A stretch of DNA of 55,884 bases. Source: Pseudomonadota bacterium (lineage in GTDB: Bacteria; Pseudomonadota; Gammaproteobacteria; Xanthomonadales; Rhodanobacteraceae). The stretch is from the NCBI GenBank assembly GCA_021793195.1, contig JAJYTG010000004.1, positions 1-55,884 of the forward strand. The letters run 5' to 3'. A program made the position numbers and the translations under genes. Under the pieces are notes generated by a model. That model searched no databases, was not told where the DNA came from, and saw only the letters and a program-made list of their open reading frames with translations. Below, one piece after another: positions 1 through 55,884 of this stretch. The first letter of the stretch is position 1, and every line of letters starts with the position of its first letter.

Positions 1-119
1 CTACATCGAGCGCTTCTACAACAGCCGGCGACGCCACTCGACGATCGGCTACGTCAGCCCACTACAGTTCGAGCAGCAGATGCAATTAGCTTAAGGTGGT
101 GTCTACCGAACCGGCAGCA
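1..119 (+). mobile_element. Right end of an IS3-family insertion sequence
   Basis: The window opens inside an IS3-family element. After the transposase stop at 94 there is a short tail, GGTGTCTACCGAACCGGCAG, that resembles the terminal inverted repeats of this family, whose outer tip is TG/CA. The CA tip most likely lies at about 118-119, because from 120 on the opposite strand reads as glycosyltransferase. The left end and any target duplication lie outside the window, so the boundary is approximate. Confidence 0.6.
2..94 (+). CDS. IS3-family transposase (OrfB), C-terminal end only
   Basis: Thirty codons remain before the TAA at 92-94, in the frame starting at base 2. They contain YIERFYNSRRRHSTIGY followed by SPLQFE, the characteristic C-terminus of the IS3-family DDE (rve) integrase-like OrfB. 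In that family the preceding part carries the catalytic Asp and Glu residues, which are outside the window. The gene is partial only because the window starts here. It points towards the truncated glycosyltransferase on the other strand. Confidence 0.85.
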   Translation, partial: YIERFYNSRRRHSTIGYVSPLQFEQQMQLA

Positions 120-511
120 GTCCAGTTCTCATAGGCTCGGTACATCGCAAGCTTCAAAACGCCATACTCGCCAACGTGGACACCATGCGGCGTATGGATA
201 CAGGGCACGCAGGTTGCGGCGGATACAATCCGCGCATACGCCCCCGCTCCCTTTCCATGAGCGTGGATCAACTCGATGCCCTGACGGCGCACGAATTCGA
301 TCAGCGCGACAGCAGCCCCGATGCGGAACCTTCGGTGCGGCAGCTTGAAGACGGGCCCGCAGACAAGTCGCTCGAAGCGTGACTGGTACGGAGGTTCGTT
401 GGGGCACGCGACGAAGCAGGCAACGTTCGCACCCAATCCATCGAGCAGCATCTCGAGGTGGCGCGGGCCCCCACCGTGGTCAGCGCGCACCGAAATCAGC
501 AGAACCTTCAT
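120..511 (-). pseudogene. Glycosyltransferase (GT4-type), N-terminal fragment cut by the IS element
   Basis: From the ATG at 511 about 130 codons read as the N-terminal domain of a GT-B glycosyltransferase. They start MKVLLISVRADHGGGPRH, a typical first beta-strand followed by a glycine-rich loop, and later contain ELIHAHGKGAGAYAR, the usual region ahead of the acceptor site. The reading frame then runs into the insertion-sequence terminus and stops at 86. The whole nucleotide-sugar-binding C-terminal half is missing, so the product should be inactive. It is the last gene of the minus-strand set flippase, GT4, polymerase, and its loss probably changed the repeat unit made by that set. Confidence 0.8.
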
Positions 512-601
512 CGATGCGATTCCTGGCCTGACGCGCTCCACAAGTACATATTCACGGGCTTTCTCATGAAGAAATATATTAGCTTGATGAACTTATGGAT
601 G

Positions 602-1843
602 TTAGACAAACTGTTCATCATTCACGCTAAAATTTGTTGCCATACATAAAGCAAAAATGAAGGATAGGAGTGAATCTTCTAATACGTTCACAACAACTCC
701 GTACGTGATCACAGCCATCAGCAAAGCGAACGGCAGCACCATCCGTCGTTCACGCAAGAACGCTGATGCAATCCTGAAAAACGGGTAGCTGAGCACCAAA
801 AACGCGCCAGGCAAACCCAGATCAACGCAAAGATAAACGAACAAATTATCTGCAGCAAGATAACGTATCGGCTCAAAATATTGCTGAGGCGCGCCAATAC
901 CACCCAGTCCTCTACCAACAATCCACTCAATGGGATGCCTCAGAAGACGCAGCGAGTTCGGCCACATCCAGTTTAGACGCTGACCAAAGCTATTGAACAA
1001 GAATTGAGTTGTCAGGCTGGTATCAGCAAAGTGATACCTAACATGCAAAGTTGACAAGGGCAAAAAGACACTCAAGGCGAGTACGACAGATACGATCGCG
1101 ACCCACGCCTGTCTTGCGATCAAGCGCGATCGCCAGATCGCATTTGAAAGAAAGAACATTCCCAAGACAATCCAGGCACCAAACGGACCTTTTGATGTCG
1201 TCACTGCAATAGCCGCGCCAGCGCTGAACCAGACCAGAAGCTTGAGCAACTTCGAGTGCCTCGTCGCGACGAGCCAGGTCGCAAAAATCAATGCTTGTGA
1301 TGCCGCGTTGAAAGATGCACGCGAAAATCCGGCATATCTGTCCACCCCAAAAGCGCTCCACTGTCGCGAGTTAACAACAGCATGTCTTCCGATTTCGAGT
1401 ATTTGTCCGGTCCATGGAAAGTGTGCGATAAGATTCATGAAAACACCAGCCACGACGATGATGAACATTATCAAGAACAGATCGGAATATCTCCCTGGTG
1501 CGCCGAGTATGTAACGCGCTGACAACAAGCCGAACATGAAGGGAATCAATACCCATAATCCGAACAAAGCCTGCTTCGCACTCGGCAGGTTGTCCATCCC
1601 CCAAAACAGAGAGAGCATCACGATAGAGAGCCCGACAAGGACACCTTTATTCGTTTTCGCGCGGACAATAAGCAAAATTGGTAGTGCAAGTAAAAAAAGA
1701 ACTTTTGGTACATAGGCGAAATTAATCAGTCCAATCTTATTCAAGAAATATCTGAACGGACCATCCAATACGATGGATGCGATAAATATCGCAGTCAACC
1801 AGTAAACAACGTTGGCTACTGACAGTTTGCTCGGTTTACGCAT
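602..1843 (-). CDS. O-antigen/EPS polymerase or ligase (Wzy/WaaL-like), polytopic membrane protein
   Basis: The 413-residue protein is almost entirely hydrophobic, with about ten to twelve predicted membrane segments. A longer polar loop in its C-terminal half (about residues 265-335) contains RHPIEWIVGRGLGGIG, which resembles the periplasmic loop of O-antigen polymerase/ligase family proteins. Such proteins join undecaprenyl-linked repeat units, or transfer chains, on the periplasmic side of the inner membrane. The start overlaps the end of the upstream GT4 gene by 8 bases, so the two are probably co-translated. Base composition is visibly A/T-richer than that GT4 neighbour, a sign of separate ancestry. 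Wzy cannot be told from a ligase by sequence alone. Confidence 0.75.
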   Translation of the reverse strand: MRKPSKLSVANVVYWLTAIFIASIVLDGPFRYFLNKIGLINFAYVPKVLFLLALPILLIVRAKTNKGVLVGLSIVMLSLFWGMDNLPSAKQALFGLWVLIPFMFGLLSARYILGAPGRYSDLFLIMFIIVVAGVFMNLIAHFPWTGQILEIGRHAVVNSRQWSAFGVDRYAGFSRASFNAASQALIFATWLVATRHSKLLKLLVWFSAGAAIAVTTSKGPFGAWIVLGMFFLSNAIWRSRLIARQAWVAIVSVVLALSVFLPLSTLHVRYHFADTSLTTQFLFNSFGQRLNWMWPNSLRLLRHPIEWIVGRGLGGIGAPQQYFEPIRYLAADNLFVYLCVDLGLPGAFLVLSYPFFRIASAFLRERRMVLPFALLMAVITYGVVVNVLEDSLLSFIFALCMATNFSVNDEQFV

Positions 1844-3095
1844 CGCCTGCTCGCGATGACCGCTGCTGGTGCTGCGGGTCCGCTGAACATGAGTCAGCCG
1901 ATACTGCCGAGTAAACCTGCAGGTATTGATTATTCCAACTCCGCGGGTCCATGAATTTCATGCCATCCTGCCTCGCTGTCTGCGCCATGTGTTCGATGAC
2001 ACCGCTATTTCTGGCGAGATGACTCATCGTTTCGTAGAGCGCTCCCGCCTGTGCCGGCTCCAGAATCCAGCCGTTCACCCCGTCCCTGATCAGCTCCGGT
2101 ATGCCCCCACGCCGCGCACCGATCACCGGCTTGCCGAACGCGAACGACTCGACCACAACGCCCGGCAAGTTGTCATGGCAGAGCGACGGCACCACCACCA
2201 CGTCAACTTGCGGATAGAACGCACGCGGCAGCACCCGACCCAGGAAGCGGATGCGCGTATCCCCCTGCGCCCGCTGGCGCAGGCTTGCCTCGTACCCGGG
2301 TTTGCCGGCGCCGGCAATCCACAGCTCTGCATCCGGCTGCGGCAATTGCCGAAAGGCATCGATCAAGGGCTCGACGCCCTTGGGCGGATCGAGCCGCCCG
2401 ATATAGCCGAAACGGATGCCGCCGTGCGGCTCCACCGCAACCGGCTCGTCGATGCCCAGCGCGCGCGGGTCACGCGCGTTGTGGATCACCTGCTTGATCG
2501 GCACCTGGGCAAAGTAGCCCTCGGCGAGATGCCGCTCCAGCACGTAACGGCTCACCCCTACCACGGCGCGCAGGCGATTGCTGAGCACGCGGTGCGGCAG
2601 CCGGAAGGCGCGGCAGCCCGCGCACTGCCGCGCGCAGTTGCCGCCGTTTGTGTACATGGTGGCCTTGGGGCAGATGGCGTAGGAATCGTGCAGTACCTGC
2701 ACCGCAGGGATGCCGGCGCGCGATGCCGTGATCCAGGCCGCGGCCGACCAGCCCGGCAGATTATGCATGCTGATCACGTCGGGCTTTTCCGCTGCGATCA
2801 CCTGGCGCAGGTAGCCCTGCATCCACGGGTTGTAGCTGTCCTGTGTGTGCCAGAGGGCGCGTGCCGCCGGGTTATGCGTGCGCCCGTCGTAGGGCCAATA
2901 CAGGTTGCGGGTGCCGGCCAGCCACACGCGGACGCCATCGCGCAGTTCCTGGTGCAGCCCCGCGCGGTCGCTGGTGGCCAGCAGCACGCAGTCGTGCCCG
3001 GCGGTCTGCAGGCTGCGCAGCTGCTCCCAGACGATGACCTCGGCACCACCGCCACGGGATGGATCGGCCAGCGCGTGCAGGAAGAGGATTTTCAA
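1836..3095 (-). CDS. Glycosyltransferase family 4
   Basis: A 419-residue GT-B enzyme expected to add a sugar to a lipid-linked repeat unit at the cytoplasmic face of the inner membrane. The N-terminal strand is MKILFLHALADPSRGGGAEV, typical of GT4 enzymes. A Cys-containing insert near residues 145-165 (NGGNCARQCAGCRAF) is seen in some family members. The donor-site region near 315-325 contains PGVVVESFAFGKPVIG, with the conserved E-x7-E type arrangement partly kept. It lies 4 bases downstream of the flippase and overlaps the polymerase by 8 bases, so the three form one unit. It is G/C-rich, unlike those two genes. Confidence 0.85.
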   Translation of the reverse strand: MKILFLHALADPSRGGGAEVIVWEQLRSLQTAGHDCVLLATSDRAGLHQELRDGVRVWLAGTRNLYWPYDGRTHNPAARALWHTQDSYNPWMQGYLRQVIAAEKPDVISMHNLPGWSAAAWITASRAGIPAVQVLHDSYAICPKATMYTNGGNCARQCAGCRAFRLPHRVLSNRLRAVVGVSRYVLERHLAEGYFAQVPIKQVIHNARDPRALGIDEPVAVEPHGGIRFGYIGRLDPPKGVEPLIDAFRQLPQPDAELWIAGAGKPGYEASLRQRAQGDTRIRFLGRVLPRAFYPQVDVVVVPSLCHDNLPGVVVESFAFGKPVIGARRGGIPELIRDGVNGWILEPAQAGALYETMSHLARNSGVIEHMAQTARQDGMKFMDPRSWNNQYLQVYSAVSADSCSADPQHQQRSSRAGDA

Positions 3096-3099
3096 AATT

Positions 3100-4545
3100 T
3101 CAGCCTTTTAATCTTCGAAAGCGCGAGGTCCACTCGGACCACGCGTGAGATCGAAAGCCCGTGGTGTCCAAAATCAAATTCATGCCGATATAAATCACTC
3201 CGCCAAACACGACCAGCAATGTCAGTTTGACATAGCGTGACGCAATTGCAATGTCAAGTACAGGAAACAACATGGTAAGGCAAGCGCCCAATAGCAGGGC
3301 TGACAAAATGATTCGTGAGCTATCCGAGGTGAACAGCGGAAGCCTGATCTGTTTGCGACTAATTAGAAAACTAAGCAAAAGCGCAAAAAAATTGGCAATT
3401 AACGTAGCCCAAGCGGCCCCAAGTTCATAAAAGTGCGGGATCAACCAGAAATTGAGCAGCACATTGAGTACGGCGGCTAACGCAACGATCCAAATCTGGT
3501 GGTATGTGCTTTGCTTGAGTTGGAAACTCAGATTAAAGTAGTAAATTGTCAGGCCTTCGATCAATGCTGCAAATCCAAGCCAAGGTAAGAGTACAATCGA
3601 ACTTTGACGAAAATCAGCACCAAGCAGCACACCGACAATCGCACTCGGCACCACAATAAACGCAGTCACAACAGGCAGGCTCACAAGTATCAAGCCATTC
3701 AGTGTGTATTCCATCAATTTATGCAAACCATCCGTATCGCCCTGCGCTTGCGCTTTGAGCAATAGTGGATACCCGGCAAGGTTAATAATCATCATCAGAG
3801 TTACAACTACCTTTTGTGTCAAATCGTATGCGGCCGAATATTGACCGGATGATGATATTCCAACCAACCAGGCCAGCATATAGCGATCGGCAAAGCCCAT
3901 GACGCTTGCAAACGCAAATGTCGCAGTCAATGGGATTCCGAAATAAAGTAGCCTCAACACCATCGCTCTATCGGCCCTGCCAAGTCTGATATGAGGCGCC
4001 AAGGCGTACAACTCGAACGTGACGACAAGCGCCACGCCCGTGATCAAGCCAGTGAAAAGCCCTATAATACCAGCAAGTCGTAAACCAATAACACCACCTA
4101 ACAGCATCAGCGCAGACCTTACAAAAGCAAGCATGCCGAATTTGACAGGCGTAAATTCCGACCTCAATCGCTCCAGAAGAATGTCGAAGATACTCTGCAC
4201 TAAGGCAAACACAACAATAATTGCCACCAAAACATTTCTATTAATAAAATATATCAATGCGGAAACGGTCAGCAATATCAATGCAACCAAGCAAAATGCG
4301 GCGACAATTGTCGATATGAGAATGGCGCGTTGCTCTTTCCCGCATTCTTGATAAAATCGCAGCAGTCCGATACGTAGCCACTGGAAGAATATCGAACTGA
4401 CAAGTAATGCCGAAGTGTAGCCAAGCGCGTAAATACCGAACTCTTGCGGATCCATCAATCGCGTGAAAATGGCAACAGATAAAAACGCAATAAGGCTCGG
4501 CACACCTCTAGCAAAGAAATAAAATATTGAATGACGAAGAAACAT
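3100..4545 (-). CDS. Wzx-like oligosaccharide flippase
   Basis: A 481-residue protein with about 12-14 hydrophobic segments. The N-terminus (YFFARGVPSLIAFLSVAIFT, then RLMDPQEFGIYALGY) is the MATE/PST-superfamily signature of flippases that move undecaprenyl-diphosphate-linked repeats across the inner membrane. The polymerase and GT4 genes directly downstream support this job. Codon and base use is A/T-richer than most of the window. It is followed upstream by the stump of another flippase in the same orientation. Another complete flippase lies at 26286-27839, so the window holds two intact ones. Confidence 0.85.
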   Translation of the reverse strand: MFLRHSIFYFFARGVPSLIAFLSVAIFTRLMDPQEFGIYALGYTSALLVSSIFFQWLRIGLLRFYQECGKEQRAILISTIVAAFCLVALILLTVSALIYFINRNVLVAIIVVFALVQSIFDILLERLRSEFTPVKFGMLAFVRSALMLLGGVIGLRLAGIIGLFTGLITGVALVVTFELYALAPHIRLGRADRAMVLRLLYFGIPLTATFAFASVMGFADRYMLAWLVGISSSGQYSAAYDLTQKVVVTLMMIINLAGYPLLLKAQAQGDTDGLHKLMEYTLNGLILVSLPVVTAFIVVPSAIVGVLLGADFRQSSIVLLPWLGFAALIEGLTIYYFNLSFQLKQSTYHQIWIVALAAVLNVLLNFWLIPHFYELGAAWATLIANFFALLLSFLISRKQIRLPLFTSDSSRIILSALLLGACLTMLFPVLDIAIASRYVKLTLLVVFGGVIYIGMNLILDTTGFRSHAWSEWTSRFRRLKG

Positions 4546-4551
4546 CTCTGC

Positions 4552-4662
4552 CTAACAAGTAGCAGATAACATGCGCGTAGACGAGATGGTCACCAGCGGC
4601 AGGATGTAATTGGCACCCTGCAGGACGAACTGGGATCCGATGTTCTTGCGCAGCGCGCTCAT
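4552..4662 (-). pseudogene. N-terminal remnant of a second Wzx-like flippase
   Basis: On the minus strand 36 codons run from the ATG at 4662 to a TAG at 4552-4554. They begin MSALRKNIGSQFVLQGANYI and continue LPLVTI, which looks like the first amphipathic segment and first membrane helix of polysaccharide flippases (a Lys/Arg-rich start, then a helix with GANYILPL). After about 26 codons the similarity stops abruptly just upstream of the intact flippase. I read it as what was left when a recombination event replaced the genes downstream of the first bases of the old flippase. The call rests on a short stretch. Confidence 0.55.
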
Positions 4663-5020
4663 GATGCGCAGAACGCGGCGGTGATCAGCGCCTGGCTGGA
4701 TCCCGGCTCGGCGCTGCGCGCCGGCCGGGATGACATCAAGAAGAAGACACGGGACGTCCGGAAGGGTGTTGAAGAGAGTGTGCTGCGCCCTACCCCGATG
4801 TCATTCCCGCGAAGAGCCTGCCCGCGGCGAAAACGGGGGCGGGAATCCAGTGACTCTGCTCTTGCAGGCCGCATCGCGACGATACCGAAGGCGGGTGGCA
4901 GCGCCGCGGCAAGCTGCACTGGTGCGGTCCGTGCGGGAGTGGCGCTGGATCCCGACTCGATGCGCGCCAGCACCTGCAGTTGCTGCTGCAGCAGGGCCTG
5001 CTGCCGGGCGAACAGGGTGC
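4663..5020. other. Non-coding stretch with dispersed repeats
   Basis: No convincing gene. The stretch contains the first copy of the composite dispersed repeat (4694-4855) and, near 4940-4965, a short further echo of its first half (GCTGGATCCCGACTCG). Open frames crossing this region look like readings of the repeats and of the adjacent nucleotidyltransferase gene. Confidence 0.6.
4694..4855. repeat. Composite dispersed repeat, copy 1 (dRS3-like inverted repeats)
   Basis: The left part is GGCTGGATCCCGGCTCGGCG, followed by GCGCGCCGGCCGGGATGAC, which forms an imperfect inverted repeat. The right part begins GTCATTCCCGCGAA and ends GCGGGAATCCAGTGACT, with the ATTCCC/GGGAAT arms known from dRS3-type repeats. 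The same two-part arrangement occurs again at 7240-7360, with a shorter right part and a differing middle. The two copies bracket the MNT/HEPN block in direct orientation. Confidence 0.7.
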
Positions 5021-5323
5021 TCACGCCAGCGGCACTCCGGTGAGACGCGCGATTTCGTGGATGGGCTGCGACGGGCTGCCCATGGGGCGCATGACGATGT
5101 CGATGCGCGGCTCGCCCAACTGCGCCTGCAGCAATGCCCAAAGCCGCGCGTGCCGCCGCACGGCATCGCGTACCGAGTGCGGCACCTCGACGTACAGGTC
5201 GATATCGCCGCCGCGCTTGCTGTCGTCCACGCGCGAGCCGAACAGCCACACGCGCGCGTCGCTGCCGAATACCTCGGCGGCGGCACTGCGGATGATGGCG
5301 ACTTGTTCGGGGGTGAGGCGCAT
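5021..5323 (-). CDS. MNT-type minimal nucleotidyltransferase (antitoxin-like), second of a pair
   Basis: A 100-residue protein of the minimal nucleotidyltransferase fold. It carries the loop LFGSRVDDSKRGGDIDLYVE, in which GS and the D-x-D pair (about 40-42) would bind nucleotide and magnesium. In characterised systems such proteins AMPylate or neutralise a partner HEPN ribonuclease. It starts 4 bases after the HEPN stop. Its first 43 residues are nearly identical to the MNT on the other side of that HEPN gene (5800-6105), but the rest differs, so this is a duplicated antitoxin gene. Which copy serves the HEPN protein cannot be told. Confidence 0.8.
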   Translation of the reverse strand: MRLTPEQVAIIRSAAAEVFGSDARVWLFGSRVDDSKRGGDIDLYVEVPHSVRDAVRRHARLWALLQAQLGEPRIDIVMRPMGSPSQPIHEIARLTGVPLA

Positions 5324-5326
5324 GGG

Positions 5327-5803
5327 TCATTCCATGCCGAGGCCGAAACGCCGGCCGATGCGTTGCATGATCGTCTCGATGCTGGCAGCCGCGTCGAAGC
5401 CTTGATTCAGGTAGGCGGCGCGCAGCGCGGGTTCGTCCGGGTACTCGTGAGCAAAGTGGTTGCGCAGGGCGCGCAGTTTTTCCCATGCCTCGGTGCTTTC
5501 GAGCAGGCCGAGTTTCTCCAGCCGGTTGAGCTTGTCCAGCATCGGCCGGTCTTCGTAGGGCTCTTGCAGCACATCGAGCAGTGCCGGAAACAGGCGCGTA
5601 CCCAGCACGTCTTGCAGTTTGCCGAAGCGCAGCACGAATTGATCGATGTCCTGCACGGCGTCATCGTCGAGATCCGCCAGCGTGGCGGCGCTAAGTGGCC
5701 TGTGCGGCGCGATGGAGGCCAGGGCATGGCGCATGTGGTGGCGGTGGCGCATGGCTTGCCGCCACACATCCTGCATGCGCTGCTGATGGGTGTCGCCGCT
5801 CAC
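5327..5803 (-). CDS. HEPN-domain protein (HepT-like toxin) between two MNT genes
   Basis: A 158-residue, helix-rich protein. It has the HEPN ribonuclease motif R-x4-H-x-Y at Arg114, His119 and Tyr121 (RNHFAHEY). HEPN toxins with this motif cleave RNA and are held inactive by a cognate MNT protein. The start overlaps the upstream MNT gene by 4 bases (ATGA), and a second MNT gene begins 4 bases after its stop, giving MNT-HEPN-MNT on the minus strand. All three motif residues are present, so it is probably active. A role in phage defence or plasmid-type maintenance is inferred from the family only. Confidence 0.75.
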   Translation of the reverse strand: MSGDTHQQRMQDVWRQAMRHRHHMRHALASIAPHRPLSAATLADLDDDAVQDIDQFVLRFGKLQDVLGTRLFPALLDVLQEPYEDRPMLDKLNRLEKLGLLESTEAWEKLRALRNHFAHEYPDEPALRAAYLNQGFDAAASIETIMQRIGRRFGLGME

Positions 5804-6105
5804 AGCAGCACCCCCGTGGTTTTGGCGGTGGTGACGATGGCGCGCGTGGCGCCGTGGACCGGTGCGTCGAGGACCACATCGATCTTTTGTTCGCCCAGTG
5901 CGCGATACAGCCGGGCCAGCATCGCGATGCTGGCGCTGGCCAGTGCGTCGGGCTGGGTTTGCGTGGTTTGCACCAGCAGATCGATATCGCCGCCGCGCTT
6001 GGCGTCATCCACGCGCGAGCCGAACAGCCACACGCGCGCATCGCTGCCGAATGCCTCGGCGGCGGCCTCGCGGATGATGGCGGCTTGTTCGGGGGTGAGG
6101 CGCAT
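5800..6105 (-). CDS. MNT-type minimal nucleotidyltransferase (antitoxin-like), first of a pair
   Basis: A 101-residue nucleotidyltransferase-fold protein with LFGSRVDDAKRGGDIDLLV. GS lies at 29-30 and the D-x-D at 40-42. It is the upstream gene of the MNT-HEPN-MNT trio and overlaps the HEPN start by 4 bases, the usual order for an MNT/HEPN pair. The N-terminal 43 residues are nearly the same as in the 5021-5323 copy and the C-terminal halves differ. That pattern fits either duplication followed by replacement or recombination between two related modules. Confidence 0.8.
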   Translation of the reverse strand: MRLTPEQAAIIREAAAEAFGSDARVWLFGSRVDDAKRGGDIDLLVQTTQTQPDALASASIAMLARLYRALGEQKIDVVLDAPVHGATRAIVTTAKTTGVLL

Positions 6106-6403
6106 GGGTCAGGACCACCGCGGGCGGAAGGCTGGCGTTGCCGAATCTTGGCTCCCTCTCCCCTTGGGAGACGACCAACGGAAGTCCCCAAGGGAGGGCT
6201 GGGGTGAGGGTTCGGGCTGCGTGCGGTTTGTGGCAAGCGTCGTACCCTCACCCCCTGCCCCTCTCCCGCTGGGAGAGGGGAGCAGAGCTTGGCTCTCGCG
6301 CCCCCCCGGAGAGGGGAGCAGAGCTTGGCTCTCGCGCCCCTTGGGAGAGGGGAGCAGAGCTTGGCTCTCGCGCCCGCTGGGATGACTGATCATTTGCAGC
6401 TTG
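6106..6403. other. Non-coding spacer with palindromes and a tandem repeat
   Basis: About 300 bases between two toxin-antitoxin type units, with no supported gene. It holds self-complementary stretches of the CCCTCTCCC...GGGAGAGGG kind (around 6150-6180 and 6255-6280), which could act as transcription terminators, and the 36-bp tandem repeat at 6273-6380. Confidence 0.6.
6273..6380. repeat. Three tandem copies of a 36-bp unit
   Basis: Three copies begin at 6273, 6309 and 6345, each opening GAGAGGGGAGCAGAGCTTGG and continuing CTCTCGCGCCC. The last few bases of each unit vary (CCCCGG, CTTGG, GCTGG). There are no unique spacers between the copies, so this is a simple tandem array rather than a CRISPR. 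Each unit is partly self-complementary (GAGCAGAGC, GCTCTCGC). Confidence 0.8.
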
Positions 6404-6817
6404 TCATTGTGCATGACGCATGGCCTCCAGCGCGAACGATCCAAAATCATCCAGATGCTTATGCACGATCGTGTGCACGATCTGCCAGTCGATGGCACGG
6501 TAGCTGTGCACGGCCACGTTGCGGAAGCCGACCGCGCCGCGCAGGCGTTGCGCAAGCCCGGCGTCGAGCACGCCCGCGTCGGCGAGACGCGCGAAGGCTT
6601 CGCCCATGGTTTGCGGCGCGGGCAGTCCACTGGCGGCAATCCAGTGGGATGCGATGTCCACGCACAATTGCACGGCGCGCGTCAGATTCACCGCGATGAT
6701 GTCTTGCGCATCGATGTCACGTGCGAGGTCTTCGGCAAGTGGCGGGCACTTGTCGTGAACGCGCCGCGTGCACAGACGCAGCGATTCGATTTTCTGCGCG
6801 ATCAGCGCCCGATCCAT
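6404..6817 (-). CDS. hepT: HepT-like HEPN ribonuclease toxin (DUF86 type)
   Basis: A 137-residue protein of the DUF86/HepT family. The catalytic R-x4-H-x-Y motif is at Arg99, His104 and Tyr106 (RNVAVHSY). In characterised pairs HepT is an RNase whose Tyr is blocked by AMPylation from MntA. Its start lies inside the end of the upstream nucleotidyltransferase gene (16-base overlap), the typical mntA-hepT arrangement. The length is normal for the family and nothing is missing. The symbol is given on motif and gene order. Confidence 0.8.
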   Translation of the reverse strand: MDRALIAQKIESLRLCTRRVHDKCPPLAEDLARDIDAQDIIAVNLTRAVQLCVDIASHWIAASGLPAPQTMGEAFARLADAGVLDAGLAQRLRGAVGFRNVAVHSYRAIDWQIVHTIVHKHLDDFGSFALEAMRHAQ

Positions 6818-7215
6818 CGCCGCCTCCGCTCGTCGAAGATGCGCTGCTGCAGCGGCACGAAGTCGGCGACATCGGTCAGGTGGCGGCTGAGCAGCGCGCC
6901 GTGCCGGGTGCTGTCGCCCAGCACGCGCACGCCATGGGCGAGGATTTGCCCCAGCAGCGGCTCGCCGGCAGCGGCCAGGTCGATCAGGTCCACCGGGCGG
7001 CCGGTGGCCATCGCCAGATCGCTGATCAAGGCGATGATCTCGTCGGCGTGCAGCGGACGATCGGCGCCCACGGCCAAGTCGAGGTCGCTGTCGGGCCGCG
7101 CCGTGCCGCGCGCCAGCGATCCGAACAGCATGGCGAAATTCACCTGCGGATGCCGCGCCAGCACGGCGCGCAGCGGGTCGATGAACTCGGGCAGCAGCAC
7201 GGGATCGGGTTTCAT
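6802..7215 (-). CDS. mntA: MntA-like nucleotidyltransferase antitoxin
   Basis: A 137-residue nucleotidyltransferase. The motif FGSLARGTARPDSDLDLAV matches GS-x10-D-x-D (Gly32, Ser33, Asp44, Asp46), which in MntA antitoxins transfers AMP to a tyrosine of HepT. It is unrelated in sequence to the shorter MNT pair further left. It is the first gene of the pair on the minus strand and overlaps hepT by 16 bases. One copy of the composite dispersed repeat begins just upstream of its start. Confidence 0.8.
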   Translation of the reverse strand: MKPDPVLLPEFIDPLRAVLARHPQVNFAMLFGSLARGTARPDSDLDLAVGADRPLHADEIIALISDLAMATGRPVDLIDLAAAGEPLLGQILAHGVRVLGDSTRHGALLSRHLTDVADFVPLQQRIFDERRRRWIGR

Positions 7216-7720
7216 GTCAGGCCCCTCGACCGTGGCGCGGGCTGGATCCCGGCTCGGCGCTGCGCGCCGTCCGGGATGACGTCAGGAAAAAAGTGCACAT
7301 CGGCCGGAAGGATATCGCTTTATTGCTGTCATTCCCGCGAACGCGGGAATCCAGTGACTTGGTGGTGACAGTTTGACTCGCGGCAATTCGGGAGGGCAAC
7401 GCAAGCACCAGCGTGGCGCTCTCAGGGGCTGATGGGATTGCCTGTAGCTGTTGCCGCCAGCACTGGCCGTGGCGATCAGCGCCACGGTGGCGATGCCGCC
7501 GATGAGGATGTAGGACATGGAATCGGTATGCGGGGGATCCATCGCCGCTGTGTTGCCGCTGCGTGGCGGCCACTGCCAGCGCGTTCTTGCAGTCCGGGGT
7601 GACGGTGAGCGAGGAGTTGTGAGAACGGCATTTCAAGAACCATTTGCGAGAATCCACACGCCTTGATCCTGCGTGTCGCATGGATGACGCAGCCAGGCTT
7701 TTGATCACCTGATTCGCGTG
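7216..7720. other. Non-coding stretch between mntA and vapC
   Basis: About 500 bases. The part next to mntA is the second copy of the composite repeat. The rest (7361-7720) shows no gene I can support. One short minus-strand frame from an ATG at 7518 begins with a hydrophobic run (MSYILIGGIATVALIATA), then runs into the repeat and out of any recognisable sequence. It could be the stub of a membrane protein, but that is not supportable. Confidence 0.5.
7240..7360. repeat. Composite dispersed repeat, copy 2
   Basis: It starts GGCTGGATCCCGGCTCGGCG and continues GCGCGCCGTCCGGGATGAC, then about 50 bases that differ from copy 1. It ends GTCATTCCCGCGAACGCGGG followed by AATCCAGTGACT. The right half is a near-perfect inverted repeat (ATTCCCGCG / CGCGGGAAT). 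It lies in the same orientation as copy 1 at 4694-4855, so recombination between the two could delete the 2.5-kb MNT/HEPN block. Confidence 0.7.
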
Positions 7721-8116
7721 TCATGGCAGGCGGGCGGATCGACCTTGCGCCGCGAGCAAGGCGACCGCTTTTTGATCGAACGATACGAAGGTTTCACCGC
7801 CGAGCCATTGACCCTCGAACGCGATCACGCCATCGGCGAAGTCGCCCCCGGCTTCGAGTACGGCCAGACCGGCTTCAGCGGCTGGCCGGTTCGTTTCCGT
7901 ATTGGCCGCATCAAGCAATGCCCGGATCGCACCGGCCACGTCCGCGGGGGTGAAGCCGTACACACGACGCAGCACCCAGACGAACTCGCATAAACATGGC
8001 AGCGCGACCGCGATCAGGTCGGCATTCAGCAGCAGCTTGGCGGCAAGCTTCGCTTGCTTGGCATCATCGCGCACGACAGCGCGAACCAGCACATTGGTGT
8101 CGACGGCGACCTTCAC
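7721..8116 (-). CDS. PIN-domain toxin, VapC-like
   Basis: A 131-residue PIN-domain protein. Acidic metal-binding residues are visible at Asp6 (VAVDTNVLVR), Glu44 (LCEFVWVL), about Asp92-Asp95 (GGDFADGVIA) and Asp114 (FVSFDQKA). These are the four positions expected of VapC ribonucleases that cut tRNA or rRNA. The start overlaps the upstream AbrB-type gene by 4 bases, so the two are translated together as a VapBC pair. Confidence 0.85.
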   Translation of the reverse strand: MKVAVDTNVLVRAVVRDDAKQAKLAAKLLLNADLIAVALPCLCEFVWVLRRVYGFTPADVAGAIRALLDAANTETNRPAAEAGLAVLEAGGDFADGVIAFEGQWLGGETFVSFDQKAVALLAAQGRSARLP

Positions 8117-8364
8117 TTGCGGCCCGCCCAGCCCATTGCCGTGGCCTCGTTGATTTCATCGATGCTGGCAACCTTTGCTGTCCGCCCGGCCAGCAGACCG
8201 ACAAAACCCGCCATCGACCCGGCAGGCCGGGCTGCTTTCAATGCGGCGCGGCCATCGGGCAGCAAGTCCAGCTCGATCTTCTCCCCTGGCTTGATGCCAA
8301 GGTGTTGCAGCACATCTTTCCGAAAGGTGACTTGCCCCCGTGCAGTAACGGTCAATGTGGTCAT
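8113..8364 (-). CDS. AbrB/MazE-type antitoxin of the VapC pair
   Basis: An 83-residue protein opening MTTLTVTARGQVTFRKDVLQ, a swapped-hairpin AbrB DNA-binding domain. The C-terminal part (ASIDEINEATAMGW) would wrap the toxin. The frame is open up to 8409, but I chose the ATG at 8364: it has a GAGGA ribosome-binding sequence about 8 bases upstream, and the longer start would lie inside the palindromic operator. It overlaps vapC by 4 bases. As in related pairs, the antitoxin with toxin probably represses its own promoter. Confidence 0.85.
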   Translation of the reverse strand: MTTLTVTARGQVTFRKDVLQHLGIKPGEKIELDLLPDGRAALKAARPAGSMAGFVGLLAGRTAKVASIDEINEATAMGWAGRK

Positions 8365-8396
8365 GGCGACGTCCTCGGGTTGCGGCTTGCACGCAA

Positions 8397-8418
8397 TGTA
8401 ATGTAACATTGCATTACA
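8397..8418. promoter_or_regulatory. Probable operator of the VapBC-type operon
   Basis: A perfect inverted repeat, TGTAATG-N8-CATTACA, lies 33-54 bases upstream of the antitoxin start. Its central part (TAACATTG) and both flanks are A/T-rich compared with the surroundings. Its position suits autorepression by the AbrB-type antitoxin and toxin complex. Confidence 0.65.
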
Positions 8419-8828
8419 TTCAAGTTCTCGCCCGTTCGCCGCGGGATCGTCGCGTTGGCTTCGCTGTCCCTGTCACGGTCATCAAGACAACAGGCGTCGT
8501 TCGCTGCGATCAGCCTCGTGGGCTCGATCCTGGCGCGCGCAATGCGGCGATCGGTGTCGAGCGCGTATGACGCACTTCATTAGCAGGCGATGCACAGGGC
8601 GACGCCGCAAGGGCACTGGGTGGGGTTGTCTGCAACCAAATGACGCATGCCTGCTACAGACAAGCATGGGGCTCTCTGACATCATTGGCACGTTTTGATG
8701 CCGGCCCCGCCTCCGCAGCGCAGCGCCATCCGCAGGGCCTGCCCGGTTTCGGCACAGTCGCGACCAATACGAGCGGCACCGGACCCTCCGCGCCTGCGGA
8801 AGGCCACCGGTCCGACAGGGGAATAGAC
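8419..8828. other. Intergenic region ahead of the EPS operon
   Basis: About 410 bases between the divergent antitoxin operon and the dehydrogenase gene, with no supported gene. It probably carries the promoter of the plus-strand EPS genes, but I cannot see a good -35/-10 pair. It has an inverted repeat (TTGTCTG at 8626-8632, CAGACAA at 8657-8663, 24 bases apart). TGGCACGTTTTGATGC near 8688 resembles a sigma-54 site but has wrong spacing. Confidence 0.5.
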
Positions 8829-10106
8829 ATGCAGGATCTGCAGGGCGCCACCATTGCCGTCATCGGTCTCGGCTACGTCGGACTGCCACTGGCGGTCGAG
8901 TTCGGCAAGCGCTATGACACCGTCGGTTTCGACATCAACGCCGCCCGCATCGACGAATTGCGCGGCGGACGCGACGGCACGCTCGAGGTCGACGCCGTGG
9001 ATCTGGCCTCAGCCAAGCACCTCAGCTACAGCACCTGTCTCGACGACCTGCGCTGCTGCACGGTGTTCATCGTCACCGTGCCCACGCCCATCGATGCCGC
9101 GAAACGGCCCGACCTCACCCCGCTGCAGCGCGCCAGCGAAACGCTGGGCAAGGTGCTCAAGCCCGGCGACACGGTGGTGTACGAGTCGACGGTCTATCCG
9201 GGTTGCACCGAGGAAGTCTGCGTGCCGATCCTGGCGCGGGCCTCGGGTCTTGCCTTCAACCGTGACTTCTTCGTCGGCTACAGCCCCGAGCGCATCAACC
9301 CCGGCGACAAGCAGCATCGGCTGCCCGGCATCCTCAAGGTGACCTCCGGCTCGACGCCCAAGACCGCCGATTTCATCGACCGGCTGTACGGCTCGATCAT
9401 CACCGCCGGCACGCACAAAGCCAGCAGCATCAAGGTGGCCGAGGCCGCCAAGGTCATCGAGAACACGCAGCGCGACCTCAACATCGCCTTGGTCAACGAC
9501 CTCGCCATTCTGTTCAACCGACTCGGCATCGACACGCTGGAAGTGCTGCAGGCGGCGGGCACAAAGTGGAACTTCCTGCCGTTCCGCCCGGGCCTAGTCG
9601 GCGGCCACTGCATCAGCGTCGACCCCTACTACCTCACGCACAAGGCGCAGGAGGTCGGCCACCACCCGGATGTGATCCTCGCCGGGCGCCGCACCAACGA
9701 CGGCATGGGCCCGTACATCGCCACCGAGGTGATCCGCCTAATGGTGCGCAAGGGCATCAACCCGGTCAACGCGCGCATCCTGGTGCTGGGATTGGCGTTC
9801 AAGGAGAACTGCCCGGACCTGCGCAATACCCGCGTCGTCGACATCGTTCAGGTGCTGCACGGCTACAAGGCCCGGGTCGACGTGCACGACCCCTGGGTGG
9901 ACGCCGACGAGGCCGCGCACGAGTACGGCATCCGGCCGCTGGCATCCCCAGCGGCAGGCAGCTATGACGCCATCGTGCTGGCCGTCGCGCACCAGCAGTT
10001 CGCCGCGCTGGGCGCCACCGGCGTGCGCGCCTTCGGCAAGCCCGCAGCGGTGGTCTACGACGTCAAGTCGATGCTGCCGCGCGAGACGGTCGACGGACGC
10101 CTGTGA
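8829..10106 (+). CDS. UDP-N-acetylhexosamine 6-dehydrogenase (TviB/WbpO type)
   Basis: A 425-residue UDP-sugar dehydrogenase that would oxidise C6 of UDP-GlcNAc or UDP-GalNAc to a uronic acid using two NAD+. The Rossmann motif is [15 protein letters not shown] (G13-x-G15-x-x-G18), and the catalytic cysteine is Cys261 in [12 protein letters not shown]. The central helix with E-N-T-Q-R-D-L-N is typical of the TviB/WbpO branch. I chose the ATG at 8829 because AGGGGAA precedes it at good spacing; the frame is open much further upstream. Its stop overlaps the epimerase start. With that epimerase it predicts UDP-N-acetylgalactosaminuronic acid as an EPS precursor. TviB and WbpO cannot be told apart here. 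Confidence 0.9.
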
Positions 10107-11158
10107 TGGACATGATCGCCTCTTCACTGCCGCCGGCCCTGCAGGCACGGCTCCGCGCCGGACCCGCACCGTGGCTGGTGACCGGCGCCGCGGGCTTCAT
10201 CGGCTCCAACCTGGTCGAGGCACTGCTGGTGCTGGACCAGCGGGTCGTGGGGCTGGACAACTTCGCCACCGGCTACCTGGCCAACCTGGACGAGGTGCGG
10301 CAACGCGTCGGCGCCAACGCTTGGGCACGCTTCCACTTCGTCGAAGGCGACATCCGCAACATCGACGACTGCCGCACTGCCTGCACGGGCATCCGCCACG
10401 TGCTGCACCAGGCAGCGCTGGGCTCGGTGCCGCGCTCCATCGAGGATCCGCTGACTACGCATGCGGTGAACGCCGCCGGCTTCGTCAACATGCTTGCCGC
10501 GGCGCGCGATGCCGGCGCGGCCAGCTTCACCTATGCGGCATCGAGTTCGACCTACGGCGACGAGCCCACGCTGCCCAAGGTCGAGGACCGCATCGGGCGC
10601 CCGCTGTCGCCCTACGCAGCGACCAAGCTGTTCAACGAGATCGACGCCGAGGTCTTTTCCCGCTGCTACGGCTTCAAGACCATCGGCCTGCGCTATTTCA
10701 ACGTGTTCGGACCGCGCCAGGATCCGGATGGCGCCTATGCCGCGGTAATCCCGCAGTGGATCGCCACGATGATCCGCGGCGACGAGGTGTTCATCAACGG
10801 CGACGGCTCGACCTCGCGCGATTTCTGCTTCATCGCGAACGCCGTGCAGGCCAACCTGCTCGCGGCCCTGGCCCCCGACGCACACCGCGATCAGGTCTAC
10901 AACGTGGCTGTCGGGCAGCGCACCAGCCTCAACACCCTGTTCGACACGCTGGCGGTACAACTGGCCCGGCACGGCATGCCGTACGCGCGACGACCGACCT
11001 ACCGCGACTTCCGCGCCGGCGACGTGCTGCATTCGCTGGCGGACATCCGCAAGGCGGCACAGCGGCTCGGCTATGCGCCGTCGCACAACCTGCATGACGG
11101 CCTCGACGCGGCCATGCCCTGGTACCTGCAAAGCGTCTGCCCGCGCGGCAGCCGCTGA
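10106..11158 (+). CDS. UDP-N-acetylhexosamine(uronic acid) C4-epimerase (TviC/WbpP type)
   Basis: A 350-residue extended short-chain dehydrogenase/reductase. NAD binds at [11 protein letters not shown] (T26 to S34). The active site has the Ser of [10 protein letters not shown] and the Y-x3-K of SPYAATK. The run [12 protein letters not shown] is typical of WbpP/TviC enzymes, which interconvert UDP-GlcNAc(A) and UDP-GalNAc(A). The preferred ATG at 10106 shares one base with the dehydrogenase stop; a GTG directly before it is an alternative. Paired with the dehydrogenase it should give UDP-GalNAcA, the precursor known from Vi antigen and some O-antigens. Confidence 0.9.
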
Positions 11159-11192
11159 GCCGCCGTCGGACCCCGACGCCCCGCCCCGCCCC

Positions 11193-11957
11193 ATGTCCGG
11201 GCTCGCTCCCGCTGTCAATGTCTTCGAGCGGAACCTCCGTCAAGCCCTGGTGCGGCAAGGGTTCGCCCCGCCCACGGGCACGGAAGTCTGCGTCGTCCTG
11301 TTCGACGCCACGCACAGCGCGGACCGCGCGGCCGAAGCGGCCGGGCTGCTCGACGCGGCCGAGGGACATCGCGCCGCGCGCTTCCGCTTCGCCCGCGACC
11401 ACACGGCCTATGTCCTGGCCCATGCCTTCTGGCGGACCGTTCTTGGGACCTGCCTCGAGTGCCCGGGCAAGCGCGTCCCGCTGGGTGCGACGGCCAGTGG
11501 CCAGCCCCGGCTACCGGGTACCGGCCTGTCCAGCAGTCTCAGCCACAGTGACCACTGGGTGACGATGGCAGTCACCCGGCAGGCGACCGTGGGGATCGAC
11601 ATCGAGCCGTTTCCGTCAGGCGTCCCGCTGGACGATCTCGTTGCGCGCTTCTGCACGCCGGGCGAAACCGCCGCCCTGGCGACACTGTCATCCCCCCAGC
11701 TTGCGTGGGCTGCGCTGTCGCTGTGGACGCGCAAGGAAGCGCTGCTGAAGGCCTGGGGCACGGGACTGCGCACCGACCCGGCGACCTTTAGCGCCCCCAC
11801 CGGAAGCCCGATCGCATCGCCTGCCTGCGGCGATGATGCCCCCGTGTGCCATGTCCGCGACCTCACGCTGCCCGCGCCGCTCGTGGGCGCCTTAGCAACG
11901 CCCCGGCCCGAGGGACCGGACCGGCTGTACGCCGTGGACGTCCCCACGATCGGCTAA
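11193..11957 (+). CDS. Sfp-type 4'-phosphopantetheinyl transferase
   Basis: A 254-residue enzyme that moves 4'-phosphopantetheine from CoA to a serine of carrier domains. It has the signature residues GIDIEP (Gly134, Asp136, Glu138) and W-x2-K-E-A-x2-K (Trp178, Lys181, Glu182, Lys186), plus SLSHSD near 115-120. The frame is open from 11073 inside the epimerase gene. I chose the ATG at 11193 because the upstream part is low-complexity read-through. EPS operons do not normally carry such a gene. Here it should activate the carrier domains of the PKS-NRPS (19.6-43 kb) and perhaps the ACP at 47882, which ties the two operons together. Confidence 0.9.
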   Translation: MSGLAPAVNVFERNLRQALVRQGFAPPTGTEVCVVLFDATHSADRAAEAAGLLDAAEGHRAARFRFARDHTAYVLAHAFWRTVLGTCLECPGKRVPLGATASGQPRLPGTGLSSSLSHSDHWVTMAVTRQATVGIDIEPFPSGVPLDDLVARFCTPGETAALATLSSPQLAWAALSLWTRKEALLKAWGTGLRTDPATFSAPTGSPIASPACGDDAPVCHVRDLTLPAPLVGALATPRPEGPDRLYAVDVPTIG

Positions 11958-12067
11958 CACCAGCGTCAGGAGTGGTGTCGATGCAATGTGCGCCTGCGCA
12001 TTGGCCGTGGAATTGCTGTGCCTGTACCGGCTGTGCTCCTAGCGAAGACATAATATCGACACAAAAA

Positions 12068-12083
12068 TGTGATGGACATCACT
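12068..12083. promoter_or_regulatory. CRP/Clp-like binding site upstream of the sugar transferase
   Basis: TGTGATGGACATCACT matches the CRP-family consensus TGTGA-N6-TCACA at 9 of the 10 defined positions, flanked by AAAAA on the left. It lies about 70 bases before the sugar transferase start, in the 196-base gap after the phosphopantetheinyl transferase. In xanthomonads the CRP homologue Clp controls EPS genes. I cannot place a matching promoter, so activation versus repression is open. Confidence 0.55.
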
Positions 12084-12153
12084 GGATGTGTCTGCTAACT
12101 TTTCAGGCCGCACTTCGATGGCACGGAGCCGAAGCAACAGGGGGAAGGGCTGG

Positions 12154-13554
12154 ATGGTCAGCATGATTCGCAAGCAGGCGCTGCGCCTGCTTGTTTTCCG
12201 CGCGCTCTGCGCATTCGCGCTTCTCGGCCTCTCGCTGTATGCGGCCGTCATCCTGCGCTATTACGGCGACGCCTACGAGATCGCCAAGTTCCAAGCCGGC
12301 CTCGGAGCACGCGTGCTCGTGTTCGCCATCGCACCGATGCTGGGCATGGTGGCACTCGGACAATACCAGTTGCAGACCCGCAGCACCTGGTTCGGCATCC
12401 TGGCGCGCCAGGCTGTCGGATTCGCCCTAGGCGGCCTGTTGCTGGTGGTCGTCTACTACGCGGTACCGGCGGCCTACATCGGACGCGGCGTTTTGGGCAT
12501 CGCGCTGCTGCTGGGCTTCGTCCTGGTCACCGCATTCCACATTCTCTTCATGCACCTGACCGAGACCGAATCGCTGAAGCGGCGCGTGCTCATCCTCGGC
12601 GCCGGGATCCGCGCATCGCAGCTCATGTCGCTGGTGCGCGAGGAAGCGGACCGCCTAGGTTTCCGCATCGTCGGCTTCCTGCCCTGCCAAGGCGAGGCTC
12701 CAGCCGTCTCCGACGGCCGGGTGCTGGAGCCGAGCTTGCCGCTGCACGTGATTGCGCAGCGCGAGCAGATCGATGAGATCGTGGTAGCCGTGGATGACCG
12801 GCGCGGCAGCCTGCCGATGGAGGCCCTGCTGGGGTGTCGCCAACTGGGCATCGACATCTCCGACATGACCACGTTTTTCGAGCTGGAGTCCGGCCGGCTG
12901 CAGCTCTCATTCACCGATCCCTCCTGGCTCGTCTTCTCGGGGGGATTCAATGCCACACCGCTGTGCAGGTTCAGCAAGCGCTGCTTCGACCTCGGCGTCG
13001 CCGCGTTGGTGATGCTGCTGACCTGGCCGCTGATGCTGCTGGTTGCGCTCGCCATCCGCCTCGAGTCGGGTTCCGGCCAGCCCATCCTGTACACGCAGGA
13101 ACGGGTCGGCGCTCTGGGACGCACCTTCAAGCTGTACAAGTTCCGCAGCATGCACACCGACGCCGAAAAGGACGGCGTCGCCCGATGGGCACGGCAGAAC
13201 GACGACCGGGTCACGCGCACCGGGCATTTCATCCGCAAGACGCGCCTGGACGAGTTGCCGCAGCTCTGGAACGTGCTCAAGGGCGAGATGAGCCTCATTG
13301 GCCCGCGCCCGGAGCGCCCGCAGTTCGTGGCTGACCTCAGCCACAAGCTGCGCTACTACAGCCTGCGTCATTGTCTGAAGCCGGGCCTCGCGGGATGGGC
13401 GCAGTTGCGCTACCCCTACGGCGCATCCGATGAGGATGCCGCAGAGAAACTCAAGTACGACCTGTACTACGTCAAAAACCACAACATCCTGTTCGACTTC
13501 CTGATCCTGGTCCAGACGGTCGAAGTCGTCCTCTTCGGACGGGATGCACGCTGA
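12154..13554 (+). CDS. Polyprenyl-phosphate sugar-1-phosphate transferase, EPS-initiating (XrtA/PEP-CTERM-associated type)
   Basis: A 466-residue membrane protein that would start EPS synthesis by moving a sugar-1-phosphate from a UDP-sugar to undecaprenyl phosphate. The N-terminal third has about five membrane helices. A Rossmann-like middle (RRVLILGAGIRASQLM) follows. The C-terminal catalytic part begins near CRFSKRCFDLGVAAL and includes LYKFRSMHTDAEKDG, IRKTRLDELPQLWNVLKGEM and SLIGPRPERP. The ending VEVVLFGRDAR is the form seen in the exosortase-associated subfamily. AGGGGGAAGGG precedes the ATG at 12154, and 12163 is an alternative start. Its own upstream gap with a CRP-like box suggests a separate promoter. 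Confidence 0.9.
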   Translation: MVSMIRKQALRLLVFRALCAFALLGLSLYAAVILRYYGDAYEIAKFQAGLGARVLVFAIAPMLGMVALGQYQLQTRSTWFGILARQAVGFALGGLLLVVVYYAVPAAYIGRGVLGIALLLGFVLVTAFHILFMHLTETESLKRRVLILGAGIRASQLMSLVREEADRLGFRIVGFLPCQGEAPAVSDGRVLEPSLPLHVIAQREQIDEIVVAVDDRRGSLPMEALLGCRQLGIDISDMTTFFELESGRLQLSFTDPSWLVFSGGFNATPLCRFSKRCFDLGVAALVMLLTWPLMLLVALAIRLESGSGQPILYTQERVGALGRTFKLYKFRSMHTDAEKDGVARWARQNDDRVTRTGHFIRKTRLDELPQLWNVLKGEMSLIGPRPERPQFVADLSHKLRYYSLRHCLKPGLAGWAQLRYPYGASDEDAAEKLKYDLYYVKNHNILFDFLILVQTVEVVLFGRDAR

Positions 13555-13639
13555 TGCGTCCCCTGAGTTCCGCTGCTGTCCGGCGGCTGCCGCGCATAGC
13601 GGCGGACGGTCCCTCCCTGCATCCTGCCAAGGGTCGATC

Positions 13640-14263
13640 ATGAAAGCTCTCGCAACTACCATCGTGCTGTCGTTGCTGCTCTTGCTGACCGCGTGTTCCA
13701 CGACGCCTGCCGTCCAAGACATGCCGCACTTCAACTCCGACAAGGAAGCCGTGAAGGCCTACCGCATCGGCGTCGATGACCAACTCCAGATCAACGTCTG
13801 GGACAACCCGCAACTCAACGTCAACGAGCCGGTCCTGCCCGATGGCAAGATCTCCGTGCCGCTGATCGGCGACGTGCAGGCCGGTGGCCGCACGCCCGAG
13901 GAAGTCGCCAAGGACATCAAGGACCGGCTCAAGGCATATGTCCGCGATCCGCAAGTCGTGGTCATCGTCACGGACCTGCGCAGCCACCAGTACCTGTTGC
14001 GCGTCCGCGTCACCGGCGCCGTGCGCACGCCGGTGTCACTGCCCTATCGCCAGGGGATGACCGTGCTGGACGCCGTACTCGCCGCCGGCGGCACGACCGA
14101 ATTCGCCAACGCCAACGACACCATGCTGTACCGCAAGAACCAGTCCGGCGAGGTGAAGTCCTATCCCGTGCACCTCGGCAACATCCTCCAGCAGGGCCGG
14201 CTAAAGACCGACTATCCGCTGGAGCCCGGCGACATCATCACCGTTCCGATGCGGTCTTTCTGA
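13640..14263 (+). CDS. Wza-like polysaccharide export lipoprotein
   Basis: A 207-residue outer-membrane lipoprotein forming, or contributing to, the EPS export channel. A signal peptide ends in the lipobox LLTAC, with Cys19 as the lipidated residue. The Poly_export domain follows (YRIGVDDQLQINVWDNPQLN, PDGKISVPLIGDV, DIKDRLKAYVRDPQV), then a SLBB-type segment (VTGAVRTPVSLPYRQGMTV). It is shorter than E. coli Wza, as is usual in exosortase-type loci. An open frame extends upstream to 13544, but only the ATG at 13640 gives a signal peptide. The chain-length gene starts 3 bases after its stop. Confidence 0.9.
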   Translation: MKALATTIVLSLLLLLTACSTTPAVQDMPHFNSDKEAVKAYRIGVDDQLQINVWDNPQLNVNEPVLPDGKISVPLIGDVQAGGRTPEEVAKDIKDRLKAYVRDPQVVVIVTDLRSHQYLLRVRVTGAVRTPVSLPYRQGMTVLDAVLAAGGTTEFANANDTMLYRKNQSGEVKSYPVHLGNILQQGRLKTDYPLEPGDIITVPMRSF

Positions 14264-14265
14264 CG

Positions 14266-15852
14266 ATGAACGCGAAACAGCCTTCCCTGCGCTTCGCGCT
14301 TCCCAACGTTTCGAGTCCCATCGACGCCATGCTGCCGGTGGTCCTGGCTGAGGCCCGCCGGCGCATGGTCCCGCTGGTGATGCTCGCCGCCGGCATCGCA
14401 TTGCTCGGGCTGGTGCTCGGCCTGCTCTGGCCGAAGAAGTACGAGGCCTCGACGACCATCCTCGTGCAGGAGAGCAGCATCATCACGCCGCTGATGCGCG
14501 GCGTCGCCACACCCACCGGCACCAAGGACCGTGCTGACATCGCGCGCGACGTGATCTTCAGCCGCGAGGTGATGAACGACATTCTCGCCACCGGGGGATG
14601 GATGGAGACCCATCCCTCGGCAATCGCGCAGGATCGCATCATCGAGGGCATCGAGGCACGCACGCGGGTCAAGTTCACGCACGGCAACCTGATCACGATC
14701 AGCTACTACGACTCGAACGCGCGGCGCGCGTACGAGGTCACGCGCGAGTTCGCCCAGCTGTTCATCAGCGAGAGTCTGGCATCGAAGCAGCGCGAGAGCC
14801 GTGACGCCTACGAATTCATCAACAATCAGGTCGAGGCCTACCGCGGGAAGCTGACTGAGATCGAGAACAACCTCAAGGTCTTCCGCGAGCGCCACCCGGA
14901 CACCAGCCCAGGCAGCGGCGCTGCCACCACAGTACGCATCAGCCAGCTGCGTTCGGATATCGAGAACGCCCGCATCAAGCTGACCGAGGAGCAGTCGCAG
15001 GCGACTTCGCTGCGCGCCCAGCTGTCCGGCGAATCCGAGGTGACCGCCGTGCAGACCGCCCAAGGCGTGTACCAGGCACAGATCGCCGAACTGCAGGCGC
15101 ACCTCGACAAACTGCTGCTGACCTATACCAACGACTACCCCGATGTCGTCCGCACACGGCACGAGATCCGGGACCTGCAGCAACTGCTGGCACAAGCGCA
15201 GAATGCGAAGCGACAGCAGGAAGCGAGCGGCCCGCCCACGGCGTTGGGCGGGCATGCGGTCCGGTTCAATCCCCTCTACCAGGACCTCAAGAACCAGCAG
15301 TCGGCGCTGCAGAGCAGCATCGCGGCGACGCAGGCGCGCATCGCCGCGAGCGAGCAGTTGCTGCAGACCGAGATCGACCGCAGCAAGCGCATCGCCAGCG
15401 CCGACAACGCCGCAGCCGAACTGACACGCAACTATCAGGTCGACCAGACCATCTACCAAGACCTGCTGACCCGCCGCGAGAACGCGCGCGTGTCCATGAA
15501 CCTCGATGCCGAGCACCGCGGCCTGACCTTCCAGATCCAGAACCCCGCGAGAATACCGCTGATGCCGTCCGGGCTGCGCTTCTTCCACTTCGGACTGGCC
15601 GGCATCTTCCTCGCGTTCGCCGTGCCCATCGGCGTGCTCTTCGGCATCGCGCGCTTCGATCCCAGGATCCGTTCCACCGAAAAGCTGGAGCTGGCCGCCG
15701 GTCAGGCCGTGCTGGCCGTGATCCCGTTCTATCCAACGCAGCAGGACCAGCACCGCGCGCGCATGCAGCGCACCCTCGCGGCTTCCGCCGTGGCGGTCGT
15801 GATCCTCGCCTACCTGACTGTCTTCTGGCTTCGCCACAAGGGGCTCGCATGA
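14266..15852 (+). CDS. GNVR/Wzz-type chain-length determinant
   Basis: A 528-residue polysaccharide co-polymerase of the inner membrane, which governs chain length and links synthesis to the export lipoprotein. A first membrane helix lies near 35-55 (MLAAGIALLGLVLGLLW). A long, largely coiled-coil periplasmic part runs to about 430. Two hydrophobic segments follow near 440-465 and 505-522. The GNVR-like region contains YQVDQTIYQDLLTRRENARV. There is no kinase domain of its own; a separate CpsD-like gene follows with a 4-base ATGA overlap. Gene order matches exosortase A-type EPS loci. Confidence 0.88.
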   Translation: MNAKQPSLRFALPNVSSPIDAMLPVVLAEARRRMVPLVMLAAGIALLGLVLGLLWPKKYEASTTILVQESSIITPLMRGVATPTGTKDRADIARDVIFSREVMNDILATGGWMETHPSAIAQDRIIEGIEARTRVKFTHGNLITISYYDSNARRAYEVTREFAQLFISESLASKQRESRDAYEFINNQVEAYRGKLTEIENNLKVFRERHPDTSPGSGAATTVRISQLRSDIENARIKLTEEQSQATSLRAQLSGESEVTAVQTAQGVYQAQIAELQAHLDKLLLTYTNDYPDVVRTRHEIRDLQQLLAQAQNAKRQQEASGPPTALGGHAVRFNPLYQDLKNQQSALQSSIAATQARIAASEQLLQTEIDRSKRIASADNAAAELTRNYQVDQTIYQDLLTRRENARVSMNLDAEHRGLTFQIQNPARIPLMPSGLRFFHFGLAGIFLAFAVPIGVLFGIARFDPRIRSTEKLELAAGQAVLAVIPFYPTQQDQHRARMQRTLAASAVAVVILAYLTVFWLRHKGLA

Positions 15853-16631
15853 GCAGTGCGAACGAAATCAACCCGGGTCTCCCGGATTCCCCCATCCCCG
15901 CTGCGGACAGCGCGGAGGCCCATTTCCTGCGCCAGGCGTCCACTTCGCACTCCATCGCGCTGATGGAGGAGAGCGCCACACTCGGAGCCGACGAGTTGGA
16001 GTCGCAACGGCTCATCCACCGCGGCAATCCGATCCGCAAATACACCGATATCTTCCGGGAAATCCGCACGCGGCTGCTTGAAAGCACGGGTGCGCGCAAC
16101 TTCATCACCCTGGTGGTATCGGCCAGCCCGGGATCGGGCGCGAGCTTCGTGGCACGCAACCTTGCCGCGGCCTTCGCGCTGGACGAGGCGAAGACCAGCC
16201 TGCTGGTCGACTGCAACCTGCGCCACCCGGCGCAACACATCGCCCTGGGCGTCGATCTGGTCAATGGCGGCCTCAGCGATTTCCTCGACCACCCCTCGAT
16301 GGGCTTGGCCTCGGTGCTGTACCAGACCGGCATCAAGCGGCTGCGCCTGCTGCCCGCGGGCAACGCACGCGAGAACCGTAGCGAGTACTTCACCTCGTTC
16401 CGCATGCGCGGCGTGCTGGATTCGTTGCGTTCGCGCTATCCGGACCGTTACATCTTGCTGGATGGGCCGACGATCAAGGGCTCCCCTGATGCCCGTATCC
16501 TCTCGGACCTCGCCGACTATGTGCTCATCGTCGCAGGCTACGGCCGGGATACGCCCAAGGCGATCAGCCAAGCGGTGGCCAACTTCGACCCGGCCAAGCT
16601 GGCCGGGGTGGTCTTCAACCACGCACCATGA
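15849..16631 (+). CDS. CpsD/CapB-like chain-length ATPase with a degenerate Walker A motif
   Basis: A 260-residue cytoplasmic P-loop protein of the bacterial tyrosine-kinase (BY-kinase) family, which normally phosphorylates its own tyrosine tail and so modulates the chain-length protein. Walker A' (LLVDCNLRHP, Asp121) is present. Walker A reads SASPGSGASF, so the lysine expected at position 98 (usually PGEGKS) is Ala98. The C-terminus ends GVVFNHAP with no tyrosine cluster. Both changes argue against normal kinase activity. It is translationally coupled to the chain-length gene. A regulatory pseudokinase is my inference; a sequence error is unlikely since the frame is intact. Confidence 0.8.
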   Translation: MSSANEINPGLPDSPIPAADSAEAHFLRQASTSHSIALMEESATLGADELESQRLIHRGNPIRKYTDIFREIRTRLLESTGARNFITLVVSASPGSGASFVARNLAAAFALDEAKTSLLVDCNLRHPAQHIALGVDLVNGGLSDFLDHPSMGLASVLYQTGIKRLRLLPAGNARENRSEYFTSFRMRGVLDSLRSRYPDRYILLDGPTIKGSPDARILSDLADYVLIVAGYGRDTPKAISQAVANFDPAKLAGVVFNHAP

Positions 16632-16656
16632 GCCGGGCCACACCGAGGGGGCTTTC

Positions 16657-17991
16657 ATGAAATCCAGCGGACTGATGTGTTCCGTGCTGATCGGTGCCGC
16701 GCTGGTGCCGCATCTCGCATCGGCCACCGAGTTCAACTACACGCTGTACTCGGGCATCCTGCACAGTGACAACATCGACCTGAGCCCGGTTCAACCGACC
16801 AGCCAAAATGTCTTCATCCCGGGCCTCAGCTTCACGCTGTCGCAACTGGGATCGACGGTGCAGGCCAGCGTGATTGGCAACCTGGAGTACCGCGACTATC
16901 TGGGCCGCGCCTTCAGCAATCAGACCTTCACCCAGGCTGCCGGCGTGGTGAACTGGACGCTGTCCCCGCATCGGCTCGACCTGAACCTGGCGGATTACGC
17001 CGGCGTCGAGCCCGTGGCGTCGCTCGCCGCGGACACTCCGGCCAACCAGCAGCAGACCAACGTCTTCGTGCTCGGGCCGACGCTGCACTTCCGCCTGGGC
17101 CAGGTCACGAGTGCTCAGGCCACGCTGCACTACATCAACACCTATGCGCAAAAGACCCCGGAGTTCAATTCGTCCCGCGGCGATGCCGAGCTGCAGCTGA
17201 CCCAGGCATTGAGCCCGACGACCCAGATCTCCGCGAACGTGTCGAGCCAGCGCGTGCATTTCACTAATGCGACAGGCGGGCCCGATTACACCGACAACGC
17301 GATCTATGCGCGTTACACCAATCGCCTCAAGCAGTTCGACCTCGATGCCATCGCAGGCTGGTCGCGGCTCACTTTCAACGGCGGCGCCCCCAGTGCAACG
17401 GACCCACTGGTACGCCTCACGGCAAGCTACCGGCCGACGGTCCAGAGCCAGCTTGCGTTGACCCTGCAGAACCTGCTGACAGACGCCGCGCAGTCGATGA
17501 TTATTCCCGCGGACCAGATCGGCAACGAGATTGCCGCAACTGACAGTCCCGTCAGCGCCATCGGCACCATGCCGGGCATCGCCACCGGCAGCGCCGTCAT
17601 CAATTCGCAGACGTTCCTGCAGCGCAGCGTCGTGGGCACGTATTCGTACAGCGCCGGGCGCGTCACCCTCAGCGTGTCCCCGTACTACAGCAAGTTCATC
17701 TATCAGAACGACGCAACGCTCAACCTGACCGGACCGGGTATTAGTGCCGGTCTCGCGTACCGCCTGCGCCCGCTGCTGACCCTCTCGGCCTATGCCAACG
17801 GCGAGCGCCTGGATTATACGAATTTGCAGCGCCGCGACATGGCGCTGAACTACGGACTCAGCCTGGTCGGCCGCAGGACACCCAACTGGAGCTGGAGCAT
17901 CTCCATCGACCACCGCCAGCGCAGCAGTACCGCGGCGGGCCAGGACTACCGCGAGAACGAAATCTACTTCGGGCTCATGTTCCGGCGATGA
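16657..17991 (+). CDS. Outer-membrane beta-barrel protein of the EPS locus
   Basis: A 444-residue protein with a signal peptide (cut near LASA-TE, residue 23). It is built of repeated amphipathic strands with alternating aromatic residues, and ends in a strand finishing FGLMFRR. It resembles the uncharacterised barrel proteins next to chain-length genes in exosortase-type EPS loci, thought to help EPS cross the outer membrane. The ATG at 16657 is used because it follows CGAGGGGG and opens the signal peptide; an artificial longer frame starts at 16078 inside the upstream gene. The following hydrolase gene overlaps by 4 bases. Confidence 0.8.
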   Translation: MKSSGLMCSVLIGAALVPHLASATEFNYTLYSGILHSDNIDLSPVQPTSQNVFIPGLSFTLSQLGSTVQASVIGNLEYRDYLGRAFSNQTFTQAAGVVNWTLSPHRLDLNLADYAGVEPVASLAADTPANQQQTNVFVLGPTLHFRLGQVTSAQATLHYINTYAQKTPEFNSSRGDAELQLTQALSPTTQISANVSSQRVHFTNATGGPDYTDNAIYARYTNRLKQFDLDAIAGWSRLTFNGGAPSATDPLVRLTASYRPTVQSQLALTLQNLLTDAAQSMIIPADQIGNEIAATDSPVSAIGTMPGIATGSAVINSQTFLQRSVVGTYSYSAGRVTLSVSPYYSKFIYQNDATLNLTGPGISAGLAYRLRPLLTLSAYANGERLDYTNLQRRDMALNYGLSLVGRRTPNWSWSISIDHRQRSSTAAGQDYRENEIYFGLMFRR

Positions 17992-18767
17992 CGTCTTCCC
18001 CAGCCGCAGGGATGCCGCGCTACTTCGGGCCGCGCCGCGCGCTGTTCGGCCTCTACCAGGCTGCCGCCGCGCCGCGGCGCGCGGTACTGCTGTGCCCGCC
18101 GCTGGGCCAGGAAATGATCCGCTCGCACCGCATATACCGCCTGCTTGCGCAGGCGCTCGCCGAGCGCGGACACGCCGTGCTGCGCTTCGACTACCGTGGC
18201 ACCGGAGATTCTGCCGACGCTGGCGAAGGGCTCTCGTGGAATGCGTGCCTCGCCGATGTCCGCGAGGCGGCGGCCGAGCTTCGCTCTGCCTCCGGGCTCG
18301 ACGCGGTCACCGCATTCGGCACCCGTCTGGGTGCGAACATCGCGATGGACGCGGTAGACACCGCCCAGCTTGTCGGCGTGGTCGCTTGGGATCCCGTCCT
18401 CGACGGCGGGCAATTCCTGGCAACCATGGACGCGTTGCAGGCTCACCTGCTGGTGGACACCAGCCGCTTCCTGCGGCCGCGCCGCGACGTGGATCCGCAT
18501 GCCGAGTGGGTCGGCTTCGCCCCCGGGGACCGGCTGCGCGCCCAGCTGGGAGATGTGCGCTGGCGTCCCGGATCCGCGCTGAGCTTGCTGATCGACTCGG
18601 CGCCGCGGGAACCGCGTGCCGGCCATGCCATACAGCAGCCGCCGCCCCGGACCCTCCGCATCGAACGGCCGACGTCCTGGCACGACCTGGATGCCCAGGA
18701 GGACGTGATCCTCGCCCATGGCGTCGTGGAGGCGGTCACCGCGCATTTCCAGGAAGGCCGGGCGTGA
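17988..18767 (+). CDS. Alpha/beta-hydrolase of the exosortase A-associated type, atypical nucleophile elbow
   Basis: A 259-residue alpha/beta-hydrolase fold protein. The early strand region holds AVLLCPPLGQE and the oxyanion-type loop FDYRGTGDS. The nucleophile elbow reads FGTRLGAN, so the usual serine of G-x-S-x-G is Arg113. The same arrangement (GLRLG) is, from memory, usual in the hydrolase family of exosortase A loci, so it is a family feature rather than decay. The substrate is unknown. It overlaps the barrel gene by 4 bases and a second hydrolase by 4 bases, the usual pairing in such loci. Confidence 0.8.
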   Translation: MTSSPAAGMPRYFGPRRALFGLYQAAAAPRRAVLLCPPLGQEMIRSHRIYRLLAQALAERGHAVLRFDYRGTGDSADAGEGLSWNACLADVREAAAELRSASGLDAVTAFGTRLGANIAMDAVDTAQLVGVVAWDPVLDGGQFLATMDALQAHLLVDTSRFLRPRRDVDPHAEWVGFAPGDRLRAQLGDVRWRPGSALSLLIDSAPREPRAGHAIQQPPPRTLRIERPTSWHDLDAQEDVILAHGVVEAVTAHFQEGRA

Positions 18768-19573
18768 ACGAGACGGCCCACCGCTTCGGACGCGCGCACC
18801 ATCTGGTCGGGATTGCCGGCACGCCGGCGACTCCCGCTGCGCCGGTCGGCGTGATCGTGCTCAACGCCGGTCTCGTGCAGCGTGTCGGGCCATTCCGACT
18901 GCATGTCGGGCTGACGCGGCACCTCAATGCCTGCGGCTATCCCACGCTGCGCTTCGACCTCTCGGGGCTGGGTGACAGCGGCGTCGACGGCAGTCCGCGG
19001 ACCCGGCAGGAACAGGTCGCCGCAGATGTCACGGACGCCATGCAGCTGCTCACGTCGCAGAGCCGCTGCACCAGGTTCGTGCTCATCGGCCTGTGTTCGG
19101 GCGCCGCCCATGCGCATGCGATGGCACGCACGCATCCCCAGGTCGTCGGTGTGGTCTTCCTCGACGGCTATGCCTATCGAACGCCCGGCTTCTGGATGCG
19201 GCACTATCTGCGGAAACTCGTGCGCACCAGCCCCATCCGCCTGCTGAAGGCCCTCTTCAATCGCGTGCGCCGCGCAGGCCAGGCGCATGACCCGGTGTTT
19301 GAAGTGGGCTTCCCGCCCCGCGCCGAAGTCGCCGCTGACCTGAAAGACATGCTCGGTCGTGGCCTGCAACTACTTTTCGTCTTCAGCGGGGGAGCCAGCG
19401 GGTACTTCAACCACGCGCGGCAGTTCCGCGAATGCTTCGGCGCTCTTGCATGCGACCCGGGCGTCGCGGTGCATTATTTCGTGGCGGCGGACCACACCTA
19501 TGTGCTGGGCAAGGACCGGGCGGCCCTGACCGGGATCGTGGCCGCCTGGCTGCGCGGTCGCTTCCCCGCCTAG
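18764..19573 (+). CDS. Alpha/beta-hydrolase, second of the pair, with Cys at the nucleophile position
   Basis: A 269-residue alpha/beta-hydrolase starting at a GTG that overlaps the upstream stop (GTGA), with AGGAAGG ahead of it. The fold is shown by IVLNAGLVQRVGPFR, FDLSGLGDSG and the elbow IGLCSGAAHA, where Cys111 takes the place of serine (G-L-C-S-G). A histidine near the end (AADHTYVLG) could be the catalytic base. Partner proteins in exosortase A loci also show GLC at this spot. It could act as a thioesterase or acyltransferase, which matters because the megasynthase in this window has no release domain. It is the last gene of the plus-strand run. Confidence 0.78.
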   Translation: MNETAHRFGRAHHLVGIAGTPATPAAPVGVIVLNAGLVQRVGPFRLHVGLTRHLNACGYPTLRFDLSGLGDSGVDGSPRTRQEQVAADVTDAMQLLTSQSRCTRFVLIGLCSGAAHAHAMARTHPQVVGVVFLDGYAYRTPGFWMRHYLRKLVRTSPIRLLKALFNRVRRAGQAHDPVFEVGFPPRAEVAADLKDMLGRGLQLLFVFSGGASGYFNHARQFRECFGALACDPGVAVHYFVAADHTYVLGKDRAALTGIVAAWLRGRFPA

Positions 19574-19613
19574 TACGCCCGCTTTTGGTCGCGGAACCTC
19601 AGCGCGCGCCGCG

Positions 19614-20813
19614 TCATCCGGCAGCAGGCGCGTCGCGCCTCCGCGCGCTCCCGCCCGCATGTGGCGGTGGCGGCAGGTGGAAATCGCGGCAGGCACCGGG
19701 ATTGCCCGTCTTGCCGGCCTCCGCTGCCTTGATGATGTTGTAGGCCTCGCGCGCGGTGACGTAGTGCAGCATATAGCGCGTGCCGTCGTTGTACGTGCTC
19801 TCGAGATAGCGGTGCATCGCGTCCAGGCGCGGCCCCAGCAACGTGTCCATGTCGCGCTCCTGCGCGCCGTGCGTATGGACTTTGACGAACACCCAGTCCG
19901 GCCGTCCCTCGACGTGGATGCCCGTGCGCACCCAGGCATCGATGCGCGCGTCCGTCGGCGGGCAGCCGCGGCGCACGTCGGCGTTCTCGATGCGCGGGAC
20001 GATACCGAGGCGCCGCTCGCGCCAGTTCAACCCCAGTGGTCCCTGCACGATCATCAGATCGCCCACGGGATGGCCGCCGACACGGACCGCCTCACCGGTA
20101 TCGTGCGACTTCGGGCGTACCGGGTCGTCGGTTGCGTAGTAGATGGCGTTGCTGGCGCGCGTCTGCGTGTCGCTGGGCGCCGAGGGCAGGGTGAAATCCG
20201 CATAGCACCCGAGATCGCGCAGCAGCAGCAGCTCGTTGTTGATGCCGCACCAGCGCCCGTCGGCGCGCGAGTTGTCGAGGCACCAGTTGCCGTGGATGAA
20301 GGCAAAGTGCAACTGTCCCGTGGCGGGGTCGCGCGAGATGGCGCCATGCCGTTCGTGCAGCAGATCGACGAAGCGGCGCATGGTGGCGTTGAAGTTGGCC
20401 GCGGTATCGTTGTCGTGGTGCAGGTGCACCTCGATCTCGCCGAAGCCGTCCGCGCACAGCGCCGCGATCTTGTCGAGGTGCTCCTCGAGGTACTCCTCCT
20501 CGGGATAGAAGAAGGTGTGCTGGGGCGGGCGACCGTCGGCGTCGTGGTGCGCGGCGGCCAGCGCGCGATACCCGATGCACCAGCGATCGACCCGCCGCCG
20601 CTGTGTCTCCAGATCGGCCTTGCCCCAGGCCGGCTCGAAATGGTCGACGAAGCAAAACATGACGTGCACCGGTCCCGCAGGCGGTCGCCAGCGCCGCCGG
20701 GTGGCATACCCCCACAACCAGATGTGCATGTTGCGCGCCCTGATCATGGCGGCAAGCGCAACGAGTGCGGCAAGGACCATTAGCAACACGGCCAGAGCGA
20801 TGAAGAACATCAT
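19614..20813 (-). CDS. Membrane-anchored protein with NodB-like features, function unknown
   Basis: A 399-residue protein that starts with one hydrophobic helix (about residues 3-24), so it is probably anchored in the inner membrane. The rest looks like a divergent NodB/polysaccharide-deacetylase fold: FCFVDHFEPAWG early, HTFFYPEEEYLEEH, then EIEVHLHHDND as a possible metal site and FAFIHGNWCLDNS. The canonical TFDDG motif is absent. It is the last gene of the long minus-strand operon and overlaps its upstream GT4 by 4 bases. The short, Pro- and His-rich tail is probably disordered. Deacetylase or hydrolase action on the EPS is only inferred. Confidence 0.55.
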   Translation of the reverse strand: MMFFIALAVLLMVLAALVALAAMIRARNMHIWLWGYATRRRWRPPAGPVHVMFCFVDHFEPAWGKADLETQRRRVDRWCIGYRALAAAHHDADGRPPQHTFFYPEEEYLEEHLDKIAALCADGFGEIEVHLHHDNDTAANFNATMRRFVDLLHERHGAISRDPATGQLHFAFIHGNWCLDNSRADGRWCGINNELLLLRDLGCYADFTLPSAPSDTQTRASNAIYYATDDPVRPKSHDTGEAVRVGGHPVGDLMIVQGPLGLNWRERRLGIVPRIENADVRRGCPPTDARIDAWVRTGIHVEGRPDWVFVKVHTHGAQERDMDTLLGPRLDAMHRYLESTYNDGTRYMLHYVTAREAYNIIKAAEAGKTGNPGACRDFHLPPPPHAGGSARRRDAPAAG

Positions 20814-21976
20814 GGACCCACCTTCACTGCAGCCAAGGCGAGCAGTTGCTCAGCGTTGTTGCGCCAGAGACGCTCGCGGAGGATGTAGTCGCGTGCAGCG
20901 GCGCCCGCGTGCTCGCGCTCGTCCGCGCGCGACGCCAGGTCGAGCACGCGCTGCACGCAGGCCGCGGTGTCCTTGCGCGGGAACAGCCAACCCGTGCGGC
21001 CATCGGCGATCACCTCCTTGATCGGCGCATAGTCCGGGGCCACGACGGCAACGCCCATGGCCATGAACTCGAAGAGCTTCATCGGCGATCCGTAGTGGTT
21101 CGAGTCAGGCAGCACGGCATAGTCCATGCACGCGATCCAGACCGGGATCTCGTCGTGATCGACGCGCCCCGGCAGGACCACGCGTTCGGCCAGACTGCAC
21201 GCGGCGACGCGATCCCGCACCACCGGCAACATGCGCCCATCGCCCACGAGCAGCAGGCTAAGATGAGGCTCTTCCGCGAGCCGCCCGACGATCGCATCGA
21301 TGAATGCATCCACGCCATGCCAGCGTGCGAACGAGCCGACGAAGCCGCAGACGGTGCGGCCTTTCAGCCCGCGCTCGCCGCGCAGTCGCGCCCTGTCGTA
21401 GCGGCCTGGATCGAAGCGCTCCGGGTCGACGGCATTCGGCGAAACCACCGAGGGACTGAGGCCGCCGTAGGCCTCCATCGCCTGCTGGCGGAAGTGGCTC
21501 GAGATGAACACCAGCCCGGTGCAACGGCGGAAGCACCAGCGCTCGACGCGCCGTGCCAGTGACTTCAAGCGCAGTGGCCGCACCCGCTCGACCAGCGCCG
21601 AATCGTTGATCTCGAGGACGACCGGGATACCGTGGCGCCGCGCCATCCACACTGTCGCCCACAGGAACAGCGAATAGCGCTCGTAGATCAGCTGCGGCCG
21701 CAGGCGCCGTATCGCCCGACCGATGCGGAACAGGGTGACGAGGTTGTAGGCGATCTCGGAGAACTCGAACACGACGCCCGGCATCTTGCTGACCGCCGTC
21801 GCAGCGGAGCCGCGCACGGCCACGCCCTGACCTTGCCGCGCCTGCTCCGGATCGGCGCCGGGAAAAGACATCACCGTGACCTCGTGGCCAAGATCGCGCA
21901 GCGCATGCACGATGCCACGGATGTGGACGCCCTCGACATCCCGGCCCCGCGTGCGGTGGTGATAGAGCACCCTCAT
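20810..21976 (-). CDS. Glycosyltransferase family 4
   Basis: A 388-residue GT-B enzyme. The N-terminal part opens MRVLYHHRTRGRDVEGVHIR, and the C-terminal donor site contains GSPMKLFEFMAMGVAVVAP with the conserved glutamate. The middle has CGFVGSFARWHGVDAFIDA, typical of GT4 enzymes. It would add one sugar of the EPS repeat at the cytoplasmic face. It overlaps both neighbours by 4 bases (ATGA). The sugar and linkage cannot be predicted from sequence alone. Confidence 0.87.
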   Translation of the reverse strand: MRVLYHHRTRGRDVEGVHIRGIVHALRDLGHEVTVMSFPGADPEQARQGQGVAVRGSAATAVSKMPGVVFEFSEIAYNLVTLFRIGRAIRRLRPQLIYERYSLFLWATVWMARRHGIPVVLEINDSALVERVRPLRLKSLARRVERWCFRRCTGLVFISSHFRQQAMEAYGGLSPSVVSPNAVDPERFDPGRYDRARLRGERGLKGRTVCGFVGSFARWHGVDAFIDAIVGRLAEEPHLSLLLVGDGRMLPVVRDRVAACSLAERVVLPGRVDHDEIPVWIACMDYAVLPDSNHYGSPMKLFEFMAMGVAVVAPDYAPIKEVIADGRTGWLFPRKDTAACVQRVLDLASRADEREHAGAAARDYILRERLWRNNAEQLLALAAVKVGP

Positions 21977-22614
21977 CCGGCATCGGCCCGCAGCGCGTGA
22001 AACACACGCCCCTCGCTGCGCCAGACGGGCAGCAGTTCGCCAAGTGCCGTCGCCGCGCGCGCATTGTCATCATGCATCAGCACGATGTCGCCGGCAGTCG
22101 GCGGCAGTCGGCGCAGGCGGTCGGTGAGTTCGTCCGCGGACTGCGGCTGGTAGTCGAGGCTGTCGTAGGACCAATAGGCGATGCTGCGCCGCGCGCGCAT
22201 GAAATGCAGCAGCAGCGGCACGGTAAGGTGCCCCTGCGGGGGCCGTACCCGGTGCAGGGGCCGCTGGTCGAACGCGCTGAGCAGTTCGTCGGCGCGGCGG
22301 ATCTCGGCGACCTGCTCGGCCAGAGACAGGCTGACGAAACCGCGGTGGTTGTACGAATGGTTGCCCAAGGTGTGGCCCTCGACCACGATGCGCTCGACAA
22401 GGTGCGGCTGCGCCTCAGCGAGCTTGCCCACCACGAAGAAACTGGCGTGCACGCCATGCGCTGCCAGCAGATCAAGCAGGCGCGGCGTGTGCTCGGGATG
22501 CGGGCCATCGTCGAAACTCAGGTAGCAGGCGTTGCCACGGCGCGGGCCTCGCGTCTGCAACACCCGGTCCGGCAGCACGCCGAGCAGCAGTTTCTTCTTC
22601 AAGCTCATCGTCAT
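21973..22614 (-). CDS. Polysaccharide deacetylase, NodB family
   Basis: A 213-residue, single-domain NodB carbohydrate esterase (CE4). It has motif 1 SFDDGPHP (Asp35, Asp36), motif 2 GNHSYNH with H-x3-H (His86, His90), RPPQGH (motif 3), and a late LMHDD. All metal and catalytic residues are present, so it should remove N- or O-acetyl groups from a sugar. No signal peptide is evident, so it may act on lipid-linked precursors in the cytoplasm or stay near the membrane. It sits between two GT4 genes with 4-base overlaps. The EPS is predicted to contain N-acetylated sugars, which fits. Confidence 0.88.
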   Translation of the reverse strand: MTMSLKKKLLLGVLPDRVLQTRGPRRGNACYLSFDDGPHPEHTPRLLDLLAAHGVHASFFVVGKLAEAQPHLVERIVVEGHTLGNHSYNHRGFVSLSLAEQVAEIRRADELLSAFDQRPLHRVRPPQGHLTVPLLLHFMRARRSIAYWSYDSLDYQPQSADELTDRLRRLPPTAGDIVLMHDDNARAATALGELLPVWRSEGRVFHALRADAG

Positions 22615-23783
22615 GGAGGCGTACCGGTAGCGGCCGTGTTTTCGTCGACGACCGCCTGCAGGATCGCGGCAAGTCGGGTCACGTTATCTTCCCATCGGAA
22701 CGTTGCGGCATGGCGGGCGATGACATCTTTGTCCCATGAACGACACAGCGCCCGGGCCAGCGCCGCCGACAGGGCCCCGCGATCGGCGACAGGAACCAGC
22801 AACCCGGCCTCCCCCGGCAGGATCTCGGGAATGCCTCCAACGCGCGTGGAAACCACCGGCGTACCGCACGCCATGGCTTCCAGAACGACATTGGGCACGC
22901 CCTCGTTGTGGCTGGGCAGGCACAACACGTCGGCCGCGCGAAACCAGTCGGCCAGCCCGACGTGCTTCACGGCGCCGACCAGGCCCACCTGCGCGGTGCA
23001 CCCCAGGGCCTCGACGCGCGCGCGCAACGCGGCAGCGGCAGGCCCCGCGCCGACATAGACGAGGCGGGCTTGCGGCCGTTCGCGCAACAGCGCCGGGAAG
23101 GCCTCGAGCAGGTCCAGGCAACCCTTGCTGGCCTTCAGGTTGCCGACGAAGAGCACGAGCGGCGCCGCGGGATCTAAACCCAGACGCGCGCGGGCCGCCG
23201 CGGCGGGGGCGGGATGGAACAGCATTCCGTCGACGCCGTTGTAGAGCACATGCACCCGGTCCGCCGGTGCGCCGATCGCCCTGGCCTTCTCGCCCAACGC
23301 CGCGCTGACCGCGAGCACCGCGCTGGCGTCGCGCAGGGCCCGGCGGATCTGCCACCGGCGCAGGGCGAATCCGGTCTGCACGTTGAGGTCGCTGCCATGC
23401 ACCTTGATCAGGTAGGGGATGCGCAGCCAACGTGCCACCCGGCGTGCTGCCACCGCGTCCGGATACGCCCAGCTGGCCAGCACGCAGTCGTAGGCCCCGG
23501 CACGCAGGTGCCCACGCCGCTGCAGCATCAGCGACATCCACAGGAATACCGCGTGCAGCGAACGCAGCGCCCCGGGCAGATAGACAAACGTGAAATAGTC
23601 GACCTTCACGCCGGCAACACCGGTGTCGCACGGCGCACGGGTCATGCGCTGGCGGAAGTCGACCGCAGTGAGAACCTCGACGTCATGCAGGGCGCCAAGG
23701 CGCTCGAACTGCTGCCGGTTGAACGCGCCGCGCAGCGGATCCCAAGGGGTGGGAAACAGGTTGGTGAGTACCAGGATCTTCAT
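22611..23783 (-). CDS. Glycosyltransferase family 4
   Basis: A 390-residue GT-B enzyme opening MKILVLTNLFPTPWDPLRGA. The acceptor side includes DVEVLTAVDFRQR and the donor side LPSHNEGVPNVVLEAMACGT, with the family glutamates. An open frame extends to 23861, but the ATG at 23783 is the natural start because it overlaps the upstream stop by 4 bases and aligns with the first strand. It is one of three consecutive-type GT4 genes in this operon, consistent with a repeat unit of several sugars. Confidence 0.87.
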   Translation of the reverse strand: MKILVLTNLFPTPWDPLRGAFNRQQFERLGALHDVEVLTAVDFRQRMTRAPCDTGVAGVKVDYFTFVYLPGALRSLHAVFLWMSLMLQRRGHLRAGAYDCVLASWAYPDAVAARRVARWLRIPYLIKVHGSDLNVQTGFALRRWQIRRALRDASAVLAVSAALGEKARAIGAPADRVHVLYNGVDGMLFHPAPAAAARARLGLDPAAPLVLFVGNLKASKGCLDLLEAFPALLRERPQARLVYVGAGPAAAALRARVEALGCTAQVGLVGAVKHVGLADWFRAADVLCLPSHNEGVPNVVLEAMACGTPVVSTRVGGIPEILPGEAGLLVPVADRGALSAALARALCRSWDKDVIARHAATFRWEDNVTRLAAILQAVVDENTAATGTPP

Positions 23784-24895
23784 GCCGTAGCGCCTTCGCC
23801 TGCGTACAGCCGGGCATAGCGCGCCGCCATCGCCTGCAGCGAACCCTGGCGCTCGACCCAAGCGCGCGCCGCATGCCCGAGTCCGGCTGCCAGCGTGGCA
23901 TCGCCCAGCAGCCGGTCCAGGGCTGCCGCCAGCGCAGGGGCATCCTGCGCGGGGACCAGTAGCCCGGTCTGGCCGTCGCGCACGATCTCGCGGTTGCCGC
24001 CCACATCCGTGGCGATCATCGGCAAGGCCGCGGCGCAGGCCTCGAGCAGCGCCATCGAGTAGCCCTCGCTGAGCGAGGACAGCGCGAACACGTCCAAGCC
24101 CTGGAGCAGCACCGGCACGTCGCTGCGATCACCAAGCAGGTGGACGTTCCCGGCGATGCCGGCGTCCTGCGCGCAGCACTGTAGTTCCTCGCGCAGCGGG
24201 CCATCGCCGATCAGCACCAGGGCGCTGTCCGCATGCCGCGCGCGCACCCCGGCAAACGCACGGATGAGCGTGGCCTGGTCCTTCAGCCGGCTGAGACGCC
24301 CCACGCTGCCGATCACGCGCGCGGTGTCGGGCAGGCCCAGCTGGCGGCGCAGATCCCGGCGTCGCTCCGGTGAGCCCGGTGCATGCGTTTCGAGCCGGAT
24401 CCCGTTGGTCACCACGCACACCTTGGCCGCGGGAAGGATCCCACGCCGGACGGCATCCTGCCGCGCGGCTTCGCACACGGTGGCGACGACATCCGTGCGC
24501 CGCAGTGCGGCCCGGTACAACCCCTCGCGCCGCGTTGCGCGCGCCAGTGCCCCCATGCCGTGACGCGTGTTGACCGTGCGGCGCAACGGCAATCCCAGCG
24601 TGGCCAACACCGCAAGGTAATGGGCCACGGCATTGTGTGTGTGCAGAACCTCGGTGGCATGCGCACGGACGGCGCGGCGCAATCCGGCCAGCGCGCGTAG
24701 GTCGAGGCCGCAGCGCTTGCCGAAGGCATGCAGCGCGATGCCGGTGCCATCGAGCTCCTGCGCCAGCGATCCCGGTTCGAACAGGCACAGCACCTGGCAC
24801 AGGTGGCCCTGGGCCTGCTGCGCGCGGACCAGATCCAGCACCATGCGCTCCAGGCCGCCGCGGTTCAGGTTCTCCACGACATGGGTGATGTTCAC
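23780..24895 (-). CDS. Glycosyltransferase family 4
   Basis: A 371-residue GT4 enzyme with a GTG start (NITHVVENLNRGGLERMVLD). That beginning is typical of glycosyltransferases that act late in repeat assembly. The donor site includes LSSLSEGYSMALLEACAAAL, and DQATLIRAF lies ahead of it. The frame is open upstream through the PaaK-like gene, but the GTG overlaps that gene's stop by 4 bases (GTGA) like its neighbours. The preferred donor is unknown. Confidence 0.85.
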   Translation of the reverse strand: MNITHVVENLNRGGLERMVLDLVRAQQAQGHLCQVLCLFEPGSLAQELDGTGIALHAFGKRCGLDLRALAGLRRAVRAHATEVLHTHNAVAHYLAVLATLGLPLRRTVNTRHGMGALARATRREGLYRAALRRTDVVATVCEAARQDAVRRGILPAAKVCVVTNGIRLETHAPGSPERRRDLRRQLGLPDTARVIGSVGRLSRLKDQATLIRAFAGVRARHADSALVLIGDGPLREELQCCAQDAGIAGNVHLLGDRSDVPVLLQGLDVFALSSLSEGYSMALLEACAAALPMIATDVGGNREIVRDGQTGLLVPAQDAPALAAALDRLLGDATLAAGLGHAARAWVERQGSLQAMAARYARLYAGEGATA

Positions 24896-26289
24896 GGGGG
24901 CGTCCCCGCTGCATCCGCGGGCCGGTCCAGCTCGGAGACGGTGACCCGCAGCTTGCCACTCGCGGTCAAGGGGATGTCGTCCACGAAACGGCACTCCAGC
25001 ATGACGCTGTCCCCCAGCACCCTGGCGACCTCGGTGCGGATGAAGGCCAGCGCGGCATCGTCGAACCCCGGACCGCGGACGATGGCGAGATCCAGCCGGT
25101 CGAGGCGGCGCTGCACCAGTTGGAAGCGCTGCACCCCCACCACTTCCTTGAGCATGTACGGGAAGAACTCGCCCGGCAGGATGTGGCCATCCGGGGTGCG
25201 GATGGCATCGAGCACGCGTCCCTCGACCCGCGCCAGCGTCGGCAGGCCGCGGCCGCAGCCGCATGGCGTCTCCGCGGGCGTGGCCATGTCGCCGTTGGCG
25301 TAGCGGATGAAGGGCATGCCGTAGTTGAACAGATCGGTGACCACAACCTCGCCGGCTTCGCCCGCTGCCGCGTGGGCTGATGTCGATCCCGGACGCACGA
25401 ACTCCACCAGCAGGTGGTCGATATTCACGTGCAGGCCCGTGCGCCGCTCGCATTCCGATGCCACCAGCATGAACTCGCGGCAGCCGTAGGTGTTCCACAC
25501 GGGGCAGCCAAACGCCTGCTCCAGCAGGGCGCGCTGGAACTCGTGCAGCGGCTCGGCCGCGGCGATGATGCCCTGCGCGCGGAATGCCGGCCTGCGCCCC
25601 GTCTGCAGCATCCACTGCGCGAGGCATACGAGCGGGCTGACGTAGGCGACGATGATCTCGGGCCGGTAGCGGTCCATCGCAGCGACGTAGTCGCCCAGGT
25701 TGGCCTCGGTCATCTGGAAGCTGTTCAGCACCTGCCGCGCGAAGGCCGCATTGTAGAGGTGGTCCTTCCACTGGTGCGCACGGCTGGGGTGGCCGACGCC
25801 GCCACCCCAGAGATGGAGCGTGCGCCGGCCCATGCGCGAACCTGCCCAGCCATAGCCGCGCCACATCACCGCCGTGCGGCGGTCGTTGCTCTCGCGCGTG
25901 TAGCCGAAGCGCAGCGGCTCGCCGGTCGATCCGCCGGTGGCTTTGAAGAGCAGCCCGCCACGCAGCGAGGCGGCCTTGAGGTCCTCGAAATTGGCGCGGA
26001 TGTCGGCCTTGGTCAGCAGCGGTAGCCGCGCATAGTCCTCGCGGCTGCGGATGTCTTCCGGCGTGACGCCGAGCTCGCGCCAGCGGCGCCGGTAATAGGG
26101 CACCTCGCGGTAGCAGTGCGCGAGCAGGCGCTGCAGGCGCTCCCATTGCAGCGCCTCGATACGCTCAGGCGGGAGCCACTGCGCCTGTTCGTACTCGTCC
26201 AGCCACGCCAAGGTGCGACGCCGGCGCAGGCCGCTCTCGTAGGCCGGGTAAAGCAGCTTGCGGAACAATGTTTCATACACAGCACTCAT
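24892..26289 (-). CDS. PaaK/CapK-like AMP-forming ligase
   Basis: A 465-residue member of the phenylacetate-CoA ligase (PaaK) superfamily, in the CapK branch found in capsule and EPS loci. The nucleotide-binding loop is KATGGSTGEPLRFGYTRES, followed by WNTYGCREFM, and a C-terminal part ends TASGKLRVTVSEL. The enzyme would activate a carboxylic acid as acyl-AMP and pass it to an acceptor. CapK-type genes are common next to EPS glycosyltransferases, but their substrates are poorly known. Here it could activate or transfer the product of the megasynthase. It overlaps flippase and GT4 by 4 bases on either side. Confidence 0.85.
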   Translation of the reverse strand: MSAVYETLFRKLLYPAYESGLRRRRTLAWLDEYEQAQWLPPERIEALQWERLQRLLAHCYREVPYYRRRWRELGVTPEDIRSREDYARLPLLTKADIRANFEDLKAASLRGGLLFKATGGSTGEPLRFGYTRESNDRRTAVMWRGYGWAGSRMGRRTLHLWGGGVGHPSRAHQWKDHLYNAAFARQVLNSFQMTEANLGDYVAAMDRYRPEIIVAYVSPLVCLAQWMLQTGRRPAFRAQGIIAAAEPLHEFQRALLEQAFGCPVWNTYGCREFMLVASECERRTGLHVNIDHLLVEFVRPGSTSAHAAAGEAGEVVVTDLFNYGMPFIRYANGDMATPAETPCGCGRGLPTLARVEGRVLDAIRTPDGHILPGEFFPYMLKEVVGVQRFQLVQRRLDRLDLAIVRGPGFDDAALAFIRTEVARVLGDSVMLECRFVDDIPLTASGKLRVTVSELDRPADAAGTPP

Positions 26290-27839
26290 GGCGCACCCTG
26301 CGCGGCGTGGCGCTGTGCACGGGCCAGCATCCAGCCCAGCGCGCGCGGGCGTCCGCGCAGGAGCTTCCGGTGCAGCCCCTGGAGCTGCAGGATGTCATCG
26401 CGGTTCCAGCAGCGGAACAGCAGGGTCATCGGCAGGTAGACGACCCCGAGCGCGATGCCACCGGCCAGCAGCGTCCAGAGGTGCGGCATCCCCGCCGCGA
26501 GCAGTGGCGCGCTGGCTGCGACCGCCACCACTGTGGCCAACATGATGCCGAGCAGCCGGCCCCACTCCATGGTCACCGTCGCGACGCGCATCGCGATGAC
26601 CAAGTAGGCGATCGAGTTCAGCAGCGTCACCACGATCACCGCCATGATGGCGCCGTTGAGGCCAAACGCCATGATCAGCGCGACATCGAGCAGTATCTTG
26701 AGGATGCCGAAGATGATCATCAGCATCAGGATGAGATGCTGCCGGTCGGCGCTGACCAGGAAGCTGCTGGCGCCCTGCGTCACCGTGCTGACCGCCGTAG
26801 CCATCACGATGAGGGCAAAGGCGGGCGCCGCCGCCGCATAGGCGCTGCCGAACAGGAACCCGATCGCCGGTCCCGCGAAACACGCGCAGAAGGCCGCCAC
26901 GGGGGCGGCCAGCAGCGTGAGATATCGCGTCGCGGCAACAAACCTCCGTCCGCCGGCTTCCGGTCCCTGGCTGAGTGCCCTGGCCATCATCGGCAGGAGC
27001 ACCGCGCTGAAGACGCCGGGCACCAGCAGGATGATGCTGGTCGCCAGTTGGTAGGCCACCTTGAAGTAGCCCGCCTCCGCCGCGGTGGCGAACTGGTTGA
27101 GGAACAGGATCTCCACGCCGCTGCTGATGAAGAAACCGATGATCACCGTCGGCGAAACGATGCGCAGATGACGGCGCGCGCGCGCGCGCAGCGCTTCGGG
27201 CAGATCCTGCGGAGCCGGCATGCCACGCAGCAGGCGCCGCGCCCGGGCACTGGAAACCAGGTAGAACACCACGCTGGAAACCATGTAGACCAGCAGGAAC
27301 CAGTCGATCGACGCGTGGAGCAGAAAGACGAGCGCCACCATCGCCAGGTTGATCGGCGCGGCGACCATGGCCACCACGGCCGTGGCGTCGAAGGCCTCGA
27401 AACCCTTCGCGATGGCGATGTTGAACATGTACGGTGCACGCAAGCCGATCGCCACGGCCAGCATCGCGCTTTCCATCAGACCGAGGTCGAAGGCCAGCTT
27501 GTAGCCGACTGCCAGCAGCAGCAGCGCGCCGCCTCCCAGCACCAGCAGCAGGTGCCAGCGCTGTACCCGGCGCATGTAGGCCAGCAAGGGGATGATCTGT
27601 CCCTCCTCGTGGCGTCCGCGCAGTTCGGCGACGAACTTGATGATCCCCGTTGTCACCCCGGAGTTGGCCATGACGACGCCCATCGCCGCGAACCAGATCA
27701 GCGAGCTGTAGATGCCATAGAGCCCGGGTCCGAGGCGGCGCGCGATCAGGATCGCGGTCACCATGCCGAGCAGGTACTCGGTATAGATGCCGATCGAACT
27801 GTGCAGCGTGCTGTGCAGAGCTTGGGTTCGCGTGCTCAT
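26286..27839 (-). CDS. Wzx-like flippase (polysaccharide biosynthesis protein)
   Basis: A 517-residue inner-membrane protein with 14 or so helices. The start region IGIYTEYLLGMVTAILIARR, then LGPGLYGIYSSLIWF, is the classical Wzx opening. It should move lipid-linked repeats made by the neighbouring GT4/GT2 enzymes to the periplasm. The ATG at 27839 overlaps the stop of the polymerase/ligase gene by 4 bases; the longer open frame to 27914 lies inside that gene. It is different from the A/T-rich flippase at 3100-4545. Confidence 0.87.
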   Translation of the reverse strand: MSTRTQALHSTLHSSIGIYTEYLLGMVTAILIARRLGPGLYGIYSSLIWFAAMGVVMANSGVTTGIIKFVAELRGRHEEGQIIPLLAYMRRVQRWHLLLVLGGGALLLLAVGYKLAFDLGLMESAMLAVAIGLRAPYMFNIAIAKGFEAFDATAVVAMVAAPINLAMVALVFLLHASIDWFLLVYMVSSVVFYLVSSARARRLLRGMPAPQDLPEALRARARRHLRIVSPTVIIGFFISSGVEILFLNQFATAAEAGYFKVAYQLATSIILLVPGVFSAVLLPMMARALSQGPEAGGRRFVAATRYLTLLAAPVAAFCACFAGPAIGFLFGSAYAAAAPAFALIVMATAVSTVTQGASSFLVSADRQHLILMLMIIFGILKILLDVALIMAFGLNGAIMAVIVVTLLNSIAYLVIAMRVATVTMEWGRLLGIMLATVVAVAASAPLLAAGMPHLWTLLAGGIALGVVYLPMTLLFRCWNRDDILQLQGLHRKLLRGRPRALGWMLARAQRHAAQGAP

Positions 27840-29110
27840 GCGCTGCGCAACAACACTTTGACGATGACATAGAGCACCGCGATGCTGGCCATCGCGATGG
27901 GCGGCCAGCGCCACCAGCTGTCCGCGAGACTCACGCGCGGCAGATCATGAAAACGCTGCTGGCAGCCGACGTAGGTTCCGACCACCACCGCAGCGAGGAG
28001 GTACACGAGGATGATATAGCTGCGGCTGAGGAAGAACGCGGCGGCAAACATGCCGCACAGGCACAGCAGCAGCGTGAACGCGATCGACTGTTCCTGGCGC
28101 CACGCCAGCACCCCGAGTTCGTCGTCCGCATCCAGGTCCGGCTGGTGGCGGAGGATATTGACCATCATCCAGAATCCGTAGCCGACGAAGGCCAGCCAAA
28201 GCGTGTAGCCCACAAAGCCTGTTTCCGCCAGCACCAGTACCAGCGAGTTGTGCGCGGTGAGGTAGTTGTAGTCGGTGAAGTTGCCCACGCCGACACCAAG
28301 CAGCGGGTGTGAGAGGAACATATGGATGCCTGCGTACCACGCGTCGATGCGGCCCGTCGCCGACTCGCCGCTGGCCTCCAGGTCCTGGAAGCGGGTCTTG
28401 ATCAGGCGCATGGCGAGGAAACCAACGCCACCAAACACCAGCGCGGTCAGCTTGCCCCGTTTCATCCATAGATAGACGCCGAAGATCACCGCGACGGCCA
28501 GCATGGTGCCACGCGAATTGGTCAGATAGATGCCATAGAGGATCAGCGCGGCGCATGTGAGCCAGAACAGCCGGCGCAACAGTCCGCCCCCCGCGCTGAG
28601 GTACACGGCCATCGGCAGAATCGAGACGAACAGCAGGCCCAGATCGTTGGGATCGTTGAAGATGCCGACGTAGCGGATGCGATGATCCTTGTCCAAGGGC
28701 ATGCCGGTCCAACCGACGCCATGCCGGATCTGGTCCACGCCGTGCAACGCGAGCACGGTGGTACAAAGCGCGAAGACCGCGAAAATCGTCCTGACGTGGC
28801 GCGGACTGCTCGACGCCGCGGCCGCCAGCACGAAGAAGGCGACGACCGCCGGCCCGAACTGGCGCAGTTGCTCGATCGATCCACCGAACCAGCCGGTGGC
28901 GACCTCGGAAGCCATCATGGCCAGCAGGAACAGCGGCAACAGCACGAACTGGGGGGCCGCGAAAGTCTTGGCCTTCGAGCCCAGCCAGCTGGCAAACGCC
29001 AGCACCTGCACGACGATCAGCAGTGGCACGTTCGCCAGCCCCGGCATGTAGTCCTGCGGCCGGATGATGGTGAGTACGATGTACAGCAGGATCATGAGGA
29101 ACATGGTCAT
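27836..29110 (-). CDS. O-antigen polymerase/ligase family protein of the EPS operon
   Basis: A 424-residue protein with about 12 membrane helices. Its start MTMFLMILLYIVLTIIRPQD is typical of the exosortase-associated O-antigen ligase-like family. The periplasmic loop contains HPLLGVGVGNFTDYNYLTAH, with the His and Asn expected in Wzy/WaaL-type proteins. The frame is open to 29278, but the ATG at 29110 overlaps the upstream deacetylase stop by 4 bases. It would polymerise repeats, or attach chains. With the wzy-like gene at 602-1843 the window has two such proteins. Confidence 0.85.
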   Translation of the reverse strand: MTMFLMILLYIVLTIIRPQDYMPGLANVPLLIVVQVLAFASWLGSKAKTFAAPQFVLLPLFLLAMMASEVATGWFGGSIEQLRQFGPAVVAFFVLAAAASSSPRHVRTIFAVFALCTTVLALHGVDQIRHGVGWTGMPLDKDHRIRYVGIFNDPNDLGLLFVSILPMAVYLSAGGGLLRRLFWLTCAALILYGIYLTNSRGTMLAVAVIFGVYLWMKRGKLTALVFGGVGFLAMRLIKTRFQDLEASGESATGRIDAWYAGIHMFLSHPLLGVGVGNFTDYNYLTAHNSLVLVLAETGFVGYTLWLAFVGYGFWMMVNILRHQPDLDADDELGVLAWRQEQSIAFTLLLCLCGMFAAAFFLSRSYIILVYLLAAVVVGTYVGCQQRFHDLPRVSLADSWWRWPPIAMASIAVLYVIVKVLLRSA

Positions 29111-30201
29111 GCCTGCCCGGTACGTTCCGGGCCGGTGGCCGTGGGGTAGGTCATCAGCCCCGGGAAGGCCAGCATGGCGGCGAACCAGCCGAGGCCCATC
29201 GCGCGCTCGACCGGAAGCCGCCGCAAGGTGTAGCGGTTGCCTGCGGGATCGCGGTTGACGCCGCAGATGTAGGTGCACGCCAGCGCATAACCCGCCGCGT
29301 TAGTCGCCGCGATGACGCGGCCATCGAACGCCCTGTCGCCGCCCACGGGATAGGCCATCAGGTCTGCCGGCCCGCCCAGCGCACGCTCGAGGACGGCCTT
29401 GGACTCGTTCAATTCATTCTCCAGGTCTGTCTGCGGGAGCTTGGACAGCATGCGGTGGTCGACACCGTGCGAGCCGATCTCGAAGCCGGCCGCGCGCATT
29501 TCCCGCAGTTGCGTCCAGCTCACTGGCTGGCAGTCGGGATGGCGCACTTCCCCGCGCGGCATCGCCCACGTGCGTTCGAGCCGCGCGATCAGCGCGGATT
29601 GTGCGCTGTCGTCCAGCGTCTTCACATGATCCAGCAGCCGCATGGCGAACACGTGACGCCCTTCCCTGGACGCGGGCAACAGCTCCCGCGCACCGAATTC
29701 CGGCAGGTCCACATCCGACGCAGAGGTGGTCAGCACCATGTGCACGAGCCAGTCGTAGGCAAACGGCCGGCCGCTGTCGACATGCCCGGTCGAGACGAAG
29801 AAGGTGGCAGGCACGCCCACCTCGCGCAGGATCGGATAGGCCAGACGGTAATTGTCGTCGTACCCGTCATCGAAGGTCACGGCCACCGCGTTCGGCGGCA
29901 GCGCCCGGCCCTCGCGAAAGGCTGCCGCCACCTCGCCCAGCGCCACCGGATGGAAGTGGCGTCTGAGCAGCCGCATCTGCTCGCGGAAGCAGTCCGGCGA
30001 TGCGCTCACCAGCTCGAGATCGAAGTCGAACCGCGATGGATCGGGTACGTCCAGGACACGGTGGTAGGCCAGGATGCGCAGGTCGTGTAGCAGCGGCCGG
30101 TACAGCCGCTGCAGTGGCCAGAGCACGCCCAGTGCGTAGGACAGCTCGCCCAAGCGCGAGCGGATGCCGGCGCCGGTCCCGGATTCGGCGGTGCGCGTCA
30201 C
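29107..30201 (-). CDS. Polysaccharide deacetylase, NodB family
   Basis: A 364-residue CE4-type protein, longer than the 213-residue one at 21973. It has motif 1 TFDDGYDDNYRLAY, motif 2 EIGSHGVDHRML with H-x3-H, and an N-terminal lead with ILAYHRVL, the usual start of this subfamily. All metal ligands are visible. The preferred start is the GTG at 30201, which overlaps the GT2 stop (GTGA); an in-frame GTG lies 3 bases further up. It would remove acetyl groups from the EPS or its precursors. The C-terminal third (TLRRLPVERAMG) is common in the exosortase-linked form. Confidence 0.86.
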   Translation of the reverse strand: MTRTAESGTGAGIRSRLGELSYALGVLWPLQRLYRPLLHDLRILAYHRVLDVPDPSRFDFDLELVSASPDCFREQMRLLRRHFHPVALGEVAAAFREGRALPPNAVAVTFDDGYDDNYRLAYPILREVGVPATFFVSTGHVDSGRPFAYDWLVHMVLTTSASDVDLPEFGARELLPASREGRHVFAMRLLDHVKTLDDSAQSALIARLERTWAMPRGEVRHPDCQPVSWTQLREMRAAGFEIGSHGVDHRMLSKLPQTDLENELNESKAVLERALGGPADLMAYPVGGDRAFDGRVIAATNAAGYALACTYICGVNRDPAGNRYTLRRLPVERAMGLGWFAAMLAFPGLMTYPTATGPERTGQA

Positions 30202-31328
30202 CACAAGTGCAGCCTCCGCCGGCCGATGAACGTCACCAGCGCCTGCGCCGCGAACAGGTTCATGTAGAAGAACGCCACGGTCAGGCGTATCGGCAGCCAG
30301 CGGCCGATGGTCGGCAGCAGCCGCCCCATCACGGTCATGGCGATGCTGGCAAGCAGCAGGGCCAGGCTTGCCGCGTAGATGAGGGCTTGGCCAGCAAGCA
30401 CCGTCGCGGACAGCGCCATCAGCAGCAACAGCCAAGGCGCCAGCAGCCGCAGCAGCTTGTGGCTGGCGAAGCGCAGCCACAGCGGGTTCCGCCAGGGCGC
30501 CAGCAGCCAGGGCGCCAGCTGGACCAGCTGGTAGTTGCCGGCGAGCGTGCGCACCTTGCGGCGGCGTTCCGCCGCGGGCTCCTGCGAAGGCCAATCCCAG
30601 GCCACCGCGGCGGGCTCGAACACCACGCGCCACCCCGCGCGCGCGACCTGCATGGGAATCAGCACGTCGTCGAGCACAGTGCCAGCCGGAATCGCCGTGA
30701 ACAGGCTGCGACGCATGATGTAGATGGCGCCGGTCACGCCGATCGTCGAGCCCGACCGGCTCTCGGCGTTGCGGATGAACTTCTCGTAACGCCAGTAGGC
30801 GTCCACGCTCTTGGCGAAACCCGTATCGGCATCGCGGAACTGCAGTTCACCGCCGGCCGCGCCCACCAACGGGTCCGCGAGGTTGGCCACCAGCGCGCGC
30901 AGCGCCGGCGGCTCGAACTGCTGGCGCACATCCGTCATCAGCAGCACGTCGCCGGTCGCCGCAGCCACCGCATCGTTCAGGCACGCAGCCTTGCCCCTGC
31001 GCGCGGCGAATTCCAGGACCTGCACGCGTGCGTCGCCGGCACCGCGCGCCACGTCGGCGGAGCCATCCGTGCAGCCGTCGCACGCAACGATGATCTGCAC
31101 CTGCGCGCGGGGGTAGTCGAGCAGGTCGAGGTTGGCCAGCTTCGCGGCGAGCTCCCCCGCGCCATTGCGGACCGCCATCACCACCGACACGCTCGGCGTC
31201 TGCACGCGCCGGTCGACGCGGCGCGGGCGCAAGCGGGCAAGCAGCCATACCAAGGCGGGATAACCCGCATAGGTATAGACAAGCAGCACCACACTGACCC
31301 AGAACAGCGCTTCCATCGCGACCATCAT
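30198..31328 (-). CDS. Glycosyltransferase family 2, membrane-bound
   Basis: A 376-residue inner-membrane GT-A enzyme. One helix lies at the N-terminus (LFWVSVVLLVYTYAGYPALV), a catalytic domain follows (SVSVVMAVRNGAGELAAKL, ACDGCTDGSADVA, LMTDVRQQF, GTVLDDVLI), and three or so helices sit at the C-terminus. Family 2 enzymes of this shape often make processive or lipid-linked chains. I use the ATG at 31328 because GGGGGAG stands 6 bases before it; ATGs at 31334 and 31325 are alternatives. It follows the megasynthase gene by 25 bases, so it is likely in the same transcript. Confidence 0.87.
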   Translation of the reverse strand: MMVAMEALFWVSVVLLVYTYAGYPALVWLLARLRPRRVDRRVQTPSVSVVMAVRNGAGELAAKLANLDLLDYPRAQVQIIVACDGCTDGSADVARGAGDARVQVLEFAARRGKAACLNDAVAAATGDVLLMTDVRQQFEPPALRALVANLADPLVGAAGGELQFRDADTGFAKSVDAYWRYEKFIRNAESRSGSTIGVTGAIYIMRRSLFTAIPAGTVLDDVLIPMQVARAGWRVVFEPAAVAWDWPSQEPAAERRRKVRTLAGNYQLVQLAPWLLAPWRNPLWLRFASHKLLRLLAPWLLLLMALSATVLAGQALIYAASLALLLASIAMTVMGRLLPTIGRWLPIRLTVAFFYMNLFAAQALVTFIGRRRLHLW

Positions 31329-31353
31329 CGGCATCTCCCCCGGTGGTCCATGA

Positions 31354-34300
31354 TCAATGCCTCTCGAGCATGCGTCGCAACCGGCCCAGGATCGACGCGG
31401 AGCGGGGCGCGGCGCCAGGCGCCTGCGGCAGGAGGGCGGCCAGCGTGGACAGCGTGCCGGTGGCGACCTCGAGCAGGTTCAGCTTGACACCCGTTTCGCG
31501 TTGCACCCGCGCACCGAACTTGACCGCCAGCAGCGAGTGTCCGCCGATGTCGAAGAAATTGTCGATGCCACGCACGTCGGCCACGCCAATCAGCTCACGC
31601 CAGATCGCCGCGAGATAGGCCTCGCGGCGATCTTCCGGCGCAGCAGGCGCCGCCGCAGGCTGCGTGATTGCCACCTCACTCCGGCCTGCCCGCCCGCGCT
31701 CGACCGGGGCCACCGCGGGCATGGGCAGCGCCGCACGGTCGATCTTGCCGTTGGGCGTCTGCGGCAGGACGTCGAGCCACTCGATGTGCTGCGGCAGCAT
31801 GTAGGCGGGCAGGCGCGCGCGCAGGTGCTCACGCAGCGCGCGCGCGAGCGTCTCGCCCGCGCCATCGGCGACGGCATACAGCACGAGACGCAGGTCATTG
31901 TCACCCAACTTCCGCGCGACGACGACGCACTCGCGTATGCCTTCCAGTCGAGTCGCAGCGGCCTCGATGTCGCCGGGTTCGATGCGAAAGCCGCGGATCT
32001 TGATCTGGTGGTCGGCGCGGCCATGGAAATACAGCACGCCATCACGCCACGCACCCAGGTCGCCGGTGCGGTACATGCGCCCGCCGCCCGAATGGAACGG
32101 CTCGGGCACGAAGCGCTGCGCGGTCAGCTCCGGCTCGCCGAGGTAGCCGTCCGCCACGCCGTCACCGGCGATGACGATCTCGCCGATCACCCCCGGCGGT
32201 ACGGGCTGGCCGCGCCCGTCCAGCACATAGATGCGGGTGTTGGCGATCGGCCTGCCCAGCGGGACCGCCGTCAACCCAGGTGACAGCCGCGCGAGCGTCG
32301 ACCAGATGGTCGTCTCGGTCGGGCCGTAGAGATTCCACAATCCCTGGCAGCGCCCCGCAAGGTCGTTTGCCAGTTCGAGCGGCAGCGCCTCGCCGCCGAC
32401 TAGCAGGCGCAGGCGCGTCAGGGCGACATCGCGCCCGGTTTCCAGCAGCAACCGCAACAGCGAAGGCGTGGTCTGCAGCACTGTGCAGCCACTGCGCTCG
32501 ACGAGATCGGCGATCTGTTGCGGATCACGCCGCTCGTCCTCGGTGGCGATGACCACGCGTCCGCCGCAAACCAATGGCAGGTAGAGCTCGAGCCCGGCGA
32601 TATCGAACGACAACGTGGTGACCGCGCACAGCGCGTCATCGGCGCCAAAACCGGGATCCCGCTGCATCGACTGCAGGAAATTGACCAGGTTACGATGCAG
32701 GATGCGCACGCCCTTCGGCTGTCCGGTCGAGCCGGAGGTGAACAGCACGTAGGCAAGGTCATCGCCGCACACCCGGGGCAAGGGCATGTCCGAAATCTCA
32801 GCCGCCAGCGCTTGCACCTGCAGCAGCCCGCGCCCGGCCGCAACAGGCTCCGGAACCAGCCCGGGCTGTGTCACCAGCACGTGCGCCACGTCTGCCTTTG
32901 CCGCCATGTAGCGCAGACGCTCGACCGGGAAATCCGGGTCCATGGGGAGATAGGCCGCGCCGCTGCGTAGTACACCCAGCACCGCGACGAGCATGTCCAT
33001 TCCGCGCGGCATGCAGATCCCGACGATGGCGCCGTGACCGATGCCACGGGCCGCCAGAGCTCGGGCAACGGCATGCGTGGAGCGATCCAGTTCTGCATAT
33101 GCGAGACGCTCGCCTTGGCACTCAGCGGCGACCTGGCGCGGAGCACGCCGCGCCTGAAGATCGAACAGTGCCGTGACGCCCTGGCTGCGGTCGAATTCGT
33201 GACGGGTGGCATTCCATTCTTCGAGGAGCTCCCCGCGTTGCCCTGCGTCCAGCAGAGGCAGATCGCCGATCCGCTCCGTGGTCGTAACCGCGGCCTGACC
33301 CAGCAGCGTCCGCAAATGAGATGCCCAGCGCCGCACGGTATCGCCGGTAAACAGGCGGGTGTTGTAGTGCAATAGCAGGTCGAGGCGACCTTCACGCTCG
33401 GTGAAATGGAAAGCAAGATCCCAATTCGTATGGGTCTTGGGCATGTCGCGATGACGGTGCTCCAGGCCCGTGTAGGCAGCAGCCCTCGACGATGTCGGGT
33501 TGAGGTTGAAGAAGACATCAGCCAGCGGGAGGCGGCTCATGTCACGCGGCACCTTCCGCGCGCCGATGATGCGCCCGATCGAGACGTGCTGATGTTCGCT
33601 CGCATCGAGCAGGCCCGCCCGGACCCGCTGCAGCAGCGTCTCAAACGTATCGTCCAGATCGATGTGCATGCGCAGCGGCAGGGTGTTGTCGCTATCCCCG
33701 ACGCTATGCCGGTCGTCGCTCACCGCCTGTCCGGCGAAAGGCACGCCACACACCAGGTCGTCCTGTCCGGTGAGGCGGTGCAACAACAGGTAGAACCCGG
33801 TCAGCAGAAATGCGAAGAGCGTGGCATGCCGCGCACGCGCGGCGGCGCCCAGCGCACGGACCAGCGCCGCATCGAACGACAGCTCCACGCTGTCGCCATC
33901 GAAGCTGACGACGTTGTCGCGCGGGAGATCCGTCGGTAGCCGCAGCGCCTCGGGCAGGTTGCGATAGCCTGCCAGCCACCACGCCAGCGACGCCTTGCCC
34001 TCCGCGCCATCCCGCCGCCGCCTTTCCAGCAATGCGAAACGGCGCCAGGAGCCGGCCTGGGGAAGCTGCGGCACCTTCCCCGCGCGGATCGCGCTGTAGC
34101 TGATCGCCAGCTCGTCGCTGAATACGCGCCAGCTCCAGCCATCCATGATGATGTGGTGCGCGATCACGAGAAACATTGTGCGCTGGCGCGAAAGCGTCAC
34201 CAGAAAGGCGCGCATCAGCGGCGGCCTGGCGAGATCGAACGCCTGCCCTGCCTGCGCGCGCGCATAGTCCTGGAACGCCGTCTCGGCGTCGGGTTTGCCT

Positions 34301-37300
34301 GATAGGTCGTGCTGCTCCAGCCTGATCAGGCTGGGCGGCTCCCAGATCTGACCGCTGCCATCCTCCGCAAACCTCATAGCCAGCGCGTCATGCCGCTGTA
34401 CGACTGACTCGAAGGCACGCCCAAAGGCGTCCGCATCCAGCGCACCATCAAACTCGATGCACATCGATTCGTTGAATGCGGTGGCGATCGTGTCGTTGTA
34501 GTGCGCACCCAGCCAGCGCTCCATCTGAGCGTCGGTCAACGGCACCTTGGCCGGCAGATCCCCACCGGAACACATCCCGTCAGGCCCGGGCGGCGGGTTA
34601 TCGGTCTTCGCCCGGGGCATCAGCACACCCGCCGCGAGCAGCTCGTCCACCGCCACGCTGACTGCGGCGACTATCTGCGCTACCTCGGCCTCGCCATGTG
34701 CGACGGAGAGAAAACAGTTGAACTGCTCGAACAGGTGCAGGCCGGCATGGCGCAGGCGGTACCAGAGCAGGCTGGCGCAGGGCTGGTCCTCGTCCACGCG
34801 CAGCTTCCACAGCGAGCTGTAGCCCACCGCGGTCACCGGCGCTCGGCGTTCGGCGAACAGCGCATTGAGCCGCGCGACCATCGCCTGGGTGCGCGCGTTG
34901 AGGCTCGTCTGCAACTGCGGCCCCTGCGCGCTGATCCATTGCAGCGCGGCCAAGGCCGCGGCCAGCGCCAGCGGATGGCGCACGAAGGTGCCGGCGAAAT
35001 AAGTGACGCCGGCCTCGGGGCAGCTGTCGTCACCGAACTGCCAGTAGCCGCCATCGAGCGCATCCATCCAGCGCGCGCTGCCGGCGATGGCGGCGAACGG
35101 CAACCCGCCGCCGATGATTTTGCCGTAGGTGGCGATATCGGCGCGGACCCCGTAATACTCCTGCGCGCCACCCGGGGCCATGCGGAATCCGGTGATCACC
35201 TCGTCGAAGATCAGGGCACAGCCGCCGACGGTGCAGATTTCCCGCAACGCCTTCACAAAAGCCGTCGGCAACAGCGTCGGGTGGCGGCTCTGCACCGGCT
35301 CGACCAGCACGGCAGCCAGCTCGTGCGTGCGCTCGCGGATGATGCGCAATGAATCCTCGCTGCCGTAGTCCAGCACGAGGACGTTTTCCACCGCATTCGC
35401 GAGAATGCCGGGCGCCGCCGCGATGGATCTCAGCATGCGGGTGCCGCGCACGATCACTTCATCGAAGATGCCGTGGTAGGAATCGCGGAACACCACGATG
35501 GTCTTGCGCCCGGTGACGGTGCGGGCGACGCGCATCGCCCCCATCACCGCCTCGGATCCGGTATTGCAGAACGCCACGCGCTGCATGCCGGTCATGTCGC
35601 TGATCTGCTGGGCCACCTCGGCGGTCAGCGGATGCTGCGGCCCGATTTCCATGCCTGTGTCGATCTGCGCATGCAGCGCGGCGGTGATGAACGCCGGCTG
35701 GTAGCCGAGGAAATTCACCCCGAAGCCGTTCAGCAGGTCGATGTATTCGTTGCCATCGATGTCCCAGAGGCGCGCTCCACTCGATCGCGCCACCGTGATC
35801 GGATAGGTCAGTTCCTTCCACAGCGGGTTGAAACCGGTCACCACGCGCGGGTCGGCCATGATCGCGCGGTGTTGCTGGGCGAAGGTCTTCGAACGCGCCG
35901 TGCGCTGGCAGTACGCCTCGGTAAACGTAGCCAGCCAGCGCCGCTGCGTCGCCGAGAGCTCGCCGCGGCGCTCGGTGGTGATGCGCGCGGACGCGCCGAA
36001 TGGGCGCTCCTTCAGATTGGCCGGGGCGACCTCGTCGCCAGCGGGTTCGGCTGCCACCGGTGCCGTGCCCGGGACAGGCATGGCGGGCATCGCGACCGCC
36101 GGCTGGCCGGCCAGGCTCGCCAGCAGCGCGCTCTGCTGCTGCAACAGCGCCATCTGGCCCTGGATGAGCCGGGCCAGCGCGTTCGGCGCGATCGCACCCG
36201 GCGCCAGAGCGGTGGCGGGCTGAGCCGGGATATCGGCTGCCGCCGGAGCTACCTCTTCCGGCGGCAGGGTGACGTCGAGCATCGCCGTCAAGCGCTGGAT
36301 GCTGTCCGCATCCTCCATCAGGCGGCGGAACTTGAGCTTCAGTCCATATCGCTGCTCGACGGCCAGCGCCGCCTGGGTCAGCGCCAGCGAGTCGAAGCCG
36401 AGATCGAGAAAGCTGTCGCTATCATGCCGGGCCTCCAGCAACTCGCCGCAGAGGTTGCCGAACAGTTCGCGCAGCTCGGCGGCCAGTCGTGCCGAGCGAG
36501 GCGCGGCCGTGATCGGGGAAGGCATTGCTGACGGCAGCCTCGCAAGTTCCTCTGCGTACGTCGATGGCGCGGACAAGATTGCCTCCACCGAGGTCATGTC
36601 CCTGGTGTCGGCCACCTCGGCGGCCGGCTCCACCCAGTAGCGCTTGCCCTGGAAAGGATAGCCGGGCAGCGCAACACGCCGGCAGGAAGCGCCGGCGTGA
36701 AATGCAACCCAGTCCGGCACCATGCCCGCGCACCAGCATTCGCCAAGCACCCGCAGCAGCTGCTCCTGCGCGTCGCCGGCGCGGGCGGCCGGTCCCAGAC
36801 TGGGCACGGCCAGCCCCTGTCCGTCGAGCATGCCGCGCACCAGGCCGGTGAGCACTTGCGATGGACCAGCCTCCAACAGCAGCGTGCGCCCCTGCCCCAG
36901 AGCGTGGCGCACGGCGTCGGCGAAACGCACCGGTGCGCGCAACTGGCGGCACCAGTAGTCAACCGTGGTGGCTTCCTCCGCCGTGATCGGCAGGCCGCCG
37001 ACGCAGGAATAGAAGCGCTGCTGCGGCGGGTGCAGGGTGACACCCTCGAACGCGCGCCGGAACAGCGGCAACGCGCCGTCCATCAGATGGCTGTGGAAGG
37101 CGTGGCTGACGCGCAAGCGGGTGCAGGCGATGTCCTCGAGGGCTAGAGTGGTGGCGAGCGCATCGATCGCTTCGTCGGTGCCGCTGAGCACGGTCTGCGC
37201 AGGCGCGTTGTACCCGGCGATCTCCACGCCTTCCGGCAAGCGAGTGGCAAGCGCATCGGCGTTCATACGCACCACCAGCATGGCGCCGGGTGGTTGCGCG

Positions 37301-39261
37301 GCCATCGCCGCACCGCGCGCGACCACCAGCGCCACGGCATCCTCCAGCGAAAACACGCCGGCCCGGCAGGCCGCCACGTACTCGCCGATGCTGTGGCCGA
37401 TCATCGCTGCCGGGTGCAGGCCCCACGCCGACCACAACCCGGCCAGCGCGTACTCGACCGCGAACAGTGCCGGCTGCGTGTAGCGCGTCTCGGCCAGCCG
37501 CCGCGTGGCCGCATCCTCGCCGCCAGGCATCGGCAGGATCAGCGCACGCAAGTCCTCGCCCAGCGCCGCGCTGGCCAACACGCAGCAGCGCTCGAAGGTG
37601 TCGCGGAACACCGGCTCGTGCTCGACCAACTCGCGCGCCATGCCCACATGCTGCGAGCCCTGCCCGGGGAACAGCATCACCAGCGCAGGCGGCTCCGTCG
37701 GCGCGCTGTGGGCGGCGAGGTGGACCAGGCGCTCGCGAGCCTGGGTCACGTCGCCAGCGACCACGAAACCACGCACCGGCATCGGCTGCCGGCCCAGCGC
37801 CAGCGTATAGGCCACATCCGGCAGCGCCGGCGCGTCGGCGCGAGCCAGCGCGTTAGCCAATCCGTCCGCCCGGCATTGCAGTGCAGCCCCGTTACGTGCC
37901 GAGAGCGGCAGCAGACTCAGGCGTCGACCCAGCCCGCGTGCCGGCGCCGCAGGCGCTTCCTCGAGAATCACGTGCGCATTGGTGCCACCCACGCCGAACG
38001 AGCTCACGCCAGCCCGCCGCGGACGCTCCTGCCGGGGCCAGTCGACAAGGTGGTCGACCACCTTGAAGGTGCTGTGCGCGAAATCGATCTCCGGGTTGGC
38101 AGCGCGGTAATGCAGTGTCGGCGGGATCCGCCCGTGGTGCAGCGACAAGGCCGCCTTGATCAGCCCGGCGACCCCGCTGGCCGCATTGAGGTGGCCCAGA
38201 TTGCCCTTCGCCGAACCCAGCCAGCAGCTTTGCCTCGCGGCGGCGCCCTGTTGGTAGACGCGGTCCAGCGCGGCGACTTCGATCGGGTCGCCCAGGGGCG
38301 TGCCGGTTCCATGCGCCTCGACATAACCGATCGACGCGGCTTCCACGTCGGCGCTGGACAGCGCCATGGCGATGGCCTCAGCCTGGCCGCGAACACTCGG
38401 CGCCGTGAAACTGGCCTTGTCGCCACCATCGTTGTTGACGCCGACACCGCGGATCACCGCATAGATGGTGTCACCGTCGGCGATCGCATCCTCCACGCGC
38501 TTCAGCACGACCGCCGCGCCACCCGAGGAGAACACGGTGCCGCTGGCGTCGCGGTCGAAGGGTCGGCAATGCCCGTCCTCCGACTCCATGCCGCCCTCGG
38601 CTGGCAGATAGCCGGACTCCTGCGGCACGACAATGTTGATGCCGCCGGCCAGCGCCAGATCGCACTGCCAGCTCATCAGCGCATACCATGCCTGGGCGAC
38701 GGCCACGAGCGAGGTCGAACAGGCCGTGTGGATGCTGAGCGCAGGCCCGGTCAGATCGAGACGATGGGCCACCCGCGTGGCGACGTAGTCCTTTTCGTTG
38801 GCGAGCATGGTGGCGAATTCGCCTGAGGACGCCACGAGACCGGCATGCGATTCGACCAGCCTGCGATAGCCATTGTTGGACGTCCCCGCATACACACCGA
38901 TGCTTCCGGTGAATCGGCCAGGGTCGACGCCGGCATCTTCCAGCGCGTTCCAGCACAACTCGAGGAACACGCGCTGCTGCGGATCCATCAGGAGCGCTTC
39001 GCGCGGCGGAATGCCGAAGAACGCCGCATCGAAGCGGTCGGCGTGGGCAATTACCCCGCGCGCAGGCACGTAGCGGGGATGCCTGCGCAGCGCATCCGGC
39101 ACCAGCGGCGAGAGCTGTTCGTGCGTGAAGCGCGTGATGGTCTCGCGCCCGGCCAGCAGGTTGGCCCAGAGCGCATCGACCGACTCCGCGCCGGGAAAGC
39201 GGCCGGACATACCGACGATGGCAACGCCTGTGACTGCAGCGCCGGCGGATGGCGAGCTCAT
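31354..39261 (-). CDS. Hybrid PKS-NRPS megasynthase, KS-AT-ACP-AMT-C-A-PCP
   Basis: A 2635-residue multidomain synthase. Ketosynthase about 10-435: Cys181 in HTACSTSL, then EAHGTGTPLGDP and KGNLGHLNAASG. Acyltransferase about 525-835: Ser624 in GHSIGEY, and HAFH at 720-723 suggests malonyl-CoA. Carrier protein about 925-998, Ser958. Class III PLP aminotransferase about 1130-1545, Lys1381 in ATYGKIIGGG. Condensation about 1570-1995, HHIIMDG at 1702-1708. Adenylation about 2030-2515, and a carrier about 2545-2615, Ser2576. The pocket read by eye is D2220-I-L...L-G-L-I-W-K, close to the glycine code DILQLGLIWK. All catalytic residues are present. There is no thioesterase, reductase or epimerase. 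KS-AT-ACP-AMT-C-A-PCP is the order of the beta-amino modules of iturin/mycosubtilin synthases, without their acyl-ligase start. It overlaps the stand-alone A-PCP gene by 4 bases. Confidence 0.93.
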   Translation of the reverse strand: MSSPSAGAAVTGVAIVGMSGRFPGAESVDALWANLLAGRETITRFTHEQLSPLVPDALRRHPRYVPARGVIAHADRFDAAFFGIPPREALLMDPQQRVFLELCWNALEDAGVDPGRFTGSIGVYAGTSNNGYRRLVESHAGLVASSGEFATMLANEKDYVATRVAHRLDLTGPALSIHTACSTSLVAVAQAWYALMSWQCDLALAGGINIVVPQESGYLPAEGGMESEDGHCRPFDRDASGTVFSSGGAAVVLKRVEDAIADGDTIYAVIRGVGVNNDGGDKASFTAPSVRGQAEAIAMALSSADVEAASIGYVEAHGTGTPLGDPIEVAALDRVYQQGAAARQSCWLGSAKGNLGHLNAASGVAGLIKAALSLHHGRIPPTLHYRAANPEIDFAHSTFKVVDHLVDWPRQERPRRAGVSSFGVGGTNAHVILEEAPAAPARGLGRRLSLLPLSARNGAALQCRADGLANALARADAPALPDVAYTLALGRQPMPVRGFVVAGDVTQARERLVHLAAHSAPTEPPALVMLFPGQGSQHVGMARELVEHEPVFRDTFERCCVLASAALGEDLRALILPMPGGEDAATRRLAETRYTQPALFAVEYALAGLWSAWGLHPAAMIGHSIGEYVAACRAGVFSLEDAVALVVARGAAMAAQPPGAMLVVRMNADALATRLPEGVEIAGYNAPAQTVLSGTDEAIDALATTLALEDIACTRLRVSHAFHSHLMDGALPLFRRAFEGVTLHPPQQRFYSCVGGLPITAEEATTVDYWCRQLRAPVRFADAVRHALGQGRTLLLEAGPSQVLTGLVRGMLDGQGLAVPSLGPAARAGDAQEQLLRVLGECWCAGMVPDWVAFHAGASCRRVALPGYPFQGKRYWVEPAAEVADTRDMTSVEAILSAPSTYAEELARLPSAMPSPITAAPRSARLAAELRELFGNLCGELLEARHDSDSFLDLGFDSLALTQAALAVEQRYGLKLKFRRLMEDADSIQRLTAMLDVTLPPEEVAPAAADIPAQPATALAPGAIAPNALARLIQGQMALLQQQSALLASLAGQPAVAMPAMPVPGTAPVAAEPAGDEVAPANLKERPFGASARITTERRGELSATQRRWLATFTEAYCQRTARSKTFAQQHRAIMADPRVVTGFNPLWKELTYPITVARSSGARLWDIDGNEYIDLLNGFGVNFLGYQPAFITAALHAQIDTGMEIGPQHPLTAEVAQQISDMTGMQRVAFCNTGSEAVMGAMRVARTVTGRKTIVVFRDSYHGIFDEVIVRGTRMLRSIAAAPGILANAVENVLVLDYGSEDSLRIIRERTHELAAVLVEPVQSRHPTLLPTAFVKALREICTVGGCALIFDEVITGFRMAPGGAQEYYGVRADIATYGKIIGGGLPFAAIAGSARWMDALDGGYWQFGDDSCPEAGVTYFAGTFVRHPLALAAALAALQWISAQGPQLQTSLNARTQAMVARLNALFAERRAPVTAVGYSSLWKLRVDEDQPCASLLWYRLRHAGLHLFEQFNCFLSVAHGEAEVAQIVAAVSVAVDELLAAGVLMPRAKTDNPPPGPDGMCSGGDLPAKVPLTDAQMERWLGAHYNDTIATAFNESMCIEFDGALDADAFGRAFESVVQRHDALAMRFAEDGSGQIWEPPSLIRLEQHDLSGKPDAETAFQDYARAQAGQAFDLARPPLMRAFLVTLSRQRTMFLVIAHHIIMDGWSWRVFSDELAISYSAIRAGKVPQLPQAGSWRRFALLERRRRDGAEGKASLAWWLAGYRNLPEALRLPTDLPRDNVVSFDGDSVELSFDAALVRALGAAARARHATLFAFLLTGFYLLLHRLTGQDDLVCGVPFAGQAVSDDRHSVGDSDNTLPLRMHIDLDDTFETLLQRVRAGLLDASEHQHVSIGRIIGARKVPRDMSRLPLADVFFNLNPTSSRAAAYTGLEHRHRDMPKTHTNWDLAFHFTEREGRLDLLLHYNTRLFTGDTVRRWASHLRTLLGQAAVTTTERIGDLPLLDAGQRGELLEEWNATRHEFDRSQGVTALFDLQARRAPRQVAAECQGERLAYAELDRSTHAVARALAARGIGHGAIVGICMPRGMDMLVAVLGVLRSGAAYLPMDPDFPVERLRYMAAKADVAHVLVTQPGLVPEPVAAGRGLLQVQALAAEISDMPLPRVCGDDLAYVLFTSGSTGQPKGVRILHRNLVNFLQSMQRDPGFGADDALCAVTTLSFDIAGLELYLPLVCGGRVVIATEDERRDPQQIADLVERSGCTVLQTTPSLLRLLLETGRDVALTRLRLLVGGEALPLELANDLAGRCQGLWNLYGPTETTIWSTLARLSPGLTAVPLGRPIANTRIYVLDGRGQPVPPGVIGEIVIAGDGVADGYLGEPELTAQRFVPEPFHSGGGRMYRTGDLGAWRDGVLYFHGRADHQIKIRGFRIEPGDIEAAATRLEGIRECVVVARKLGDNDLRLVLYAVADGAGETLARALREHLRARLPAYMLPQHIEWLDVLPQTPNGKIDRAALPMPAVAPVERGRAGRSEVAITQPAAAPAAPEDRREAYLAAIWRELIGVADVRGIDNFFDIGGHSLLAVKFGARVQRETGVKLNLLEVATGTLSTLAALLPQAPGAAPRSASILGRLRRMLERH

Positions 39262-41120
39262 GACCCACCCTCGCGACGCGAAGCGAACCGGTTCAACGCA
39301 GCTCGCTGCCGACTGCCACGCGTCATGGCCTCGCCGTTGTTGCCAGGCTGCGGACCGGCAGGCGCAGCCAGGCTGGCGGCCAGCCTGGCGACGCTGGGAT
39401 GTTCATAGATCTGTGCCGCAGTCAGCATGCGGAAGCCACGCCGCCGCAATTCGGTCAGCGCACGCACCACGGTCAGTGAGCGCGCGCCCAGATCGAACAG
39501 GTTGGCCTGTGGATCGAGCTCGTCGAGCCCCAGGAGCTGTTGCCAGAGACGGACCAACTGCTGCGGCAGGGACTGCGCCTCATCCCAGGCCAATGGGGCG
39601 TCGACGGCCTGGGCCGCCAGTGCGCGCCGGTCGATCTTGCCGCTTGCCGTCAGGGGCAGCAGCGGCGCGAACGCGAAGGACTGCGGCATGAGGTAGGGCG
39701 CGAGCTCGGTCTGGCAATGCGCGCGCAAACTTGCAGCCATGGTGCCATCCCCTGCCCGGGGATCGCGCAGGACGACGTGTGCGACCAGTTTCCGGCTGGA
39801 ACCGTCGCCGACCGCCACGACCGCGACCTCGGCAACTGCCGGGTGACGGCCGAGCACTGCCTCGATCTCCGCAGGCTCGATGCGGTATCCGTCCAGTTTG
39901 ATCTGCGCGTCGAGCCGTCCCAGATAGTGAAGATCACCCTCCGCATCGGCGCGGACGAGATCCCCGGTCCGGTACCAGCGCGTGCCATCGAGTTCAACGA
40001 AGCGTTCGCGTGTCAGCTCGGGCCGGCGAACATAGCCGGCCGCGAGACAGTCACCACCCAGCAACAGCTCGCCCTCGCCAAGGCCGGTGACCGGCCGCAG
40101 GGCTTCGTCCGCCCGCACGGCGCGCACATGCGGTAGCGGCCGCCCGATCGGCGGCAGCTCCGGCCACGCCGCGGCGTCGCCGCCCAGCTCGTACGCCGTG
40201 ACTACGTGCGTTTCGGTGGGACCGTAGTGGTTGTGCAGCACGCTGTCCGGCAGGGCTCGGAACAGGGCGCGAATCGCCGGGGTAATGCGGAGCTGCTCAC
40301 CCGCCGTGACCACGTCACGCACTGTCGCAGGCGGCGTGGCACCTGCGGCGACGCCCTCGGCGAGCGCTTGCAGGGCCACGTAGGGCATGTACAGGCGCTC
40401 GATGCCCTCGCGTTCGATCAGCGCCAGCAAGGCATAGGGATCGCGACGCTCAGCCTCCGTCGACAAGACCAGCGTGCCACCGGTCGCGAATGTCGTAAGG
40501 ACTTCCTGGAACGAGACATCGAAGCTCAGGGGGGCGAACTGCAGCGTCCTGGCCTTCGCGCCGAGGCGTGGGTGCGAGCGCTGCCACGCGGTCAGTCTGG
40601 CCAGCACTTCGCTGCGCATGGCCACGCCCTTCGGCCGCCCACTCGATCCCGAGGTGAACAGGATATAGATCCACTCGGCCATCTCCGGCCGCGGCCGGGC
40701 ATCGTCGTGCTCTCCTCCCTGAACTGCCAACGCGAAGGGATCCAGGCACCTCAGGCTGGCGTCGACCTGCAGGCGCGCGGCTGCGTCCGGCGCGACAAGC
40801 AGCAGCGCCGGCTGCGCATCTTCCAGCATGGCGGCGATGCGTGCGGAAGGGTAGCTTCGGTCCAGCGGCACGCTCACTCCGCCGGCCAGAAGAACGGCAA
40901 GCAACAGGACGATCGCCTCCGGCCCGCGCTCGAGGACCATCGCCACGGCATCGTTGCGGCGCATGCCGTGGCGGGCAAGAGCGTCCGCGACAGCCTCGGC
41001 CTGATCGAACAGCTCAGCGTAGGATATCCGGCGTCCGCCGCCGACCAGCGCGGTCACCTGTGCGTGCACCCGGGCCTGTTCCCTCAGGTGGCGCGCCAGA
41101 TCCAGCGCGCAGGCTTCCAT
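39258..41120 (-). CDS. Stand-alone NRPS A-PCP protein, predicted to load proline
   Basis: A 620-residue protein: adenylation domain (residues about 15-500) and carrier domain (about 515-585, Ser548 in LGARSL). It has TSGSSGRPKG, NHYGPTETH, YRTGDLVRAD and SGKIDRRAL. By my eye alignment the specificity pocket is D201-V202-Q205-Y247-V271-A273-H298-V306-V307-K495, essentially the proline code (DVQ-IAHVVK type). It would form prolyl-S-PCP, which the ketosynthase could extend. The start at 41120 has CAGGGGAT 8 bases upstream; a longer TTG start would overlap the cupin gene by 16 bases. The carrier motif GARS replaces the usual GGHS, though the modified serine is there. Confidence 0.88.
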   Translation of the reverse strand: MEACALDLARHLREQARVHAQVTALVGGGRRISYAELFDQAEAVADALARHGMRRNDAVAMVLERGPEAIVLLLAVLLAGGVSVPLDRSYPSARIAAMLEDAQPALLLVAPDAAARLQVDASLRCLDPFALAVQGGEHDDARPRPEMAEWIYILFTSGSSGRPKGVAMRSEVLARLTAWQRSHPRLGAKARTLQFAPLSFDVSFQEVLTTFATGGTLVLSTEAERRDPYALLALIEREGIERLYMPYVALQALAEGVAAGATPPATVRDVVTAGEQLRITPAIRALFRALPDSVLHNHYGPTETHVVTAYELGGDAAAWPELPPIGRPLPHVRAVRADEALRPVTGLGEGELLLGGDCLAAGYVRRPELTRERFVELDGTRWYRTGDLVRADAEGDLHYLGRLDAQIKLDGYRIEPAEIEAVLGRHPAVAEVAVVAVGDGSSRKLVAHVVLRDPRAGDGTMAASLRAHCQTELAPYLMPQSFAFAPLLPLTASGKIDRRALAAQAVDAPLAWDEAQSLPQQLVRLWQQLLGLDELDPQANLFDLGARSLTVVRALTELRRRGFRMLTAAQIYEHPSVARLAASLAAPAGPQPGNNGEAMTRGSRQRAALNRFASRREGGS

Positions 41121-41149
41121 CGGCAGATCCCCTGCAGCGCCCTTCTGCG

Positions 41150-42097
41150 TCACCTTGCGCCCCAATGCGGCGTCTGGTTCACGCCGAAATGTTCGGCCAC
41201 GCCGAGAACCGGGCCGATCAAGTGCAGGTAGGTGGCCAGCAACGCGGCCTTGCCCGGATGGCCGAGTCGCCGCCTTTCGTCACGGACATCGCCGACAAAA
41301 GCCCCCCAGTTGTCGGAGCCGAGCTGGTCGAAGGCGATCGAGATCGTCATCCCAAGGCTGCGCGCCGTATGCCACCAGCCGCAGGGCAGGAACAGCGTCT
41401 CCCCCGCATGCACGACCACTTTCTGCGACTTCGCCTGGCGGAACAGCGGGTAGCGTCCGTAATCGGGGTGGTGGTGGTCCTCGATACTCGACTGCCACGG
41501 AATGTCCGGGTTGATGTACAGCAGATGCTCCTGGCCCGGGGTGTAGAGGGTGAACTCCTTGTCGCCATGCAACTGGGTGATCCATGCGTGCAGACGCATC
41601 ACGTCGTAGTGCAGATAGGGAAACTCTCCACCGGGACCACCGAAGAAGATCTCCAGATTATTGACATGACCGAACAGGCGTTGCGGCAGTAACGGGTTGC
41701 GCTGCCGGTCCGGCAAGCTGTGGGGTGGCCGTGGAGTCACTTCGGCAACCAGTTCGGGAAAATCCCTGGTGAGCTCGAACTTGCAGGGATAAGGTCCCGG
41801 CTGGTCGAGAGTCGAGGTCTGCAGCAAGTCGATCAAGGCCGCGAGCGTGTAGTCCTGCCCATGCACGCGCAGCTTGCGCTGCCCGTAGTGATCGCGGAAA
41901 TAGTCCGGCGAGCACTTGTTGTACAGCGGCCAGGTCGCGGCAGCATCGGTCAGGATCACCGGACGCCGCGGATTGCGATAACTGGCAATGAACTCCTCCA
42001 GGCGCAGTCCAGTGCGTCTTTCCAAGGTGAAGCCGGACCGACCTGGCATGCCAGCAGAAGGCCGTTGCTCAAGCGATTCCTGTTTATCCGTCGTCAT
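41150..42097 (-). CDS. Cupin-8/JmjC-like oxygenase, first of two
   Basis: A 315-residue protein of the JmjC-like cupin family (Cupin_8), whose members are Fe(II)/2-oxoglutarate dioxygenases. The metal triad is visible as HYD (about residues 168-170) in PYLHYDVMRLHAW and the late His of FLPCGWWHTARS. The substrate region NPRRPVILTDAAATWPLYN is typical. It is paralogous to the neighbour at 42167, with nearly identical core motifs (GDKEFTLYTPGQEHLLYI versus GDKEFTLFYPGQEHLLYV). Next to a proline-loading NRPS it may hydroxylate an amino acid, free or carrier-bound. An active site for sugar or protein substrates cannot be excluded. Confidence 0.8.
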   Translation of the reverse strand: MTTDKQESLEQRPSAGMPGRSGFTLERRTGLRLEEFIASYRNPRRPVILTDAAATWPLYNKCSPDYFRDHYGQRKLRVHGQDYTLAALIDLLQTSTLDQPGPYPCKFELTRDFPELVAEVTPRPPHSLPDRQRNPLLPQRLFGHVNNLEIFFGGPGGEFPYLHYDVMRLHAWITQLHGDKEFTLYTPGQEHLLYINPDIPWQSSIEDHHHPDYGRYPLFRQAKSQKVVVHAGETLFLPCGWWHTARSLGMTISIAFDQLGSDNWGAFVGDVRDERRRLGHPGKAALLATYLHLIGPVLGVAEHFGVNQTPHWGAR

Positions 42098-42166
42098 AGT
42101 CGCCCCCGTTCCCGACTGCCCACTTCGCCGAGTGGATGATCGCGTGCTGCGTCCGCGGCGTTGGGA

Positions 42167-43090
42167 TCAGCGCGCGCCCCAATCCTTGCGCCGATTCGCG
42201 CCGAAATATTCCAGGACATCCATCGCCGGACCCAGCACCCACAGGTAGGCATCAATCAGCCGCGCCTTCATGAACTGGCCCTCGCGGCGCCGTAATGCGA
42301 CGACTTCCTGACGGAACTCGCGCCAATTGCTGGACTCGAGCTGGTCGAACAGGACGCTGATGCTGGCATTGAGGCTGCGCACCGCGTGCCAGGTTCCGCA
42401 GGGGATGAACAAAGCCTCACCCGCATGCACGATGACTTTCCTGCCTCGCGCCTGCCGGAACAGCGGGTAACGCCCGGGGTCCGGTTCATTCGTCGATTCC
42501 ATCGTCGATCGCCAAGGTCGTTGCGGATCCACATAGAGCAGGTGCTCTTGCCCCGGATAGAACAGGGTGAATTCCTTGTCGCCGTAGACCTGCGCGACCC
42601 AGCCGTGCATGCGCAAGAAGTCGTAGTGCGGAAACGGGAAATTGTTGCCTGCGCCGCCGAAGAAGATGTCGATGTGACTGATCGAGTTGAACAGCAGCGC
42701 GGGCACCAGCGGGTGCGTATGCCGGTTGGGCAGGCTGTAGCCGAAGCGCGGCGAAATATCCCGCATGAACTGCCGACAATCAGTGATGGCGCAGGGATAC
42801 GGTCCTGGCTGGTCTGCCGTCGCATTTCGCTGCAGCGTCAGCGCTTCGCCCAAGCGGTAGTCCTTGCCAGCGCACCGGATCGGCAGATCGGCGAATTCAC
42901 GACTGAAGTAATCCGGCGTGAAGCGCCCCAGGGCCGGCCAGTCCTGCAGGGCATCGGTCAGGATGACCGGTCGCCGCGGAATACGGAATCTGCGCACGAA
43001 CTCATCGACGCCAATCCCGCTTACGCGCTCAACTGGCGAGGCATCATGCGATGCTTCGTGGTCACCCATGAACACCATGTCATCTGCCAT
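42167..43090 (-). CDS. Cupin-8/JmjC-like oxygenase, second of two
   Basis: A 307-residue paralogue of the 41150 protein. Metal ligands are suggested by PFPHYDFLRMHGW (H-x-D) and by FIPCGTWHAVRS. The N-terminal core is IPRRPVILTDALQDWPALGR. I chose the ATG at 43090 because AGGGGG lies about 7 bases upstream; a GTG 21 bases further up is possible. It is the first gene of the long minus-strand operon, so its upstream region (43091-43483) must hold the promoter. Two similar oxygenases could act on different positions or substrates. Confidence 0.8.
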   Translation of the reverse strand: MADDMVFMGDHEASHDASPVERVSGIGVDEFVRRFRIPRRPVILTDALQDWPALGRFTPDYFSREFADLPIRCAGKDYRLGEALTLQRNATADQPGPYPCAITDCRQFMRDISPRFGYSLPNRHTHPLVPALLFNSISHIDIFFGGAGNNFPFPHYDFLRMHGWVAQVYGDKEFTLFYPGQEHLLYVDPQRPWRSTMESTNEPDPGRYPLFRQARGRKVIVHAGEALFIPCGTWHAVRSLNASISVLFDQLESSNWREFRQEVVALRRREGQFMKARLIDAYLWVLGPAMDVLEYFGANRRKDWGAR

Positions 43091-43483
43091 CTGCGCCCCC
43101 TCGCCGATCACGCCACGCCCGTGCGTCCAGCACGGCGCGTGGCCAGTGCCTGTTGCAGGCCGCCCGCAATTCCGGTGCCGTGTGCCCCTCGCGCTTTCCT
43201 GCAGCGCCGTATTGCACGGCCAAGCCCGGAAAATCCGCTTCTTCCATCATACGCCCAAGGCTGCGCCTGCGTCTGCACGCGTGCGGTCTTGGCTGCGTGC
43301 CGCCCGGGGCGCATGCCTCAGCCACGTCAGTGTCGACTCCGCATCCACCCGCGCTACCGGTGCAGCCTGTGGGCACGCACAAGAGCCCGTCCGCTGGTCG
43401 CGGCGTCCAACCCGCCCATCCGTCCTGCGGTGACGCGCGAAAAGTGCATAGAATCGCGTCCGGCAGATCCCGGGGAGGCCAAT
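43091..43483. other. Divergent intergenic region between oxygenase and sulfotransferase
   Basis: About 390 bases. Promoters for both the long minus-strand operon and the plus-strand sulfotransferase operon must lie here, but I see no clear -35/-10 pair or operator. It is G/C-rich, and the long open frames crossing it are shadows. Confidence 0.5.
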
Positions 43484-44446
43484 GTGGGCGCCGACGCTGC
43501 GCAATGTCCGATGCCGAACCTGTTCATCGTCGGCGCGCCGAAGTGCGGCACGACCTCGGTTTACGAGTATCTGCGCGGGCATCACGATATCTATTTTCCC
43601 CATGACGACAACGATTACGCACGCGTCAAGGAGCCTAATCACCTGTGCCCGGAGCTTGACATCGGCGCAAAGGATGCCATCCGCGATCGCGACGCCTATC
43701 TCGCGCTATACCGCGGCAGTGCGGGCGCGCGCTGGCGCGGTGATGCCTCGACGAACTACCTGTTTTCGGAAATCGCCGCGAACGCTATCCGACGCCTGAG
43801 TCCGCAGGCGCGCATCCTCATCATGCTGCGTCCGCCACCGGACTGGATGCGCTCGTATCACAGCGAATTGCTGCGCCATCGGCATGAAGACATTGCCGAT
43901 TTCCATGATGCGGTCGCAGCGAGCGAAGACCGCAGCCACGGACGTCGCATCCCGGCATCGACGGGGGTACCGCGCTGTCTCGACTATCTGGCGATGGCCC
44001 GGTTCACGCCCCAGGTTCAGCGCTACTACGACGTCTTCGGCCGCGACGCCGTCAAAGTCATCCTGCTCGAGGATCTGGCCACTTCACCGGCACGGACGTT
44101 CAGGCAAATACTCGAATTCCTCGACGTCGATACGGAGTATCGACCTCGGTTCAGCGTCCACAACGAAACCCCGCGGCATGGGCGGACCGAGCGGCTGCTG
44201 CGCGCGGGCTACCGGCATGCGAGCGTGCGGACCGCCATACAGCATGTCGTACCGAGCTCGGCGAGACGCCGAATTTTGGCGCTGGTCAGGCGCGCGGAAT
44301 CGCGTCACGCGTCGGAAGATCCGCGCGATCGACAATTGCGGCTGCAGTGCGCGGCCGATATCGGACAACTCTCGGCACTGATCGATCGTGACCTCGACCA
44401 TTGGCTGAACCCGCCCGCGCGGCAACGACCCAAGCAGCGCGACTGA
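43484..44446 (+). CDS. PAPS-dependent sulfotransferase
   Basis: A 320-residue Sulfotransfer_1-type enzyme. The 5'-phosphosulfate loop is GAPKCGTTSVYEYL (Lys20 to Thr24) and the 3'-phosphate part is RPPPDWMRSYHSELL. The start chosen is the GTG at 43484 because GGGGAGG lies 5 bases upstream; the ATG at 43511 would leave only PNLFIVG ahead of the loop and has no such site. The enzyme should add sulfate to a hydroxyl or amino group, probably of the EPS repeat. Sulfated bacterial EPS is uncommon outside marine and rhizobial groups, so this is notable. Confidence 0.88.
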   Translation: MGADAAQCPMPNLFIVGAPKCGTTSVYEYLRGHHDIYFPHDDNDYARVKEPNHLCPELDIGAKDAIRDRDAYLALYRGSAGARWRGDASTNYLFSEIAANAIRRLSPQARILIMLRPPPDWMRSYHSELLRHRHEDIADFHDAVAASEDRSHGRRIPASTGVPRCLDYLAMARFTPQVQRYYDVFGRDAVKVILLEDLATSPARTFRQILEFLDVDTEYRPRFSVHNETPRHGRTERLLRAGYRHASVRTAIQHVVPSSARRRILALVRRAESRHASEDPRDRQLRLQCAADIGQLSALIDRDLDHWLNPPARQRPKQRD

Positions 44447-44492
44447 CGGGCCAGGCAGATATTCGGGTTCATGTTCGTCGACGACCAACCGT

Positions 44493-45539
44493 ATGTCCAA
44501 CCGCTGCCCGCGCTGTAGCGTGATCATTCCCACCCATAACCGCAGCACGGTCGTGGCACGTGCGATCGACAGCGTTCTTGATGGCGTGCCCGCGACCGAG
44601 TTTGAGGTCATCGTGGTCGATGACGCATCGACCGATGCGACGCAGGCGCTGCTGACTGCGACTTACGCTGACGATCACCGGGTCATGCGCTTGGCCACAC
44701 CCGTCAATCTCGGGCCGGCTGCCGCGCGCAACCTGGGCCTTGGCGCGGCAACCGGTGAGTGGATCCTGTTCCTCGATTCCGACGACACGCTGCTGCCCGA
44801 TGCCCTTGCCTGCGGGCTGCAGGCGTTTCGCTGTGTGCCGGCCATGCAGTACCTGTCGCTCGAAGGCGAGGCGTGGTCGGCGGACAGGCGCATGGACATG
44901 CGACAGATCGTGCGTGCATTGAACCCTGGCTGGCGGACTCCGGCATTCAGGCCCCGTGCGCTTACACGCACTCTCATCGATGCTCCTGCGGGCTGTGCTC
45001 GCGGCAGATTGGTGCTCGAGTCCGGCGACCTGTTTCCGGCGATCCTGCATGGCGATCTGTTCTGGCTCTCGGGTTTGATCATGCGCCGTGCGGCAGCGCT
45101 TCGCGCCGGGCCTTTCAACGTGCGATACCGCAATCTGGAGGATTGGGACTTCACCGCACGCCTGTGCCGCTGCGGTATCGGCGGCTACCTCGACCATGTC
45201 GGCTTTCGCCGTGAAATCGGACGCTCCGATCAACTGAGCCACGCCGGCAATCGCTACCGGCGCGCCATCATGCACGAGCGCATCATCGAGGATCTCCGAG
45301 TTCGCGATGACGCCACCCGCAGCATGGCGCCACGGCTGCTGGTTCGGGCACGTGCCGCAGCCGATTACTGCCTGGGATGCCGCCTACTGGAGCGCCACCA
45401 TCCGAGGCTGGCACGGGCGTTTTTCTGGCGTGCACTCCGTGCTGCGTATAAACCGTTGAGGACGCTGGCATGGCTCGCGGGCGGGGTGCAACTCGGCGAA
45501 CTCGTGCACGGACTGCGGATACGTGCGCGCACACAGTGA
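44493..45539 (+). CDS. Glycosyltransferase family 2
   Basis: A 348-residue soluble GT-A enzyme. The N-terminus is CSVIIPTHNRSTVVARAIDS, followed by VVDDASTDAT and the D-x-D type motif FLDSDDTLLPDA. A later NLEDWDFTARL serves as the acceptor-site acidic pair. It lies 46 bases after the sulfotransferase. It would add a sugar to the repeat unit from the cytoplasm. The donor is not predictable. Confidence 0.85.
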   Translation: MSNRCPRCSVIIPTHNRSTVVARAIDSVLDGVPATEFEVIVVDDASTDATQALLTATYADDHRVMRLATPVNLGPAAARNLGLGAATGEWILFLDSDDTLLPDALACGLQAFRCVPAMQYLSLEGEAWSADRRMDMRQIVRALNPGWRTPAFRPRALTRTLIDAPAGCARGRLVLESGDLFPAILHGDLFWLSGLIMRRAAALRAGPFNVRYRNLEDWDFTARLCRCGIGGYLDHVGFRREIGRSDQLSHAGNRYRRAIMHERIIEDLRVRDDATRSMAPRLLVRARAAADYCLGCRLLERHHPRLARAFFWRALRAAYKPLRTLAWLAGGVQLGELVHGLRIRARTQ

Positions 45540-45842
45540 GCTGGCACCGATCGTGCCTTGCAGCAGGGCGGATACGTCCGCAAGGGCGGGCCTGGGGTCT
45601 GGCCAAAGTTGCGTGCCCACACCGCGCGCCAGCCCTCGCGATCGCTGCCGCCACGCCGAGTGTCGGCCGTGGTGACGAGGGTGCCGGCATCAGGCGCACC
45701 TGCGCCGGCTCCTGCTCGATGCCGAACCGGTTGATCATTGCGCTACGCTTGGAGTTCTGCAACCTGTAAGGCTAGCGCGTCAAACCTGTGGCGCGTCAGG
45801 AACGAATTGGCAGGGCATTACGCGAGGGGTCTCTGCATCATC
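45540..45842. other. Intergenic region, no gene seen
   Basis: About 300 bases before the AsnB-type gene. It is G/C-rich at first and slightly A/T-richer near 45720-45790, where a promoter could sit, but no convincing -35/-10 pair or hairpin is visible. No gene is supported. Confidence 0.5.
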
Positions 45843-47807
45843 ATGTGTGGAATCGCAGGTTTCCATGGTCGTTGCGAGGCGAGCGCGGCCGCGCGCAGCA
45901 CACTCGAGGCGATGATCCATACGTTGCACCACCGTGGTCCGGACGGCTACGGATTCCACGTCGGCGACGGCATCGGCCTTGCGCACGCGCGGCTGTCGAT
46001 CATCGATCTGGCAACCGGCGCGCAGCCGATCCACAACGAACACGGCACCGTGTGGACGGTATTCAACGGCGAGGTCTTCAACTATCGCGAATTGCGTGCG
46101 CAGCTCGAACGCCAAGGCCACCGGTTCTACACCCAGTCGGACACCGAGGTCATCGTCCACCTGTACGAGCAGCATGGCGACGCCTTCGTCGAGCAGCTCA
46201 ACGGCCAGTTCGCCATCGCGCTGTGGGACGCCACGCGCCGCCGCCTGCTGCTGGCGCGCGACCGTACCGGCATCCGCCCGCTGTTCCGCGCGCGCGCGGC
46301 GGGCCGCCTGTGGTTCGGCTCGGAGATCAAGGCGCTGCTGGCCGTGCTGCCGGACCTGGCCACGCTCGATCCCCTTGGCCTGGTGCAGACGCTGAGCTAC
46401 TGGGGGCCGGTCGATCCCACCACGCTGTTCCAGGGGATACAGAGCCTGCCCGCCGGACACCTGCTGGCGGTGGAGGCGGACGGGCGCGAGACGATGACGC
46501 GCTACTGGGATTGGCGCTTTCCGAATGCGGGCGCGGAGTCCGGCGCGCATGGCCATGGTTCCATCGAGGCCGCCGCTGAGGAACTACGCGCTTTGCTGGT
46601 CGATGCCGTGCGCCTGCAGCTGCGCGCCGACGTGCCGGTGGGCGCCTACCTCAGCGGCGGGCTGGACTCCTCGGGAATCGTCGCCCTGGCCAGTCGGTTT
46701 ACCAACACCCCCATCCGTACCTTCGGCATCACCTTTGCGGAAGCTGAATTCGACGAGAGCGCCCACCAGGAGGCCATGGTGCGTCACCTCGGCACCGCGC
46801 ATACGACCCTGCGCTGCACAGCACGCGACATCGGCGAGGTCTTCCCGACGCTGGTCCGCCACGTTGAGGCACCCCTGCTGCGCACGGCTGCGGCGCCCCT
46901 GATGCTACTGTCCCGGCGCGTGCGCGAGACGGGTTACAAGGTTGTGCTCACCGGCGAAGGCGCGGACGAAGTCTTCGCTGGCTACGACCTGTTCAAAGAG
47001 GCCAAGGTGCGGCGCTTCTGGGCGCGTCAGCCCGGTTCGCGCCTGCGCCCGCGGCTTCTGGAGCGCCTCTACGGCTATCTCGACGCATCGCCGGTGGCTC
47101 ATGCCGCGCTGGCGCAGTCGTTCTTCGGCAAGGGGCTGGAGGCGGTGGACCGCCCCATCTTCGCGCATGCCCCGCGCTGGACGACCGCGCAGCGTGCGCT
47201 GCGCTTCCTTTCGCCGGAGCTGCGCGCCAGCCTCGGACCCTGGGATCCGCTGGCGTGGTACGAACAGCGCCTGCCTGCCGACATCGGCTCGTGGAGCCCA
47301 TTGGCCCGCGACCAGTACGTGGAGGCCAAGTCCCTGCTGGCGGCCTACCTGCTGCCGGCGCAGGGCGATCGCGCCGGCATGGCGCATTCGATCGAAGGGC
47401 GCTTTCCCTACCTCGACCACCGCCTCATCGAGTTCGCCAACCGCCTGCCGCCGCACTGGAAGATCCGTGGCCTGCGAGAGAAGTACGTGCTGCGCCGCGC
47501 GCTGGATGGCCTGCTGCCGCCGCAGATCCTGCAGCGCACCAAGCAGCCTTATCGCGCGCCCGACCACCAGAGCTTCTTCCATCAGGGCGTGCCGCTGGAC
47601 TACGTGGCCGATCTGCTGGGCGGCGAACGCATCCGCGCCGCCGGCTATTTTGATGCCGCGGCCGTGGGCAAGCTTTTCGACAAATGTCGTCGTGGCGATG
47701 CACTCGGTTTCGCCGACAACCAGGCCTTCGTCGGCATCCTCTCCACGATGCTGCTCGATGAACTATTCATCCGTCGGTTGGCTCGTGCCGAACATCACAT
47801 TTCGTAA
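45843..47807 (+). CDS. AsnB-type glutamine amidotransferase of the EPS locus
   Basis: A 654-residue glutamine-dependent amidotransferase of the asparagine synthase family. The ATG at 45843 is chosen because it puts the nucleophile at Cys2 (MCGIAGFHGR). The glutaminase domain covers about 1-210 (LHHRGPDGYG, FNGEVFNYREL). The synthetase domain has AYLSGGLDSSGIV and GEGADEVFAGYD. It makes ammonia from glutamine and amidates a carboxyl through an AMP ester. In several O-antigen loci such enzymes make uronamides such as GalNAcAN. A UDP-GalNAcA route in this window offers a matching substrate, though exosortase A-associated members have no proven target. It heads the run of six genes to 52709. Confidence 0.88.
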   Translation: MCGIAGFHGRCEASAAARSTLEAMIHTLHHRGPDGYGFHVGDGIGLAHARLSIIDLATGAQPIHNEHGTVWTVFNGEVFNYRELRAQLERQGHRFYTQSDTEVIVHLYEQHGDAFVEQLNGQFAIALWDATRRRLLLARDRTGIRPLFRARAAGRLWFGSEIKALLAVLPDLATLDPLGLVQTLSYWGPVDPTTLFQGIQSLPAGHLLAVEADGRETMTRYWDWRFPNAGAESGAHGHGSIEAAAEELRALLVDAVRLQLRADVPVGAYLSGGLDSSGIVALASRFTNTPIRTFGITFAEAEFDESAHQEAMVRHLGTAHTTLRCTARDIGEVFPTLVRHVEAPLLRTAAAPLMLLSRRVRETGYKVVLTGEGADEVFAGYDLFKEAKVRRFWARQPGSRLRPRLLERLYGYLDASPVAHAALAQSFFGKGLEAVDRPIFAHAPRWTTAQRALRFLSPELRASLGPWDPLAWYEQRLPADIGSWSPLARDQYVEAKSLLAAYLLPAQGDRAGMAHSIEGRFPYLDHRLIEFANRLPPHWKIRGLREKYVLRRALDGLLPPQILQRTKQPYRAPDHQSFFHQGVPLDYVADLLGGERIRAAGYFDAAAVGKLFDKCRRGDALGFADNQAFVGILSTMLLDELFIRRLARAEHHIS

Positions 47808-47881
47808 ACGCTACGGATAGCCATAGGAGCCGGCATAGAATGCCGGGCCACGCATCGTGCACCGAAGTCAGGGGAATCCGC

Positions 47882-48148
47882 ATGTCGCAGCAGGCAGCAC
47901 AAATCGAATCCAGGATTCGTGGCTACATCCTCGAAAACCTGCTCTTCAGCAGCAATCCGTCCGACCTCGCCAACGGCGCGTCACTGCTCGAGCAGGGCAT
48001 CATCGACTCCACCGGCGTGCTGGAGATCGTGATGTTCCTGGAGGGCGAGTTCGGCCTCTCGATCAAGGCCAGCGACATGCTGCCGGAGAACTTCGACAGC
48101 GTGGACAACATGGTCCGCTTCGTCCTGCGCCTGCAGGGCGGCACATGA
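47882..48148 (+). CDS. Acyl carrier protein
   Basis: An 88-residue carrier protein. The modified serine is Ser43 in GIIDSTGVLEIVMFL, and the C-terminal part is FDSVDNMVRFVL. I use the ATG at 47882 because CAGGGGAAT stands just before it; an in-frame start at 47840 lacks such a site. It overlaps the AMP ligase by 4 bases (ATGA), the pairing seen in exosortase A loci. The ligase probably loads it, and the Sfp-type enzyme at 11193 could add its cofactor. Confidence 0.85.
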   Translation: MSQQAAQIESRIRGYILENLLFSSNPSDLANGASLLEQGIIDSTGVLEIVMFLEGEFGLSIKASDMLPENFDSVDNMVRFVLRLQGGT

Positions 48149-49716
48149 GCCGTCCCATCCGCCTGCTGCACGAGACCCTGCTGCTCGGCACGACGCTCGC
48201 CGCAAATCCCGGCAAGACCGCGGTGGTGACCGAAGGCACGCCGCACGCCTACGCTGAGTTGCTGGACAGCGCGCAACGCCTCGGTACCGCGCTCGCCGAT
48301 CGCGGCGTAGAGCGTGGCGACCGCATCGCCATCTACATGGACAACACCTGGCCTTGCGTGGTGTCGATCTACGCGACGCTGCTCGCGGGCGCGGTAATCC
48401 TGCCGGTTAATCCGCAGACCAAATCCGCCAAGCTGGGCTTCATTCTCGACGACAGCGGCGCGCGCGTGCTGCTCAGCGACGGTCACATCGCGCACGAGTT
48501 CCTGCCGCTGCTCGAAGGGCGGCCGGGACTGGCCGTGATCTGCTCGGGCGCCCTGCCGGCCGCGCCCGGCATCGAGTCCTTCGATGCGGTTGTGCAGGCC
48601 ACGCCGCCGCGCCCAGCCTGCGCCGCCACGATCGCGCTTGACCTGGCGGCACTGATCTACACCTCCGGCAGCACCGGCCAGCCCAAGGGCGTGATGCAGA
48701 CGCACCAAGCCATGGTCTTCACCCTTGGCAGTCTGGTCGAATACCTGCGCCTCGGTGCCGACGATCGCCTGCTGTGTGTGCTGCCCCTGTCCTTCGACTA
48801 CGGGCTGTACCAGCTGCTGATGAGTGTGCACCTCGGCGCCACGCTGGTGCTCGAGCGCTCGTTCACCTTCCCGGCGCAGATCTTCGCGCGCATGCAGGAA
48901 TTCGGCGTCACCGTGTTCCCGGGCGTGCCGACGATCTTCAGCATGCTGCTGTCGATGCATCGCCGCGAACCGCTGAGCTTCCCGCAGGTCACGCGCGTGA
49001 CCAACACGGCCGCGGCGCTGGCTGACACGATGGCAACACAACTGCGCGCAATCTTCCCGGGGGCTCTGGTGTACAAGATGTACGGCCTAACCGAATGCAA
49101 ACGCGTCAGCTATCTCGAACCCGAACTGCTCGACGCCAAGCCCGGATCGGTGGGCAAGGCGATCCCCGGGACGGAGGTCTTCCTACGCAGCGCCGATGGC
49201 CAGCCCGTGCCCGCGGGCGCGACCGGCATTCTGCACGTGCGCGGCCCGCACGTGATGCTGGGCTACTGGAACCGCCCCGACCTCTCCGCGCACATGCTGC
49301 GCCCCGGCCGCTGGCCCGGCGAGCACGTGCTCTGCACGCAGGACCATTTCCGCATGGACGCGGAGGGGTTCCTGTACTTCGTCGGCCGCAGCGACGACAT
49401 CATCAAATCGCGTGGCGAAAAGGTCAGCCCAGTGGAGGTCGAGAGCGCCATGCTGCGGCTGGACGGCATCCGCGAAGTCGCGGTCATCGGCGTGCAGGAC
49501 GCGCTGCTGGGCCAGGCCGTGCACGCCTACGTCGTGCTGCAGCCGGAATGCACGATGGGTGGCGGTGAGATCCGCGCGCGCTGCTCGGCGCTGATGGAGA
49601 ACTTCATGGTGCCGCAGCTGGTGGTGCTGCGGCCGAACCTGCCAAAGACGGCCAACGGCAAGATCGACAAGCGCACCCTGCTGGAGAGCGCCACTGCCAA
49701 GACGGAGCGTCCATGA
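48145..49716 (+). CDS. AMP-forming acyl/aminoacyl ligase of the exosortase A-associated type
   Basis: A 523-residue ANL-superfamily ligase. It has YTSGSTGQPKGVMQTH (P-loop), KMYGLTECKRVSY, VGRSDDIIKSRGEKVSPVEV and TANGKIDKRTL with the late lysine. It would adenylate a carboxylic acid and load it onto the ACP encoded just upstream. The central FTLGSLVEYLRL/LSFDYGLYQ region resembles exosortase A-linked ligases rather than NRPS domains. The substrate is unknown. It overlaps the ACP and the next methyltransferase by 4 bases each. In principle it could provide a fatty-acyl starter for the PKS, as the acyl-ligase domain does in iturin synthase. Confidence 0.87.
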   Translation: MSRPIRLLHETLLLGTTLAANPGKTAVVTEGTPHAYAELLDSAQRLGTALADRGVERGDRIAIYMDNTWPCVVSIYATLLAGAVILPVNPQTKSAKLGFILDDSGARVLLSDGHIAHEFLPLLEGRPGLAVICSGALPAAPGIESFDAVVQATPPRPACAATIALDLAALIYTSGSTGQPKGVMQTHQAMVFTLGSLVEYLRLGADDRLLCVLPLSFDYGLYQLLMSVHLGATLVLERSFTFPAQIFARMQEFGVTVFPGVPTIFSMLLSMHRREPLSFPQVTRVTNTAAALADTMATQLRAIFPGALVYKMYGLTECKRVSYLEPELLDAKPGSVGKAIPGTEVFLRSADGQPVPAGATGILHVRGPHVMLGYWNRPDLSAHMLRPGRWPGEHVLCTQDHFRMDAEGFLYFVGRSDDIIKSRGEKVSPVEVESAMLRLDGIREVAVIGVQDALLGQAVHAYVVLQPECTMGGGEIRARCSALMENFMVPQLVVLRPNLPKTANGKIDKRTLLESATAKTERP

Positions 49717-50615
49717 ATCCCGAGACCTATGCCGTGCTGCACGCACGCCTTGCGCAGTACCTGGTGACGCTGCCCGACAAGCCCGAGGAGACGGTCGAGA
49801 GCACATTGCACGCGCTCTGGCATACCGCTGCGGGAAGCCCGCGTTCGGCCGTGGCCGCGATGCGCGACGCACCGCCGCCGCTGCCGCCCGGGCCACGCAC
49901 GGACGCCGTGGTGGCTCTGGTCAACCGGCGCCTCGCGGGAGAACCGCTGGCCCACCTCACCGGGCGCCAGCACTTCATGGGCTTGGAGATGCTCAGCGCG
50001 CCGCAGGCGCTGATTCCGCGCGTGGAGACCGAGATGCTGGGCTACGCCGCACTCGAACTGCTGCCGCCCGCAGGCGGTGCGGACGCGCCACTGGCCATCG
50101 ATGTCTGCACCGGCTCCGGCAACCTGGCCTATGCCATCGCCCGCCACCGGCCAGACGTCCGCATGCATGCCACTGACCTGAGCGCCGAGGCGGTCGCCTT
50201 CGCGCGGCGCAATGGCGCCCATCTCGGCCTTGCCGGGCGCGTGCAGTTCCGTACCGGCGACCTGCTGGAGCCGTTCCTTGAACCGGCGTTCGCCGGACGG
50301 ACGGACTTGGTGATCTGTGCGCCGCCCTACATCCACAGTGCCAAGGTTGAGCGCATGGCGGAGGAAATATCGCAGCATGAGCCGCGCCTGGCCTTCGATG
50401 GCGGCCCGCTCGGCGTCACCCTCCTGATGCGCCTGTTCGAGGAGGCCCCGCGCCTGCTGCGGGACGGTGGCTGGCTGGCGGTCGAAGTGGGTGCAGGCCA
50501 GGGACCGGCACTGGCACGACGCCTGCAGCGCGATACGACCTATGCCGAGATCCGTCCGCGCGCCGATGCGGGTGGAGAAATCCGCGTCATCCTCGCGCGC
50601 AAGGCGGGCGCCTGA
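49713..50615 (+). CDS. PrmC/HemK-like methyltransferase with APPY instead of NPPY
   Basis: A 300-residue SAM-dependent methyltransferase similar to PrmC/HemK, which methylates the Gln of release-factor GGQ motifs. It has IPRVETEMLG (the RxExE region) and the SAM site IDVCTGSGNLAYAIA. The substrate loop of PrmC is NPPY, but here residues 203-206 are APPY. In PrmC that Asn contacts the target glutamine, so this paralogue probably acts on something else, perhaps an EPS amide or carrier-bound group. It overlaps the ligase by 4 bases. It is embedded in a biosynthetic cassette rather than next to prfA. Confidence 0.8.
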   Translation: MNPETYAVLHARLAQYLVTLPDKPEETVESTLHALWHTAAGSPRSAVAAMRDAPPPLPPGPRTDAVVALVNRRLAGEPLAHLTGRQHFMGLEMLSAPQALIPRVETEMLGYAALELLPPAGGADAPLAIDVCTGSGNLAYAIARHRPDVRMHATDLSAEAVAFARRNGAHLGLAGRVQFRTGDLLEPFLEPAFAGRTDLVICAPPYIHSAKVERMAEEISQHEPRLAFDGGPLGVTLLMRLFEEAPRLLRDGGWLAVEVGAGQGPALARRLQRDTTYAEIRPRADAGGEIRVILARKAGA

Positions 50616-50658
50616 TGCCATCGGCCGGCGCCACGCACCAGTGGATCCCGGAGTGTTC

Positions 50659-51657
50659 ATGAGCATGCTGGACTGGAGCGTCTTCAACCTCGACGATGTA
50701 CAGGAAACTGCCCGCATCGCCTCGCGGCTGCGTGAAGCCACGGCGCGCATGCTGCACAAGCGCGGGCTCGTGGTCGCCATTTCCGGCGGCGTCGACAGCG
50801 CCGTCTGTGCGGCACTCGCGGTCGCGGCGGTCGGCGCGGAGCGGGTGCTGACGCTGATCCTGCCGGAACGCGACTCGGCCGATGCCAGCGCCAGCAACGC
50901 ACGGATCCTCGCTGCGCATCTGCGCGTGCGCACCGAGACCGTCGACATCGCGCCGGCCCTGGAGGCCATCGGGTGCTACCGCGCGCGCGACGAGGCGGTG
51001 CGCCGGGCGTTGCCCGGATACGCCAGCGACTGGCGCATGAAGCTCGCCATCAGCGGCGGCCTGCAAGGACGCATCAACCATTTCAAACTGGTCGCGCAAT
51101 CGCCCGACGGCGCGCTGCACGAACGCGCACTCGGACATGCCGAGTATCTCCAGATCGTCGCCGCCACCAGCTTCAAGCAACGGCTGCGCAAGACGCTTGA
51201 GTACTACCACGCCGACCGCCTGAATTACGCCGTGGTCGGCACCCCCAACCGGCTCGAATACGACCAGGGCTTCTTCGTCAAGAACGGCGATGGCTCCGCC
51301 GACGTCAAGCCCATCGCGCATCTCTACAAGACACAGGTCTACGCGCTGGCCCGGCACCTTGGCCTGCCCGAATGCGTCAGCACGGCGCGGCCCACCACGG
51401 ACACGTACAGCTTGGCACAGGGTCAGGACGAGTTCTACTTTGCCCTGCCGTGGCGGCAGATGGACCTCGCACTGTGGGCTCTCGACCACGACGTGCCCGC
51501 CGCGGAGCTGGCGCGTGCTCTGGGTATCGACGGGGCCACGGCACAAGCGGTCTACCGCGATATCCAGGCCAAGCGCCGCACGACACGCTACCTGCACATG
51601 GCGCCGCTTCTGCTGGGCGCCGAAGACGCTGCCCGCGCCTGGGACAGCGCGTCATGA
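50659..51657 (+). CDS. NadE-like ATP-pyrophosphatase (ammonia-dependent amidating enzyme)
   Basis: A 332-residue protein like the synthetase domain of NAD+ synthase. It has the PP-loop ISGGVDSAVCAAL (about residues 36-48), GTPNRLEYDQGFFVKNGDG and PIAHLYKTQVYALARHLGLP, all NadE-type. It has no glutaminase domain, so it would use ammonia or a partner's ammonia. A housekeeping NAD synthase inside an EPS cassette is unlikely; amidation of an uronic acid or carrier-bound acid is possible. GGAG precedes the ATG at 50659. It lies between the methyltransferase (43-base gap) and the GNAT-like gene (4-base overlap). Confidence 0.82.
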   Translation: MSMLDWSVFNLDDVQETARIASRLREATARMLHKRGLVVAISGGVDSAVCAALAVAAVGAERVLTLILPERDSADASASNARILAAHLRVRTETVDIAPALEAIGCYRARDEAVRRALPGYASDWRMKLAISGGLQGRINHFKLVAQSPDGALHERALGHAEYLQIVAATSFKQRLRKTLEYYHADRLNYAVVGTPNRLEYDQGFFVKNGDGSADVKPIAHLYKTQVYALARHLGLPECVSTARPTTDTYSLAQGQDEFYFALPWRQMDLALWALDHDVPAAELARALGIDGATAQAVYRDIQAKRRTTRYLHMAPLLLGAEDAARAWDSAS

Positions 51658-52709
51658 GCGACCCCGCGCCTTCCCGTGGGCCTGCCTATACGACGCACAT
51701 CGGGGACTGCGCGCGCGACCGCGAAGTGGTCCTCGGCATCTGGCGCGACAACCTCGGACGACCGGCGCGCCATACCGCCAAGTTCGACTGGTTCTACCTC
51801 GGCAATCCCTGCGGGGCGCCGCTTCTGACCCTGCTGCGCCACGAAGCAGGTCCCACCTGGATCGGCACCTGCGCGGCCGGTCCGCGCCGCATGCTGTGGC
51901 GGGGCCGCGAGATCCGCGCGGGGGTACTGGTGGACATGGCAGTGTCTGCGCAGCACCGGACGTTGGGCCCCGCGCTGATGATGCAGTTCGCGCTCATCGA
52001 GGCGGCGGCGGACTGTTTCGAACTGATTTACGGGTTCCCGAATCCAAAATCACTGGCCGTGGCCCGACGGCTCGACTACACAGTGATCGACGAACTGGTC
52101 CGGTATGTGCGCGTGCTGCGCCACCGGCGCTATCTCGAGCGCGTGTTGCCGCGCTGGCCGTCGGCAGCGCTCGCGTGGCTGCTCGATACCCCCGGTGCGG
52201 CCCGCCGGGCGATGTCGCGCGGGGTGCGGGCAGCCTGGCTGGACCAGGCCGACGCGCGGATGGATGCGTTGTGGCAGGCGTCCCGACATGGTCCGGGTCC
52301 GCTCACTATCCGCGACACGGCGTTCCTGCGCTGGCGCTTCGAAACCTTCCGCGCCGTGCAGACGCGCTATCTCCTGATCAGCCCGGCGCGCGAGTCCGGC
52401 CCGCCGCTCGCCTGGTTCGCCTGCCAGATCCTCGATGGCACTCTGCACGTGCGTGATTTCTGGTCGAGCCCGGGCACCGGCGGCCTGCCGCGGGCCGCCG
52501 CCATCGCGCTCCTGCGTGCAGCGCGTGGCGCCGACTGCCACGCGGTCTCGATCGAGTACGCGGGCCTGCGCGACGCTGTCGCGACACTGCATGCATGCGG
52601 CTTCCGCGAACGCGGTCGCCGCCCGATGATCGTCCGCTGGATCGGCGCGGGCAACGCAGGCCCGTCCCCGCACTTCCCCCACCTCACCGCGGCGGATGAG
52701 GACGAATAG
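51654..52709 (+). CDS. GNAT/FemAB-like acyltransferase, divergent
   Basis: A 351-residue protein. The N-terminal region around 80-130 resembles a GNAT fold: RAGVLVDMAVSAQHRTLGPA acts like the acetyl-CoA-binding turn, then GFPNPKSLAVARRLDY. The C-terminal half (FLRWRFETFRAVQTRYLL, RDFWSS) repeats the pattern, as in double-GNAT or FemAB-type aminoacyltransferases. Such proteins move acyl or aminoacyl groups to sugars and peptides, which makes it a candidate for attaching the product of a carrier protein. It ends the plus-strand cassette, 12 bases from the convergent lyase. Family assignment is moderate. Confidence 0.65.
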   Translation: MSDPAPSRGPAYTTHIGDCARDREVVLGIWRDNLGRPARHTAKFDWFYLGNPCGAPLLTLLRHEAGPTWIGTCAAGPRRMLWRGREIRAGVLVDMAVSAQHRTLGPALMMQFALIEAAADCFELIYGFPNPKSLAVARRLDYTVIDELVRYVRVLRHRRYLERVLPRWPSAALAWLLDTPGAARRAMSRGVRAAWLDQADARMDALWQASRHGPGPLTIRDTAFLRWRFETFRAVQTRYLLISPARESGPPLAWFACQILDGTLHVRDFWSSPGTGGLPRAAAIALLRAARGADCHAVSIEYAGLRDAVATLHACGFRERGRRPMIVRWIGAGNAGPSPHFPHLTAADEDE

Positions 52710-52721
52710 ACACTCCCGGGG

Positions 52722-55412
52722 CTACGAGGACACTGTACCCGCAGCCGACACGTTGAAGTACAGCACGCCCTGCGCGCTGGTCGTATAGCTGCCACCTGGA
52801 CTCACCGTCACTGCCTGCGTGCCACCGCTGGTGGACACCGAGACCGTATAGCCGGTGGAGGGCTGCAACTCGGTGATCACATGCTGTGCGGCGGCAGCCG
52901 GCACCGAGTAGCTGATCGTGCCGGATACAGGCGTGCCGGGTGTGCCGGTGCTGAAGATCACCACGCTGTTGCCGTCGCTGGCTGCCAACTGCACGCCGGT
53001 CACCGCCCCCTGCGTCACCGTCACTGGCGTATCCACCGCCACCAACGATTCCGACGGGGACAGGTCGAACACCGTCAGCCATTGCTGATTGACGTTGCTG
53101 TTGGGCGGACGCACCTGCACCTGGTACACCTTGACCGGATTGTCGCCCGGGTACAGCGGTGTCGTGGCCAGCGTGGCATTGGCCGGCAACACCGTGGTCA
53201 TGGCACCGGCGAACTGGTTGTTGTAGGTCACGCCCAGCAGGTTCTCGCCGGTCGGCGCAGTGCCCGCGACCGGGCTGGCGGGGAAGGCCCAGGCCATGTA
53301 CTGGTCGTAGCTCGAACTACCCTCCGTCGTGCGGTCATAGACCACGAAACGGCTGGGCCGCAAGTAGACGATCTCACGCGTCCAGGACGACACCGCTGGG
53401 CTGCCCGAGAACGAGCGGTACATATCCTCCAGGTGCGTCGCGAGCACGTAGACATAGGACCCGCTGTCCTCGAAGCCCGTGACCTGGGTGCGCACGTTAT
53501 TGCTTTCTGTGGTGTAGGCGCCCTGGCCATAGGGACTCACCACCGTGTTGCCGCTCATGTTGCGCACGTAGAAAATGTTGTAGAGCTGCCGGTTGCCCTG
53601 ATAAACCGTACCGTTGAAGGAGCCGTAGTTGTCGTTGTAGACCTCGTTTTCGTCGGCCGTGCCGTTGGGGTTGTGCACCAGCCAGCCGCCGGCATTGACC
53701 AGCAGCGGCGTACCACCGCGCACCAGCGCGGGACTGCCCTGGTCGAAGTACTCCTCGCCCTGGGCCGGATTGTTGACGTAGGGCCCGGCGCGGAACGACA
53801 TCCAGGTGGCGCCCGTGGTCCAGTCGGATCGCGCCGCGACCGCGCCCATGCCGGGGGCGAGGTAGGACAGCGACAGGGTGTTGATCGGCGCCGTCGGCGC
53901 GTTGGGGTCGACTTCGAGAAACGCCAGCCAGGGATCCGCCGGGCTGAAGTTTGACGTCGCGGCCGTCACCGCCTGCAGATACTGGTTGAACACTGGCGCC
54001 AGGGGCGATTTCCAGTAGGCCAGCTCGCCGGCGATCTGCTGGAACATCGCCACCGCCGGGGTGCCCGGCGGCTGCGTGTTGCTGTTAGCGTGATTGGTAT
54101 CGCGATCGTCGAAGTAGTTCAGCGACGGCCAGGTGAACTGCATGACGTAGTTGGCGATGTCCAGCGGATAGGTGTACGGCGCACTGCTGCCGGCGATGAG
54201 GTTGGTGCCCGTCGCGGTCATCACTTCGCGTATCGGCAAGCTCATGTTGAGGATGCCGAGCGGCGCATAGTTCGCAAAGCCCTCGGGCCAGCCACCGCCC
54301 AGCAGGTGTTTCTGGTAGTACGGCTGCACGCGCGCGTAGAACTGGTTGTTGAGCCAGTCGTTCCATTCGGCGCTGGCCTGAGAGTTGTCGCCCTGCGTGG
54401 CCAGCGCGATCACCGCCTTGGCGTGAAAGTAACCCGCGTAGTAATTGCTCTGCGGCTGCGCGTACTCGAAGTTGGCCGCGCCGTTAGGATCCTCGAACGC
54501 CGTCAGCCAGGCATTGGCCGTGGTGTAGACCTGTTGCCGCTGGGTCGGTGTCAGCAGGTTGTACAACCAGTCGTAGCCGAGACCGAAACCGACGCCGTAG
54601 AAGCGGATCGCGTAACCGTCATCGACCAGTGGGTTCTCGCCGAGGTTGCCGCTGCCGGTGGTGTACGGCGTGGACATCTTCATCAGGATGTCCACGGCCT
54701 TGGCGCCATAGGGCGCCGCGGCCGTCGGATTGCTGGAAACCAGCACCTGGTAGCACATCGCCTCGTTCAGCAGGGCGGGCAGGTAGGACTCGCCTTGGTA
54801 GCCCGAGCCGAGGTTGGGCAGATTGGGGTAGGCGTTCTGCGTGGGGTAATTGACCGTGCCGCCGATCAGGGAATCACACGCCGCCTTCAGCGCCTGCCAC
54901 TGCGGCGTGTTGGCCGCCGCGCGCGCGCGCAGGGTCGCCAGCGTAGATGCATCGAGGATCAAGCGCGGATGGGCCTGTTCGACGGTGAGCGTCAAGCCGG
55001 TCGAGGCGCTGATCGAGCCGCTCGTGCCCTGCAGATTCACGCTGTAGGTGCCCGGGGTCACCGACGCCGCGGGCGTCACGGTGATTTGCACGGTCGTCGT
55101 GCCGCTGACGCTGACCGTGGCGGGTGCGATGCTGATGCCACTCGGCGCACTGGTGAGGCTGAGCGCGACTGTACCCGAGAAACCCCCGGAAGGCGTCACC
55201 GTTAGACTCGTGGGGATGCCCGCGCCTGCGCCGATCGCCAGCGACGACGGGCTCAGCGAAAGCGTGAACGATCCCGTCGTCCCGGGCGTCGTCGGGGTGG
55301 TGGGGTTCGACGAACTGCCGCTACCGCCACCGCCGCCGCATGCGGCGAGCAGCAGCAATAGGCCGAAGACGAACGCGACCCGCGCTGCGCGGCCAATGGT
55401 CAGGGTTTTCAC
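52722..55412 (-). CDS. Heparinase/alginate-lyase-like lipoprotein (EPS-degrading)
   Basis: An 896-residue lipoprotein. The signal ends in the lipobox LLAAC (Cys25), followed by a Gly/Ser/Pro-rich tether (26-45). An Ig-like beta-domain lies near 45-145 (SLTVTPSGGFSGTVALSL). Next come an alpha/alpha-toroid with Trp/Tyr-rich helices (150-480) and a beta-sandwich part with NAGGWLVHNP, SRFVVYDRT and similar heparinase II/III-like features (500-800). An Ig-like end follows. Enzymes of this shape cleave uronic-acid-containing polysaccharides, so it may trim or free the EPS at the cell surface. It runs convergently to the GNAT-like gene. The exact lyase family is not certain. Confidence 0.75.
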   Translation of the reverse strand: MKTLTIGRAARVAFVFGLLLLLAACGGGGGSGSSSNPTTPTTPGTTGSFTLSLSPSSLAIGAGAGIPTSLTVTPSGGFSGTVALSLTSAPSGISIAPATVSVSGTTTVQITVTPAASVTPGTYSVNLQGTSGSISASTGLTLTVEQAHPRLILDASTLATLRARAAANTPQWQALKAACDSLIGGTVNYPTQNAYPNLPNLGSGYQGESYLPALLNEAMCYQVLVSSNPTAAAPYGAKAVDILMKMSTPYTTGSGNLGENPLVDDGYAIRFYGVGFGLGYDWLYNLLTPTQRQQVYTTANAWLTAFEDPNGAANFEYAQPQSNYYAGYFHAKAVIALATQGDNSQASAEWNDWLNNQFYARVQPYYQKHLLGGGWPEGFANYAPLGILNMSLPIREVMTATGTNLIAGSSAPYTYPLDIANYVMQFTWPSLNYFDDRDTNHANSNTQPPGTPAVAMFQQIAGELAYWKSPLAPVFNQYLQAVTAATSNFSPADPWLAFLEVDPNAPTAPINTLSLSYLAPGMGAVAARSDWTTGATWMSFRAGPYVNNPAQGEEYFDQGSPALVRGGTPLLVNAGGWLVHNPNGTADENEVYNDNYGSFNGTVYQGNRQLYNIFYVRNMSGNTVVSPYGQGAYTTESNNVRTQVTGFEDSGSYVYVLATHLEDMYRSFSGSPAVSSWTREIVYLRPSRFVVYDRTTEGSSSYDQYMAWAFPASPVAGTAPTGENLLGVTYNNQFAGAMTTVLPANATLATTPLYPGDNPVKVYQVQVRPPNSNVNQQWLTVFDLSPSESLVAVDTPVTVTQGAVTGVQLAASDGNSVVIFSTGTPGTPVSGTISYSVPAAAAQHVITELQPSTGYTVSVSTSGGTQAVTVSPGGSYTTSAQGVLYFNVSAAGTVSS

Positions 55413-55774
55413 ATCCGGATCCGGGCGGAACGATTTACGGCAGTCTGGGGGGCGTGCCAGGATCGGTCAATACGCATCTGTCAGCTGTAACGGCTGCGAA
55501 TATGAACAGCCGGAGTGCTGTCGCTCCAGCGCGATGGCGTTCACTTGCTTGCCGAACGCTGACTGGCCGCAGGTGGCAGGTTGGTACTGGGATTCCAGGG
55601 CCTGATGGAATCGCTCGCCTGGAGCAGGGAAGAAATGCTTTTTGCAAAAGATGCTTGGCGTTTTGGCAGCTTCGACCATCAGGCTCGGAACGGTTGAGAT
55701 TGGTTTTGAGAGGAGCTGCGCAAACGCCGATTGAGTCGTACAATGTACGGCAGAATTGCTGTCGGAATCGCGCC
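55413..55774. other. Intergenic region between lyase and antitoxin genes
   Basis: About 360 bases with no gene I can support. One 70-codon minus-strand frame (55467-55679, beginning MVEAAKTPSIFCKKHFFPA) has no recognisable features. The lyase promoter and, at the right, the antitoxin operator lie here. Confidence 0.5.
55737..55749. promoter_or_regulatory. Probable operator of the TacA-like antitoxin gene
   Basis: CGTACAATGTACG is a perfect inverted repeat of 5-base arms around AAT, 26 bases before the antitoxin ATG. TacA-type antitoxins bind such palindromes to repress their own operon. The toxin gene is outside the window. Confidence 0.55.
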
Positions 55775-55884
55775 ATGAACACTGCGACTGACCGTCTTGA
55801 GATGCGCCTGCCGCCCGAAGAAAAAGGGCTGCTGGCTCGTGCTGCGCAACTCGAAGGGGTCAAGCTCAGCCAGTTTGTACTGGG
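55775..55884 (+). CDS. TacA-like (DUF1778) antitoxin, N-terminal part
   Basis: Thirty-six codons are visible before the window ends. MNTATDRLEMRLPPEEKGLL, then ARAAQLEGVKLSQFVL, is the ribbon-helix-helix DNA-binding start of the DUF1778/TacA family. TacA neutralises a GNAT-type toxin (TacT) that acetylates aminoacyl-tRNA, and the toxin gene normally follows directly. It is partial only because of the window edge. Confidence 0.8.
   Translation, partial: MNTATDRLEMRLPPEEKGLLARAAQLEGVKLSQFVL

Follow-up and report, generated by a model that had tools for sequence, protein, structure and literature searches.

The mycosubtilin/iturin MycA and microcystin McyE lines have the domain order KS-AT-ACP-AMT-C-A-PCP, AMT being an aminotransferase. 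The synthase in our window (the whole stretch of 55,884 nucleotides analysed here) shares this order and the AMT family with them, but has a separate A-PCP in front rather than fatty-acid loading, is predicted to add glycine after the beta-amino unit, lacks a thioesterase (TE) and is located among exopolysaccharide (EPS) genes. A Pseudoalteromonas NRPS-PKS line in which the AMT step is followed by glycine yields free cyclolipopeptides, the flavipulchrins. In the accessible parts of that report (PMC12819058), the chain is extended with malonate, aminated at C-3 by an aminotransferase domain and then given glycine, steps that by prediction are also those of our line. A fatty-acid starter, seven amino acids and a free cyclolipopeptide set the Pseudoalteromonas line apart.

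XrtA/PEP-CTERM EPS loci carry EpsB_2, a chain-length determinant, a ligase, a PLP decarboxylase and hydrolases 1 and 2. The window likewise has EpsB_2 and the chain-length determinant above cut-off, and the Cys/Arg signature of hydrolases 1 and 2 is identical in its own pair. Unlike those loci, it has a PKS-NRPS added, its hydrolases, ligase and amidotransferase score under the XrtA cut-offs, and no exosortase was found. N-acyl amino acid synthases, reportedly linked to PEP-CTERM/exosortase loci by Craig et al. in 2011, also place acyl plus amino acid chemistry beside XrtA-class loci, but are single acyltransferases whereas the window encodes an assembly line. The peptide of the sheath thiopeptidoglycans of Sphaerotilus and Leptothrix is a dipeptide. 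These polymers, the subject of papers cited in PMC11087309, come from relatives of our Burkholderiales hosts and show that a polysaccharide of amino sugars and uronates can bear peptides; the literature passages found name no gene for the peptide part. No paper that makes an NRPS a component of an XrtA/EPS system came up in a literature search that covered subscription journals thinly and is no proof of absence.

A PKS-NRPS line within an EPS gene series

The first-pass annotation had described a KS-AT-ACP-aminotransferase-C-A-PCP line and a stand-alone A-PCP inside an EPS operon, and Pfam and motif searches bore this out. The synthase (31354..39261, minus strand; 2635 amino acids; frame searched 31357-39261) matched ketoacyl-synt/C, Acyl_transf_1, PP-binding (two stretches), Aminotran_3, Condensation and AMP-binding, and thus unites KS, AT, ACP, class-III AMT, C, A and PCP with intact motifs on one polypeptide, as in type I modular PKS-NRPSs with a beta-aminotransferase. 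The stand-alone A-PCP (39258..41120, minus strand) is presumably the loading protein; AMP-binding and PP-binding were matched in its long frame (39261-41165), which starts with a TTG at 41165, and an in-frame ATG gives the end at 41120. As annotated earlier, the two genes overlap by 4 bases (39258-39261).

The motif search recovered TACSTS, EAHGTGT and NLGHLNAASG in the KS, GHSIGE and HAFH in the AT (HAFH we take to be of malonyl type), LGFDSL in the ACP, SYHG, DEVITGFR and YGKIIGGG in the AMT, HHIIMDG in the C domain, the A-domain core motifs, and the PCP motif as GGHSL in the synthase and GARSL in the stand-alone protein. The best PDB matches of the AMT were 6kfm and 6kfu (mycosubtilin synthase A; 408 bits). 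Because every searched motif is present and the AMT of most relatives lies in long open frames, an artefact or decay of the synthase was ruled out, as the first-pass annotation had held. The catalytic activity and the beta-amino product are predictions from sequence.

The A domain of the stand-alone protein has the code DVQYVAHVV, with 8p5o and 9bfd_B (gramicidin S synthase 2, tyrocidine synthase 2) as best PDB matches of its pocket region; the terminal A domain of the synthase has DILQLGLIW, with 5u89 as best match. By these specificity residues the starter is predicted to be proline-like, with malonate, beta-amination and glycine to follow. We fetched 80 homologous loci, and a starter code beginning with DVQ was found in 46 of the 67 with a detected starter A; the second code was DILQ[LIF]G in 48 of 71.

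The genes in the same direction are, in order, two Cupin_8, A-PCP, synthase, GT2, deacetylase, Wzy_C, flippase-like, two GT4, deacetylase and GT4. Both Cupin_8 oxygenases keep the HxD...H pattern: the first gene of the series (42167..43111) and a JmjC-like one (41150..42097), of which a homologue (69-71%) stands in front of the A-PCP in four other loci (L027, L028, L029 and L031). These two genes (41150-43111), 5' of the A-PCP, lie beyond the range annotated earlier. Pfam supported the downstream part of that annotation: a GT2 glycosyltransferase (30198..31334), a polysaccharide deacetylase (29107..30210; frame open from 30633, 5' end placed by its overlap with the GT2), a Wzy_C/O-antigen-ligase-like protein (27836..29278; weak TIGR03097 match) and, at 19614..26146, two GT4, a polysaccharide deacetylase, a further GT4 and a 399-residue protein with no Pfam match. 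The flippase-like membrane protein (26395..27870) was recognised by its hydrophobic sequence; it had no match in Pfam or NCBIfam, and a 52% homologue occupies the equivalent place in L034. All of these genes are on the minus strand.

The facing operon and its hydrolase pair

On the plus strand, family searches identified TviB (above cut-off) and TviC-like UDP-HexNAc uronate genes (8640..11158), the Sfp/AcpT-type phosphopantetheinyl transferase placed in the partner operon by the earlier annotation (11073..11957), the EpsB_2 priming glycosyltransferase (12088..13554) and a Wza-like exporter, an XrtA chain-length determinant and an XrtA-type tyrosine-kinase-like protein (13544..16631). Two scores have the values expected of an XrtA locus: EpsB_2 (TIGR03013) reached 525.4 bits against a cut-off of 393.35, and the chain-length determinant (TIGR03007) 361.6 against 278.85. 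The tyrosine-kinase-like protein scored 176 bits with TIGR03018, under cut-off, and an asparagine-synthase-type amidotransferase and an acyl-CoA ligase (45738..49716, plus strand) are related to the XrtA-associated TIGR03108 and TIGR03098, also under cut-offs. An exosortase partner (PF09721) was sought in the organism's own genome (73% complete) and gave no match; the locus is therefore classed as XrtA-type without exosortase, outside the XrtA system proper. A 352-residue protein (51651-52706) once guessed to be GNAT-like was rejected as a transferase candidate; it had no Pfam or NCBIfam match and no homologue in the first loci compared.

The operon that faces that of the synthase encodes homologues of hydrolase 2 (17988..18767; TIGR03101, 80.7 bits, cut-off 202.75) and hydrolase 1 (18764..19573; TIGR03100, 84.8 bits, cut-off 168.45), both on the plus strand. 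Since these scores are under the cut-offs, we regard the two proteins as relatives of the XrtA hydrolases and not as the same equivalogs. Hydrolase 1 has Cys111, Asp134 and His244, and its AlphaFold2 model (mean pLDDT 90.6) has an alpha/beta hydrolase fold; among the best 50 matches the fold search returned this general fold alone, with TM-scores to the query of about 0.5-0.64. The Cys, Asp and His were conserved in 22 of 22 homologues. At the nucleophile position of hydrolase 2 we found Arg, as in the window, in 19 of 22, and Gly in three. No hyd1 or hyd2 was found by the models in exosortase regions L125-L131, and canonical hydr1 proteins were therefore sought by family. Those above the hydr1_PEP cut-off had Cys in all 19 cases, and their hyd2 partners had Arg in 17 of 17 separate neighbours and in both natural hyd2-hyd1 fusions, so that the window pair carries the canonical nucleophile-elbow signature. 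At the one canonical locus searched by family, the XrtA ligase and decarboxylase adjoin the pair. Among 32 synthase loci the pair was present in 20, in 19 of them 3' of the synthase, and was not recognised in 12.

Conservation of the synthase-EPS link

Within the order, a close AMT domain (at least 50% identity) was found in 21 of 99 genomes. EpsB_2 above cut-off occurred in 33 of the 99, including all 21 with a close AMT, and the two lay within 25 kb on one contig in 16 of these (Fisher p 2e-13, uncorrected for kinship). Condensation domains were counted in 17 of the 21 (all except G013, G038, G073 and G089), and 13 of the 17 had none outside the synthase. The other four held 54 further matches, of which 34 were on the EpsB_2 contig at a distance of at least 91 kb; the 20 in G021 were all on other contigs. 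In all six regions (about 60 kb each) searched with the window proteins, the synthase lay among EPS genes, with the full gene order in G055 and most of it in four others. These counts reject a chance neighbourhood for the order, where the synthase-EPS link is conserved at the level of sequence.

Differing lines occupy this EPS place in the relatives. The starter code at the equivalent position is DVQ in the window, DSRFMGEV in G055 and DALW.GGTF in G049, G031, G044 and G017. A Luteibacter synthase (L097), flanked by EpsB_2, GT2, deacetylase, Wzy and GT4, fell in a supported clade different from the window's in a quick AMT tree. A 'novel interleaved' PKS/NRPS cluster reported for Luteibacter mycovicinus (PMC11165876) may be a line of this kind.

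Five genomes with AMT homologues of 45-48% identity were excluded from the 21: in G026 an EpsB_2 above cut-off lies on a different contig, in G090 a sub-threshold one is about 12 kb away, and G051, G039 and G047 have none above cut-off. In 12 other genomes of the same genus no close AMT was found; one of them, G003 (77% complete), has EPS genes on a contig that ends there. In G036 an A-PCP-TE gene stands beside the synthase, and EpsB_2 is 196 kb away.

Retention of the synthase beside EPS genes, the test set by the first-pass annotation, thus held in the order and was mixed in Burkholderiales. There, glycosyltransferase/deacetylase genes flank three copies (L032, L038 and L041). In the seven Aquabacterium-type copies (L035, L036, L039, L040, L042, L043 and L054) no EPS gene was recognised in the searched flanks (one side for L035); all seven carry the hydrolase pair, and their genomes hold EpsB_2 on contigs other than the synthase's. 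EpsB_2 above cut-off was absent from the six Bacteroidota genomes tested (of 42).

Predicted product and its possible role

What the sequence shows is the set of domains with their intact motifs, the specificity residues, the conservation of the locus and the Cys/Arg signature. On this basis, the reading that we favour with moderate confidence is that of a dedicated hybrid PKS-NRPS of an XrtA-type EPS locus without exosortase, making a short amino-acyl ornament of the polysaccharide, one of the two possibilities raised by the first-pass annotation. The carriers would be armed by the Sfp-type transferase, and the A-PCP would load a proline-like amino acid, on which both Cupin_8 oxygenases may act as hydroxylases. 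KS-AT-ACP would then add a malonate unit and the AMT exchange the beta-keto for a beta-amino function; to the resulting unit, of the 3-amino-3-(pyrrolidin-2-yl)propanoyl type, C-A-PCP would add glycine. There being no TE, the Cys enzyme hydrolase 1 and its altered partner hydrolase 2 may unload the last PCP and transfer the carrier-bound chain to the polysaccharide, the simplest acceptor being an amino sugar exposed by one of the deacetylases of the locus; polymerisation and export would follow through the Wzy/flippase/Wza machinery. Counted against the ornament were the Aquabacterium-type copies, the TE of L060, the flavipulchrins, G036, the lack of a close AMT in the 12 other genomes of the same genus, the 12 of 32 loci without the pair and the position of the pair in the facing operon.

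Several of these points suit another reading, in which the product is a free small molecule that is secreted (a signal, chelator or antibiotic), with hydrolase 1 an ordinary trans thioesterase and the EPS genes its neighbours by recruitment. The one Bacteroidota homologue examined, L060, ends in a TE domain, and lines of this type can therefore release a free product. An A-PCP-TE adjoining the G036 synthase, the Aquabacterium-type copies away from recognised EPS genes and, as far as the accessible passages go, malonate, C-3 amination and glycine in the free flavipulchrins (PMC12819058) point the same way. However, the place between the priming transferase and GT2/deacetylase/Wzy is kept with differing synthases, in 13 of 17 genomes no condensation domain was found outside the synthase, and no resistance or siderophore-receptor gene was present among the window proteins scanned, a part of its ORFs. 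We consider a free product rather unlikely.

Still less probable, in our judgement, is that the product is a cap or a lipid or protein anchor, which would hold the polysaccharide at the cell surface in place of the missing exosortase/PEP-CTERM partner and would not be a repeat-unit ornament. This would agree with the lack of any exosortase match above 36 bits in the 21 synthase genomes and with the single strong exosortase among the 99 (213.9 bits), which belongs to G045, a genome that lacks a close AMT, and has an EpsB_2 at a distance of about 9 kb. Elsewhere the two are not exclusive, since strong exosortases occur in 10 of the 28 named non-Bacteroidota genomes with a synthase that were searched (28 of 32 such loci were covered, all except the short contigs L030, L047 and L049 and the planctomycete L046).

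Returning to the ornament, we tentatively suggest that in Rhodanobacteraceae and relatives exchangeable PKS-NRPS lines diversify EPS through a beta,gamma-diamino-acyl-glycine unit, coupled to the glycan by a two-protein Cys transferase, hydrolases 1 and 2. This reading gives two exosortase-associated hydrolase families a function that experiments can address. If true, substituents made by the ligase and decarboxylase of canonical XrtA loci would be served by the pair as well, and genes that have long gone unassigned would share one function. Non-ribosomal and polyketide chemistry would then supply glycan building blocks in addition to free metabolites, and anyone who catalogues such lines as orphan clusters in genome mining would be seeking the product in the wrong fraction.

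The assembly line and its predicted product

Domain assignment showed that the two assembly-line genes proposed in the first-pass annotation are real and complete. They encode a KS-AT-ACP-AMT-C-A-PCP synthase of 2635 aa (31354-39261, minus strand; AMT, aminotransferase domain) and a stand-alone A-PCP protein (39258-41120, minus strand), and all motifs looked for in them were present, in line with the annotation's statement on active-site residues. The AT domain carries an HAFH motif of the malonyl type.

Adenylation codes were read by motif and by alignment to the GrsA positions. The C-A-PCP module gave DILQLGLIW, a glycine code (DILQLG...), and its pocket region was closest to 5u89, identical in the printed alignment at all of the nine code positions. 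The A-PCP gave DVQYVAHVV, and its pocket region was closest to chains of gramicidin S synthase 2 and tyrocidine synthase 2, whose matched modules activate proline. From codes, pocket matches and domain content we predict that synthesis begins with a proline-like residue, which is extended with malonate and aminated at the beta-carbon before glycine is incorporated. The A-PCP would feed the KS, because it usually sits in front of the KS gene. Among 80 loci fetched, a starter A domain was detected in 67 (46 of DVQ type) and a second A domain in 71 (48 with DILQ[LIF]G). Codes in the remaining loci include the valine-like DALWLGGTF or DAFWIGGTF and the threonine-like DFWNIGMVH.

The gene series starts earlier than first described, since two Cupin_8 oxygenase genes with the HxD...H pattern kept (42167-43111, then 41150-42097) precede the A-PCP gene. 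The GT2 glycosyltransferase, deacetylase, Wzy-like and flippase-like genes described downstream are present in that order, followed by two GT4 genes, another deacetylase, a third GT4 and a gene for a 399-aa protein that has no Pfam match and is labelled PDA1 by its place. The facing genes encode TviB/TviC-like proteins, the Sfp-type PPTase already noted there, the XrtA-type priming glycosyltransferase EpsB_2 (TIGR03013), Wza-like, tyrosine-kinase-like and barrel-like proteins, an XrtA chain-length determinant and two alpha/beta hydrolases.

Three neighbouring stretches deserve mention. A sulfotransferase domain is encoded at 43500-44446 (plus strand), pointing away from the Cupin_8 genes; because a 51% homologue adjoins the synthase of G036, a genome of the same order, the proposed ornament or the glycan may be sulfated. 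The large protein at 52722-55412 (minus strand) has faint Heparinase_II/III-like and fn3 matches, both below cut-off. Its homologues in G055, G049 and L034 (62-66% identity) are found on that side of the synthase where EpsB_2 lies; it is perhaps a lyase acting on the locus's own polysaccharide. At 602-4545 (minus strand), three genes whose translations, judged by eye, resemble a Wzy/ligase-type membrane protein, a GT4 and a flippase are perhaps a second, adjoining polysaccharide gene set.

Association with exopolysaccharide (EPS) genes

We searched 99 genomes of the order, own genome included, counting matches of at least 50% identity as close AMTs. Close AMTs occurred in 21 genomes and EpsB_2 over cut-off in 33, among them all 21 (Fisher p 2e-13, kinship ignored). 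On one contig, AMT and EpsB_2 lay at most 25 kb apart in 16 of the 21, within 55 kb in two more (G073, G089) and 196 kb apart in G036; in G013 and G038 the contig breaks off at the AMT, so the distance cannot be judged. A condensation-domain control on 17 of these genomes gave none besides those of the synthase in 13. The remaining four held 54 further matches, 34 on the EpsB_2 contig at least 91 kb from over-cut-off EpsB_2 (G023, G033, G057) and 20 on other contigs (G021). When six regions of about 60 kb were searched with the window proteins, the synthase lay among EPS genes in all six. Of 34 named genomes, six belong to Bacteroidota, and in none of these did EpsB_2 exceed the cut-off. It did so in 26 of the other 28, of which 27 are proteobacterial and one deltaproteobacterial (exceptions L069 and L084).

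The expectation that relatives keep the synthase next to EPS genes holds in the window's order. The outcome in Burkholderiales is mixed, and against the expectation stand seven Aquabacterium-type copies, which lie apart from EPS genes recognised with window-protein queries (distant EPS genes may escape these); the hydrolase pair stays with them, as does a Cupin_8 gene in L039. Two further points weigh against a fixed tie of the line to EPS. AMT-then-glycine order is described in PMC12819058 for flavipulchrin, a free lipopeptide, and close AMTs were not found in the 12 other genomes of the same genus. In one of these, G003 (locus L133), EPS genes are present at 63-82% identity and the contig ends before the synthase region, so the missing AMT may be due to a gap or to true loss.

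No exosortase was found in the own genome (73% complete). Across the 99 genomes, a single strong match (213.9 bits) lay about 9 kb from EpsB_2 in G045, which has no close AMT, and the other over-cut-off matches scored 26-41 bits. Strong exosortases do accompany the synthase in 10 of the 28 named genomes, in Burkholderiales and kin, so that their lack characterises the window's order and not the synthase. Aquincola floc formation requires epsB2 and prsT, according to PMC9850573; in passages of that paper and of PMC11087309, PMC13386937, PMC8264430, PMC4897644, PMC11165876, PMC12819058 and PMC8776678, we found no link between an assembly line and such loci.

The hydrolase pair and its proposed role in chain release

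The window synthase lacks a thioesterase (TE) domain. The synthase of L060 (Mucilaginibacter MAG), the sole Bacteroidota synthase scanned, has one. The L060 homologue (L060:11503-15642) carries the TE at its end and is followed by an Sfp-type gene; it is likely a Bacteroidota form of the line whose product is set free.

Up to 10 kb either side of the AMT, genes for hydrolases 1 and 2, relatives of the XrtA hydrolases TIGR03100 and TIGR03101, were both found in 20 of 32 loci and recognised in none of the 48 others (42 Bacteroidota, four cyanobacteria, L059, L082). The 32 comprise 30 loci with a proteobacterial label, a planctomycete and a deltaproteobacterial one, and three of the 12 in which the pair was missed are on short contigs. 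Nineteen of the 20 pairs are 3' of the synthase and one, in L079, is in front; in L039 the first hydrolase gene overlaps the synthase end. In L108, an Aquabacterium copy apart from EPS genes, the hydrolases are followed by a Cupin_8 gene and a TIGR04325 methyltransferase gene (L108:1018-1893 and 3112-3909).

All 22 hydrolase 1 sequences, window included, have Cys at the nucleophile elbow, Asp134 and His244; the hydrolase 2 elbow residue is Arg in 19 and Gly in three of 22, again with the window included. Among 120 Burkholderiales genomes, 19 had canonical hydr1_PEP over cut-off; the elbow Cys is present in all 19, and the elbow Arg in all 17 adjoining hydrolase 2 proteins encoded as separate ORFs. 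Two canonical-type loci fuse both in a single reading frame, hyd2-hyd1, with the Arg and Cys elbows kept (L135:1495-3372, minus strand; L138:517-2346, plus strand). Longer stretches were taken for six canonical loci; the one family-searched, L154, matched XrtA ligase (753 bits), PLP decarboxylase (606), hydrolase 2 (297) and hydrolase 1 (351). We infer from these sequence features that in synthase loci and canonical loci alike hydrolase 1 would act on carrier-bound groups, as acyltransferase or as thioesterase, with hydrolase 2 as its putative non-catalytic partner. A structure model of hydrolase 1 (pLDDT 90.6) has an alpha/beta hydrolase fold compatible with hydrolysis and with transfer.

Different synthases at one position

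In a quick tree of 81 AMT rows, the window, Dyella and Rhodanobacter AMTs fell in one supported group of 25 rows; those of Luteibacter (L097), Dokdonella immobilis and two Lysobacter species formed a separate supported group outside it. In L097, EpsB_2 lies upstream of the synthase, and the genes downstream are GT2, deacetylase, Wzy and GT4, ordered as in the window. G049, G031, G044 and G017 are absent from the tree; compared by identity and starter code, they resemble L097 (about 56% AMT identity, DALW.GGTF). G055, at the same locus position, has starter code DSRFMGEV. Window gene order is kept throughout from synthase to PDA1 in G055, with one gene each not recognised in G049, G031 and G044, and in part in G017, where GT2 and the GT4 gene GT4c were not recognised and a gene like another of the GT4 genes, GT4b, is inverted; in G054 the order is rearranged, with the synthase still among EPS genes. 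That the synthase changes while the glycan genes stay constant may point to a surface glycan with structural polymorphism.
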